Shown here piece by piece: positions 1-35,346 of a stretch of DNA of 35,346 nt. The stretch covers positions 1 through 35,346 of IMG/VR virus record IMGVR_UViG_3300025327_000102. One strand, 5' to 3'. Source of the DNA: a virus. The notes under the pieces are model-generated. The model worked only from the letters and a program-made list of their open reading frames with translations, was not told the origin of the DNA and ran no database searches. The position numbers were made by a program, and so were the translations under genes. Position 1 is the first letter of the stretch. Each line of letters opens with the position of its first letter.

Positions 1-228
1 CGTGATCCCAAGGATGGTCGCGCCAGCCGGGATCGTGAAGCCGAAGCCCGACGCAACGAGGATCTCGCTGATGTCGGGCGAGTCGTACGTCGGGGCGGTG
101 ATCGTCGCTTCGGAGCCATCGTCGCCGCCGACGTTGGTCGGATTGACCCATCCCTCGGCGCTCTCGGACGTGCCGGCGTTCGAGAGAGAGGATGCGCTAC
201 TTGGGTATCGCGGTCCCTCTGAGGCCAT
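1..228 (-). CDS. Virion surface/tail-type protein, N-terminal part (runs off the window)
   Basis: An open frame starts with ATG at 228 and stays open for 76 codons to the left edge, so only the N-terminus is present. The visible residues are rich in Ser, Gly, Thr and Asn and end in a stretch of the form 'FTIPAGATILGIT'. That pattern is common in beta-sandwich phage structural proteins. It lies 14 bases after the stop of the preceding gene in a continuous leftward run of structural genes. The virion role is inferred from composition and position; the exact function is unknown. Confidence 0.7.
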   Translation of the reverse strand, partial: MASEGPRYPSSASSLSNAGTSESAEGWVNPTNVGGDDGSEATITAPTYDSPDISEILVASGFGFTIPAGATILGIT

Positions 229-242
229 TCGAGGGCCTCAGC

Positions 243-680
243 CTATTCTTCCCAGACCCACGTGCAGTCGAGCACCTGACCCGTGCCAGTCGGGATCGTG
301 ATGCCGATGCCATTAGCCGTCCCGGGCGGGATGCGGAGAGGTTCGTCATCGAAGACCCAGATCACACCGGCCCCGATGGCCGCGCCGAGGAAAGCTCGGG
401 CGATCTCGCCAGTCGTAATCGTCGGACCGCCGGAATGGGTCGTGAAGAGCGTCCCATTCGGGGCTGGCCCATCATCATCCCACTCGAGTTCCGTCTGGCC
501 AGCTCCCTGCGTGCCTGCCGTGGTCAGCCTCCGGAGAGCCACGACGACGGAGGTCGCAGTCGTGTTGTAGACGTGAACTTCACGCAGCAGAAGGCGAACG
601 CCAGCGATCGCATACAGAGAGGCGGCAGGCAGGGTGTCGGATCCGGTCCCGGTCCTGAAGGCTCCTGAGATCTTGGACAT
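243..680 (-). CDS. Small beta-rich virion protein, 145 aa
   Basis: The protein is hydrophobic-alternating and Thr/Gly-rich ('LLLREVHVYNTT', 'PPGTANGIGITIPTGTG'), typical of a small phage surface or tail-associated beta-sandwich. Starts at GTG 683 and ATG 680 are both possible. An AGGAG sits 3 bases before the GTG and 6 bases before the ATG, so the ATG is preferred. It lies between other structural genes on the same strand. No catalytic motif is visible. Decoration, neck or tail-fibre accessory roles are all possible. Confidence 0.75.
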   Translation of the reverse strand: MSKISGAFRTGTGSDTLPAASLYAIAGVRLLLREVHVYNTTATSVVVALRRLTTAGTQGAGQTELEWDDDGPAPNGTLFTTHSGGPTITTGEIARAFLGAAIGAGVIWVFDDEPLRIPPGTANGIGITIPTGTGQVLDCTWVWEE

Positions 681-689
681 CACGGGCTC

Positions 690-1898
690 CTATCGTGTCC
701 TGATCTTCCGCCGACGATTGACGAAGATGAACGCTGGACTCTCAGCGGGTGGTCCAGACGGGGAGAACTCCGCCTCCAGCATAAGCCCATCGAGGTAGGG
801 GATGTCCGTCACGTCGGTCGAATAGCCCCACCGGGCCTTCAGGGCGTTGAACAGCGCTTGGGTCCAAACCGCTGTGGACGGAGCAACCGCGTAATGCGCC
901 GCCGCCCAGAACAGCGTCACGTCACTGCAGTCGAGGTTCGTGTAGGCGTCGACCAGAGACGTTCCGTCGTCGTCCGTCAGCTTCAGCGTCTGCGTGTTCG
1001 CGCCGACGCCGGCCGCGTGCAGAGCGGCGACGAGCTCGACCGCCCGAGGAGCACCCTTGTCGGTGTTCTCGAAGCCGACCTCAATGTATCCCGTCGACCG
1101 GATGACCTTCTGGCGGATGAGGTCGGCGGTGCCCGTCATCGCCTTGTCGTCGATGTACGTGTACACGTCGGTCGCTGAAGTCGCGACATCCCCGCCGGCC
1201 GTGTCGTACCCGAAGTCGCCGGCGGTGAACGAGTGCGTGCCGTCGACGTTCGGGCTGTACCCGTAGACCTCGCCCGACTGCTTGCCGTAGTCGCCCGAGG
1301 CATCCCAGACGGCTACGTCGTCAATCAGGAACTCGCCATAGCTTGAGCTGGCGCCGTTGGTGATGCCGAACTGGATGTTCGTACAGGTCGTGGCGACCTG
1401 CGCCAGCGTGACCTGAGTACCGTCGGTCCACGTGCCGCCGTTGAGGGAATAGGACCAGTCGAGCGTGTTCGGATTACTGGTTCCGTTGTACCGGCACTCG
1501 ATCTCGACGATGTCATTGGTCGAGAGGGTCGGGCCGTTCTGGGTGTTGCCCCCAAACCGCGCCTGCAACACGGCGCCACTGGAGACTTGGATGCTGCAGG
1601 CACTCGTCGAAAGCTGGAACGAGCAGGTTCGGGCGAGCTGACCAGACGGCAGGGTCAGGACCTTGAACCGGTAGCGGACAACGAGGATGTCCTTGCCGGT
1701 GATCCCCCTCGATGCCTGCATGTACGGGCCGGCAGCATCGCCGATGACCCGCAGGGACCGCGTCCCCGTTAGGGGCGCCGCAGTCTCAATCGTCAGGCCA
1801 CCGGCCGTGCTCCTTGTGTTCCAGTGGCGAAACGTCGATGAGCCAGCTCCCTGCTGGTCCTGACCACACTCAAGCCCGCAGCAGAAGACTGGCGCCAT
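690..1898 (-). CDS. Large beta-rich tail/surface protein with a LamG-like N-terminal half, 402 aa
   Basis: The N-terminal half resembles a concanavalin/LamG-type jelly roll: a region near residues 45-200 has repeated short beta-strand patterns ending in 'FLIDDVAVWD', a signature often seen at the end of such carbohydrate-binding-like domains. The C-terminal half is a different, likely mixed alpha/beta, domain and ends in a basic tail ('NRRRKIRTR'). It starts with ATG 6 bases after the upstream stop, without a clear ribosome site, so coupled translation is likely. Role in tail fibre or host-surface contact is inferred. Confidence 0.75.
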   Translation of the reverse strand: MAPVFCCGLECGQDQQGAGSSTFRHWNTRSTAGGLTIETAAPLTGTRSLRVIGDAAGPYMQASRGITGKDILVVRYRFKVLTLPSGQLARTCSFQLSTSACSIQVSSGAVLQARFGGNTQNGPTLSTNDIVEIECRYNGTSNPNTLDWSYSLNGGTWTDGTQVTLAQVATTCTNIQFGITNGASSSYGEFLIDDVAVWDASGDYGKQSGEVYGYSPNVDGTHSFTAGDFGYDTAGGDVATSATDVYTYIDDKAMTGTADLIRQKVIRSTGYIEVGFENTDKGAPRAVELVAALHAAGVGANTQTLKLTDDDGTSLVDAYTNLDCSDVTLFWAAAHYAVAPSTAVWTQALFNALKARWGYSTDVTDIPYLDGLMLEAEFSPSGPPAESPAFIFVNRRRKIRTR

Positions 1899-1904
1899 CC
1901 ATGA

Positions 1905-2372
1905 TCACAGGGTGAACTGGATGATGCCGTTGGTGTGCCAGATGATCGTGAAGGTGCCCGATGTGACGCTGTTTGCGCCTCCGAAGTAGTTGAACGAGAG
2001 GCCCTGATCGGCAACTGGTGAAGCCAGCGTGTCGTTGTAGACGAGCGTCCCATACGCGTTCGTCAGCGTCGTGGTCCCGTTCGCGGAGACCGTGTCGGCG
2101 GCATCGAAGGTGTAGACGTTCGAGGCGAAACCGCTGGTCACCGAAAGGAGCTGACGACCGACGGCTGGCCAGCCCGAGGCATCGAACACACCGCCCGTAG
2201 CCCAGACGCCGGCGCCATAGGCAGTCGATGCCGAGGCGACGGTCTGCGAGGGGGTGATGGTGTTGTCGAAGAGGGCGGCCTTGATGTTGTCAGCGTCGAC
2301 GTTGAACGCCGCCGTGTCCTCGAGGGAGTCCTCGATCAAGGCCATGAAGATCTTGGAGTTGGTCCAAGCCAT
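1905..2372 (-). CDS. Small virion protein of a type common beside phage portal genes, 155 aa
   Basis: It starts 'MAWTNSKIFMALIEDSL' and ends with a beta-rich half containing 'NYFGGANSVTSGTFTIIWH'. From memory this arrangement recurs in many uncharacterised phage structural clusters. The TGA of the upstream gene overlaps the ATG by one base (TGATG), so the two are translationally coupled. It could be a head decoration, head-completion or tail-associated protein. It is too short and lacks the features I would expect of an HK97-fold major capsid protein. Confidence 0.75.
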   Translation of the reverse strand: MAWTNSKIFMALIEDSLEDTAAFNVDADNIKAALFDNTITPSQTVASASTAYGAGVWATGGVFDASGWPAVGRQLLSVTSGFASNVYTFDAADTVSANGTTTLTNAYGTLVYNDTLASPVADQGLSFNYFGGANSVTSGTFTIIWHTNGIIQFTL

Positions 2373-2614
2373 CAGTCGAGTCCTTCCTGCGTGGCCCGCG
2401 CGACGGCGAGCGCTTCCTCAGCCGCAGCGAGCTGCTCACGGGCACGCTCGACCTTGGCCTCCGCTGCGGCCACGAGGGCCTCGGCATCTGCTCTGGCGGC
2501 AGCGCGACCTTGGGCCCTGCCCAATGCGAGCCGTTCCTCATCCACGGGATCGCCGTCGGTCGCAGCGACCGTCGCGTCCCCGGCGGCGCCTACCCCGCCT
2601 GCGATCTCCTGCAT
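2372..2614 (-). CDS. Short coiled-coil protein of the virion block, 80 aa
   Basis: Residues 30-75 are almost entirely Ala, Glu, Arg and Leu with heptad spacing ('LVAAAEAKVERAREQLAAAE'), which predicts a long coiled coil. The start is supported by AAGGAG five bases before the ATG. It is coupled to the next gene by a TGATG overlap. Function is unknown; a scaffold-like or assembly-chaperone role would fit the size and the place next to the portal, but that is inference. Confidence 0.75.
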   Translation of the reverse strand: MQEIAGGVGAAGDATVAATDGDPVDEERLALGRAQGRAAARADAEALVAAAEAKVERAREQLAAAEEALAVARATQEGLD

Positions 2615-2624
2615 CAGATCTCCT

Positions 2625-2936
2625 TCACGCTCTCGCTACCGCTGTCGGGGCGAAGACGATGATGTCCGTGCCATCCTCACGCTCCGTAGTCACCGACATG
2701 ATCGGACGACCGTCCTCGTCCGTTCGCACGAGATCACTGCCGATGTAGTCCTCGCGCTCATGTGCTTCCACCTTGGCCTTCATGCCCTCCGGCAGCATCG
2801 GCGCCGTCAGCATACCGAGGCGAGGGCAGGTATGGAAGCGAGAATGTGGCCTGATCTCGCGGGTCACGTCTCGCGCACCACAGTTCGGGCAGTACCATCG
2901 ATGTGTCGGCGGCTCGAGGATCGGAATGTTGCTCAC
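2625..2936 (-). CDS. Zinc-ribbon protein next to the portal gene, 103 aa
   Basis: The N-terminus carries CPNC followed by an HxC-type pair ('FHTCP'), a plausible four-ligand zinc ribbon over residues 16-38. The rest is charged and ends with two beta-strand-like segments. The start is GTG and overlaps the stop of the portal gene by four bases (GTGA). Such small zinc-ribbon proteins often accompany phage head genes, but their job is not known. Confidence 0.75.
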   Translation of the reverse strand: MSNIPILEPPTHRWYCPNCGARDVTREIRPHSRFHTCPRLGMLTAPMLPEGMKAKVEAHEREDYIGSDLVRTDEDGRPIMSVTTEREDGTDIIVFAPTAVARA

Positions 2937-4375
2937 TCTGCGCTCCCAAAGGCATCGATGTCGGCCTTGATGTCGAGGATGACCGGATCGATCACCATCT
3001 CCCCGGCATCGTAGGTCTTGACCCTGCGGATACTAGCCCCTTCGGCCTCACCAGACGAGTCCTCTCCGTCAGATGGCTTGTTCTTGCGCATCGCGAGCTC
3101 ATACGCCGAAGGGATCTTCTCGAGGGTCACGAGGCCCTGAGCCGTGTTCGCCATGAGCTGGTTGTACGGGTTCGACTCGTCCATCGGATCTCCGATGGGT
3201 GGCAGGCCGATCTCCTTGCGGGCCTCGTTGACCGTTTGGCTGGGCATCCCGGCAAGGGTCAGCCTGTGGGTTTGCGCCTTTTGGAGCGACTGCCGATCCG
3301 AGACGGCCCGGTAGCGGAAGGCGATGTTGTTGTCTCGTCCACCCCAGCCCGGATCCCAGCAGATCTCGCTTGTGATGTAGTCCTGAACGGTGCCGAGGAT
3401 GGTTCGCAGACCTCGATCCTCGGTGTTCTGCTGCTGGACCTCACCTGAAGCCCGGTTGACGTCGAAGGTCAGGCCGAGATCCTGCGGTTGGAGCTGGAGA
3501 ACGGCGGCGATCTGGCGAACGAGGTAGATCGTCCACTCCATCATCTGCATGTCGACGTTCGACTTGTGGAAGTCGATGAACTTGGCGTTCTTCGTCCCGC
3601 CCCAGAAGCTCATCATGCCCATGCCGGCGATCTCGGAGTCCCAGAAGGCCTTGAAGGCTTCGACCTGATCCGACCTCGCATTCTCGCCGAGGTCCATGAC
3701 CCCATCAGGTGCTGCCTGCTTGACCGACCTCGCGTTGTAGAGCATGTTCGAGAGCTCGGCGTCGACTGTCATCCTGAGTGTCTCGAGGTAGCTGATCCCG
3801 ACCGGGCTGTTCGAGCGGTTGTGGATCTTGATGTAGGTCAGATCGCTGTTGAGGAGCGGGATCTCGGTCTGTGGGTCAGGACAGAAGTAGTACCTCGCCA
3901 CATTCGGGTTCCCCGGCCAGAGACGATCGACCTTGATCGCCCCGCCATCCGTGGGCCAGAGGTAGATGACCTCGCCCCTGACCATGCGCTCCTTCTCGAT
4001 CGAACCGGCATCGAGGGACAGCATGTCCTCGGCGACGGCGGCGATGAAGGTTGCGAACGAAGGATCGCCGGGATTGGGCTGCTCGAGGACCTCCCTGATC
4101 CGGGCGACCTTGCCCCGGTCGGGCTTGGGTCGGTCCCTGTCGAAGGGGACGAGATCCCATTCGGCTCGCTGGAGCTGGCCAGAGCGGATGTCGAAGCCGG
4201 CCCGGATCCATGGGTTGTAGGTGGCCCAGTTCCGATAGAGCTCGGGGTTCGACTTGCCGATCCGCCTCGTCGAGTTGAAGCTCGCAAGGGCGGACGTTCC
4301 ATTGGCCGGGCCAGCGACGCGCTTGACGAGCGCTGATGGGGCACGGGAGACGAGCGCGTTCGTGATGACGCCCAT
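2933..4375 (-). CDS. Phage portal protein (HK97-type family), 480 aa
   Basis: The portal forms the dodecameric ring at one capsid vertex through which DNA enters. Family-typical features are visible: 'NPWIRAGFDIRSGQLQRAEW' near residue 55, where portals have a segment selecting the wing; a region near 195-245 with a predicted helix and 'LSNMLYNARSVKQ'; a late 'GEVQQQNTEDRGLRTI' segment; and 'IGLPPIGDP' in the C-terminal part, very similar to the 'R..GLPPI' pattern of phage portals. Length is normal. The start overlaps the preceding stop by one base. The last ~60 residues are acidic and likely flexible. Confidence 0.93.
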   Translation of the reverse strand: MGVITNALVSRAPSALVKRVAGPANGTSALASFNSTRRIGKSNPELYRNWATYNPWIRAGFDIRSGQLQRAEWDLVPFDRDRPKPDRGKVARIREVLEQPNPGDPSFATFIAAVAEDMLSLDAGSIEKERMVRGEVIYLWPTDGGAIKVDRLWPGNPNVARYYFCPDPQTEIPLLNSDLTYIKIHNRSNSPVGISYLETLRMTVDAELSNMLYNARSVKQAAPDGVMDLGENARSDQVEAFKAFWDSEIAGMGMMSFWGGTKNAKFIDFHKSNVDMQMMEWTIYLVRQIAAVLQLQPQDLGLTFDVNRASGEVQQQNTEDRGLRTILGTVQDYITSEICWDPGWGGRDNNIAFRYRAVSDRQSLQKAQTHRLTLAGMPSQTVNEARKEIGLPPIGDPMDESNPYNQLMANTAQGLVTLEKIPSAYELAMRKNKPSDGEDSSGEAEGASIRRVKTYDAGEMVIDPVILDIKADIDAFGSAE

Positions 4376-4590
4376 CAGCCGTACCTCGAGAGATGATCCC
4401 TGATCATGCCGTCGAAGGCCTGCCTGACGTACTGCCGACCGAGGAGCGGGCCGACCATCTTCATGGCGTCCTTGAACGTGAAGCGCTCAGGGTGTGAGTC
4501 GGTTATCTCGTTGATGGGGGCGACGTACACGCGGTCGACGACGAACCGGCCATCCGCGAAGTCGATCTCGACGCCAAGGTCTTCCGCCAT
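4375..4590 (-). CDS. Small protein just upstream of the portal gene, 71 aa, unknown
   Basis: It is the first gene after the promoter at 4717-4746 and couples to the portal gene by a TGATG overlap. The protein is mixed charged, with a helical C-terminal half ('FKDAMKMVGPLLGRQYVRQ'). The start is uncertain: ATG at 4590 is preferred, GTG at 4608 is in frame, and neither has a clear ribosome site. No family is recognised. Placement suggests a head-assembly accessory protein. Confidence 0.65.
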   Translation of the reverse strand: MAEDLGVEIDFADGRFVVDRVYVAPINEITDSHPERFTFKDAMKMVGPLLGRQYVRQAFDGMIRDHLSRYG

Positions 4591-4716
4591 CGACGCGCAC
4601 GATACCACGACGCGAAACGCCCGAAAGATGGCTGGCCCGGATGCCCAAACCGACTGATCCTTGCGGACTGGCCGGTGCTTCAGGCTCCTTGCCTACCACC
4701 CTTCGGGCGGACCGCG
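4591..4716 (-). other. Untranslated leader of the portal operon
   Basis: About 120 bases separate the predicted transcription start near 4710 from the ATG at 4590. They contain a short hairpin at 4695-4709 (CCACCC-TTC-GGGCGG on the + strand, one mismatch) and a ribosome-site-like AAGGAG that is not followed by a usable start codon. I see no convincing gene here. Confidence 0.4.
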
Positions 4717-4746
4717 ATAGTAGATCGATCGATCAGAGGCTGTCAA
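4717..4746 (-). promoter_or_regulatory. Leftward sigma-70-like promoter for the portal operon
   Basis: On the minus strand a perfect -35 box TTGACA (4741-4746) is followed after 18 bases by the -10 box TACTAT (4717-4722). The spacer contains the 12-base perfect palindrome GATCGATCGATC. The -35 box includes the TGA stop codon of the 83-residue gene upstream, so the promoter starts exactly where that gene ends. It would drive the portal-to-tail genes. Confidence 0.65.
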
Positions 4747-4994
4747 GCCCCCTCTTCGACCCCATCGACGGGCGTGATGTCGATCCAGAAGTCCTTGCCA
4801 AGCGCGTGCTCGAAGACCTCGGCCGCAAGCGGGTTCTTGATCGTCAGTTTGAACGTCAGGGCGGGCGTGGCCAGCGACCAGACCTTGTTCTCCTCGCCCT
4901 TGGTCGACGCCTGAAACTCGACCTCGACCCCGCCTTCGTTCCATGCCCGCTTCGTGAGCGAAGCGATGTAACCCTTGGCTCGTACGACTGACAC
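4743..4994 (-). CDS. Singly transcribed 83-aa protein with structured leader, unknown
   Basis: The GTG start at 4994 is fixed by a strong AAGGAGG six bases upstream. The protein is a small beta-rich domain; its second half ('LTIKNPLAAEVFEHALGKDFWIDITPV') resembles a pattern I recall from uncharacterised phage proteins of similar size, where 'NP...F.PGK.Y.VDFTP' is typical. It has its own promoter (5182-5211) and an unusually long folded leader, and the next promoter lies on its stop codon, so it is probably expressed independently and possibly strongly. Function is not known. Confidence 0.75.
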   Translation of the reverse strand: MSVVRAKGYIASLTKRAWNEGGVEVEFQASTKGEENKVWSLATPALTFKLTIKNPLAAEVFEHALGKDFWIDITPVDGVEEGA

Positions 4995-5000
4995 CGATGA

Positions 5001-5018
5001 CCTCCTTGTGTTGGGAGG
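5001..5018 (-). promoter_or_regulatory. Hairpin that masks the ribosome site of the 83-aa gene
   Basis: On the minus strand CCTCC (5014-5018) can pair with GGAGG (5001-5005), leaving an 8-base loop. The GGAGG is the ribosome-binding site of the gene starting at 4994, so pairing would block translation. This is read directly from the sequence; whether it folds in vivo is not known. Confidence 0.5.
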
Positions 5019-5030
5019 CCGAGTCAGCGA

Positions 5031-5059
5031 CGCAGCCTCCATCAAACGGACTGGCTGCG
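5031..5059 (-). other. 7-bp hairpin in the leader of the 83-aa gene
   Basis: CGCAGCC (5031-5037) and GGCTGCG (5053-5059) are perfect complements around a 15-base loop. It sits between the 5109-5132 hairpin and the ribosome-site hairpin, adding to the folded leader. Confidence 0.45.
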
Positions 5060-5108
5060 GCGACCTTCGGGGTCCAACCGACCGATGAACATGCTATCAG
5101 ACGGAGAA

Positions 5109-5132
5109 ACCCCGGAGGGTGATCTCCGGGGT
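5109..5132 (-). terminator. 9-bp GC-rich hairpin in the leader of the 83-aa gene (attenuator or terminator-like)
   Basis: ACCCCGGAG (5109-5117) and CTCCGGGGT (5124-5132) form a perfect 9-bp stem with a 6-base loop. On the minus strand it is followed by TTTCT, a weak uridine tract. It lies about 45 bases downstream of the predicted start from the 5182-5211 promoter, so it could end readthrough from the gene upstream, or attenuate the 83-aa gene itself. Confidence 0.5.
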
Positions 5133-5181
5133 CTCAATCCGACGTCCAGCCCACTGGAACGCCCGCATCCACGCAAGCTGG

Positions 5182-5211
5182 ACTTTAGGCCTCGTCGGCC
5201 TTCGGTGTCAA
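5182..5211 (-). promoter_or_regulatory. Leftward sigma-70-like promoter for the 83-aa gene
   Basis: On the minus strand TTGACA (5206-5211) is followed after 18 bases by TAAAGT (5182-5187). The spacer holds an interrupted inverted repeat, AGGCC-TCGTC-GGCCT on the + strand. The -35 box begins three bases after the stop codon of the upstream gene. The match to consensus makes this one of the best promoters in the window. Confidence 0.65.
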
Positions 5212-5214
5212 GGA

Positions 5215-6042
5215 TCAGTTGCCAGCCCCGAGGTGCCATGGATTGCCGCTGCTAACACCCTGCAGAAAGCGGATGAACTCGAAGATCCCGATGCCTTCAT
5301 CCGAGGCGTCGATGCCTCCGGCCGTCAGGGCGACGTGGCTGACTGCGCCATTGATGTCGAGCCCAGAATAGGTCGAGAGCAGAACCCAACTGAGGCCGTC
5401 GAGAGATGACCAAGCGGTGATCGCGTTGCTCGTCGCACATGTCAGGGCGATGTAGAGCGTGCCGCTATGCCCGAAGGCTAAGGAAGTGACCGTGCCAGCC
5501 GATCCATTGTTGACCGAGAAGGCTCGGAGCTCGAAGTGGTCGCTGTCCCAACCAAGCTCGACGAGGATGCCGTCCACGGGGAAGTCCTGCGACGCGGTCG
5601 GGGTCGTGTTCTCGATGAAGAGCCTCGCCCGGAGTGTGTTGGCGCCCCCAGCGGCGAGTCGGATGAGACGAACCTTGGTAAAGACGGCCCAACGTGTGCC
5701 ACTCGAGGGAGCGAACGACCGATAGCACTTCATCGTGTTGGCGCCCGATAGGGCCTGCATGACGAGCGCGCTCGGGATGTCGGTGTCGGCATTCCACGTC
5801 GGGTTACTGGGGTTCGCGCCTTCCTGCCATTCGCCGAGGGAGGCGTTCGTCGGGGATCCGCTCGAGGCTTGGAACGTCCAACCCGTCATCGATGCTGAGT
5901 CGAACTCCATGTTGATGGAGTCCGGGGAGGCTGGCGGCTCATCCATCTTTGTCCACGACAGCCCGCCACCCAGATGGACCTCGTCCCATTCGGTTGCGCT
6001 GATACCGCCGGGGGCTGCCGGCGTGGCGTGGGTGATGCTCAC
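5215..6042 (-). CDS. Beta-rich tail/surface protein, 275 aa
   Basis: The N-terminus (about 45 residues, Pro/Ala/Gly-rich) is followed by a domain of roughly 220 residues with the strand pattern of a LamG/concanavalin jelly roll ('MTGWTFQASSGSPTNAS', 'AVFTKVRLIRLAAGG', 'ILVELGWDSDHFELRAFS'). Such domains occur in phage tail fibres and other virion appendages that touch sugars. The ATG overlaps the preceding stop by four bases. Substrate and location are inferred. Confidence 0.7.
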   Translation of the reverse strand: MSITHATPAAPGGISATEWDEVHLGGGLSWTKMDEPPASPDSINMEFDSASMTGWTFQASSGSPTNASLGEWQEGANPSNPTWNADTDIPSALVMQALSGANTMKCYRSFAPSSGTRWAVFTKVRLIRLAAGGANTLRARLFIENTTPTASQDFPVDGILVELGWDSDHFELRAFSVNNGSAGTVTSLAFGHSGTLYIALTCATSNAITAWSSLDGLSWVLLSTYSGLDINGAVSHVALTAGGIDASDEGIGIFEFIRFLQGVSSGNPWHLGAGN

Positions 6043-6335
6043 CAGCGTCTCGTCAGGTAGAGATACAGGAAGTAGAGCTGTGGGATCGCGAGGGCCGCGA
6101 TCATGAGCAGAGAGAGAAGAAACAGGGTTTGTTCATCGAGCTGGTCGCGGGCGACGAACCTGATGTACCCGAGGACATAGAGCGTCGTCAGACCCATCGA
6201 GATACCAGCCCGCTCGCGGAGGACGCCGACCCCCCGATTGGAGATAGCCGCTACGAGGAGGATTGCTGTGACCATGATGGTCACGATCAGGCTGAGGGTC
6301 ATCAGGCCGATGATGGCCGCCACTTCGAGGCTCAC
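6039..6335 (-). CDS. Three-segment membrane protein, possible holin, 98 aa
   Basis: Hydrophobic segments lie near residues 6-32, 47-62 and 71-95, and the protein ends with a short basic tail. The start is GTG, overlapping the preceding stop by four bases (GTGA). Length and the number of segments fit a holin, and a second small membrane protein is encoded two genes upstream, but no lysin is visible in the window to support a lysis cassette. Confidence 0.65.
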   Translation of the reverse strand: MSLEVAAIIGLMTLSLIVTIMVTAILLVAAISNRGVGVLRERAGISMGLTTLYVLGYIRFVARDQLDEQTLFLLSLLMIAALAIPQLYFLYLYLTRRW

Positions 6336-6505
6336 TTCCGTCTCTTCCCAGCCTGTTCGTATGCCTGAACGAGTGCCCCCTGATTGCCCTTCAGCACTTC
6401 GATCGCCCGCAGCGCCCTCGACTTGGTCTCGGCTGTCTTGGCCTTTTCTGCATCCACTTCGGACTTGAGTTGCGTTTCCTCTGACCGGTCAGGTGGGCGG
6501 CTCAT
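6332..6505 (-). CDS. Short charged helical protein, 57 aa
   Basis: The frame starts with ATG at 6505 and ends in TGA at 6332, with four-base overlaps on both sides (ATGA upstream, GTGA downstream). The protein is almost entirely Lys, Glu, Ala and Arg with helix-forming spacing ('LKSEVDAEKAKTAETKSRAL') and ends 'GKRRK'. It sits between two membrane-protein genes, so it may act with them. No family is recognised. Confidence 0.6.
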   Translation of the reverse strand: MSRPPDRSEETQLKSEVDAEKAKTAETKSRALRAIEVLKGNQGALVQAYEQAGKRRK

Positions 6506-6795
6506 CTGCCTCGCCCCTCCCTTCGCCCCCGATCTCGCTCCCCTTGCTCTCGAAGCGTCCTGAGCGCCTCGGTGTCGAGCGTATTGCGCGTCTCGAGGGC
6601 CTCAGCCATCTTCTCGGTGGTCAGGTTCGCGTCACGCCAACCCGCGAGCGCGGCTGCTGTCGCTGCCTTCTGATCTTCGAGCCTGCCACGAGGAATGATG
6701 CGCTCGGTGACGAAGAGCCACAAGAGCAGGACGGCCCCAAACGTCAGACCGACGGGTCCGAGAAGGATGTCGAGCGAGGACGCATCGAACGGCAC
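6502..6795 (-). CDS. Small membrane protein with a charged cytoplasmic tail, 97 aa (holin-like)
   Basis: The GTG at 6795 lies after the terminase stop and gives 'MPFDASSLDILLGP', a single hydrophobic segment at about residues 11-30, then a long helical charged tail. This arrangement, one membrane segment followed by 'ERIIPRGRLEDQK...WRDAN', is common in small phage membrane proteins that are often labelled holin-like. A longer frame into the terminase gene (to 6969) is open but reads as shadow. It overlaps the next start by four bases. Confidence 0.65.
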   Translation of the reverse strand: MPFDASSLDILLGPVGLTFGAVLLLWLFVTERIIPRGRLEDQKAATAAALAGWRDANLTTEKMAEALETRNTLDTEALRTLREQGERDRGRREGRGR

Positions 6796-6808
6796 ATCGC
6801 CTAGCGTA

Positions 6809-8404
6809 TCACCGGTTCCTGAGCTTGCCGAAGAAGAAACTGCCGCCACCGAGCTGCATCGAGAAGCCCTCGGCGTCGACGAGATCATCGTGTCCTTTCG
6901 GGAAGCCCATCTGCTCTCGCTCGAGGAGGCCATTCTTGAGTGAGGCATGGTGCCAGACCTTGTGGCCACGGTACTTCTCGGCGACCGCAGAAGCCCTCGT
7001 CCGCTTGTCGGAGTCCGTCTGGTACTTGACGACCGGGATCCGAGGATATTGGTCCATCATCTCGGCCACGATCGTCGACTGGAACTGGACCGACTCGATG
7101 GGCACAGAGCCGATGCCGGGTGTCTCCGAGTAGCGCATCGCGATGTAGTCCGAGTGTCCGGCGCCGATCTTGTCGCGGTGCTCGCGCATCACAAAGAAGT
7201 TCCCATCGCGGTCCTCAGCAGTCGTGATGGCTGCCGTGAAGTCGGCCCGCTCCTTGACCGAGCTCGCGAGGTCGATGCCCAATCGAGTCGTATATGACCG
7301 ACCATCCGGAAGCTCCCCCCGTGGATCCCCATGCGGCGTCCCGTAGTACTGATACCAGTGGCGTTGGAAGAGGTCGCCGCTGATCACGCCAGTCGTGTCG
7401 TTCTGCATCGAGAGGTCGAAGAGCGAGGGGTTCTTGGCCCGCTCGGAGAGCAGGAACTCGACCGGCCAGAGCTCCTCCCAGTAGGAGATGAAGCCGTCCC
7501 GCCGAACGAGGACCGGACGCCCCTCGTCGTCATACTCGGAGACGTCTGGGCCTTCGTCTTCGATGAGGGCCTTCATGACGATGGTCTTGAAGCCATACCC
7601 GGGCTCACCGTTGTCCGTCAGCTGGCCGATAGGGGTCATGAGGATCTCGTAGAGATCGCCATCTGCCCAGCGGGTCCCGAAGACGATCGTCACGCCCTGA
7701 GCCACGACCCGTCGACTGAGCGGGTTGTCGAACCAGCTCCTGACTTTCTCTCTCTGGTCGAGCGTGTCCGTGTTGTCCTTGCCGAGAAGGTCGTCGCAGA
7801 GCAGGACATCGAAACGCTTCGAGGCGACCTGTCCGCCTGTGCCGCCGGCGAAGATGGTCAGATCCTTGCTGGCTGACCACTTGGAGTCCCGCCTGAGCCA
7901 TTCGCCGGCCGTCCACCTCGAGCCGATGAGGTTGCCGAAGAGCTCGCGGAAGTGGTCGTTGGACTCATACGTCGCCATGATCGCCCGACTGAAGGCATCG
8001 GCGAACGGAGCCGTCTGGCTGAAGAGCCCGACGCGGACGTCCTTGAAGAGGGCAATCAGCCAGCTCAGGAAGATCGTGTTGCCCCACGTCGTCTTGGCTG
8101 AGCCTGCCGGCATCAGAATGAGCGTATTGGTCTTCGTGTAGATCGCGCTCAGGATCGCCCGGCACATCTCCACGTGATGCGCTTCCGGGCGGTAGCCGAA
8201 GACGTACTCACCGAAGGCGAGGAGTCCCTCGAGCGAGTTAGTTGGGGCGAGCGCCCTCAGCGTCTGGGAGTGAACCAGATCCCACTGTTCTGGCGTGAGC
8301 TGCTCTGGATCGGCCTCGAGAGATGCCAGCCAGTCGTTCGAGGACTGCAATGCCGAGGTCGGACTCTCCGTCGACGTTGACGTTGACGTTGGCGTTGGCG
8401 CCAA
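6809..8404 (-). CDS. terL: Terminase large subunit (ATPase plus nuclease), up to 531 aa
   Basis: TerL cuts concatemeric DNA and pumps it into the capsid through the portal. The ATPase half shows an atypical Walker A 'MPAGSAKTTW' (about residues 98-107), as in many phage terminases, a Walker B 'FDVLLCDDLLG' (about 198-208) and 'VFGTRWADGD' as a likely coupling segment. The nuclease half shows 'LGIDLASS' (Asp about 378) and 'KGHDDLVDA' near the C-terminus, matching the RNase H-like metal-binding acidic residues. The start is uncertain: TTG at 8404 and TTG at 8350 are in frame, both overlapping the small-subunit gene by more than 100 bases. Confidence 0.95.
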   Translation of the reverse strand: MAPTPTSTSTSTESPTSALQSSNDWLASLEADPEQLTPEQWDLVHSQTLRALAPTNSLEGLLAFGEYVFGYRPEAHHVEMCRAILSAIYTKTNTLILMPAGSAKTTWGNTIFLSWLIALFKDVRVGLFSQTAPFADAFSRAIMATYESNDHFRELFGNLIGSRWTAGEWLRRDSKWSASKDLTIFAGGTGGQVASKRFDVLLCDDLLGKDNTDTLDQREKVRSWFDNPLSRRVVAQGVTIVFGTRWADGDLYEILMTPIGQLTDNGEPGYGFKTIVMKALIEDEGPDVSEYDDEGRPVLVRRDGFISYWEELWPVEFLLSERAKNPSLFDLSMQNDTTGVISGDLFQRHWYQYYGTPHGDPRGELPDGRSYTTRLGIDLASSVKERADFTAAITTAEDRDGNFFVMREHRDKIGAGHSDYIAMRYSETPGIGSVPIESVQFQSTIVAEMMDQYPRIPVVKYQTDSDKRTRASAVAEKYRGHKVWHHASLKNGLLEREQMGFPKGHDDLVDAEGFSMQLGGGSFFFGKLRNR

Positions 8405-8867
8405 AGTTGATGCCCTCCTCAGGCGAACTGGATGCGCGACCCATCAGGGCGCCCAAGCGATCGATCAGCGTCGAGACGTCGCGGATCCCGATCCGATACT
8501 TGCGCTCGAAGTGTGTCTTCCCATCGGGGCCCGCGACCTCAACGAGCAGCTTGGCCGTTTGGACTGCCGACAGGATCGCTTCGTCGATCAGATCGAGGGC
8601 ATGATCGACGACATCGGCCTCCTTGACCCGGCGGGCGGCCTCTCTGTCGGCGAGAACGGTGATCACCTTGTTCGCGGAACGATCCTGAAGCTCGGCACGC
8701 TTGTCGTACCACGTGCGACCCTGACCATCCTTCTTTCTGGCCTGAAGGTGGAGCGAGCTCACGCGTTCCTGCGGAATGTCGTGCCTGCGAGCGAGCTCTC
8801 GGACCGACATCTTGCCGCGCACGAACTCCGTCTCGAGGGCGATGTAGTCGTACTTGAACGCTGACAT
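8238..8867 (-). CDS. Terminase small subunit-like DNA-binding protein, 209 aa
   Basis: The N-terminus has a helix-turn-helix typical of phage small terminases ('MSVRELARRHDIPQERVSSL', about residues 20-40), followed by helical segments. This subunit recognises the packaging site and recruits the large subunit. The gene lies directly upstream of terL. Its C-terminal ~55 residues are encoded in the overlap with terL, after a hexamer-repeat tract encoding alternating Asn-Val. The tail is Arg/Ala-rich and may not be conserved. Confidence 0.75.
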   Translation of the reverse strand: MSAFKYDYIALETEFVRGKMSVRELARRHDIPQERVSSLHLQARKKDGQGRTWYDKRAELQDRSANKVITVLADREAARRVKEADVVDHALDLIDEAILSAVQTAKLLVEVAGPDGKTHFERKYRIGIRDVSTLIDRLGALMGRASSSPEEGINFGANANVNVNVDGESDLGIAVLERLAGISRGRSRAAHARTVGSGSLPDAEGARPN

Positions 8868-8882
8868 GCGCGCAGGGTAGCA

Positions 8883-9083
8883 CTAGGCCCGGAGACTGAC
8901 GACCTCATCGGCGATGCGCACATCATGACCTGAGATCCTGATCCAGAGGAGATCGTGGGCCACCTGCTTGCGCGTCAGACCGGTCTTCTCCACGAGCCTG
9001 TCGATATGGATCGGCGCCTGCAGGCGGAGCGTCAGGAGGACCAAGCTGGCCTCGAGGCGGGCTTCAAGGTCCGTCTTCGCCAT
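8883..9083 (-). CDS. Winged-helix-like small DNA-binding protein, 66 aa
   Basis: The protein reads as one small winged helix: 'IHIDRLVEKTGLTRKQVAHDL' is a good helix-turn-helix, followed by a short beta region ('ISGHDVRIADEVVSL'). It lies immediately upstream of the small terminase gene. It may regulate late genes or take part in packaging-site recognition; neither is shown. It overlaps the preceding gene by 20 bases. Confidence 0.65.
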   Translation of the reverse strand: MAKTDLEARLEASLVLLTLRLQAPIHIDRLVEKTGLTRKQVAHDLLWIRISGHDVRIADEVVSLRA

Positions 9084-9291
9084 CTTCTTCTCCCGCTCCT
9101 AGCCTGTCCCATTGATCCAGCCTTTCGTTGTACCGCCAATCGACAGTGACGTTCCCGAGGCCTGTCTTCGAGACGGTTCCGTCGCTGCGGCAGACGATGG
9201 CATCCCACTCGATGATCCCGAGCCAGAGAACGACCTCCGGCACCGAGCCAACGATAGCGTGTGCCCGGATCGGCTCACTGAACAAGCTCAT
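9064..9291 (-). CDS. Unknown small protein, 75 aa
   Basis: It begins with ATG at 9291 inside the end of the preceding gene (17-base overlap) and ends 20 bases inside the following one. The sequence has hydrophobic strands ('AHAIVGSVPEVVLWLGIIEW') and an acidic tail. No motif or family is recognised. Confidence 0.6.
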   Translation of the reverse strand: MSLFSEPIRAHAIVGSVPEVVLWLGIIEWDAIVCRSDGTVSKTGLGNVTVDWRYNERLDQWDRLGAGEEDGEDGP

Positions 9292-9640
9292 CGGTCACCT
9301 CCGGGGGCAGGCTGTCGGCAGCCGCATGGAGTGCCTGCCTGAGGGTTGCCCCATCACCAGCAGCAAGGAGTTCGCGATCCATCGTGTCGGTCTCGAGGTT
9401 CGGGATCAGGCCGTAGATCTTGATCCGCGTGAGCTTGGAGATGCCCGGAACCTCGATCTCGACCGTTGCCTCGACGAACTGCCAGACCGTCAGTCGAACG
9501 GCATCCATGGCGTCGAGGACGAGCTCAACTCGGCTGACCTTCTCGAGCTTCTGGCCACCGATCTCGATGACCGTATTCTTGCCGTGTGGACCACCGGTGA
9601 TCTTGGCCATCGGCCAACGGGTCTTGTCGATGACCTTCAC
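9275..9640 (-). CDS. Unknown beta-rich protein, 121 aa
   Basis: The GTG start overlaps the upstream stop by four bases; an internal ATG at about 9607 ('MAKITGGPHGK') is an alternative. The middle ('VSRVELVLDAMDAVRLTVWQ', then 'VEIEVP') is strongly beta-like, resembling small phage proteins that fold as beta barrels. The C-terminus is helical. No function is recognised. Confidence 0.65.
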   Translation of the reverse strand: MKVIDKTRWPMAKITGGPHGKNTVIEIGGQKLEKVSRVELVLDAMDAVRLTVWQFVEATVEIEVPGISKLTRIKIYGLIPNLETDTMDRELLAAGDGATLRQALHAAADSLPPEVTDELVQ

Positions 9641-9891
9641 TTCTTGACCACCCTTCTGAAGGCCGTGGGGCCGACATTGCCCTCGATCAGAGCGATGACG
9701 TCGCCCTTGGCGAAGAACGCCTTGCGAACCACCGCCCCGGCCTTGTTCAGCTCGTGGACTTCGATGAAGGCCTCGTTCGGCCTCGGCTGAAGCCAGTCAA
9801 CAGAACCGCCGATGGACGACGTCTGCATGCGATGCGAACCGGAGGTCTCCCCGGTCCGATAGGTCACGTCGATGAAGTCTCCTCGAGCCAT
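9637..9891 (-). CDS. Unknown small basic protein, 84 aa
   Basis: ATG at 9891; stop overlaps the next start by four bases. The protein is beta-rich with a basic C-terminus ('AFRRVVKK') and no cysteines or catalytic motif. It belongs to the run of small accessory genes upstream of the terminase. Confidence 0.6.
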   Translation of the reverse strand: MARGDFIDVTYRTGETSGSHRMQTSSIGGSVDWLQPRPNEAFIEVHELNKAGAVVRKAFFAKGDVIALIEGNVGPTAFRRVVKK

Positions 9892-9904
9892 CCTCGATCC
9901 TCCT

Positions 9905-10135
9905 TCAGTTGACCAGACCGTTCCGTATGGTCTGCTCGTACTTGCTGTCCTCGATGTTGAAGTTGAGATCGACCAGCTTGCCGGGGTGGGCGTCTCGGTA
10001 GTGCGACATGGAAATGGCGGTCATGAGGGCGATCGCCTCATCTTCCGATCGGCAGTTCTCGAAGCGGACGGCGAAGTGGCAACCCTCCTCTTCACAGTGG
10101 TTCGTCCCGCCCCAGACGTCGACCTTGTCGTTCAT
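9905..10135 (-). CDS. Unknown small protein with a Cys/His pair, 76 aa
   Basis: It carries His-Cys-x4-Cys-His near residues 13-20 and another Cys in 'ENCRSEDEAIALM', which could bind a metal. The remaining part is helical. The ATG overlaps the upstream stop by four bases. No family recognised. Confidence 0.6.
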   Translation of the reverse strand: MNDKVDVWGGTNHCEEEGCHFAVRFENCRSEDEAIALMTAISMSHYRDAHPGKLVDLNFNIEDSKYEQTIRNGLVN

Positions 10136-10800
10136 GCGTCGTCCGGGAGCGGCATCGGCTTCAGGTCGGCCTGCCGGGCAAAGTAGGCGGCGTACCTGAC
10201 CGCCGGCGGCTCTTGCCGCCGCCCGGGAACGTGGAGATCGATCCCCTCCATCCAGCCACAGATCCTGAAGCGCGGCATGTCGCCTACGAGAAGAAGATGG
10301 ACTCGTTCGGGGTCATCAGACGAGCAGGCGAGTCGGCCATTCTGGTGGATGGCGTTCTTCACTTCCACCCGACGTCCGATATCGTGCGTCTTCTGGTCAC
10401 GACGATACGTCCTCGGATTGAAGAGTCGGTGGTTCCACGGCAAGCCGGTCCACTTCGAGGCAGCGAACTCTGCCCCGTATCCACGGATGTTGACATCGAG
10501 TCGAGACTCGCCGCCGCCCGGACTGAAGTACATCTTCAATCCTGCGGCGATATCCATCTCGACAACCTTCTTCGCGTGCGTCTCGACCATCTCTCGCTCG
10601 TTGTCGTCAAGCTCGACCCAGATCTCTGGAGCCGGCGTCCATGGGTACGGCTCATAGAGCGTGACCGGCGGATGCGGCCCACAGCTGTACCCGGGGGATC
10701 CGTCTCGGAAGCGGAATGTGGGGCTGGAGCCACAGGTGTAACAGCGACGGTCTGGATCGTCTGGGCGCCACGTGAGCTGATCCCACGCGATCGTGGTCAC
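10132..10800 (-). CDS. Zinc-finger plus restriction-nuclease-like (PD-(D/E)XK) protein, 222 aa
   Basis: GTG at 10800 is preferred because it overlaps the upstream stop by four bases; a longer frame to 10851 is shadow. The N-terminus has 'CYTCGSS...YSCGPH', a possible zinc site. The C-terminal half shows 'GYGAEFAASKW', then an Asp, then 'RRVEVKNAIHQNGRL' and 'FRICGWMEGID'. The E...D...E-V-K order matches the active site of PD-(D/E)XK nucleases, and I recall similar small phage proteins with this spacing. DNA cleavage is inferred from these motifs only. Confidence 0.7.
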   Translation of the reverse strand: MTTIAWDQLTWRPDDPDRRCYTCGSSPTFRFRDGSPGYSCGPHPPVTLYEPYPWTPAPEIWVELDDNEREMVETHAKKVVEMDIAAGLKMYFSPGGGESRLDVNIRGYGAEFAASKWTGLPWNHRLFNPRTYRRDQKTHDIGRRVEVKNAIHQNGRLACSSDDPERVHLLLVGDMPRFRICGWMEGIDLHVPGRRQEPPAVRYAAYFARQADLKPMPLPDDA

Positions 10801-11096
10801 AGTTCGCCCGGATCGGTGGTCAGGAACGCCGGAGTGTGCTCTCCGACCCACGCACCGACGATGTTGAACTCGAAGTGCTCGAGAGCCTCGGTCATGACGT
10901 CAGCCCCCTCTTCATCCTCGGGCTCCGCGTCTTCGGCAATCACGCGCAGAATGCATGACCGATCGTAGACCACGAAGCTGTCATGGAACCGATATCCGAC
11001 GCCGAGGATGCAGCTGTCGTATCGGCTTCTGGGCTCCATGAGCAGGAGATCGTCGAACTGCTCGATAGCGGTCACCAAGGCCTCGTTGTCAAGCAT
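10797..11096 (-). CDS. Unknown acidic protein, 99 aa
   Basis: ATG at 11096 gives 'MLDNEALVTAIEQFDDL', and the gene overlaps its neighbours by 8 and 4 bases. The protein is acidic, with a central beta-rich part containing two Cys ('YDSCILGVGYR', 'DRSCILRV') and a helical acidic stretch. A much longer frame upstream is a shadow of other genes. Function unknown. Confidence 0.65.
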   Translation of the reverse strand: MLDNEALVTAIEQFDDLLLMEPRSRYDSCILGVGYRFHDSFVVYDRSCILRVIAEDAEPEDEEGADVMTEALEHFEFNIVGAWVGEHTPAFLTTDPGEL

Positions 11097-11199
11097 CGAA
11101 CTCGATGCCGAAGGCCTTGTGGCGCCCGAGATGGCCTGCCCGGAACTTGCAGCGCTGGTTGTGCTTGTTCCGGGCGAGGCACCGGGCCTGCCTATCCAC
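11089..11199 (-). CDS. Tiny Cys/His protein, 36 aa
   Basis: The GTG start at 11199 overlaps the upstream stop by eight bases and is preceded by GGAAG. The protein has two Cys ten residues apart and two His five residues apart ('RCLARNKHNQRC', 'GHLGRH'), the layout of a small zinc-binding module that is common in phage micro-proteins. It is basic and could bind nucleic acid; that is inference. Confidence 0.55.
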   Translation of the reverse strand: MDRQARCLARNKHNQRCKFRAGHLGRHKAFGIEFDA

Positions 11200-11647
11200 C
11201 GAGGGCTTCCGTCGATACCGAGTCGGCGATGGCGGCCATGTCGCGACCGGGCTCTCCGGGACCTTTGCGCTTGCCCGGGAATGACGTTCGCGGGCCTGTC
11301 TGACGCCGAGGGACCTTGGCCGCCCGCGCCCGTGGCTTGCGCTTGATGGCCGCTCGTTTGACCTCGGTCGGGACAACCCCCGGGGAAGCGATCTCGCCGA
11401 TCAGGTGATACGTGTTCCGAAAGACCTGAGCCTGCACCGGCCATGCGTGCGTGACCGGGTTGTCGGTGACGATGAAGTCGCCCGCCTGAAAGCGCATCTC
11501 GCCCTCAGGCGTCGAGATCACGCCGCCGATCGGGGCCTCGACGGCGAAGACAGTGCCGACCTTCGAGTACTGCCTCGGGTTCTCGACATCGGCCAGCGGG
11601 TGGCGGCTGATGCCCCGACCTTCGATCCGGTTGTTGGTGTTGACCAT
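11192..11647 (-). CDS. Cupin-like small domain with a basic tail, 151 aa
   Basis: ATG at 11647 has GGAGGG nine bases upstream and is preferred over ATG 11665. The middle of the protein ('FQAGDFIVTDNPVTHAWPV', then 'QVFRNTYHLI') matches a short beta-barrel pattern I recall from small phage proteins where 'PGDY.V....G..YPV....F..TY' is typical. The last 55 residues are Arg/Lys/Pro-rich and likely disordered or nucleic-acid-binding. Function unknown. Confidence 0.65.
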   Translation of the reverse strand: MVNTNNRIEGRGISRHPLADVENPRQYSKVGTVFAVEAPIGGVISTPEGEMRFQAGDFIVTDNPVTHAWPVQAQVFRNTYHLIGEIASPGVVPTEVKRAAIKRKPRARAAKVPRRQTGPRTSFPGKRKGPGEPGRDMAAIADSVSTEALGG

Positions 11648-11674
11648 CCGACGTGGCCCTCCCATGCTTGCGAT

Positions 11675-11709
11675 GGCCCCGCTCTCGATCCCCCCTCCGA
11701 GACGGGGCC
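11675..11709 (-). terminator. Strong GC-rich hairpin between two small genes
   Basis: GGCCCCG(C)TCTCG (11675-11687) pairs with CGAGACGGGGCC (11698-11709), with one bulged base and a 10-base loop. It begins two bases after the stop codon of the 120-aa gene. No uridine run follows, so it may slow or partly terminate transcription or protect the transcript end. Confidence 0.45.
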
Positions 11710-11710
11710 G

Positions 11711-12073
11711 CTAAAGGTCCTTGCGCTGCATGTAGATGCGCATGCAGACCTCGCACGACTTCTCAGCACCGAGGTCGGGCCGATATTCAGGCCAGAGCAT
11801 CGTCTTGCCGTCGAGCGCGATGGAGCCAGCTCGAGTGTATGAGTCGACGATGTGCCAGCTGTTCTCACCACCGACACGGGCCCATGTGATCGGGTCCTGC
11901 GGCGCACCGTCTGGCTGGGTGAGAGTCGGTGTGGGCTTCGGGGCTTCCTCTTCGACCGGCTCATCGACCGGCAGCTCCCCTGACTCCTGAGCATCCTTGA
12001 TCATCTCGATCTGTTCGTCCTCTGTCTTCTCGTCCCAACCCTCGGGCTGGCCTGAGGTTGTTTCCACGTCCAT
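11711..12073 (-). CDS. Acidic protein with a C-terminal CxxC, 120 aa
   Basis: The first ~55 residues are strongly acidic and Pro-rich ('VDEPVEEEAPKPTPTLTQ'), probably disordered. The C-terminal half is more ordered ('NSWHIVDSYTRAGSIAL') and ends with 'CEVCMRIYMQRKDL'. The ATG overlaps the upstream stop by one base (TAATG). It is followed by the hairpin at 11675-11709. No function is recognised. Confidence 0.65.
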   Translation of the reverse strand: MDVETTSGQPEGWDEKTEDEQIEMIKDAQESGELPVDEPVEEEAPKPTPTLTQPDGAPQDPITWARVGGENSWHIVDSYTRAGSIALDGKTMLWPEYRPDLGAEKSCEVCMRIYMQRKDL

Positions 12074-12411
12074 TACGAGCTCCTCTCTTCGATCTCCTGT
12101 CGAAGGTAGACCACGAGATCGAGTGCCTCTTGGTACGCGTCGACAAGGGCGTCACGTCCATTGTGGACCTGCAGTGGTGTCCCGTACCGGAGGGTGCCGA
12201 CTCTATTGCGTTCCTTCATGTCCTCGATCACGAGATCCCAGACCGGTCTCGTGGATCGTGGGATGGGCGGTGGTTGATCAACAGGGGCCACCGGGACGTG
12301 ATCGGGTCGAGCAGCGATCGCATCGAAGTGCTCGAGAGCAGCGAGATCGTGCCTCATCGCGATCGCATCGAGCTCGTGCCTCATCCATGGCGGTGTTCGG
12401 GGCCTGCTCAC
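12073..12411 (-). CDS. MazG-like nucleotide pyrophosphohydrolase-type protein, 112 aa
   Basis: The GTG start at 12411 overlaps the preceding stop by four bases. The C-terminal part ('RVGTLRYGTPLQVHNGRDAL', then 'DAYQEALDLVVYLRQEI') matches the helix pair of small phage MazG-like proteins, in which E..D-type acidic residues hold the metal. The family hydrolyses nucleoside triphosphates to monophosphates and pyrophosphate, and in phages may affect nucleotide pools or alarmone signals. Only one clear acidic cluster is visible, so activity is tentative. Confidence 0.65.
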   Translation of the reverse strand: MSRPRTPPWMRHELDAIAMRHDLAALEHFDAIAARPDHVPVAPVDQPPPIPRSTRPVWDLVIEDMKERNRVGTLRYGTPLQVHNGRDALVDAYQEALDLVVYLRQEIEERSS

Positions 12412-12995
12412 TTCGACACCTTCTTGGGCGGCGCCAGCGGTCGACCATCGGACCACGGATGTGCCGGGCTGAGCCCCTCGTCGAGGACCACTCCGGCCCG
12501 AGAGCCGCCACCTTCCCAGTTGATCCCATTCCAGCTCCAACGGGCTTCACCGAGTTGCCATGTCGAAGCCGACGCCCGGTACCAGCGGGGAGAGTCAGCG
12601 TGCTGATGGCCGATCGGGAAGCCCCAGTGAGGATCGTCGCTCTCCTCTGGCACGTCGTGAGTGGCGAACGTCACAGCGATCCTGTTGAAGGCATCGGGAC
12701 CACCCTGACGCTTCGCCGTCGGGATGCCATCGAGGATCGCCTCTGCGACATGGGGTGGAAGGCGGTTGATCATGTTCCCGATCTCGCGTGGGACATCGGC
12801 GCCAGCTGCCCCTCGAACCTTGGGCGCCGTGGCGACCAGCTCCTCTGAACTCAGATAGGCATCGAGGTCCGCCTGCGAGACCGTGGTCCTCCCGCCTTCC
12901 CTCGACGCCCGGAGGCGACCACGAGACAGATGCTGGCGAACCGTGGCCTCGCTCCTGCCGGTCATCTTGGCGATCTGGCTGATCGTGTAGGTCAT
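12408..12995 (-). CDS. MerR/excisionase-type helix-turn-helix protein with an extra domain, 195 aa
   Basis: Residues 1-55 form an excisionase/MerR-like winged helix ('TISQIAKMTGRSEATVRQHL', then 'GRTTVSQADLDAYL'). The remaining ~140 residues, rich in Trp and His, do not resemble any family I know. No integrase is visible, so this is better viewed as a transcription regulator. GTGA/ATGA overlaps place it in the leftward operon downstream of the LuxR-like gene. Confidence 0.7.
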   Translation of the reverse strand: MTYTISQIAKMTGRSEATVRQHLSRGRLRASREGGRTTVSQADLDAYLSSEELVATAPKVRGAAGADVPREIGNMINRLPPHVAEAILDGIPTAKRQGGPDAFNRIAVTFATHDVPEESDDPHWGFPIGHQHADSPRWYRASASTWQLGEARWSWNGINWEGGGSRAGVVLDEGLSPAHPWSDGRPLAPPKKVSK

Positions 12996-13210
12996 GGCCC
13001 CTCCGTTGGCGGGATCTTCAGCCAGCCGATCTCACGGTACAGGGAAAGGATGTTACCGACCTCGAACCGCCGGTAGATGTTGTAGAGGATGTTCTTGACC
13101 GTCTGGGTCTTGATGCCGAGCTCGACGGCGGCCTCTTTCTGCGAACCACTTCTCGCGACTGCCCTGAGCACGCGTCGCTCGCCGGGTGTGAGATCGTCAG
13201 GGCCGGTCAC
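12992..13210 (-). CDS. LuxR/GerE-type helix-turn-helix protein, 72 aa
   Basis: The whole protein is a LuxR-type DNA-binding domain: 'LTPGERRVLRAVARSGSQKE', then 'AVELGIKTQTVKNILYNIYR'. Such stand-alone domains occur in phages as transcription regulators. No sensor domain is present. It is translated from a GTG or ATG overlapping the upstream stop by four bases. Confidence 0.75.
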   Translation of the reverse strand: MTGPDDLTPGERRVLRAVARSGSQKEAAVELGIKTQTVKNILYNIYRRFEVGNILSLYREIGWLKIPPTEGP

Positions 13211-13419
13211 TTCCTCACCCGCATCGCACTCGTGCCGGCACCAGAGACGGCCATGTTGCCGGAGTTCGTGGCCGCGAGGCCCACATCGCGCCGATGGTCC
13301 TGATAGCGGGCATAGAGGCCAGCATCCGTCTCATGCTCCACCTTCCAGCCACAAACGCACATCAGGTACCCCTCTGGCCCCGCAAACTTGATCTGGGCGA
13401 TCGCATGCGGTTTCTTCAC
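13207..13419 (-). CDS. Small Cys/His protein, 70 aa
   Basis: 'CVCGWKVEH' followed by 'YQDHRRDVG' offers Cys-x-Cys and a distant His pair, a possible zinc-binding site like that in many small actinophage proteins. The C-terminus is Ser/Gly-rich and basic. Overlaps of four bases on both sides place it firmly in the operon. Confidence 0.6.
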   Translation of the reverse strand: MKKPHAIAQIKFAGPEGYLMCVCGWKVEHETDAGLYARYQDHRRDVGLAATNSGNMAVSGAGTSAMRVRK

Positions 13420-13661
13420 TTCATGTTCGCCCAGAGCTGTCGAAGCTCGGTCTCGACCATCTCCGGTGGCCTGCCGTTAGCGAAGAAGGCGTCCCCTCCC
13501 CGTCGAAGCCTGTCCGCTTCCGATGGATCGAGCTTGGCCAACCAGAGGACGGAGTGGATGGCGGCTGCCATCGTGCGCACGGGGTCCTGTCCGCCAAAGA
13601 TGACGAGCGCCATCATGGTCGAGAGGAAGTAGTCGGCGTCGTCCATGGGTTCTTCGTTCAT
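13416..13661 (-). CDS. Unknown helical protein, 81 aa
   Basis: ATG at 13661 overlaps the upstream stop by four bases, giving 'MNEEPMDDADYFLSTMMAL'. The protein is helical with a hydrophobic N-terminal region that is too polar to be a clear membrane segment. No family recognised. Confidence 0.65.
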   Translation of the reverse strand: MNEEPMDDADYFLSTMMALVIFGGQDPVRTMAAAIHSVLWLAKLDPSEADRLRRGGDAFFANGRPPEMVETELRQLWANMK

Positions 13662-13981
13662 CGGGCCACGAGACCGAGGATCGCCACACTGTTGAAGACG
13701 AAGCCAAGGTAGCCGCTCATGGCGGCCAGTGGCAACAGGACGCGCAGGATGCGGGACCCCCACTTGGTCGCCCCTGTCGAGCCACGCCACCACGCCCAAC
13801 CCGACAGGCCGACCTTGGTGCCCACGACGAGCGCCGTACCTCCGATGGCGTAGAGGGCCATCGCGATCCCGTTCTGTTCGGCGAGTTCGAGCAACTCAGG
13901 TGGTGCGAGATGGGCGAACAGGGCGAAGGTCAGCCCATCGAGGACCTGCCCGACGAAGAGGATCGGCAGGAAGATGCTCAT
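13658..13981 (-). CDS. Multi-pass membrane protein, 107 aa
   Basis: ATG at 13981 gives 'MSIFLPILFVGQVLDGLTFA'. Three hydrophobic segments are visible, near residues 4-22, 40-60 and 83-104. The pattern resembles small DUF5658-like membrane proteins, but the match is weak. It overlaps both neighbours by four bases. Function is unknown; holin, superinfection exclusion or host membrane modulation are possible. Confidence 0.65.
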   Translation of the reverse strand: MSIFLPILFVGQVLDGLTFALFAHLAPPELLELAEQNGIAMALYAIGGTALVVGTKVGLSGWAWWRGSTGATKWGSRILRVLLPLAAMSGYLGFVFNSVAILGLVAR

Positions 13982-14226
13982 GACTTGACGTTCGGCAATG
14001 GAACTCCCGGTAAGAGGATCCGCTTGGCTGGGTTGCGCTGCTTCTGGAGCTCGGACGCGATGCCTACCGGCAAGAAGGAGAGGAGCTCGAGTAGTTCTCC
14101 AACGCCCATGTCTGCCGGGATCTGGATCGCGCATCTTCGGCCGGTGCCGGCGATCGTGATGTCGATGTTGAGCATCTTGACGGCCACGCGCTGGTTGGCG
14201 ATGGCCGTGTCGATCTGGTCAGGCAT
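13978..14226 (-). CDS. First gene of the 14.3-kb leftward operon, 82 aa, unknown
   Basis: It starts at ATG 14226 with CAGGAG eight bases upstream and lies about 75 bases downstream of the operator-bearing promoter at 14309-14337. The protein is mixed, with a beta-like core ('VAVKMLNIDITIAGTGRR') and a helical segment ('VGELLELLSFLP'). Being first in a regulated operon, it might be a regulator, but no DNA-binding motif is evident. Confidence 0.65.
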   Translation of the reverse strand: MPDQIDTAIANQRVAVKMLNIDITIAGTGRRCAIQIPADMGVGELLELLSFLPVGIASELQKQRNPAKRILLPGVPLPNVKS

Positions 14227-14308
14227 GGGGGTCTCCTGCGAGGGTGTGACGCGGACGGATGGCCCCGATAAGGACGTCGACCCTAGAGGCGCTACCGTCC
14301 GCCATCCC

Positions 14309-14337
14309 AGTCTAGGTGTGACAAGTTGTCACGTCAA
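14309..14337 (-). promoter_or_regulatory. Leftward promoter with a palindromic operator in its spacer
   Basis: On the minus strand TTGACG (14332-14337) is followed after exactly 17 bases by TAGACT (14309-14314). The spacer holds a 15-base inverted repeat, GTGACAA-G-TTGTCAC on the + strand (14318-14332), with 7-bp perfect arms. A protein bound there would sit between the two boxes and block RNA polymerase. The promoter overlaps the end of the gene at 14329-14622, whose TGA stop lies inside the palindrome. Confidence 0.65.
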
Positions 14338-14622
14338 GGGCTGGACTCGGATCCCGGTTCGATGGAAGCCTGACACGAGGCCATCGATGGCCATGCCCTT
14401 GGGGTCGATGAGCGAGACGTGATCGCCATACCAGAGGTTGGGTGCCAGCGACGTGTGGACGTAGATCTCGCCGGCACCGCCGGTGTGTTCGTCGGGCACC
14501 TCAAGCGCCTTCTTGCCTTCATGGACCTTGCGCTCGATCGTGGCGCAGTAGGCATCAGGATCGCCCTTGTCTCGGTTCTTGGACACGCAGTCGGCGTGGT
14601 CTGTGTAGCCTGCGAATGGCAT
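14329..14622 (-). CDS. Small Cys-containing phage protein ('MPFAGY' type), 97 aa
   Basis: ATG at 14622 has GGAGG five bases upstream. The N-terminus 'MPFAGYTDHADCVSKNRDKG' with 'DAYCATIERK' following is a pattern I recall from many actinophage-type small proteins of unknown function. The C-terminal half is beta-rich. The stop codon lies inside the operator palindrome of the next operon. Its start overlaps the end of the upstream gene by 68 bases. Confidence 0.75.
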   Translation of the reverse strand: MPFAGYTDHADCVSKNRDKGDPDAYCATIERKVHEGKKALEVPDEHTGGAGEIYVHTSLAPNLWYGDHVSLIDPKGMAIDGLVSGFHRTGIRVQPLT

Positions 14623-14776
14623 CTCTCGCCTCCAGATCAGCGATGACCTCCTCGAGGTGCTCAGCGTAATCCATGTTCGGTCTCGACCACCAGCCACAGA
14701 GGCAATGTGTTTCGTCGAGGCCGGAGAGGATCCGATCTCCCTGTAGGTAAGTCCTCGAGACACGGCCGTGACTCAC
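14555..14776 (-). CDS. Small CxC-containing protein, 73 aa
   Basis: The GTG at 14776 overlaps the upstream stop by four bases. The core 'HCLCGWWSRPNMDYAEHLEE' followed by an acidic helix looks like a real small phage protein with a Cys/His site. The last ~22 residues overlap the next gene and are Arg-rich, as expected for a region constrained by another frame. The long overlap lowers confidence in the stop. Confidence 0.5.
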   Translation of the reverse strand: MSHGRVSRTYLQGDRILSGLDETHCLCGWWSRPNMDYAEHLEEVIADLEARDAIRRLHRPRRLRVQEPRQGRS

Positions 14777-15027
14777 GGCTCGCTGGCCTCCGCTGCGAGG
14801 GCGGTGAGGATGTTCGTCGCTCGTTGCATACATGACGGGCATCCCGCGTCCCATTTACGCGTGTTGGCGTCAGTCGCGTGCAGCGCCGCCGCCAGCCGCT
14901 CGGCGGTAACGAGGTAGACGCCACGTTCGCGGAGATGACTTCTAATAGATGGCGCGGCCTCGCTCGCAGGCGGACTCGTCCAAAACTCTTGGTCTAGCGC
15001 CGAGGCCAGCGGGTCCGGTCGCGTCAT
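14773..15027 (-). CDS. Unknown small protein with CxxC, 84 aa
   Basis: ATG at 15027 overlaps the upstream stop (ATGA). A helical central part is followed by 'DAGCPSCMQRATNIL', a CxxC that may bind metal. The gene starts 'MTRPDPLASALDQEF', similar to the start of its upstream neighbour ('MTDHDPLAEAI'), which may reflect an old duplication. Confidence 0.6.
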   Translation of the reverse strand: MTRPDPLASALDQEFWTSPPASEAAPSIRSHLRERGVYLVTAERLAAALHATDANTRKWDAGCPSCMQRATNILTALAAEASEP

Positions 15028-15329
15028 GGCGCGTCGTTCAGGGCGGCGAGGAAGTCGTACCCACACGCGACGCAGCGGTCCGACGTGAGAGTGTCTGGCT
15101 CTATCTCTGGTCCGCCCTCATTCCAGTCAATGATGCGCGAACCCCTGAGCATGCTCCGCACACGGTGGTGCTTCGCAGCCGGGCACTCCAATCCGTCCAG
15201 CTTCGGGCGGACTTCGTAGCCTGCGGCGTCGAGGGCGGCACGGATAGCGGCGGCTTGGTCGATGAAGTCGCGTCCACGTCCATACCCAGCGACCGCGATG
15301 GCCTCGGCCAGCGGGTCGTGGTCAGTCAT
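15024..15329 (-). CDS. Unknown small protein with zinc-type cysteines, 101 aa
   Basis: The N-terminal half is helical ('IDQAAAIRAALDAAGYEVRP') and the C-terminal half carries 'GLECPAAKHHRV' and 'DRCVACGYDFL', so three Cys plus His could bind zinc. It overlaps neighbours by four and eight bases. No family recognised. Confidence 0.6.
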   Translation of the reverse strand: MTDHDPLAEAIAVAGYGRGRDFIDQAAAIRAALDAAGYEVRPKLDGLECPAAKHHRVRSMLRGSRIIDWNEGGPEIEPDTLTSDRCVACGYDFLAALNDAP

Positions 15330-15561
15330 CGTTGGCCTCCTGAATGAGCGCGACGAGACGGCGTGGCGACACCTTCTGAGCGCCGTTGAAGACCGCCATG
15401 CCCCGCATGAAGCGCGTCGTCACGTCGTAGTGGTAGAGCCGGGGTCGGTCTTGGAACCACTCGCGCTTGAGTCCGGTGCGGGCCGCGAAGATGTGCAGCG
15501 CCTCCCGATCGGCCGACCACAGATGTCCCATCGAGTCGATGTAGACGGTCGGGTCACTCAT
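15322..15561 (-). CDS. DUF4031-family protein, 79 aa
   Basis: The core 'LHIFAARTGLKREWFQ', with 'HYDV' after it and a C-terminal basic helix, matches the DUF4031 pattern ('L..FA...GL...W.Q....HYD'). The family is common in phages and actinobacteria and has no known function. The ATG is preceded by GGAG and overlaps the stop of a 14-codon frame by four bases. Confidence 0.75.
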   Translation of the reverse strand: MSDPTVYIDSMGHLWSADREALHIFAARTGLKREWFQDRPRLYHYDVTTRFMRGMAVFNGAQKVSPRRLVALIQEANDD

Positions 15562-15602
15562 CGCTCCGGCTCCGACGAGAGGGCGGCACGGTCATCGGTC
15601 AT
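15558..15602 (-). CDS. Candidate 14-aa micro-ORF bridging two genes
   Basis: The frame MTDDRAALSSEPER starts with ATG overlapping the upstream TGA (ATGA) and ends with TGA overlapping the downstream ATG (ATGA). It exactly fills the gap between two genes, so a ribosome could pass from one to the next without leaving the message. The peptide itself need not have a function. Confidence 0.35.
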   Translation of the reverse strand: MTDDRAALSSEPER

Positions 15603-15985
15603 CGGAACCCCTCCAATGCATCGAGGGCTGTCTTGAGGTCGAGTAGGATCTCGCCTGCTTCCGCGTACCAGAGGATGGGCGCACCATCCTTGTCGGACTC
15701 GGTACTCCAAGCGCCATCAACATCAGCCGCAGCCCGCGCCACGGCCACCAGCGCGAGGATGACTTCCGGGGAGCAGGCGGCGATGTAGGCGGCGTCCGAC
15801 GCCGATTGTCCATGCGCCGAGTCCCCGTGGTCCGCTGGCACTCGTGCGACAACGCCGGTGTAGTCATCGCCCTTTTGCACCATGACCGTCGAGAAGACGC
15901 CCGAATACGAGTCGTAGAACCACGGTCCGGGCGTCGCAGCGCGGGCGAGGGCTTCGAGCTCGTCAAGGAAGCCGCCAGTCATCAC
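15599..15985 (-). CDS. Ea22-like accessory protein, 128 aa
   Basis: The N-terminus 'LEALARAATPGPWFYDS' and the middle 'SASDAAYIAACSPEVILAL' match the layout of the Ea22-like family of phage accessory proteins ('A..ATPGPW', then 'DA.YIA..SP..VL.L'). Function of the family is unknown. Starts at GTG 15985 (four-base overlap) or ATG 15982 (one-base overlap) are both possible. Confidence 0.7.
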   Translation of the reverse strand: MMTGGFLDELEALARAATPGPWFYDSYSGVFSTVMVQKGDDYTGVVARVPADHGDSAHGQSASDAAYIAACSPEVILALVAVARAAADVDGAWSTESDKDGAPILWYAEAGEILLDLKTALDALEGFR

Positions 15986-16176
15986 GATCGCTCAACCCGC
16001 CAGAACATGACGGCGAAGGCTCCCACGAAGATCGAGACTGCCACCAGAAAGACGGTCGCACCATCGGCCCAGCCCATCGCGCGATCGAGATGCTCGCCAC
16101 CCGCGGACACGATGATCGTCCCAACGAAGAAGCCGACCGCGATCACCACCGCGACGCTAATATCACGGATCATCAT
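15982..16176 (-). CDS. Two-segment membrane protein, 64 aa
   Basis: Hydrophobic stretches near residues 6-25 and 40-58 predict two membrane segments joined by a short polar loop containing 'GGEHLDRAMGW'. The ATG has AAGGAG five bases upstream and overlaps the preceding stop. Role unknown. Confidence 0.65.
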   Translation of the reverse strand: MMIRDISVAVVIAVGFFVGTIIVSAGGEHLDRAMGWADGATVFLVAVSIFVGAFAVMFWRVERS

Positions 16177-16490
16177 CCACGCTCCTTGAGCCAGCGGTTC
16201 GCCTCAGCATCGGCCACGATCACCTCGCCATCGATGTAGGCCTCGAGCGCGAGACGCCCGAGTCGGATCTCCATGCGCATCGTGGATCCTGACACGCCTG
16301 CTCGCCGTCCGATCTCGGTGAGGCTCATCCCGACCTTCTGGTCAGCAGGCCCGAAGATCGTCCTCTCGAACGCCTCGCAGCCCTGACACCAACTCCCGAT
16401 CCTCGACAGCGCACGAGATGCAGCCGTCGCCCTGTCCCAGCGGGTATAGGCCGCCTTCCAGCGATGAATGTGACGTTCCGTCATGGCCAT
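16173..16490 (-). CDS. Helix-turn-helix regulator, first gene of the leftward arm, 105 aa
   Basis: The C-terminal half contains 'SLTEIGRRAGVSGSTMRMEI' and 'IVADAEANRWLKER', the pattern of an excisionase/MerR-like winged helix. The N-terminal half has Trp, Cys and His residues ('GSWCQGCEAFER') that might bind zinc. ATG at 16490 or 16484 are both possible. It is the first gene downstream of the leftward divergent promoter, a usual place for a phage regulator. Confidence 0.65.
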   Translation of the reverse strand: MAMTERHIHRWKAAYTRWDRATAASRALSRIGSWCQGCEAFERTIFGPADQKVGMSLTEIGRRAGVSGSTMRMEIRLGRLALEAYIDGEVIVADAEANRWLKERG

Positions 16491-16519
16491 CCCATCGTCA
16501 GCGTAGTGGTGATGCCCAA

Positions 16520-16548
16520 ACGGTATCACATGGTGACGCCCATTGCAA
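16520..16548 (-). promoter_or_regulatory. Candidate leftward divergent promoter
   Basis: On the minus strand TTGCAA (16543-16548) is followed after 17 bases by TACCGT (16520-16525). The -10 box is a weak match. A TCAC-ATG-GTGA inverted motif on the + strand (16526-16536) lies in the spacer. It would start the leftward arm about 23 bases before the first gene. Confidence 0.4.
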
Positions 16549-16714
16549 GCTGCACGATCTGGCTGGAGAAGCGCGGCGCGACGCCCGCCCCAGCTGCTGC
16601 GGGAGGTCGCGACGTGGGGGGGATCGCGCCGCCAGCACCCGCCCACCGTGGACCTGAGGCGGCCACAGGGCCAGCGGGGAGCCCATCGCCGGATCATCCA
16701 CCCGCCCAGCACGC

Positions 16715-16743
16715 TTGCAAGGCGCGGGCAGTCGTGAGACAAT
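16715..16743 (+). promoter_or_regulatory. Candidate rightward divergent promoter
   Basis: TTGCAA (16715-16720) is followed after 17 bases by GACAAT (16738-16743). The next ATG (16750) lies six bases after the -10 box, where transcription should begin, so the message may be leaderless. The same GCTTGCAA appears at the leftward promoter. Confidence 0.45.
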
Positions 16744-16749
16744 GGACGC

Positions 16750-16815
16750 ATGCCAGCCGCCGCCGACACGAGACACGCGCCGTGCCCGGCTGGCCGCTCG
16801 GAGACCGTCGCATGA
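16750..16815 (+). CDS. Candidate 21-aa leader peptide, possibly leaderless
   Basis: The frame MPAAADTRHAPCPAGRSETVA ends in TGA overlapping the ATG of the next gene (ATGA). Its own ATG coincides with the predicted transcription start of the 16715-16743 promoter and has no ribosome site. Its translation could load ribosomes for the following gene. Confidence 0.4.
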   Translation: MPAAADTRHAPCPAGRSETVA

Positions 16816-17033
16816 CCGCCCTGAGCAGGCGCATCGAGGCGGCACAGGCCGCCCAGCGTGAGCGTGACGCACGCTTGCGCACCGACATCCTCGCCGCCCG
16901 TGAGGCGGGCGAGACCGACACCGGATCAGGCCTCGTCGACCTCGTCGGCGCACTGGCCACCATCGCCGCTGCCCTCGGCATCCTCGCCGGCGTCGCGGCC
17001 ATCGTCGCGGCTGGCATCGGGCTGGTGCTGTGA
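16812..17033 (+). CDS. Small protein with a C-terminal membrane segment, 73 aa
   Basis: Residues 1-35 are charged and helical ('RRIEAAQAAQRERDARLRTD'); residues 42-73 are hydrophobic, Ala/Gly/Ile-rich ('GALATIAAALGILAGVAAIV'), and run to the last residue. This predicts a tail-anchored or hairpin membrane protein. First gene of the rightward arm. Function unknown. Confidence 0.65.
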   Translation: MTALSRRIEAAQAAQRERDARLRTDILAAREAGETDTGSGLVDLVGALATIAAALGILAGVAAIVAAGIGLVL

Positions 17034-17248
17034 TGCGTCGATCAGCGGCTCGGGCGGGCTGTGGCCGCACCATCACCCGTGGCGTTCCGCCAAGGGTTCC
17101 CCTGACTGAGAGCCTGTCAGAGGATGTCCTGTACCGGCTGGCCCCGGACCATGACCCGGATGGCCTGACGCTTCACCGAAGGGATGCAAGCCTCCACCTC
17201 ACCGACTTCACGATGACCGGTCACCTGACCGGAGAGAGGATCGCCTGA
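17033..17248 (+). CDS. Unknown small basic protein, 71 aa
   Basis: TGATG overlaps couple it to the genes on both sides. The N-terminus is Arg-rich ('MRRSAARAGCGRTITRG'); the rest is polar with several His residues ('LHRRDASLHLTDF'). No motif recognised. Confidence 0.6.
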   Translation: MRRSAARAGCGRTITRGVPPRVPLTESLSEDVLYRLAPDHDPDGLTLHRRDASLHLTDFTMTGHLTGERIA

Positions 17249-17451
17249 TGGCAGCGACCATTGCGACCGCAATCGGCAACGACTCCACCCGCCGCAAGGA
17301 GACCCACCGACTCGGATCACAGTCGGCCGAGGGTCGCGCCGCGACATGGCGCACATTCGCCTCGGTCATCGTCACCGCCGATGGTCGATGGTCAGTCCTC
17401 GTCAAGCGTGATGGGTTGGCCATCCACTTCGCCGAAGGAGGGGCCGAGTAA
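17248..17451 (+). CDS. Unknown small protein, 67 aa
   Basis: It starts at ATG 17248 overlapping the previous stop (TGATG) and stops at TAA overlapping the next ATG (TAATG). It has an N-terminal polar part and a beta-like C-terminal half ('FASVIVTADGRWSVLVKRDG'). Function unknown. Confidence 0.6.
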   Translation: MAATIATAIGNDSTRRKETHRLGSQSAEGRAATWRTFASVIVTADGRWSVLVKRDGLAIHFAEGGAE

Positions 17452-17531
17452 TGGACCCGCTCATCACCCTGACCGCCCTGCTGGTCGTGTGGGTCACCCT
17501 CGTGGGGCTGGCCCGGGAGCGGCTGGCATGA
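17451..17531 (+). CDS. 26-aa single-pass membrane micro-protein
   Basis: The protein is essentially one membrane segment ('LITLTALLVVWVTLVGLA') with a short charged end 'RERLA'. TAATG and ATGA overlaps lock it between its neighbours. Such micro-proteins are common in phages as regulators of membrane partners, but no role is shown. Confidence 0.55.
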   Translation: MDPLITLTALLVVWVTLVGLARERLA

Positions 17532-17722
17532 CCCACCCGTATGAGCCCTGCGAGCATCCCGGTCGCCACGGGTACACCCTGCCCGGAGACGCCGAGGAAT
17601 ACGCGTTCTGCGAGCGCTGCCGTGACGTCGAGGGGCGCACGTCCACCGCAGCGCTCCTGACGCACCTGTCCACCCAGCCGAGCAGCGGCCCGATGCGGGC
17701 CACCACAAGGAGGCTCACGTGA
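17528..17722 (+). CDS. Small zinc-binding-type protein, 64 aa
   Basis: 'YEPCEHPGRHGYTLPG' and 'YAFCERCRDVEGR' together offer Cys, His, His, Cys, Cys, a plausible zinc site, over residues 8-32. The C-terminal half is basic. ATGA upstream and GTGA downstream overlaps. Similar small zinc proteins recur in this window. Confidence 0.6.
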   Translation: MTHPYEPCEHPGRHGYTLPGDAEEYAFCERCRDVEGRTSTAALLTHLSTQPSSGPMRATTRRLT

Positions 17723-17964
17723 TCACAGTCGACCTCACCCCCGGCGCTCAGGAGCAGGAGAACCTGTTGGCCTTCTTCGCCGCACAGGTCATGGACGACA
17801 TCAAGGTCGCCCGCAAGAGTTCGGATCGCCGCATCCTGAGGTCCATCGTCGACCTCGCATTCACCCTCGGCTTCAACGCCGCCTCGCGGTCCGACGTCGG
17901 CACCGGCACCGGTCGAGTGCAGGCCATGGCCCTGCGCCAGCGGCTGGCGGACAGCGTCCGATGA
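17719..17964 (+). CDS. Unknown helical protein, 81 aa
   Basis: GTG start overlapping the previous stop by four bases, with AAGGAGG about six bases upstream. It is largely helical ('LLAFFAAQVMDDIKVARKSS') with a C-terminal basic helix. No family recognised. Confidence 0.6.
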   Translation: MITVDLTPGAQEQENLLAFFAAQVMDDIKVARKSSDRRILRSIVDLAFTLGFNAASRSDVGTGTGRVQAMALRQRLADSVR

Positions 17965-18218
17965 CACCCACCATCACCGCCCATGGACCCGAGTACCTCG
18001 CCGAGCCTGATCGGGCGACCGTCATCGCCAACGGGATCGTCGTCGACGTCATCGCCAACGAGGACGGCTCAGTCTACGTCGAGGTCTACGCCTACGACGG
18101 GCGCAAGTCTCAGGCCGTCGTCTCCGAAGCCTACATCGACGCCCCCCATCCCAGCTTCCGCCTGACCCTCGCCGACCGGCCCGAGGTCACGGCTGCGCAA
18201 GAGGCAGGCCTGCTGTGA
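17961..18218 (+). CDS. Unknown beta-rich protein, 85 aa
   Basis: ATG overlaps the upstream stop (ATGA). The protein is beta-rich ('RATVIANGIVVDVIANEDGS', 'VYVEVYAYDGR'). It starts with a predicted N-terminal strand and has no cysteines. Unknown function. Confidence 0.6.
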   Translation: MTPTITAHGPEYLAEPDRATVIANGIVVDVIANEDGSVYVEVYAYDGRKSQAVVSEAYIDAPHPSFRLTLADRPEVTAAQEAGLL

Positions 18219-18481
18219 CACGCGAGACCCTGCAGACCCTCATCCGGGGGAAGATGGACCCGTGCGCCATCGTGGTCGACTTCACCGAGCACGAGCCCGG
18301 GACGGGTGTCGTGGCCTACGTCCGGGACACCGACTTCCAGCCCTTCGTGACCCAACGATGGGCAACCCACCGGACGGATGGCAGTCCGGTGGAGACCGGC
18401 ATCATGCTCTTCAGCGGGGAGTATGAGGATCACGCTGGCCGCTGGATGATGGACTATCACGAGCGTGCTGGCACTCCCTGA
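18215..18481 (+). CDS. Unknown small protein, 88 aa
   Basis: GTG start overlapping the previous stop by four bases. The protein mixes strands ('CAIVVDFTEHEPGTGVVAYV') and polar loops, with several His and Trp residues near the end. It is the last gene before the first hairpin-plus-repeat module. Confidence 0.6.
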   Translation: MTRETLQTLIRGKMDPCAIVVDFTEHEPGTGVVAYVRDTDFQPFVTQRWATHRTDGSPVETGIMLFSGEYEDHAGRWMMDYHERAGTP

Positions 18482-18493
18482 CGCCGACTGGTG

Positions 18494-18511
18494 GGCCGAG
18501 GCGACTCGGCC
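18494..18511 (+). terminator. 7-bp GC hairpin preceding the first repeat copy
   Basis: GGCCGAG (18494-18500) and CTCGGCC (18505-18511) form a perfect stem with a GCGA loop. It follows the previous stop by 12 bases and precedes the 51-bp repeat. There is no uridine run. A comparable CGAGC-CTC-GCTCG hairpin (18869-18881) precedes the second repeat copy. Confidence 0.4.
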
Positions 18512-18517
18512 TGCCCC

Positions 18518-18568
18518 CGGTGCCCGGCAGATGACCGGACCCCCTGAGCAGGAGGACACCTGATGATG
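18518..18568 (+). repeat. 51-bp direct repeat, copy 1 (translation-start module)
   Basis: Identical over 51 bases to 18891-18941. It contains an AGGAGG ribosome site and ends in TGATGATG, the start of the downstream gene. Inside it is a 10-codon frame, MTGPPEQEDT, from ATG 18531, whose TGA overlaps the downstream ATG. Confidence 0.9.
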
Positions 18569-18841
18569 CGCCGCTACCCCGACCTGACCCACCACGAGCA
18601 AGCGCAACAGCTCCGCGAGGCCGCCGAGGCGCACGCCAGCGACCCCGTCTCCGACGTGCTCGAAGGCTTGGCCGAATACCTCGACACCACGGCCGACGAT
18701 CTCGACCGGAAGGCGTACCAAGAGGTGGCCATGGCCTACGTCGCCGGCTACGAAACCGGCGCCTTTACCCGCACCGCGACAAAGCCCGAGGACCGCCGCG
18801 CCGTCTGGCGTGTCATGGCCGACGTCGGGCTGACCCGCTGA
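18563..18841 (+). CDS. Helical protein behind the first repeat module, 92 aa
   Basis: It starts at ATG 18563 inside the repeat, seven bases after AGGAGG. The protein is almost all helix ('HHEQAQQLREAAEAHASD', 'VLEGLAEYLDTTADDLDRK', 'EVAMAYVAGYETG'). No family recognised. It may be related in control, not in sequence, to the gene behind the second repeat. Confidence 0.7.
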   Translation: MMRRYPDLTHHEQAQQLREAAEAHASDPVSDVLEGLAEYLDTTADDLDRKAYQEVAMAYVAGYETGAFTRTATKPEDRRAVWRVMADVGLTR

Positions 18842-18890
18842 CCCGCTCCCGGCTTCCGCAGGGCTGGCCGAGCCTCGCTCGACCGGCCAA

Positions 18891-18941
18891 CGGTGCCCGG
18901 CAGATGACCGGACCCCCTGAGCAGGAGGACACCTGATGATG
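18891..18941 (+). repeat. 51-bp direct repeat, copy 2
   Basis: Exact copy of 18518-18568, again with AGGAGG, an internal MTGPPEQEDT frame (ATG 18904, stop 18934-18936) and the downstream start ATG at its end. Bases outside the 51 do not match the first copy. Confidence 0.9.
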
Positions 18942-19352
18942 TCGACCGCGACCATCGCCGATCTGCAGCGGCAGGCGGCACGGGAAGCACGCCGGGAGCG
19001 GCGTGAGCCCGTCATCTTCTACAACGACGAGGACGTCAGTGAGTCGGTCACGACGATGCCCTTCCTCGGCGACTACGTGCCGCAGGGCTGGCGATCCGCC
19101 CTCTGGACCGACCTCCCGGGCGAGGACCCCCACGGCCATGGCCACTACGGCGCTGGTCAGGTCCTTCTCTTCGCCGACGCAACCGGCTGGGGCGACGAGG
19201 ACGAGCCCGCCCTCAGTCTCCGCCAGCTGGTGACCACCGTCAACCGGATGAACCACGAGGCCTACGCCAACGGGCGCTTGACCCTCGGCTGGGCCATCTG
19301 GGAGGCCGGCGAGTTTCAGGTCCACATCAAGGCCTACGTGAAGGTGGCCTGA
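18936..19352 (+). CDS. Unknown protein behind the second repeat module, 138 aa
   Basis: ATG 18936 (or 18939) lies in the repeat after AGGAGG. An N-terminal basic helix ('LQRQAAREARRERREP') is followed by a mixed region with acidic loops and a C-terminal beta-rich part ('TLGWAIWEAGEFQVHIKAYV'). No motif gives a function. Confidence 0.7.
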   Translation: MMSTATIADLQRQAAREARRERREPVIFYNDEDVSESVTTMPFLGDYVPQGWRSALWTDLPGEDPHGHGHYGAGQVLLFADATGWGDEDEPALSLRQLVTTVNRMNHEAYANGRLTLGWAIWEAGEFQVHIKAYVKVA

Positions 19353-19354
19353 CG

Positions 19355-19639
19355 ATGCGCACCGTTTCAGTCCGCTACCTCGTCCCCGTCTACGCGACCG
19401 TCGATCTCGACGCGGAGCCCGACGAGCAAGGCAACTGGCCAGACGAGGCCGTCGTGGAAGTCCGCCTCGACACCCTGCAAGACCATCCCGAGGCCTTCCT
19501 CGATGCTGAGGGTGATGTCCTCGCCGAGTCCTACGTGACCGGAGCCGACAATGTCGATCCCGGCAGTCTGACCATCGAGGATCGAGCCAAAGTCCTCGAC
19601 ATCGTCGAGAACGCGGTCTGGCCCGCTTGGGACCGATGA
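19355..19639 (+). CDS. Unknown acidic protein, 94 aa
   Basis: It starts two bases after the previous stop with 'MRTVSVRYLVPVYATVDLDA', a beta-strand-rich beginning, and continues acidic to the end. A similar N-terminal pattern is common in small phage proteins of unknown function. The stop overlaps an ATG (ATGA) of a 29-codon frame. Confidence 0.65.
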   Translation: MRTVSVRYLVPVYATVDLDAEPDEQGNWPDEAVVEVRLDTLQDHPEAFLDAEGDVLAESYVTGADNVDPGSLTIEDRAKVLDIVENAVWPAWDR

Positions 19640-19725
19640 CCATCAGCGCACCCAGCCCCCGGGCCATGCCCGTGCAGCCCGATGCCATACGGCAAGGGCT
19701 GGTGCTTCACCGATCACGGGCCTGA
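19636..19725 (+). CDS. Candidate 29-aa ORF of doubtful reality
   Basis: ATG overlaps the previous stop (ATGA) and the frame ends at TGA 19723-19725. The peptide is Pro/Arg-rich without a clear motif and overlaps the start of the following gene. It may serve only to bring ribosomes to ATG 19682. Confidence 0.25.
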   Translation: MTISAPSPRAMPVQPDAIRQGLVLHRSRA

Positions 19726-20507
19726 CGGCTTGCCCGGGAACCGGCTTCGGAGGCCTCATCTGCAGCGATTGCAGTGAGGCCTTCAGCCGGGTCGTCTGGC
19801 AGACACCCCTCGTCGCACATGCCGATCACGCGGAGCGTGAGACCGAACGGGCCGAGACCAAGGCCGACCCTGAGGCCAAAGCGCGCCGAGACGAGGCCAT
19901 GGCCTACGTCAAGGCGTACACCGGCAGCTGGGGTCTCATCCTCGACATCCGAGCGGATCGCCGATGGGGCACCAAGTACATGCGCCTCTCGGAGCGTCAG
20001 GTCGAGGTCATCCTCGCCGCCAAGGCGCGGGATGTTTCTCGAGCCGCCGAGGCTACCGCCATCCCCGGGCACGATGAGGCCGTGGCCCTCGCCAGAACAT
20101 GGGCTGACGCCTTGGGGTCCTTCCAGCAGGCGATGCATGCCAAGGTCGTCGCCGGTGAGCCGCTCAGCCCGAACATGGTGGCCGCGATCCTGCGCAATCG
20201 GCCTTCCACCACCGGGCCAGCGGCCGAGGGCTGGTACTGGAAGGATGACGTCGTCTACAAGGTGCAGGCAGCCCGGGAGTCCGGGCACCTGTACGCCAAG
20301 CAGCTGGTGGTCGAGGACGGCGCAGGCCGCTGGGAGCTAGCCCGTGGCATGGCCTACCAGCTGACGGAGACGGATCGACTCTCACCCGAGGATGCAGCCG
20401 CCTTCGGCAAGCTGTACGGGGTGTGCGCCGTCTGCGGACGCACCCTGACCGACGAGACGTCCATCGAGCGCGGCATCGGGCCGGTCTGCCTGAGCAGGCT
20501 CGGTTGA
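19682..20507 (+). CDS. Zinc-finger protein with a DUF6011-type C-terminus; reading frame broken near 19731
   Basis: The main frame is open from about 19640 to 20507 but has no ATG before 19899. The reading 'MPYGKGWCFTDHGPDGLP' from ATG 19682 continues sensibly only if the frame shifts +1 at the CCC codon (about 19731-19733), giving 'GTGFGGLICSDCSEAFS'. Together these supply Cys, His, Cys, Cys for a zinc site. The C-terminus 'GVCAVCGRTLTDETSIERGI' with 'GPVC' after it is a DUF6011-like zinc finger. If there is no shift, the gene starts at 19899 (202 aa). Function unknown; nucleic-acid binding is likely. Confidence 0.65.
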
Positions 20508-20532
20508 CCATCGTCCACCCATCCCCCATACT
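20504..20532 (+). promoter_or_regulatory. Candidate rightward promoter on a stop codon
   Basis: TTGACC (20504-20509) is followed after 17 bases by CATACT (20527-20532). The TGA of the upstream gene is inside the -35 box. It would drive the gene starting at 20562 with a leader of about 23 bases. Confidence 0.45.
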
Positions 20533-20561
20533 TGATAGGCCTACTGAGCAGGAGGACAAAC

Positions 20562-20930
20562 ATGGCAACGGTCTACAGCCCACCGAAGGGCTTCGAGGCT
20601 CCGGCCATCACGATGGAGGACTATCGTGATCAGCGCTGGGAGGCCATCGAGGCCGAGTACATCGAGCGGCTCGCCGCCTGCGCGCGAGACGTCCAGCGCT
20701 CGGAACCCGATCCGATCATCGGCAAGGTGGTGCGCTTCCCGTACGCCGATGGATACGCGCAGTACCTCGTCTGGAGCGTCAGGCCTCTGCAGCTGGTCCA
20801 TCTGGACCTCGGCGACGGCTGGGCGATCCCTGATGCCCATGCCCGAGGCCTGCGCCTGACCGACATCCGCGCCATGGTCAAGGCTGACGAGGCACTCGCC
20901 AGTTTCTTGGGAAGGAAGGTCGAGGCGTGA
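20562..20930 (+). CDS. Unknown protein, 122 aa
   Basis: ATG at 20562 has AGGAGG six bases upstream inside a 15-base match to the 51-bp repeats (CTGAGCAGGAGGACA, 20544-20558). The first part ('YSPPKGFEAPAITMEDYRDQ') is polar and helical; the middle ('IIGKVVRFPYADGYAQYLVW') and later parts are beta-rich. I do not recognise the family. Confidence 0.7.
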   Translation: MATVYSPPKGFEAPAITMEDYRDQRWEAIEAEYIERLAACARDVQRSEPDPIIGKVVRFPYADGYAQYLVWSVRPLQLVHLDLGDGWAIPDAHARGLRLTDIRAMVKADEALASFLGRKVEA

Positions 20931-21130
20931 CTCCCCACCAGATGACCGGACCGGGCTCCATCCCGACCAAGGCCAAGTGCCCCGAGTGCTGGCGCGTGTT
21001 CGACCTTACCGACGGACAGGACGCCGACGAGTGGTTCTATGGACACGACTGCGAAGGGCAGGATGAGGATGGCCCGCCGCCTGACATCAACGTCGAAGGC
21101 CAGCCCGAGTTCAATGGAGCTTTCAGATGA
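20927..21130 (+). CDS. Small zinc-ribbon-type protein, 67 aa
   Basis: GTG start overlapping the previous stop by four bases. 'KCPECWRVFDL' and 'GHDCEGQ' supply Cys, Cys, His, Cys. The first residues repeat the 'QMTGPG' pattern also encoded in the 51-bp repeat (MTGPP), and the DNA there shares 14 bases with it. Acidic C-terminus. Function unknown. Confidence 0.65.
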   Translation: MTPHQMTGPGSIPTKAKCPECWRVFDLTDGQDADEWFYGHDCEGQDEDGPPPDINVEGQPEFNGAFR

Positions 21131-21459
21131 TCCGCTGCACCGCGATCAACACCACCAACGGCAAGCGCTGCTCTAGGGACGCCACGGGTGCCACCGTCTG
21201 GCCCCGAGAGTACCGGGTCCACTGCACGCAGCATGAACGCTTCATCGCCTCAGGTCATCCGTTCCACGTCAGCCTCGCCCTCAATCCTGACAACGAGGTC
21301 ATGCTCCGCACGACGTATCCGGGCGATCTGACCCGTCGAGCGCAGGACCGGGCAGCACGTGATGCCGAACGCGCCCTCCGTCCTGCGCCCGATCCCGCCT
21401 TCGTCGCGGCCATGCTGCGACCCACACCGGCTGGCGCCTACCGCGTCAACAACGACTGA
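21127..21459 (+). CDS. Small zinc-binding-type protein, 110 aa
   Basis: 'MIRCTAINTTNGKRCSRDAT' followed by 'HCTQHERF' supplies Cys, Cys, Cys and His, a pattern of small phage zinc fingers that often look like 'C......G..C'. The rest is a helical basic segment and a Pro-rich tail. ATGA overlap upstream. Confidence 0.65.
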   Translation: MIRCTAINTTNGKRCSRDATGATVWPREYRVHCTQHERFIASGHPFHVSLALNPDNEVMLRTTYPGDLTRRAQDRAARDAERALRPAPDPAFVAAMLRPTPAGAYRVNND

Positions 21460-21665
21460 TGCTCTGCCGCTGCGCCCATGGCCGCGTCTGGCACAAGCGC
21501 CCACCGCCGTCCGGCTGGCAACGGGCGAGAGACGGGAAGTCGAAGGGTCGGACGCCCTGCTTCATGACCGCCACGCCAGCTGGCGTCGATCACCGACCCG
21601 AGCAGTTCAATCAGCGCGGCCGCTGTAGATGCCGCGACTGGCACCCGAAGGAGACTCGAACATGA
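21459..21665 (+). CDS. Small Cys-rich basic protein, 68 aa
   Basis: Starts on a one-base overlap (TGATG). Cys pairs at both ends ('MLCRCAHGRVWHKR' and 'RGRCRCRDWHPKE') with nearby His suggest a zinc site made of both ends. Basic in the middle. Related in style to several neighbours. Confidence 0.6.
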   Translation: MLCRCAHGRVWHKRPPPSGWQRARDGKSKGRTPCFMTATPAGVDHRPEQFNQRGRCRCRDWHPKETRT

Positions 21666-21982
21666 TCCTCGACCGCCGTGGGCACTGTGTTGAGTGTCCG
21701 CCGTGTGCTCAGTCGCACGATGGCCACTGCCCACGCCACTTCCCCGAACCGACAGACGGCCAACGACTCGAACGTTACGGTCAGACCCTCGGCGTCAGGG
21801 TCCACGTCTACCCGGGCCGCCTCGGAGCCCCGGTCGTCATCGCCTTCCGCTACCCGGACGGCAACGTCGAGTCAATCAGGAGCGACGCGAAGCACTGGTA
21901 TGCGGTCGGCATGGCCTACCTCGATCAGGAGGCCGAACGGCAAGAGGAGACGCGATCCGTCGCCGTCGAGTCACGTCCTTGA
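21662..21982 (+). CDS. Zinc-finger-type protein, 106 aa
   Basis: ATG at 21662 overlaps the previous stop (ATGA). 'GHCVECPPCAQSHDGHCPRH' gives four Cys and several His in 20 residues. The C-terminal part is beta-rich and then helical and acidic. Function unknown. Confidence 0.65.
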   Translation: MILDRRGHCVECPPCAQSHDGHCPRHFPEPTDGQRLERYGQTLGVRVHVYPGRLGAPVVIAFRYPDGNVESIRSDAKHWYAVGMAYLDQEAERQEETRSVAVESRP

Positions 21983-22176
21983 GCGGGAGCGCCTACCTCC
22001 TCCAGCGGGCCGCACGTGAACTTGAGGCGCCAGCCGTCAAGCTCCGCCAGTACGCGGAGAAGAAACGCCTGCCGCCGATGTTGGAGGGCTACCAGCTAGG
22101 GCTAGAAGTCGCTGTCGACGTCATCCAGAGGATGGCCGATCAGGAACGCCAACGCGCCAGAAGGAGGAACGCATGA
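21979..22176 (+). CDS. Small helical basic protein with TTG start, 65 aa
   Basis: A TTG overlapping the previous TGA (TTGA) gives 'MSGSAYLLQRAARELEAPAV'; the frame has no ATG except an internal one. The protein is helical and ends 'RQRARRRNA', so it could bind nucleic acid. The tight overlap supports the unusual start. Confidence 0.6.
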   Translation: MSGSAYLLQRAARELEAPAVKLRQYAEKKRLPPMLEGYQLGLEVAVDVIQRMADQERQRARRRNA

Positions 22177-22457
22177 CCCCGCGACCAGTCGTCTACATCA
22201 ACATCACCAGAGGCGTCGAGCAGTGGACGATCACTGCCCCCGGCAACGGGGAGCCTGAGGTCTACATCGTCGATCACGACGATGAGGGCTCGATCGACGA
22301 CTACGACTACCTCCTCCAGACGCAGACGCTCGCCCTAGCCTCCCTGCGTGGGCGCATCCCGCCCGAAGTCGAGGCCACCCTCGAGCAGGGCATCGTCGGG
22401 ACCAAGGATCGGATCACCGACCTCGTGAACGACGGGGCCGTGAGGTACTTCGCATGA
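22173..22457 (+). CDS. Unknown acidic protein, 94 aa
   Basis: ATG overlaps the previous stop (ATGA) and has AGGAGG upstream. The N-terminal half is beta-rich and acidic ('EPEVYIVDHDDEGSIDDYDY'); the C-terminal half is helical. No family recognised. Confidence 0.65.
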   Translation: MTPRPVVYINITRGVEQWTITAPGNGEPEVYIVDHDDEGSIDDYDYLLQTQTLALASLRGRIPPEVEATLEQGIVGTKDRITDLVNDGAVRYFA

Positions 22458-22762
22458 ACGTCACCGTCACCCGGATCACCATCCCGCCCATGTCGACCAT
22501 CGGCTACGGCTTCGGTACCGACGAGGCCGGAAACCACATCAGCTTCATCGGCGACCACCGCCCGATGCGTGACATCGGCGAGGCCATCGCCGAAGCCGAG
22601 TCGAGGGACGAGCTACCGGTCGCCGACGTCCCCGACCACAGCATCCTGAGCATCGAGGAACGAACAGACTACTGGTATGAGTACGAGAATGACCCGGATA
22701 AGGAGAGTCACCCAGACGAAACGTATGACGAGTTTGTCCAACGTAAGCTCGCCGAGGAGTGA
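22454..22762 (+). CDS. Unknown acidic protein, 102 aa, last gene before the FtsK-like locus
   Basis: ATGA overlap upstream. The N-terminus is beta-rich; the last 40 residues are acidic and Tyr-rich ('DYWYEYENDPDKESHPDETY') and end in a short helix. No motif recognised. It precedes the promoter and leader of the FtsK-like gene. Confidence 0.65.
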   Translation: MNVTVTRITIPPMSTIGYGFGTDEAGNHISFIGDHRPMRDIGEAIAEAESRDELPVADVPDHSILSIEERTDYWYEYENDPDKESHPDETYDEFVQRKLAEE

Positions 22763-22792
22763 GTGGAGGACTTCCTTGGGGCCCACCCGTCT

Positions 22793-22800
22793 GGTATAGT
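22793..22800 (+). promoter_or_regulatory. Extended -10 promoter for the FtsK-like gene
   Basis: TGG immediately precedes TATAGT (22795-22800), forming the extended -10 pattern TGnTATAnT. No good -35 is seen, as often with extended -10 promoters. Transcription would start near 22807, at the first base of the folded leader. Confidence 0.5.
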
Positions 22801-22806
22801 GGATAG

Positions 22807-22863
22807 CCCTCAGCCAAGACTGACTAATCGGTAGGACCGTCACGTTGGTCCACTGGCTGAGGG
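22807..22863 (+). ncRNA. Folded 57-base leader (possible RNA switch) before the FtsK-like gene
   Basis: CCCTCAGCCA (22807-22816) is perfectly complementary to TGGCTGAGGG (22854-22863), giving a 10-bp closing stem. The enclosed bases can form either CGGT-AGG-ACCG or GGACC-(8)-GGTCC; the two use the same bases and exclude each other. The 3' arm leads directly into GAGAGGGG, the ribosome site of the TTG start at 22878. This layout suits regulated translation. No known riboswitch class is recognised. Confidence 0.45.
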
Positions 22864-22877
22864 GTGAGAGGGGTCCC

Positions 22878-23969
22878 TTGAGCACGAACAATCTTCTCAG
22901 CGCCAAGCTGGCCGAGCTCGGCATCCATGCTACCGTGGTCGGCGCGCGAACCGGCCCGGTCGTGACGCGGTACGAGGTCCTCCTCGACCCCGGAGTGCGC
23001 GTCGCCGCCGTCCGTGGTCTCGAGGACGACCTCGCCATGGCCCTCTCGGCTCGCAGCGTGCGGATCGAAGCGCCCATCCCGGGGCGTGACGTGATCGGCA
23101 TCGAGGTGCCGAATGCGGAGCGCGTCACGGTGGGCCTCGCTGAGGTCCTCGACGCCATCGGGCCCACGCCCCTCACATTCGCCCTCGGGCGAGGGCCAGA
23201 CGGGCAGGCCGTCGGCTCCGACCTCCGTGCCCTGCCGCACCTCCTCATCGCCGGCACCACTGGGTCCGGCAAGAGCGTCATGGTCAACGCCCTGATCTGC
23301 AGCCTGCTCCGCTACAAGCCCGAAGAGGTCCGCTTCGTCCTGATCGACCTCAAGGGCGTCGAGCTGACGACCTACACCCTCGTCCCGCACATGCTCACGA
23401 CGCCGATCGACAACGCCCGCGAGGCGAGGGTCGGTCTGGAGTGGGCGGTGGCCGAGATGGAGGACCGCTACGCCGGGCTCGCCGAGCAGGGGTACCGGGA
23501 CATCAGGAGTTACAACCGTGCTCCGGGTGGTGGCTGGCCGTACATCGTCGTGGTGGTCGACGAGCTAGCCGACCTACTCATGCAGGATCGGACCATCGAG
23601 CCGCTCCTCGTGCGCATCGCCCAGAAGGCACGAGCGGTCGGGCTCCATCTCGTGCTCGCCACCCAACGTCCCTCCGTCGACGTCATCACCGGCGTCCTCA
23701 AGGCCAACATCCCTGCCCGGATCGCCTTCACCGTGGCGTCCGGCATCGACTCTCGGGTCATCCTCGATCAGACGGGTGCCGAGAACCTGACCGGCAAGGG
23801 CGACATGCTCTTCTCGACGCCTGACCTGCCGAGCCCCATGCGCCTGCAGGGCGTCTATGTCTCCGATGACGAGATCGGGACCATCGTCGCCTCGTGGGAG
23901 GACGAAGACCTCGAAGAAACCGACATCCTCATGCCGCAAGTTGAAGGACGGGTGATCGTGCCATGGTAA
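22878..23969 (+). CDS. FtsK/SpoIIIE-like DNA translocase (motor domain only), 363 aa
   Basis: FtsK-type motors move along double-stranded DNA using ATP. The alpha-like N-terminal region ('GPVVTRYEVLLDPGVRVAAV') is followed by Walker A 'GTTGSGKSVMVNALI' (about 126-140), 'VLIDLKGVEL', Walker B 'YIVVVVDELADLLM' (about 222-235) and 'LVLATQRPSVDVITGVLKAN', all very close to FtsK. It lacks the membrane domain and the C-terminal DNA-reading gamma domain. The TTG at 22878 is chosen for the GAGAGGGG upstream; TTG 22845 is in frame but within the folded leader. Two membrane micro-proteins and a Spo11-like protein follow. Confidence 0.93.
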   Translation: MSTNNLLSAKLAELGIHATVVGARTGPVVTRYEVLLDPGVRVAAVRGLEDDLAMALSARSVRIEAPIPGRDVIGIEVPNAERVTVGLAEVLDAIGPTPLTFALGRGPDGQAVGSDLRALPHLLIAGTTGSGKSVMVNALICSLLRYKPEEVRFVLIDLKGVELTTYTLVPHMLTTPIDNAREARVGLEWAVAEMEDRYAGLAEQGYRDIRSYNRAPGGGWPYIVVVVDELADLLMQDRTIEPLLVRIAQKARAVGLHLVLATQRPSVDVITGVLKANIPARIAFTVASGIDSRVILDQTGAENLTGKGDMLFSTPDLPSPMRLQGVYVSDDEIGTIVASWEDEDLEETDILMPQVEGRVIVPW

Positions 23970-24109
23970 AGCGTCGCAATCAGGCTTGGCGCATCGAGGA
24001 TGCCGAGCGCATCGACTGGCCCCGCGTGGCTCTGGTCATCGCTCAGGCGATCGTGATCGTCCTCGGCGGCTCGCTCTTCCTCATCCTGCTCTTCGCGTCG
24101 GGGGCGTGA
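23963..24109 (+). CDS. 48-aa single-pass membrane micro-protein
   Basis: ATG overlaps the end of the FtsK-like gene by seven bases. A basic N-terminus ('MVKRRNQAWRIEDAERIDW') is followed by one hydrophobic segment ('VALVIAQAIVIVLGGSLFLI') and a short tail. Its place right after a motor that lacks its usual membrane domain suggests it might anchor it; that is inference. Confidence 0.6.
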   Translation: MVKRRNQAWRIEDAERIDWPRVALVIAQAIVIVLGGSLFLILLFASGA

Positions 24110-24110
24110 C

Positions 24111-24188
24111 ATGGAGTTCATCGCTTTCGTCATCGGGGCCATCTTCTTCGTCTGGCTCGCAGTCTTCCTCAGGAACCGAGGTCTCTGA
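24111..24188 (+). CDS. 25-aa single-pass membrane micro-protein
   Basis: ATG follows the previous stop by one base. The peptide is one membrane segment ('FIAFVIGAIFFVWLAVFL') with a basic end 'RNRGL'. It lies between the 48-aa membrane protein and the Spo11-like gene. No function is known. Confidence 0.5.
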   Translation: MEFIAFVIGAIFFVWLAVFLRNRGL

Positions 24189-24190
24189 GC

Positions 24191-25150
24191 ATGCCGCTCA
24201 TCCAGTACCGGGAAGTCAACTTTCGCCCAGCCGCGTTGGCCATCATCGACATGGCCAACACGATCGCCATGAGTTACGCCCGTGGCGGCGACAGCCTGAC
24301 CCTTCGCCAGCTCTACTATCAGTTCGTCGCACGGGACTTGATCCCGAACCGCGATACCGAGTACAAGCGCCTCGGGTCGATCATCAACGACGCCCGATAC
24401 GCGGGGCTCTTCGACTGGTCACTGATCACTGATCGTACGCGCAACGTGCGCGGCGGCGATGGGCACGACAGCGACCCGGCGTCTGTTGTCGCCGACCTTT
24501 CGTTCTACGCAGCCCTCTGGCAAGGCCAGACCGAACGAGTCGAGGTATGGGTCGAGAAGGACGCTCTCGTCGATGTCGTTGGTCGGGCCGCCGGACGCTA
24601 CCGGACGCCGTACTTCTCCTGCCGTGGCTACACGTCGGCCTCGGAGGTCTGGGCAGCTGCGCAGCGGATCGAAGGCTACTTCGATGACGGTGCCGAGCAC
24701 GTCACGATCCTCCACCTCGGAGACCACGACCCGTCGGGCATCGACATGACCCGCGACATCAGCGAACGCCTCTGGCTTTTCTTGGAGGGCGATGGCTATT
24801 CATCGGGGGCTCTGGAAGTCAATCGGATCGCCCTCAACATGCCACAGGTCGAAACCTACAGCCCGCCACCCAACCCTGCAAAGATCACCGACTCGCGGGC
24901 CCGCCGATACATCGCTCGCTTCGGTCGGGAAAGCTGGGAGCTTGACGCACTAGAGCCGACCGTCCTGCGCCAGCTGATCATCGACAACATCCGGCCCCTG
25001 ATCGACTTCGAGAAGTGGGACGAACGCCTCGCGTTCGAGCGCGAGGCCAGCGCCACGCTGGAGGCATTCAGCAGCCACTACGACGAGCTCCACGAGTTCT
25101 TGAGCGAGAACGGTCTGCTCCCTGAGGCCAAGGAGGACACCGATGCCTGA
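24191..25150 (+). CDS. Spo11/topoisomerase VI-A-like protein (mini-A type, Toprim), 319 aa
   Basis: The N-terminal winged-helix-like part contains 'SLTLRQLYYQFVARDLI' with adjacent Tyr 42 and 43 after Arg 39, the layout of the catalytic tyrosine in Spo11 and TopoVI-A ('R..YY'). The Toprim domain shows Glu 122 in 'VEVWVEKDAL' and 'ILHLGDHDPSGIDM' (Asp 178, Asp 180), the metal-binding residues. No GHKL-ATPase B subunit is visible. Stand-alone TopoVI-A homologues ('mini-A') are known from phages and mobile elements, and related JetD cuts DNA in Wadjet defence. The DNA-cleaving role is inferred from residues; the partner is probably host or phage. Confidence 0.85.
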   Translation: MPLIQYREVNFRPAALAIIDMANTIAMSYARGGDSLTLRQLYYQFVARDLIPNRDTEYKRLGSIINDARYAGLFDWSLITDRTRNVRGGDGHDSDPASVVADLSFYAALWQGQTERVEVWVEKDALVDVVGRAAGRYRTPYFSCRGYTSASEVWAAAQRIEGYFDDGAEHVTILHLGDHDPSGIDMTRDISERLWLFLEGDGYSSGALEVNRIALNMPQVETYSPPPNPAKITDSRARRYIARFGRESWELDALEPTVLRQLIIDNIRPLIDFEKWDERLAFEREASATLEAFSSHYDELHEFLSENGLLPEAKEDTDA

Positions 25151-25424
25151 GGCGACACCACGGCCACGTATCTGGCGAGCACGCATCTGGACGAAGGGTG
25201 GCCCGTTTGAGGGAACCGGCTTCATCTTCAAGGCGCCCATCGGCTGGGCAGGTGACGCAGCCAGCGTCCTCGTCGGTCTCGAGGAGCGCTACAAGATCAC
25301 GCGCTACCAGCTGGGACCCGTGCCGGCGCGCGTCCTGTCCGCCTTCACCCATGAGGATCGCGAGGCACTCGAGCGCTTCGGCCCCGCACTCGACCGAGCG
25401 GCCCCGCACATCGATTGGTCATGA
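25143..25424 (+). CDS. Unknown small protein after the Spo11-like gene, 93 aa
   Basis: ATG lies eight bases inside the end of the Spo11-like gene, with AAGGAG upstream. An N-terminal basic segment is followed by a Gly-rich region ('GGPFEGTGFIFKAPIGWAGD') and helices. No family recognised; the coupling suggests it works with its neighbour. Confidence 0.65.
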   Translation: MPEATPRPRIWRARIWTKGGPFEGTGFIFKAPIGWAGDAASVLVGLEERYKITRYQLGPVPARVLSAFTHEDREALERFGPALDRAAPHIDWS

Positions 25425-25439
25425 GCACAGGAGAGAGTG

Positions 25440-25700
25440 ATGAGTGAGGCACCAATAACCGTCAACCTGTCCGTCGTCGACAATGTGTCCGCGTCCATCG
25501 ACCATCTCCAGATCGAGCTCGGCGCACCATTCATCGTCGAGGTGCGCGAGAACGGTAGCCCCGAATGGATCCGCAACGGCCTGCACTTCGCGACCGACGA
25601 AGAGGCCGATCGCTGGGCCTTCGATCTGATGATGCGCTGGTTCGGGATCGAGGCCTATCGCGTGGTCGACACGCGCTCCGGAGAGGTGGTCAGGGCATGA
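25440..25700 (+). CDS. Unknown small protein, 86 aa
   Basis: The ATG at 25440 has AGGAG upstream; GTG at 25437 is in frame just before it. A beta-rich N-terminal half ('PITVNLSVVDNVSASIDHLQ') is followed by a helical half ('TDEEADRWAFDLMMRWFG'). Unknown function. Confidence 0.65.
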   Translation: MSEAPITVNLSVVDNVSASIDHLQIELGAPFIVEVRENGSPEWIRNGLHFATDEEADRWAFDLMMRWFGIEAYRVVDTRSGEVVRA

Positions 25701-25873
25701 GCGGGGACTGGATCGGGGCAATCATTGTGTTCACTCTCATCGGCATCATCGTGTTCACCATCGCGTGGGCGGTGGTGAACTCGGACACCGCCTTGACGCA
25801 GTACTGCGTCGATGTCGAAGGTCAGCTCGTCAGGGCGGGGGAGACGCTCGTCTGCGTGATGGTGCAGCAATGA
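25697..25873 (+). CDS. 58-aa membrane-anchored protein
   Basis: One membrane segment ('IGAIIVFTLIGIIVFTIAWA') near residues 6-26 is followed by a short soluble part with two Cys ('LTQYCVDVEG', 'ETLVCVMVQ') that could form a disulfide outside the cell. ATGA overlaps on both sides. Function unknown. Confidence 0.65.
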   Translation: MSGDWIGAIIVFTLIGIIVFTIAWAVVNSDTALTQYCVDVEGQLVRAGETLVCVMVQQ

Positions 25874-26280
25874 GTCTCCCAACGTACGAGGCCATCACCA
25901 GCAAGCTCGGCATCCCCCGCTGCCGGGGCATCCTGCCGAACGGCCAGCGCTGCTTCCTCGCGACGCACGACTCCCACCACGGATCATACTCGGGTGGTTA
26001 CGTCCACTGGGGCGACCGTGCCCCGACCCGGTCGGGCATTCGCGAGTACCTGACCCTCGCCGCCCTGCGCTATCTCGATCAGGGCGAGGAACAGGAGGCG
26101 CTCTGGCGCCTTCACTATCGTGCCCAACTGCTCGTCGGTGAGTGGCAACGCATGATCGGCGTCCGCTTCCCACCCAAGATCAGCGACAAGTACCGGGCCC
26201 GTCTCAAGGTCATGCTCGTCGACGTTCCGACTAGCGAGCCGATGCGCGCAGAGGCCATGCGTTGGGCGACCCGATCGTAG
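25870..26280 (+). CDS. Zinc-type small protein, 136 aa
   Basis: ATG overlaps the previous stop (ATGA). 'IPRCRGILPNGQRCFLATHD' and 'SHHGSYSGGY' supply Cys, Cys, His residues in the pattern of small phage zinc fingers. The C-terminal two-thirds is helical and basic. Function unknown. Confidence 0.65.
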   Translation: MSLPTYEAITSKLGIPRCRGILPNGQRCFLATHDSHHGSYSGGYVHWGDRAPTRSGIREYLTLAALRYLDQGEEQEALWRLHYRAQLLVGEWQRMIGVRFPPKISDKYRARLKVMLVDVPTSEPMRAEAMRWATRS

Positions 26281-26480
26281 GCCAGTGGCGGTGCGTCACC
26301 TGCGGGGTCGGCAGGCCGACCTTCCCCGTTCAGCCCAGCATCGATCCTCGATGGGGGCTCTCCGAGTGCGACAACCTCGATTGCAGAAGCAAGAAGCACA
26401 CCGGCAAGATCGCAGGCGCGATGCGTCATCAGGCGCCATTCAGGAGGATCGATGCCCCGCAGACAAACACGGAGACGTAG
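26262..26480 (+). CDS. Small zinc-ribbon protein with TTG start, 72 aa
   Basis: 'WRCVTCGVGRPTF' and 'SECDNLDCRSKKH' give two Cys pairs, a good zinc ribbon. The only in-frame start is TTG 26262, 18 bases inside the previous gene; there is no strong ribosome site, so translation may be coupled. The C-terminus is basic. Confidence 0.6.
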   Translation: MGDPIVGQWRCVTCGVGRPTFPVQPSIDPRWGLSECDNLDCRSKKHTGKIAGAMRHQAPFRRIDAPQTNTET

Positions 26481-26694
26481 CCTTGAGCCCTACAGCCAGA
26501 AGCGACTGACGCTCGAGCTCAGGTATGCCATCGATGTGGCCAAGAAGGCCCCCAGCGAGCCAAACATCCAGCGCGTCAAGGAGCTGATCGATGACCACCC
26601 CCTCGGGGTCCGATCCCACCACCTCGTCTACAACCTCGGAGAAGCCAGACTCTACTGGCTCTACGAGAACGGCCTCCTCTCGGGACCAGCGTAG
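26452..26694 (+). CDS. Unknown basic helical protein, 80 aa
   Basis: ATG 26452 has AGGAGG five bases upstream. Arg-rich N-terminus ('PRRQTRRRSLEPYSQKR') and helical remainder ('RVKELIDDHPLGVRSHHLVY'). It could bind nucleic acid. It shares 104 bases with the next frame. Confidence 0.6.
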   Translation: MPRRQTRRRSLEPYSQKRLTLELRYAIDVAKKAPSEPNIQRVKELIDDHPLGVRSHHLVYNLGEARLYWLYENGLLSGPA

Positions 26695-27145
26695 GGAGGA
26701 TCTCCTCAGACGAGTCAAGGATCTCGAGATAGAGGTCGATGCCTTCATCATGGAGATAAAGAGGCAGAGTCCGAAAGATCGGCCCCTCCGGTCCATCAGG
26801 GACTTCTTCTCCAAGCGCCCAGCGATGCCAGCCGAGATCAAGATCGACGATGTCGAAGGCGTGCTGATTACGACCGATGGAGAAACACCGATGGGCTCTC
26901 CGATCGGCCTGTCGATCCACGGCGAGATCATCGTCTTCCAGTTCCGGGTGCCCGGGGACGCGCTGGTCGGCGAGCTCCGTCATGGGGCTGTTCATCGCCT
27001 GCGCATGGGCAAGAGCACATGGGTCACGAACATTGATCTCGAAACCGATGTCCACGCCGACGAGATCGTGACTGTCGTGCAGGCCGTGACCGTCGCGGCC
27101 GGCGGGAACACCGGGACCCCGATGCCTGAAGGGCTCGACGAATGA
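26591..27145 (+). CDS. Unknown protein with coiled-coil and beta-rich halves, up to 184 aa
   Basis: The first ~30 residues are Ser/Thr-rich and overlap the previous gene, so the start may really be later, for example ATG 26750. Residues 33-60 form a charged helix ('LLRRVKDLEIEVDAFIMEIK'); the C-terminal part is beta-rich ('SIHGEIIVFQFRVPGD'). ATG 26591 has AAGGAG seven bases upstream. No family recognised. The end of the gene is the first copy of a 22-bp repeat. Confidence 0.6.
   Translation: MTTPSGSDPTTSSTTSEKPDSTGSTRTASSRDQRREDLLRRVKDLEIEVDAFIMEIKRQSPKDRPLRSIRDFFSKRPAMPAEIKIDDVEGVLITTDGETPMGSPIGLSIHGEIIVFQFRVPGDALVGELRHGAVHRLRMGKSTWVTNIDLETDVHADEIVTVVQAVTVAAGGNTGTPMPEGLDE
27124..27145 (+). 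repeat. 22-bp direct repeat, copy 1
   Basis: Identical to 27351-27372. It covers the last codons of one gene ('PEGLDE' and stop) and the start codon of the next (ATG 27142). Confidence 0.85.
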
Positions 27146-27336
27146 GCTACCGCGTCGTTCGCTTCTACTTCGACAAGCCCGGCTACCAACGCACGATCAT
27201 CGCGCGCTGCTCCCTCGAAGAGGCGCAACGCCATTGCAGTGACCCTGAGACGAGCAGCAACACGGCCAAGGGGTCGTGGGCTCGTCGCCGGACAAGGCTG
27301 CATGGCCGATGGTTCGACGGGTACGAAGAACGATGA
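27142..27336 (+). CDS. Conserved small phage protein ('RFYFDKPG...DPETSS...WFDGYE' type), 64 aa
   Basis: 'VVRFYFDKPGYQRTIIARCS', 'EEAQRHCSDPETSSNTA' and 'GRWFDGYEE' match, from memory, a widespread small phage protein of unknown function in which 'LEEAQ..C.DPETSS' and 'WFDGYE' are constant. The gene is flanked by 22-bp direct repeats, so it may have been acquired as a unit. Confidence 0.75.
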   Translation: MSYRVVRFYFDKPGYQRTIIARCSLEEAQRHCSDPETSSNTAKGSWARRRTRLHGRWFDGYEER

Positions 27337-27350
27337 CCAACCAGAAGGAG

Positions 27351-27372
27351 GCCTGAAGGGCTCGACGAATGA
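27351..27372 (+). repeat. 22-bp direct repeat, copy 2
   Basis: Exact copy of 27124-27145, here noncoding apart from the ATG of the next gene (27369). The bases after it differ from those after copy 1. Confidence 0.85.
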
Positions 27373-27512
27373 AGCTGAACGACAACCTCGGACGGCCACG
27401 ATACGTCGACCGCCACGCACATCAGGCACACCGCAGGGGGACGCGTCGCCAGAGGAGGGCGTACGCGAGGATCGTCCGCCTGATCAAGAAGTACGGCATC
27501 AAGGAGTCGTGA
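27369..27512 (+). CDS. Very basic 47-aa protein
   Basis: The frame from ATG 27369 to TGA 27510-27512 is strongly basic ('HAHQAHRRGTRRQRRAYARI', ending 'KKYGIKES'), typical of small nucleic-acid-binding phage proteins. The start is inside the second 22-bp repeat; the stop overlaps the next ATG (TGATG). Confidence 0.6.
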   Translation: MKLNDNLGRPRYVDRHAHQAHRRGTRRQRRAYARIVRLIKKYGIKES

Positions 27513-27706
27513 TGGAGACCAAGAAGGAGCTCTCGAAGAAGGCTCGCCCGGGCGAGATGACGATCCGGGGTTCTCTCGAGCCGAACGTCATCATCGTTCC
27601 ACCGGAGGAGGTCGAAGCAATCCTCGACCGAGCCGTCGATGAGGGGATCATGGATCAGGAGGCCCGAGACTCGATCAGGGTAATCCGAGAATGGCCTGAG
27701 ACATGA
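27512..27706 (+). CDS. Unknown small charged protein, 64 aa
   Basis: Starts at ATG 27512 (TGATG) with AAGGAG upstream. Basic N-terminus ('METKKELSKKARPGEM') and acidic helical C-terminus ('EVEAILDRAVDEGIMDQEAR'). No family recognised. Confidence 0.65.
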   Translation: METKKELSKKARPGEMTIRGSLEPNVIIVPPEEVEAILDRAVDEGIMDQEARDSIRVIREWPET

Positions 27707-28437
27707 GCATCGTCGTCCTCTGCCCATCGAGAGGAAACCCCGGAGCTCTGGCGGAAGCCGCCGAGAGCTTCATCAGGACACGCCGATCGAGGACCACGGA
27801 GATGGCGGCAGTGATCGATCTCGATGATCGGTCCCTCGGCGACTATCGAGACATCATCAGGGACAAGGGCCTGCTCACAGTGGAGGTCCCTGCCGAAGCC
27901 GGCGGCAACATGAACCGGGCGCTCAACTGGGCCGTGGGCGGCAGCGATGAGACCGGCGTCCAGCCACCTGATCCCCTGACAGACGAGTTCGGGATCATCG
28001 GCTTCATCGGGGACGACCATCGTTTCCGAACACCGGGCTGGGACCTACTCGTCGAGGATGCCCTCGATCTCGGAGGCATCGCCTATGGGGACGATCTCGC
28101 CCAGCGGCAGGCGCTCCCGACTCAGGTCTTCATCAGCTCGAAGATCGTCGAGGCACTCGGCTGGATGGGGCTGCCCGGGGCCAAGCATCTCTACCTCGAC
28201 AACGCGTGGCGGACGCTCGGAGAGGGCGCCGGCTGCCTCTACTACCTGTCGAACGTGGTGATCGAGCACCTCCACCCGGCACACAACCCGAGCGTCCCGT
28301 GGGACGAGAACCACAGACGCGTCAACACGAAGGAGATGTACGAACACGACGCTCAGGTCTACGCCAAGTGGCTCGAGCATCAGGCATCGATCGATATCCA
28401 GATCGTTCGGGAGGTGCTTCGTGCCCACCATCATTGA
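27703..28437 (+). CDS. Glycosyltransferase-like protein (GT-A fold), 244 aa
   Basis: Starts 'MSIVVLCPSRGNPGALAEAA', a GT-A nucleotide-sugar binding beginning, and has 'GFIGDDHRFRTPGWDLLVED', the acidic metal-binding segment and following helix usual in family 2 transferases. It would transfer a sugar from a nucleotide-sugar to a virion, DNA or cell-surface acceptor. First of three such genes in a cassette. ATGA overlap upstream. The substrate cannot be read from the sequence. Confidence 0.75.
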   Translation: MSIVVLCPSRGNPGALAEAAESFIRTRRSRTTEMAAVIDLDDRSLGDYRDIIRDKGLLTVEVPAEAGGNMNRALNWAVGGSDETGVQPPDPLTDEFGIIGFIGDDHRFRTPGWDLLVEDALDLGGIAYGDDLAQRQALPTQVFISSKIVEALGWMGLPGAKHLYLDNAWRTLGEGAGCLYYLSNVVIEHLHPAHNPSVPWDENHRRVNTKEMYEHDAQVYAKWLEHQASIDIQIVREVLRAHHH

Positions 28438-28702
28438 CCCTAGAAAGCAACACGCCTCCCGGGAGGCCGCCCTAGGGAGGACAAGAAAGAAGGTGAAGAA
28501 GGCTCACCAGTTGAGCCCAGCGCACGAGATGTTCACCGACAGACTTCGGCGGAGGCTGACCAAGCGGGTAGCCGTTAGCGGCTACCGATCAGTCGCAATG
28601 CAGATCGGCATCAATCACGCCCAGCTCTACCGGTTCCTGAACTACGGGCAGGAGATCAGGAGCCCGGCGATCGACAAGATCGTGGCATGGCTCGAGCGAT
28701 GA
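28421..28702 (+). CDS. Helix-turn-helix protein inside the sugar cassette, 93 aa
   Basis: GTG start 17 bases inside the previous gene. The basic N-terminus is followed by 'SVAMQIGINHAQLYRFLNYG' and 'RSPAIDKIVAWLE', the helix-turn-helix pattern of XRE/Cro-type repressors. It may regulate the cassette or the phage. ATGA overlap with the next gene. Confidence 0.7.
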   Translation: MPTIIDPRKQHASREAALGRTRKKVKKAHQLSPAHEMFTDRLRRRLTKRVAVSGYRSVAMQIGINHAQLYRFLNYGQEIRSPAIDKIVAWLER

Positions 28703-28974
28703 GGACTATCGTACTCGCCCTCGCTTTGCTCCTCGCCGGCTGCGGCCCAGAGTATGGCTTCGTGGTCTCGAAGTGGGACGTGCCGGCCCATACCACCACG
28801 CACCTGATGCAGATGTCCTGTGGGGAGGGTTGCACCATGTGGATCCCGACGTCGAACTATGTCCCGCGAGCCTGCTACGTCCGCATCGAAGGCGAGGGTG
28901 GAGACGGAGATCGGCAGCTGACATGTGAGTCTTGGGAAGGCATCGCCACCGGCCAATGGCTGGATCTGCGATGA
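28699..28974 (+). CDS. Secreted lipoprotein, 91 aa
   Basis: 'MRTIVLALALLLAGCGPEYG' is a type II signal peptide with lipobox LLAGC, so cleavage before Cys 16 and lipid attachment outside the membrane are predicted. The mature part has four more Cys ('MQMSCGEGCTM', 'RACYVRI', 'LTCESWE') that may form disulfides. Phage lipoproteins often block superinfection; here it lies within the sugar cassette. Function is inferred. Confidence 0.75.
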   Translation: MRTIVLALALLLAGCGPEYGFVVSKWDVPAHTTTHLMQMSCGEGCTMWIPTSNYVPRACYVRIEGEGGDGDRQLTCESWEGIATGQWLDLR

Positions 28975-29603
28975 GCCTCGTCTCGGTCATCGTCCCGACC
29001 TACAACCGGGCCAAGCTCCTCGGGACACGCTGTCTGCCGTCCATCATCGCCCAGACGCACCGGGCCCTCGACATCCACGTCATCGGCGATGGCACAGACG
29101 ACGAGACCGTCGAGCTGATGCTCGGCATCATGCCGCTCGACTCAAGGATCCGCTTCACGAACCTGCCCCATCAAGCCTATCCAGACGACCCCGGTCAGGC
29201 ATGGTGCGTGCTCGGGCTCGAGGCCCGCAACTACGGTCTCGACTCAGCCGTTGGGCGCTATGTCACCTGTCTCAACGATGATGACGCATGGGAACCCGAC
29301 GCGGTCGAACGCCTCCTGCTCCTCGTCGAGTCAGCCCCGAACGACTTCGCCTATGGGATCTCCGTCTACCACTGGCCTGACGGGCATCGCCAGACTGCTG
29401 GCCAATGGCCACCGGGCATGGGCGCCTTCTGCGATGGAGCATGGCTGATGAAGCACGACCTCGGCTACCGCTTCGATCCAGCCTGTATCGAACGCGGCCT
29501 ACCGGAGGACGGCGATCTCTGGACGCGGATGTGGATCGAGGACAAGGTCAGCTTCGCCTTCCTGCCGAGGATCGTCCACCACTACTATCCGAACCCACGA
29601 TGA
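28971..29603 (+). CDS. Family 2 glycosyltransferase, 210 aa
   Basis: 'SLVSVIVPTYNRAKLLGTRC' is the classic GT2 beginning, followed by 'IHVIGDGTDDETVELML' and the metal-binding 'CLNDDDAWEPDAVERLL'. Length is that of the catalytic domain alone. ATGA overlap upstream. The acceptor is unknown. Confidence 0.85.
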   Translation: MSLVSVIVPTYNRAKLLGTRCLPSIIAQTHRALDIHVIGDGTDDETVELMLGIMPLDSRIRFTNLPHQAYPDDPGQAWCVLGLEARNYGLDSAVGRYVTCLNDDDAWEPDAVERLLLLVESAPNDFAYGISVYHWPDGHRQTAGQWPPGMGAFCDGAWLMKHDLGYRFDPACIERGLPEDGDLWTRMWIEDKVSFAFLPRIVHHYYPNPR

Positions 29604-29809
29604 GCCTGTCACTCGACCGCACGATCGGGATGGACATGGCCATGACCTACCGCACATTGGCGCACCGTACTCCGCCCTGCCTGTGGGTCGACCACTATTG
29701 GGTCCAGTTCATCCACGTTTCGATACCCGGCACGACGCTCTTGATCCTCTGTCGCAACTGTGGGCGGACGCCGCTCGAGGCGCTCGGTTCACTTCCGGTG
29801 GTGCCATGA
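29600..29809 (+). CDS. Unknown small protein between two glycosyltransferases, 69 aa
   Basis: ATGA overlaps on both sides. The protein has hydrophobic strands ('YWVQFIHVSIPGTTLLILCR') and 'LCRNCGRT', a CxxC that may bind zinc. No family recognised. Confidence 0.65.
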   Translation: MSLSLDRTIGMDMAMTYRTLAHRTPPCLWVDHYWVQFIHVSIPGTTLLILCRNCGRTPLEALGSLPVVP

Positions 29810-30504
29810 TCCCCGTGCTCGGGGTCCCATGCCTGCGGCGCGTCGATCTGCTCGCCAAGATGGTTGCCAGCATCGACGTCGAGGTCGACGTTCTGTACGT
29901 CATCGACAACACCATAGATGGCTCAATCGATCCTGCCGCGCTCAAGGTCAACCCACTTGTGGACAGGGTCGCCGTCGACCATCAAGGGCGGAACCTCGGT
30001 GTCTCCGCCTCGTGGAACAGGATCATGGAAGAGTCGGCGCCATGGTGGGCGATCATCAACGACGACATCGCCTTCGCGGCCGGCGACCTCGAGCGACTCG
30101 CCGAGTTCATGGAGGACGGCGGGACGCTGGGGATGCTGATGACCCCGTCGGCCTTCGCCGTCTCAGCGTGGACGGTCAAGACGGTCGGAACCTTCGATGA
30201 GAACTTCCACCCGGCCTACTTCGAGGACAACGACTACGTCTATCGCTGCGGGCTGCTCGGGGTCACGGTCACGGCGTTGCCGGCCAACTACCACCACGAA
30301 CGATCGGCCACGATCAACTCGAGCTCGCAGCTGAGAAGCGAGAACCATCGGACGTTCCCGCAGAACCGCGACTACTACGTCCGCAAGTGGGGCGGCATGC
30401 CCCTGCAGGAGACCCACCGAACACCCTTCAACAAGGGCGGATCGCCGAAGGACTGGGAACTCGAGCCCGGGCGGATCCAGAAGCTGACATGGAGAGGGAC
30501 ATGA
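29806..30504 (+). CDS. Family 2 glycosyltransferase (rhamnosyltransferase-like), 232 aa
   Basis: The core 'LYVIDNTIDGS', 'GRNLGVSASWNRIMEESAPW' and 'AIINDDIAFAAGDLERLAEF' gives the GT2 nucleotide and metal sites, and 'FDENFHPAYFEDNDYVYRC' matches the acceptor-side signature of rhamnosyl-type GT2 enzymes. The C-terminal 50 residues are polar. ATGA overlap upstream. Confidence 0.85.
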   Translation: MIPVLGVPCLRRVDLLAKMVASIDVEVDVLYVIDNTIDGSIDPAALKVNPLVDRVAVDHQGRNLGVSASWNRIMEESAPWWAIINDDIAFAAGDLERLAEFMEDGGTLGMLMTPSAFAVSAWTVKTVGTFDENFHPAYFEDNDYVYRCGLLGVTVTALPANYHHERSATINSSSQLRSENHRTFPQNRDYYVRKWGGMPLQETHRTPFNKGGSPKDWELEPGRIQKLTWRGT

Positions 30505-31091
30505 GACGCAGGCTCTACCCGTCGGCAACAGTTGACTACGCAACCATGCCGGCCCGCTCCAACACCCAGTGGCGCGACCATCAGGCTCGCGTGCTGGTGA
30601 CCGCCGGTCTGATCGCGTGGTACAAGCCTCGCATCATCCTCGATCCCGCCTGTGGGGATGCGTCGATCGTGGATGCCGCCTACGGACTCCATCCATTCTC
30701 CGTCGCGTGGCTCGGAGATCTCAGCCCACAGAACGCGCAACCGGCCATCACCGCCCCCCATGGGGCCGTTTGGACGACTGACGCCCTACACATGCTCCGG
30801 ACACAGGGCGGTCAGGAGGTTGATGTCGTCGTCCTCACGGAGATCCTCGAACACGTTGAAGACCCGGAGCTGCTGCTCGTGGCCGCTCGTGGACAAGGCA
30901 AACACCTCGTGGCCTCGTCGCCGGTCGAGGAGCCACCGGGCGTCAACAACCCCGAGCACCTGTGGTCCTTCGGCATCGACGGCTACCGGGACATGCTCAT
31001 CGCTACTGGTTGGAAGCCTGACACCATGATCGAGCTCAGCTTCACCGAACCCGGCTGGCCCTACCGCTTCCAGATCTGGGGTGCGTCATGA
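30501..31091 (+). CDS. Class I SAM-dependent methyltransferase, 196 aa
   Basis: 'IILDPACGDASIVDAAY' is methyltransferase motif I, followed by 'VDVVVLTEILEHVEDPELLL' (motif II/III region). The fold transfers methyl from S-adenosylmethionine. Between a glycosyltransferase and an epimerase it may methylate a sugar or peptide in that pathway, but DNA methylation is not excluded. It has no clear DPPY/NPPY motif, which argues against an N6-adenine or N4-cytosine DNA enzyme. Confidence 0.8.
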   Translation: MRRRLYPSATVDYATMPARSNTQWRDHQARVLVTAGLIAWYKPRIILDPACGDASIVDAAYGLHPFSVAWLGDLSPQNAQPAITAPHGAVWTTDALHMLRTQGGQEVDVVVLTEILEHVEDPELLLVAARGQGKHLVASSPVEEPPGVNNPEHLWSFGIDGYRDMLIATGWKPDTMIELSFTEPGWPYRFQIWGAS

Positions 31092-32011
31092 AGGTCCTGA
31101 TCACAGGCGCGGCCGGCTTCCTTGGACGCCACTTCCTAGCCCACCATCGTCTCCTCGACGACACGGTCTGGGCCTTCGACGACATGTCTGCGTCTCACGC
31201 CGAATGGAGCGAGGGCATCATTCGAGAGGACGCAGCTGTCGCCTTCGCCGAGCTCTGGGATGAGCGCTTCGATCTCGCCTATCACTTCGCAGCGCCGGTC
31301 GGCGGACGAGAGATGATCGAGGGCGACCCGATGTACAACGCTCGCTCTCTCGAGCTCGACTCGGCCTTCTTCCGATGGGCCATCGGGCACACCGAGGTGG
31401 CCGTCTATCCGAGCTCCAGCGCGGTCTATGGGGCCATCCTGCAGCGTAAGGACGCCGGGCAGCTTCATGAGGGCCGGTTCAACGCGGCCGATCCCAGCTG
31501 GCTAGCCCCAGACGAGCTCTATGGGTTCACCAAGCTGGCCGGCGAGATGTTGGCATGGAAGGCCACCCGCTATGGTCTCAACACGCTCTGCATCAGGCCG
31601 TTCTCAGGATATGGAGAAGGCCAACCAGACTCTTACCCGGTGACAGCGATCTGCCAACGGGCAATCGCCCGAGAGGACCCCCTTGTGATCTGGGGCTCGG
31701 GGCAGCAGAAGCGTGACCTCATCCATGTCTCGGACATCGTCGGGGCAACGACAAGCCGTCTCCGGGCCCCACTCACTGGCTACGAAACCATGAACATCGG
31801 CAGAGGCATCGGCATCACCTTCGAGTCGGTAGCCGCCATGGCCGCGAGCATCATCGGCTACCACCCGAAGATCGTGACTGATGAGTCGAAGCCCGAAGGC
31901 GTGATCAACCGGCGCGCGGACCCAACGCGAATGAGCTACTTCCACGAACCAGCCATCAACCTGAGAAGCGGGCTGGAGCGAGTCATCAGATGGCTGGAGG
32001 CCACGTCGTGA
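31088..32011 (+). CDS. NAD-dependent sugar epimerase/dehydratase, 307 aa
   Basis: An extended short-chain dehydrogenase: 'KVLITGAAGFLGRHFLAHHR' binds NAD, and 'VYPSSSAVYGAI' with 'ELYGFTKLAGEML' supplies the catalytic Ser and Tyr-x3-Lys. 'NTLCIRPFSGYGEGQ' and 'IWGSGQQKRDLIHVSDIV' match the sugar-nucleotide epimerase family. Normal length. It would supply a modified nucleotide-sugar to the transferases. Confidence 0.9.
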   Translation: MKVLITGAAGFLGRHFLAHHRLLDDTVWAFDDMSASHAEWSEGIIREDAAVAFAELWDERFDLAYHFAAPVGGREMIEGDPMYNARSLELDSAFFRWAIGHTEVAVYPSSSAVYGAILQRKDAGQLHEGRFNAADPSWLAPDELYGFTKLAGEMLAWKATRYGLNTLCIRPFSGYGEGQPDSYPVTAICQRAIAREDPLVIWGSGQQKRDLIHVSDIVGATTSRLRAPLTGYETMNIGRGIGITFESVAAMAASIIGYHPKIVTDESKPEGVINRRADPTRMSYFHEPAINLRSGLERVIRWLEATS

Positions 32012-32607
32012 CCCTCATCTTCGTCGACACGGAGACCACGGGTGTCGATCCACGGAGGCACAACATCTGGGAGGTCGCCCTCATCGAGGAGGATGGGGCT
32101 GAGGTCTCGTGGGTGATCAACCCCAACCTGATCGACCTCGAGAACGCCGACCCGATGGCGCTCTTCATCACGCACTTCTACGAGCGCATGCCTCTCTGGC
32201 CGAAGAGAAGCGAAGTACACCTACACGCGGGCCTCGGAGCCGAGGTGCCCGTGGAGCGGCTCGGGAAGCCTGACTACTACTCTCCTGACGAGGTCGCCAC
32301 TGAGGTCGCCAAGCGAACGGCAGGCAAGCATCTCGTCGGCGCCGTACCCAGCTTCGACGCCACGTTCCTGACCAAGCTCCTGCTCGAGCATGGGATGACG
32401 CCAGCATGGCACTACCATCTCGTCGACGTCGAGGCGATGGCCGCCGGCAGGCTCCACCTCCGGCCGCCGTGGGACTCCATGGAGCTCGCCAGACGGCTCG
32501 GTGTTCCACAGCTTGACGGCAAGCACACGGCCCTCGGTGACGCTCGTTGGGCGAAGGCCATGTACGAAGCGGCCCTCGATCCGGCGGGGCGGCTCATCGG
32601 TGACTGA
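32008..32607 (+). CDS. DnaQ-type 3'-5' exonuclease, 199 aa
   Basis: GTG 32008 overlaps the epimerase stop by four bases. 'LIFVDTETTGVDPRRHNIWE' carries the Asp-x-Glu of motif ExoI; 'AVPSFDATFLTKLL' gives ExoII; 'DGKHTALGDARWAKAM' gives the His and Asp of the DEDDh type. Acts in DNA processing or proofreading. It opens the replication/recombination block. Confidence 0.85.
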   Translation: MTLIFVDTETTGVDPRRHNIWEVALIEEDGAEVSWVINPNLIDLENADPMALFITHFYERMPLWPKRSEVHLHAGLGAEVPVERLGKPDYYSPDEVATEVAKRTAGKHLVGAVPSFDATFLTKLLLEHGMTPAWHYHLVDVEAMAAGRLHLRPPWDSMELARRLGVPQLDGKHTALGDARWAKAMYEAALDPAGRLIGD

Positions 32608-33406
32608 GCTCGTCCTCTCGTCCTCGAGCGCAGATGCCTATCGTCGCTGCGGATGGAGGTTCTATCTCGAATACGTCGAGATGGTCCCTCAGGCGCAGAA
32701 CGTCAGGGCAGCGATCGGTCTCGCCGTCCACGCTGGCGTCGAGGACTACTATCGAGACAAGCTCGAGTACGCCCACACGACTCTGCAGACGGCCAACGAA
32801 GAGATCTTCTTCGCGTCCGACTTCTTCCAGAAGTACGTGGACTCCTACAATGCCGTGGCCGCCTTCGAGCTGGCATCCGTAACCGAGCCGGAAGAGGATC
32901 TCGAGAAAGCCCGAGCGTCAGGTGAGCGGACGCTGATGGTCTACCTTGAAGACGTGGCTCCTGAGATCCGCCCCCTGTTCGTCGAGGCGGCGCTGAGGAT
33001 CGACATCGATGGCATCCCGTACTCGATCCACCCAGACCTGATCGACACGGACATCAACGTCAGGGACCTGAAGATCAAGCGCTCGAAGCCACGAGATCCG
33101 AGCGTCTATGCCTTCCAGCAGGAGGGGTACGCGCTCGGGGTCCGCGTTCTCCTCGGCAAGAAAGAGAGGGATGTCCAGCTCGATATCATGATCCGCCTGC
33201 TCCGCGACCGACCATACTATGTGCCCATCGCCAACGGGGGCCCGATCAGCGACTCGGCGGTCCGCAGCTTCGCCCGCCGGCTCGAGACGATCGCCAACGG
33301 GATCGCCAAGGATCAGTACCCGCCCAACGGCCTCGAGAACGGGGCTTGTCGATACTGCCCGGTCCGTCATGCCTGCCAGCCCTATGAGGAGTCGCTCGAT
33401 GGGTAA
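32600..33406 (+). CDS. RecB/Cas4-like PD-(D/E)XK nuclease with iron-sulfur-type cysteines, 268 aa
   Basis: GTG 32600 overlaps the previous gene by eight bases. 'SSSADAYRRCGWRFYLEYVE' at the N-terminus and 'GACRYCPVRHACQPY' at the end give four cysteines spaced like the 4Fe-4S cluster of Cas4 and AddB nucleases. The active site is 'LFVEAALRIDI', 'HPDLIDTDINVRDLKIKRSK' (Asp, then Asp-x-Lys). It likely resects DNA ends to give single strands for the ERF protein encoded next. Confidence 0.82.
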   Translation: MTELVLSSSSADAYRRCGWRFYLEYVEMVPQAQNVRAAIGLAVHAGVEDYYRDKLEYAHTTLQTANEEIFFASDFFQKYVDSYNAVAAFELASVTEPEEDLEKARASGERTLMVYLEDVAPEIRPLFVEAALRIDIDGIPYSIHPDLIDTDINVRDLKIKRSKPRDPSVYAFQQEGYALGVRVLLGKKERDVQLDIMIRLLRDRPYYVPIANGGPISDSAVRSFARRLETIANGIAKDQYPPNGLENGACRYCPVRHACQPYEESLDG

Positions 33407-34490
33407 GCCACTCGAAGCCTATGATGAGGAGCCCGCCGTGCCCGCAAAGACGAAACCCACGCCAGCCGTTACCGAGGAGTCGGGCAACGGCATCCCAGCC
33501 GAGCCGGAGATCACGTACGAGGAATACGAACTTCGCCGGAAGGAGCTGGTCGAGCGATTGCCGGAGGTCGGGGCTCGACCCAAGAACCTCGTCGCCAAGC
33601 TCGCCCTCATCACCGGCCTCGTCGGCCAGATCCGAAAGTCCGGCGAGAACACCTTCCATCATTACCGATACGCCAAGGAGAGCGACCTCGTCGAGGCCAT
33701 CCGGCCCCTGCTGAGCGAGCTCGGGATCTGGGTCTGGTGGTCGCTCTTTGCCGACCCAGAGAAGGGCATCAAGCACCACGAACGCCTGAGCCAGACGAAG
33801 AAGGACCGCGATGGCAACATCACCGGAGAGGCGAACACGCTAACCGCCGTGGCTGCTCACTTCAAGTTCATCGACGGCGACACGAAGGAAGAAACCGAGC
33901 CGCAGCTGATGATGGGCTACGGCGACGACAACAGCGACAAGGGTCTCTACAAGGCGCTCACCGGCATGGAGAAGTACTTCCTGTTCAAGACGTTCCTCGT
34001 GTCGACGGGGGACGATCCCGAAGGCGACACCCGGGCAGACGCACGAGCCGCCCGACGCGAGGGCCCTCCCGAGGTTCGCCGTTCGAGCTCGCAGGGTGGA
34101 CGCTCACAGCCACAACGTGGTGGCCGCCAGCAGGAGGCCTCGTCGCCGCAAGTGCGCCAGCTCGGCGAGCTGCTCCGCAAGGCCGGTCTCGCGAAGAGCT
34201 CCATCAAGACGCTTGAGTACTTCACAGAACAGCTCGGTCGTCCGTTCCCTGTCGAGGACGGGGACCCGGCGACGACACTGCAGACAGCCCTGAGAACCAT
34301 CAAGCCCGAGGAGATGGGCAAGCTGATCGCCAGCCTCCGGGCAAGTCAGGAGGAGGAACAGCCAGCGGCCGTAGAGGAGGCTCAAGATGTCGTCGGTGAC
34401 AGCCCTGCTGGCGAAGACGTCGAAGCAGCTGGACCAGCAGCGACGGAAGTTGTCTCGGACGAAGAAGAGGACGCCGGCCCCATCGCCTGA
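33399..34490 (+). CDS. erf: ERF-family single-strand annealing recombinase, 363 aa
   Basis: ERF proteins bind single-stranded DNA and anneal complementary strands. The core 'NLVAKLALITGLVGQIRKSG', 'FHHYRYAKESDLVEAIRPLL' and 'GYGDDNSDKGLYKALTGMEK' is highly typical. An acidic ~60-residue N-terminal extension and a long acidic/Pro-rich tail are added, so the total is longer than usual. ATG 33399 has GAGGAG upstream. The preceding nuclease gives the substrate, a common phage recombination pair. Confidence 0.92.
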   Translation: MGKPLEAYDEEPAVPAKTKPTPAVTEESGNGIPAEPEITYEEYELRRKELVERLPEVGARPKNLVAKLALITGLVGQIRKSGENTFHHYRYAKESDLVEAIRPLLSELGIWVWWSLFADPEKGIKHHERLSQTKKDRDGNITGEANTLTAVAAHFKFIDGDTKEETEPQLMMGYGDDNSDKGLYKALTGMEKYFLFKTFLVSTGDDPEGDTRADARAARREGPPEVRRSSSQGGRSQPQRGGRQQEASSPQVRQLGELLRKAGLAKSSIKTLEYFTEQLGRPFPVEDGDPATTLQTALRTIKPEEMGKLIASLRASQEEEQPAAVEEAQDVVGDSPAGEDVEAAGPAATEVVSDEEEDAGPIA

Positions 34491-34698
34491 ATGCTGGATC
34501 TGCGGTAAGCCGGCCATCGAAGGAGAGGGCCCGACGGCGCCATGTTGGGCCTGCCTCTATCGGATCGTCGACGGCGTCAAGGACCCCGGTGTGCTCTCCG
34601 AGATGGAGCGCGTGCTCCTTCTGGAGGCACATGGTGAGACCGTCATCCTTGCCCGATACCGAGGCGTGTTGAGCTGGGTCCGCAGACCCGGCCGTTGA
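34387..34698 (+). CDS. Zinc-ribbon protein overlapping the erf end, 103 aa
   Basis: ATG 34387 has a perfect AGGAGG six bases upstream even though it lies 104 bases inside erf, supporting a real overlapping gene. 'PECWICGKPAI' and 'APCWACLYRIV' give two Cys pairs. The N-terminus is basic ('QQRRKLSRTKKR'). Probably nucleic-acid-binding; function unknown. Confidence 0.7.
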   Translation: MSSVTALLAKTSKQLDQQRRKLSRTKKRTPAPSPECWICGKPAIEGEGPTAPCWACLYRIVDGVKDPGVLSEMERVLLLEAHGETVILARYRGVLSWVRRPGR

Positions 34699-34722
34699 TG
34701 TAGCATCGACCCGGACACGACA

Positions 34723-34762
34723 GAAACGGCGGGCGCCATCCGAAAGGCCACACCGCCGTTTC
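34723..34762 (+). terminator. 10-bp hairpin before the primase gene
   Basis: GAAACGGCGG (34723-34732) and CCGCCGTTTC (34753-34762) are perfect complements with a 20-base loop. A short TTTCTC follows within the stem end, so termination would be weak. It separates the recombination genes from the primase. Confidence 0.5.
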
Positions 34763-34789
34763 TCAAGTCCCCTGAGCAGGACGGTATCC

Positions 34790-35346
34790 ATGGTAGACGT
34801 TGCCACCGCAACTATGCAAGTCTCCCCCGGGCTCGAACAGGCCGCCGAGGTCTACGCGGCCACCTTCGCCGGCCGGCGGGACGCCTACAGTTTCTGGAAT
34901 GGCGAACACTGGCAGGCGGTGCGCAAGCCCCTGACGTCGAAGGTCGTCCTCGATGCCTTCCTGTCCGGGGTCCCGATCAGTGCCTACGTCCTGACCTCGA
35001 AGTCGACGACGCACATCGCCGCGCTGGACATCGATCGAGATGATGGCTACGAGCTCGGTCTCAGGTTCGGGGAGAAGCTCTCAGGCCTCGGCGGCATCGG
35101 GTACATCGAACGCTCGGCGAGGGGCTGCCACTTCTGGATCCTGATCGACCAACAGCTTCCAGCCGTACTCGTACGTCGGGCGCTCAGGGCCCTCGTTCAC
35201 GAGGCCGGATTGCCTGACGACAAGAAGATCGAGCTCCGCCCGGGAAGTGATCGCCTCAACGACGAGGACTCCCTCGGGCACTGCATCCGAATGCCGACCA
35301 TGCCCCACCAGAGGACCCACAAACGGTACCGCCTCATCGCTACGAC
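34790..35346 (+). CDS. Archaeo-eukaryotic-type primase domain, N-terminal part (runs off the window)
   Basis: The ATG follows the CCTGAGCAGG motif (34771-34780). The visible 185 residues show 'IAALDIDRDDGYEL' (Asp-x-Asp metal site), 'ERSARGCHFWILID' (the S-x-G-x-H region) and 'KIELRPGSDRLNDED', the ordered motifs of the AEP primase/polymerase superfamily, followed by 'GHCIRMPTMPHQRTHKRY'. Such domains in phages prime DNA synthesis and are often fused to a helicase or a polymerase; the rest is outside the window. Confidence 0.82.
   Translation, partial: MVDVATATMQVSPGLEQAAEVYAATFAGRRDAYSFWNGEHWQAVRKPLTSKVVLDAFLSGVPISAYVLTSKSTTHIAALDIDRDDGYELGLRFGEKLSGLGGIGYIERSARGCHFWILIDQQLPAVLVRRALRALVHEAGLPDDKKIELRPGSDRLNDEDSLGHCIRMPTMPHQRTHKRYRLIAT

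Follow-up and report, generated by a model that had tools for sequence, protein, structure and literature searches.

The window analysed here is the entire IMG/VR virus record IMGVR_UViG_3300025327_000102 (35,346 bases). Its left half carries portal and terminase genes on the minus strand, and its right half encodes FtsK-like, topoisomerase-like, glycosyltransferase, nucleotide-sugar epimerase and Erf-like annealing proteins on the plus strand. Searches of IMG/VR, GTDB contigs and phage records found no near relative of the record: the best match of the topoisomerase is 64% identical, an IMG/VR match of the FtsK protein is 43% identical, and the repeat region described below has no match among phage records. 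An Rfam scan across the window likewise gave no match. On the plus strand, genes for two glycosyltransferase-like proteins and one nucleotide-sugar epimerase-like protein (27703-28437, 29683-30504 and 31088-32011) suggest that DNA or the host surface is modified with sugars.

Two genes of the plus strand, here called A and B, are each headed by the same 51-bp sequence, CGGTGCCCGGCAGATGACCGGACCCCCTGAGCAGGAGGACACCTGATGATG, with a hairpin upstream (Table 1). The 51-mer is present in exactly two copies in the window, which are spaced by 373 nt and proved identical at all 51 positions both by script comparison and by repeat search, and it is the sole exact direct repeat of at least 24 nt in the window. 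A chance origin of the pair is excluded (about 4e-21 exact pairs of 51 nt expected). Both copies end exactly at the ATGATG starts of their genes, with 7 nt between AGGAGG and the first ATG, and divergence begins immediately at both edges of the repeat. The gaps that hold the two modules measure 81 and 94 nt; around them the spacing is tight, with 4-nt overlaps between the neighbouring genes on the left and 2 nt before the next gene. A preliminary description of positions 18494-18941, a span that comprises both copies and most of hairpin 1, had reported identical segments at the starts of unrelated genes, the AGGAGG and a frame MTGPPEQEDT with a stop overlapping the ATG in each, and a GC hairpin before each, and all of these are present in the DNA. 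An assembly artefact was rejected by reasoning only: had two regions been wrongly joined at a k-mer common to both, a single 51-mer would remain, not two.

Table 1. Coordinates of the start-associated repeats and neighbouring features in the window.
Feature	Position	Strand	Details
GC hairpin 1	18490..18515	+	directly 5' of copy 1; GGTGGGCCGAG-GCGA-CTCGGCCTGCC; RNA fold
51-bp repeat, copy 1	18518..18568	+	AGGAGG 18550-18555; ends on ATGATG; exact repeat
MTGPPEQEDT frame, copy 1	18531..18563	+	TGA 18561-18563 overlaps gene A ATG; probably incidental
Gene A	18563..18841	+	92 aa
Hairpin 2	18862..18888	+	5' of copy 2; GGCTGGCCGAG-CCTCG-CTCGACCGGCC; fold
51-bp repeat, copy 2	18891..18941	+	AGGAGG 18923-18928; ends on ATGATG; exact repeat
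MTGPPEQEDT frame, copy 2	18904..18936	+	TGA 18934-18936; probably incidental
Gene B	18936..19352	+	138 aa; function unassigned
22-nt repeat, copy 1	27124..27145	+	GCCTGAAGGGCTCGACGAATGA; coding tail of gene 26591-27145 and ATGA start of the 64-aa gene 27142-27336
22-nt repeat, copy 2	27351..27372	+	intergenic, before 47-aa ORF 27369-27512
Erf-like annealing protein (recombinase) gene	33219-34490		

Genes A and B are unrelated to each other (best blastp E 5.5; 18/60 identity just downstream of the repeats). Our searches detected no relatives of gene A, the GC content of which at the three codon positions (GC1/2/3 = 0.73/0.46/0.88) is like that of neighbouring genes. The only relative found for gene B lies at L004:7668-8111, with 39% identity, and because the alignment runs from residue 1 the predicted start of gene B at 18936 is well supported. 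In L004 a distance of 4 nt separates the start of this homologue from the stop of the ORF before it; a plain AAGGAG stands ahead of the start, and upstream of the gene there is no leader, no repeat and no gap. Long antisense ORFs that cover the repeats on the minus strand (18131-19015 and 18813-19688) were discounted, given that the conservation of gene B with L004 is in the sense frame and that the sense genes also have neighbour-like GC by codon position.

Hairpin 1 has 11 pairs and a tetraloop (z -3.9; 0/200 shuffles as stable), and hairpin 2 has 6+5 pairs with one mismatch (z -2.7; 1/200 shuffles as stable). They align with one inserted loop base and most pairs are kept; compared by eye, the arm positions at which they differ comprise a two-sided change of G.T to T.G, a one-sided change of T.G to C-G, and a pair broken from C-G to C.A. 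Common descent of the two hairpins is plausible but not established, because the similarity of the hairpin regions stands just at the 0.7-2.6% level against three controls. Their resemblance, with pairing kept, hints that the functional unit exceeds the 51-mer and has diverged outside it, and such a larger unit would point to selection on the 51-mer, or to its gene conversion, and against an origin of the repeat through insertion or duplication of a gene cassette.

The 10-codon frame ATGACCGGACCCCCTGAGCAGGAGGACACCTGA within each 51-mer has a TGA that overlaps the downstream ATG, and as the copies are identical its presence in both counts as one observation only. Among random 51-mers of window composition ending in TGATGATG, in which frames of 5-13 codons were counted, 7% carry such a frame started by ATG and 23% one started by ATG, GTG or TTG; among the window's real ATGs that a TGA overlaps, 14% (ATG) and 27% (ATG/GTG/TTG) carry frames of 5-20 codons. 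The leader ATG has no Shine-Dalgarno sequence (SD) in front of it. The copy 1 frame stays open over 37 codons and has a GTG farther upstream; that of copy 2 continues upstream through gene A in a different frame from the gene. A search of IMG/VR for the peptide MTGPPEQEDT, allowing all synonymous codons, gave no match. The combination of an initiation signal of its own and conservation of the frame, which would mark a regulatory uORF with translational coupling, is thus not what we see. The preliminary description had counted the leader ORF among the meaningful parts of the module; since the frame is common by chance, has no SD, is not found in IMG/VR and is missing before the gene B homologue, we regard it as probably incidental, a by-product with no dedicated role.

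These same observations weigh against the proposal that the leader peptide exerts control, its translation opening a structure that masks AGGAGG and its termination at TGATG handing ribosomes to the downstream gene. The overlap of stop and start would suit such a mechanism, as would the position of the leader across the SD, which is mostly paired in predicted folds (mean unpaired probability 0.18-0.31). However, several further starts of the window have SDs with comparable predicted pairing, the fold of the 51-mer is no more stable than those of its shuffled versions (z -0.75), and leader control of this kind is improbable. Quite improbable, too, is a two-part start element, composed of a pairing-conserved hairpin and an invariant 51-nt stretch of leader, SD and start, in which the translated leader would control access to the SD; if true, such an element would set early-gene expression in an uncharacterised phage.

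A different alternative is that the repeat is a DNA site, for replication, packaging or repressor binding, which lies at two starts by coincidence. Each copy has a short palindrome, CAGG-N6-CCTG, overlapping its SD, and the palindrome is absent elsewhere in the window, but it is expected 0.92 times by chance, which is the chance level, and in each copy the register with SD and ATG is kept, for which a DNA-only site would have no need. We find this explanation scarcely credible.

As the preliminary description recognised, the repeats recall the start-associated sequences (SAS) of cluster K mycobacteriophages while their sequence is different. In both cases an SD-bearing conserved sequence stands at the starts of unrelated genes in the non-structural half of the genome, with an inverted repeat upstream (PMC3203893). 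Both copies of the 51-mer occupy the translation-start position with an SD that would pair with 16S rRNA, as SAS do, and, as in the associated ESAS, an imperfect inverted repeat lies directly upstream in a large intergenic gap, although its arms differ in length and sequence. The cluster K consensus, the 13-nt GGGATAGGAGCCC, is found in neither copy at up to two mismatches, the SD core here being GCAGGAGGACACC. Furthermore, cluster K SAS are 13 nt long and dispersed in 11-19 copies (PMC3203893), whereas here 51 nt are repeated in two adjacent copies, in a record that is possibly partial, and the arms of ESAS generally do not support RNA pairing (PMC3203893), whereas the hairpins described here pair in both copies. 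Putative SigA promoters are contained in the ESAS of Adephagia (PMC11373665); in contrast, a scan of 16400-20000 found neither sigma-70-like promoters nor T-tailed terminators, and thus no SigA-like -35/-10 promoter inside the element here, although the host may use promoters of another type. The 51-bp repeat is not a member of the cluster K SAS/ESAS family, because the consensus, copy number and promoter are all at odds with it. Start-associated repeats accompanied by an upstream element also occur outside cluster K, in the Microbacterium phages of cluster EF, whose SAS is the 13-nt GGGAAAGGACCCC in ten copies and whose ESAS is centred on GTAGAG (PMC7302621), so that repeats of this kind are already known to come in unrelated sequences; sequence, copy number and ESAS all differ from the 51-mer.

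It is possible, if rather unlikely, that the 51-bp repeat is nevertheless a regulatory element of this type that co-regulates genes A and B, either through recognition by a factor of phage or host origin or by acting at initiation. Its layout follows that of SAS and ESAS, in which the non-structural half of the genome carries an inverted repeat within an unusually large gap, followed at the start by a conserved sequence that bears an SD (PMC3203893, PMC7302621); the long gaps amid overlapping neighbours and the alike, largely pairing-conserved hairpins are consistent with this. Two adjacent copies nevertheless compare poorly with the 11-19 dispersed copies of cluster K or the ten of cluster EF, no third, diverged copy of either end of the 51-mer is found within the possibly partial record at up to three mismatches, and the element is missing before the gene B homologue. 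A regulatory role is not established, given the two adjacent copies and the lack of a promoter.

On balance we lean towards the view that the pair of 51-mers arose when the small gene A, as a cassette with one start region, was inserted or duplicated. The 51-mer would then be a translation-start cassette, consisting of a strong SD, a 7-nt spacer and ATG, and gene A with one such start region would have been inserted into, or duplicated within, a rightward operon, presumably through recombination at short homology; the Erf-like annealing protein is no more than a suggestion as the agent. The outcome, repeat-gene A-repeat-gene B, would provide each gene with its own ribosome-binding site despite the long hairpin-containing gap, with the SD driving both gene A and gene B. 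Insertion or duplication is favoured because there are only two copies, because they flank a gene without detected relatives, and because a second, unrelated repeat in the window has the same geometry.

This second repeat is exact over 22 nt, its copies lying 227 nt apart, and about 1e-4 such pairs are expected by chance. It has no sequence relationship to the 51-mer, but the order of start region, small gene, start region and next gene is the same. The 64-aa gene between its copies belongs to a kind of small gene that travels, because a 51%-identical relative is carried by the Tunturiibacter phage Tunturi_3, which is unrelated. That the two start-flanking repeats of the window differ in sequence argues against a single recognition motif.

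A search for the 51-mer in related genomes, as the preliminary description had proposed, yielded no exact match in IMG/VR, no match in phage records, and no copy of its 31-nt core in GTDB contigs. A relative with a single-copy (empty) site was not found either, no close relative having turned up in IMG/VR, GTDB contigs or phage records, and the insertion is therefore one that we infer. Recent duplication or selection on every base had also been offered as reasons for the exact identity: our results lean to the former, in the sense of duplication or insertion, whereas selection on every base does not follow from two copies, since selection and recent origin are not separable from two copies in one genome.

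Comparable arrangements were described in mycobacteriophages by Pope and colleagues as repeats at mosaic boundaries (PMC3029335). In Island3, gene 68, which encodes 85 residues and has no homologues, lies between repeats of about 50 bp, and in LRRHood genes 43-46 are bounded by 29-bp repeats of which relatives have just one copy (PMC3029335). As in these phages, gene A is enclosed by a pair of short direct repeats located at gene ends or starts; the genes in Island3 and LRRHood are absent from relatives, and the Island3 case is, like gene A, a small gene without homologues. Unlike those repeats, the 51-mer is intergenic, carries the start codon and is preceded by hairpins, and no empty-site relative of it is known. 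The window shows twice, with unrelated sequences, a small gene flanked by duplicated start regions, so that a gene downstream of an insertion need not lose its ribosome-binding site. Repeats that are exact and associated with starts may thus mark cassette boundaries rather than recognition sites of a regulator, an alternative worth weighing where few-copy ‘start-associated sequences’ are reported.

To place the window among other phages, local exact repeats of at least 18 nt were collected from 82 phage fragments. In seven of 206 pairs each copy ends on a start with an SD, compared with about 0.03% expected at random positions, an excess far above chance that counts in favour of a cassette origin; three of the seven come from locus L003 and two from the window. 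Part of this excess must be due to the SD consensus itself, which cannot explain identity over 51 or 22 nt. An exact 24-nt repeat at L024:4687 and 4901 (214 nt apart) and an exact 21-nt repeat at L061:14568 and 14750 (182 nt apart), both on SD-bearing starts, are possibly duplicated start regions of the same kind.

Locus L003 (IMGVR_UViG_3300026552_000002, 67.8 kb), a distant contig that shares FtsK with the record, holds 13 copies of an 80-94 nt linker at 3957-9985. The linker, of the form CTGACC...hairpin...GGCC-GCCA-GGCC...CCACCCGAGAG...GATCATG, mostly spans from a stop codon to the start of the next gene, and its copies cluster upstream of the FtsK-like gene. One copy, searched against phage records, had no match, and the 7.2-kb region compared with plasmids matched almost only in the FtsK gene. 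The linker is a stronger start-associated element than the 51-mer of the window, and its hairpin shows compensatory changes at 9 of 17 predicted pairs.
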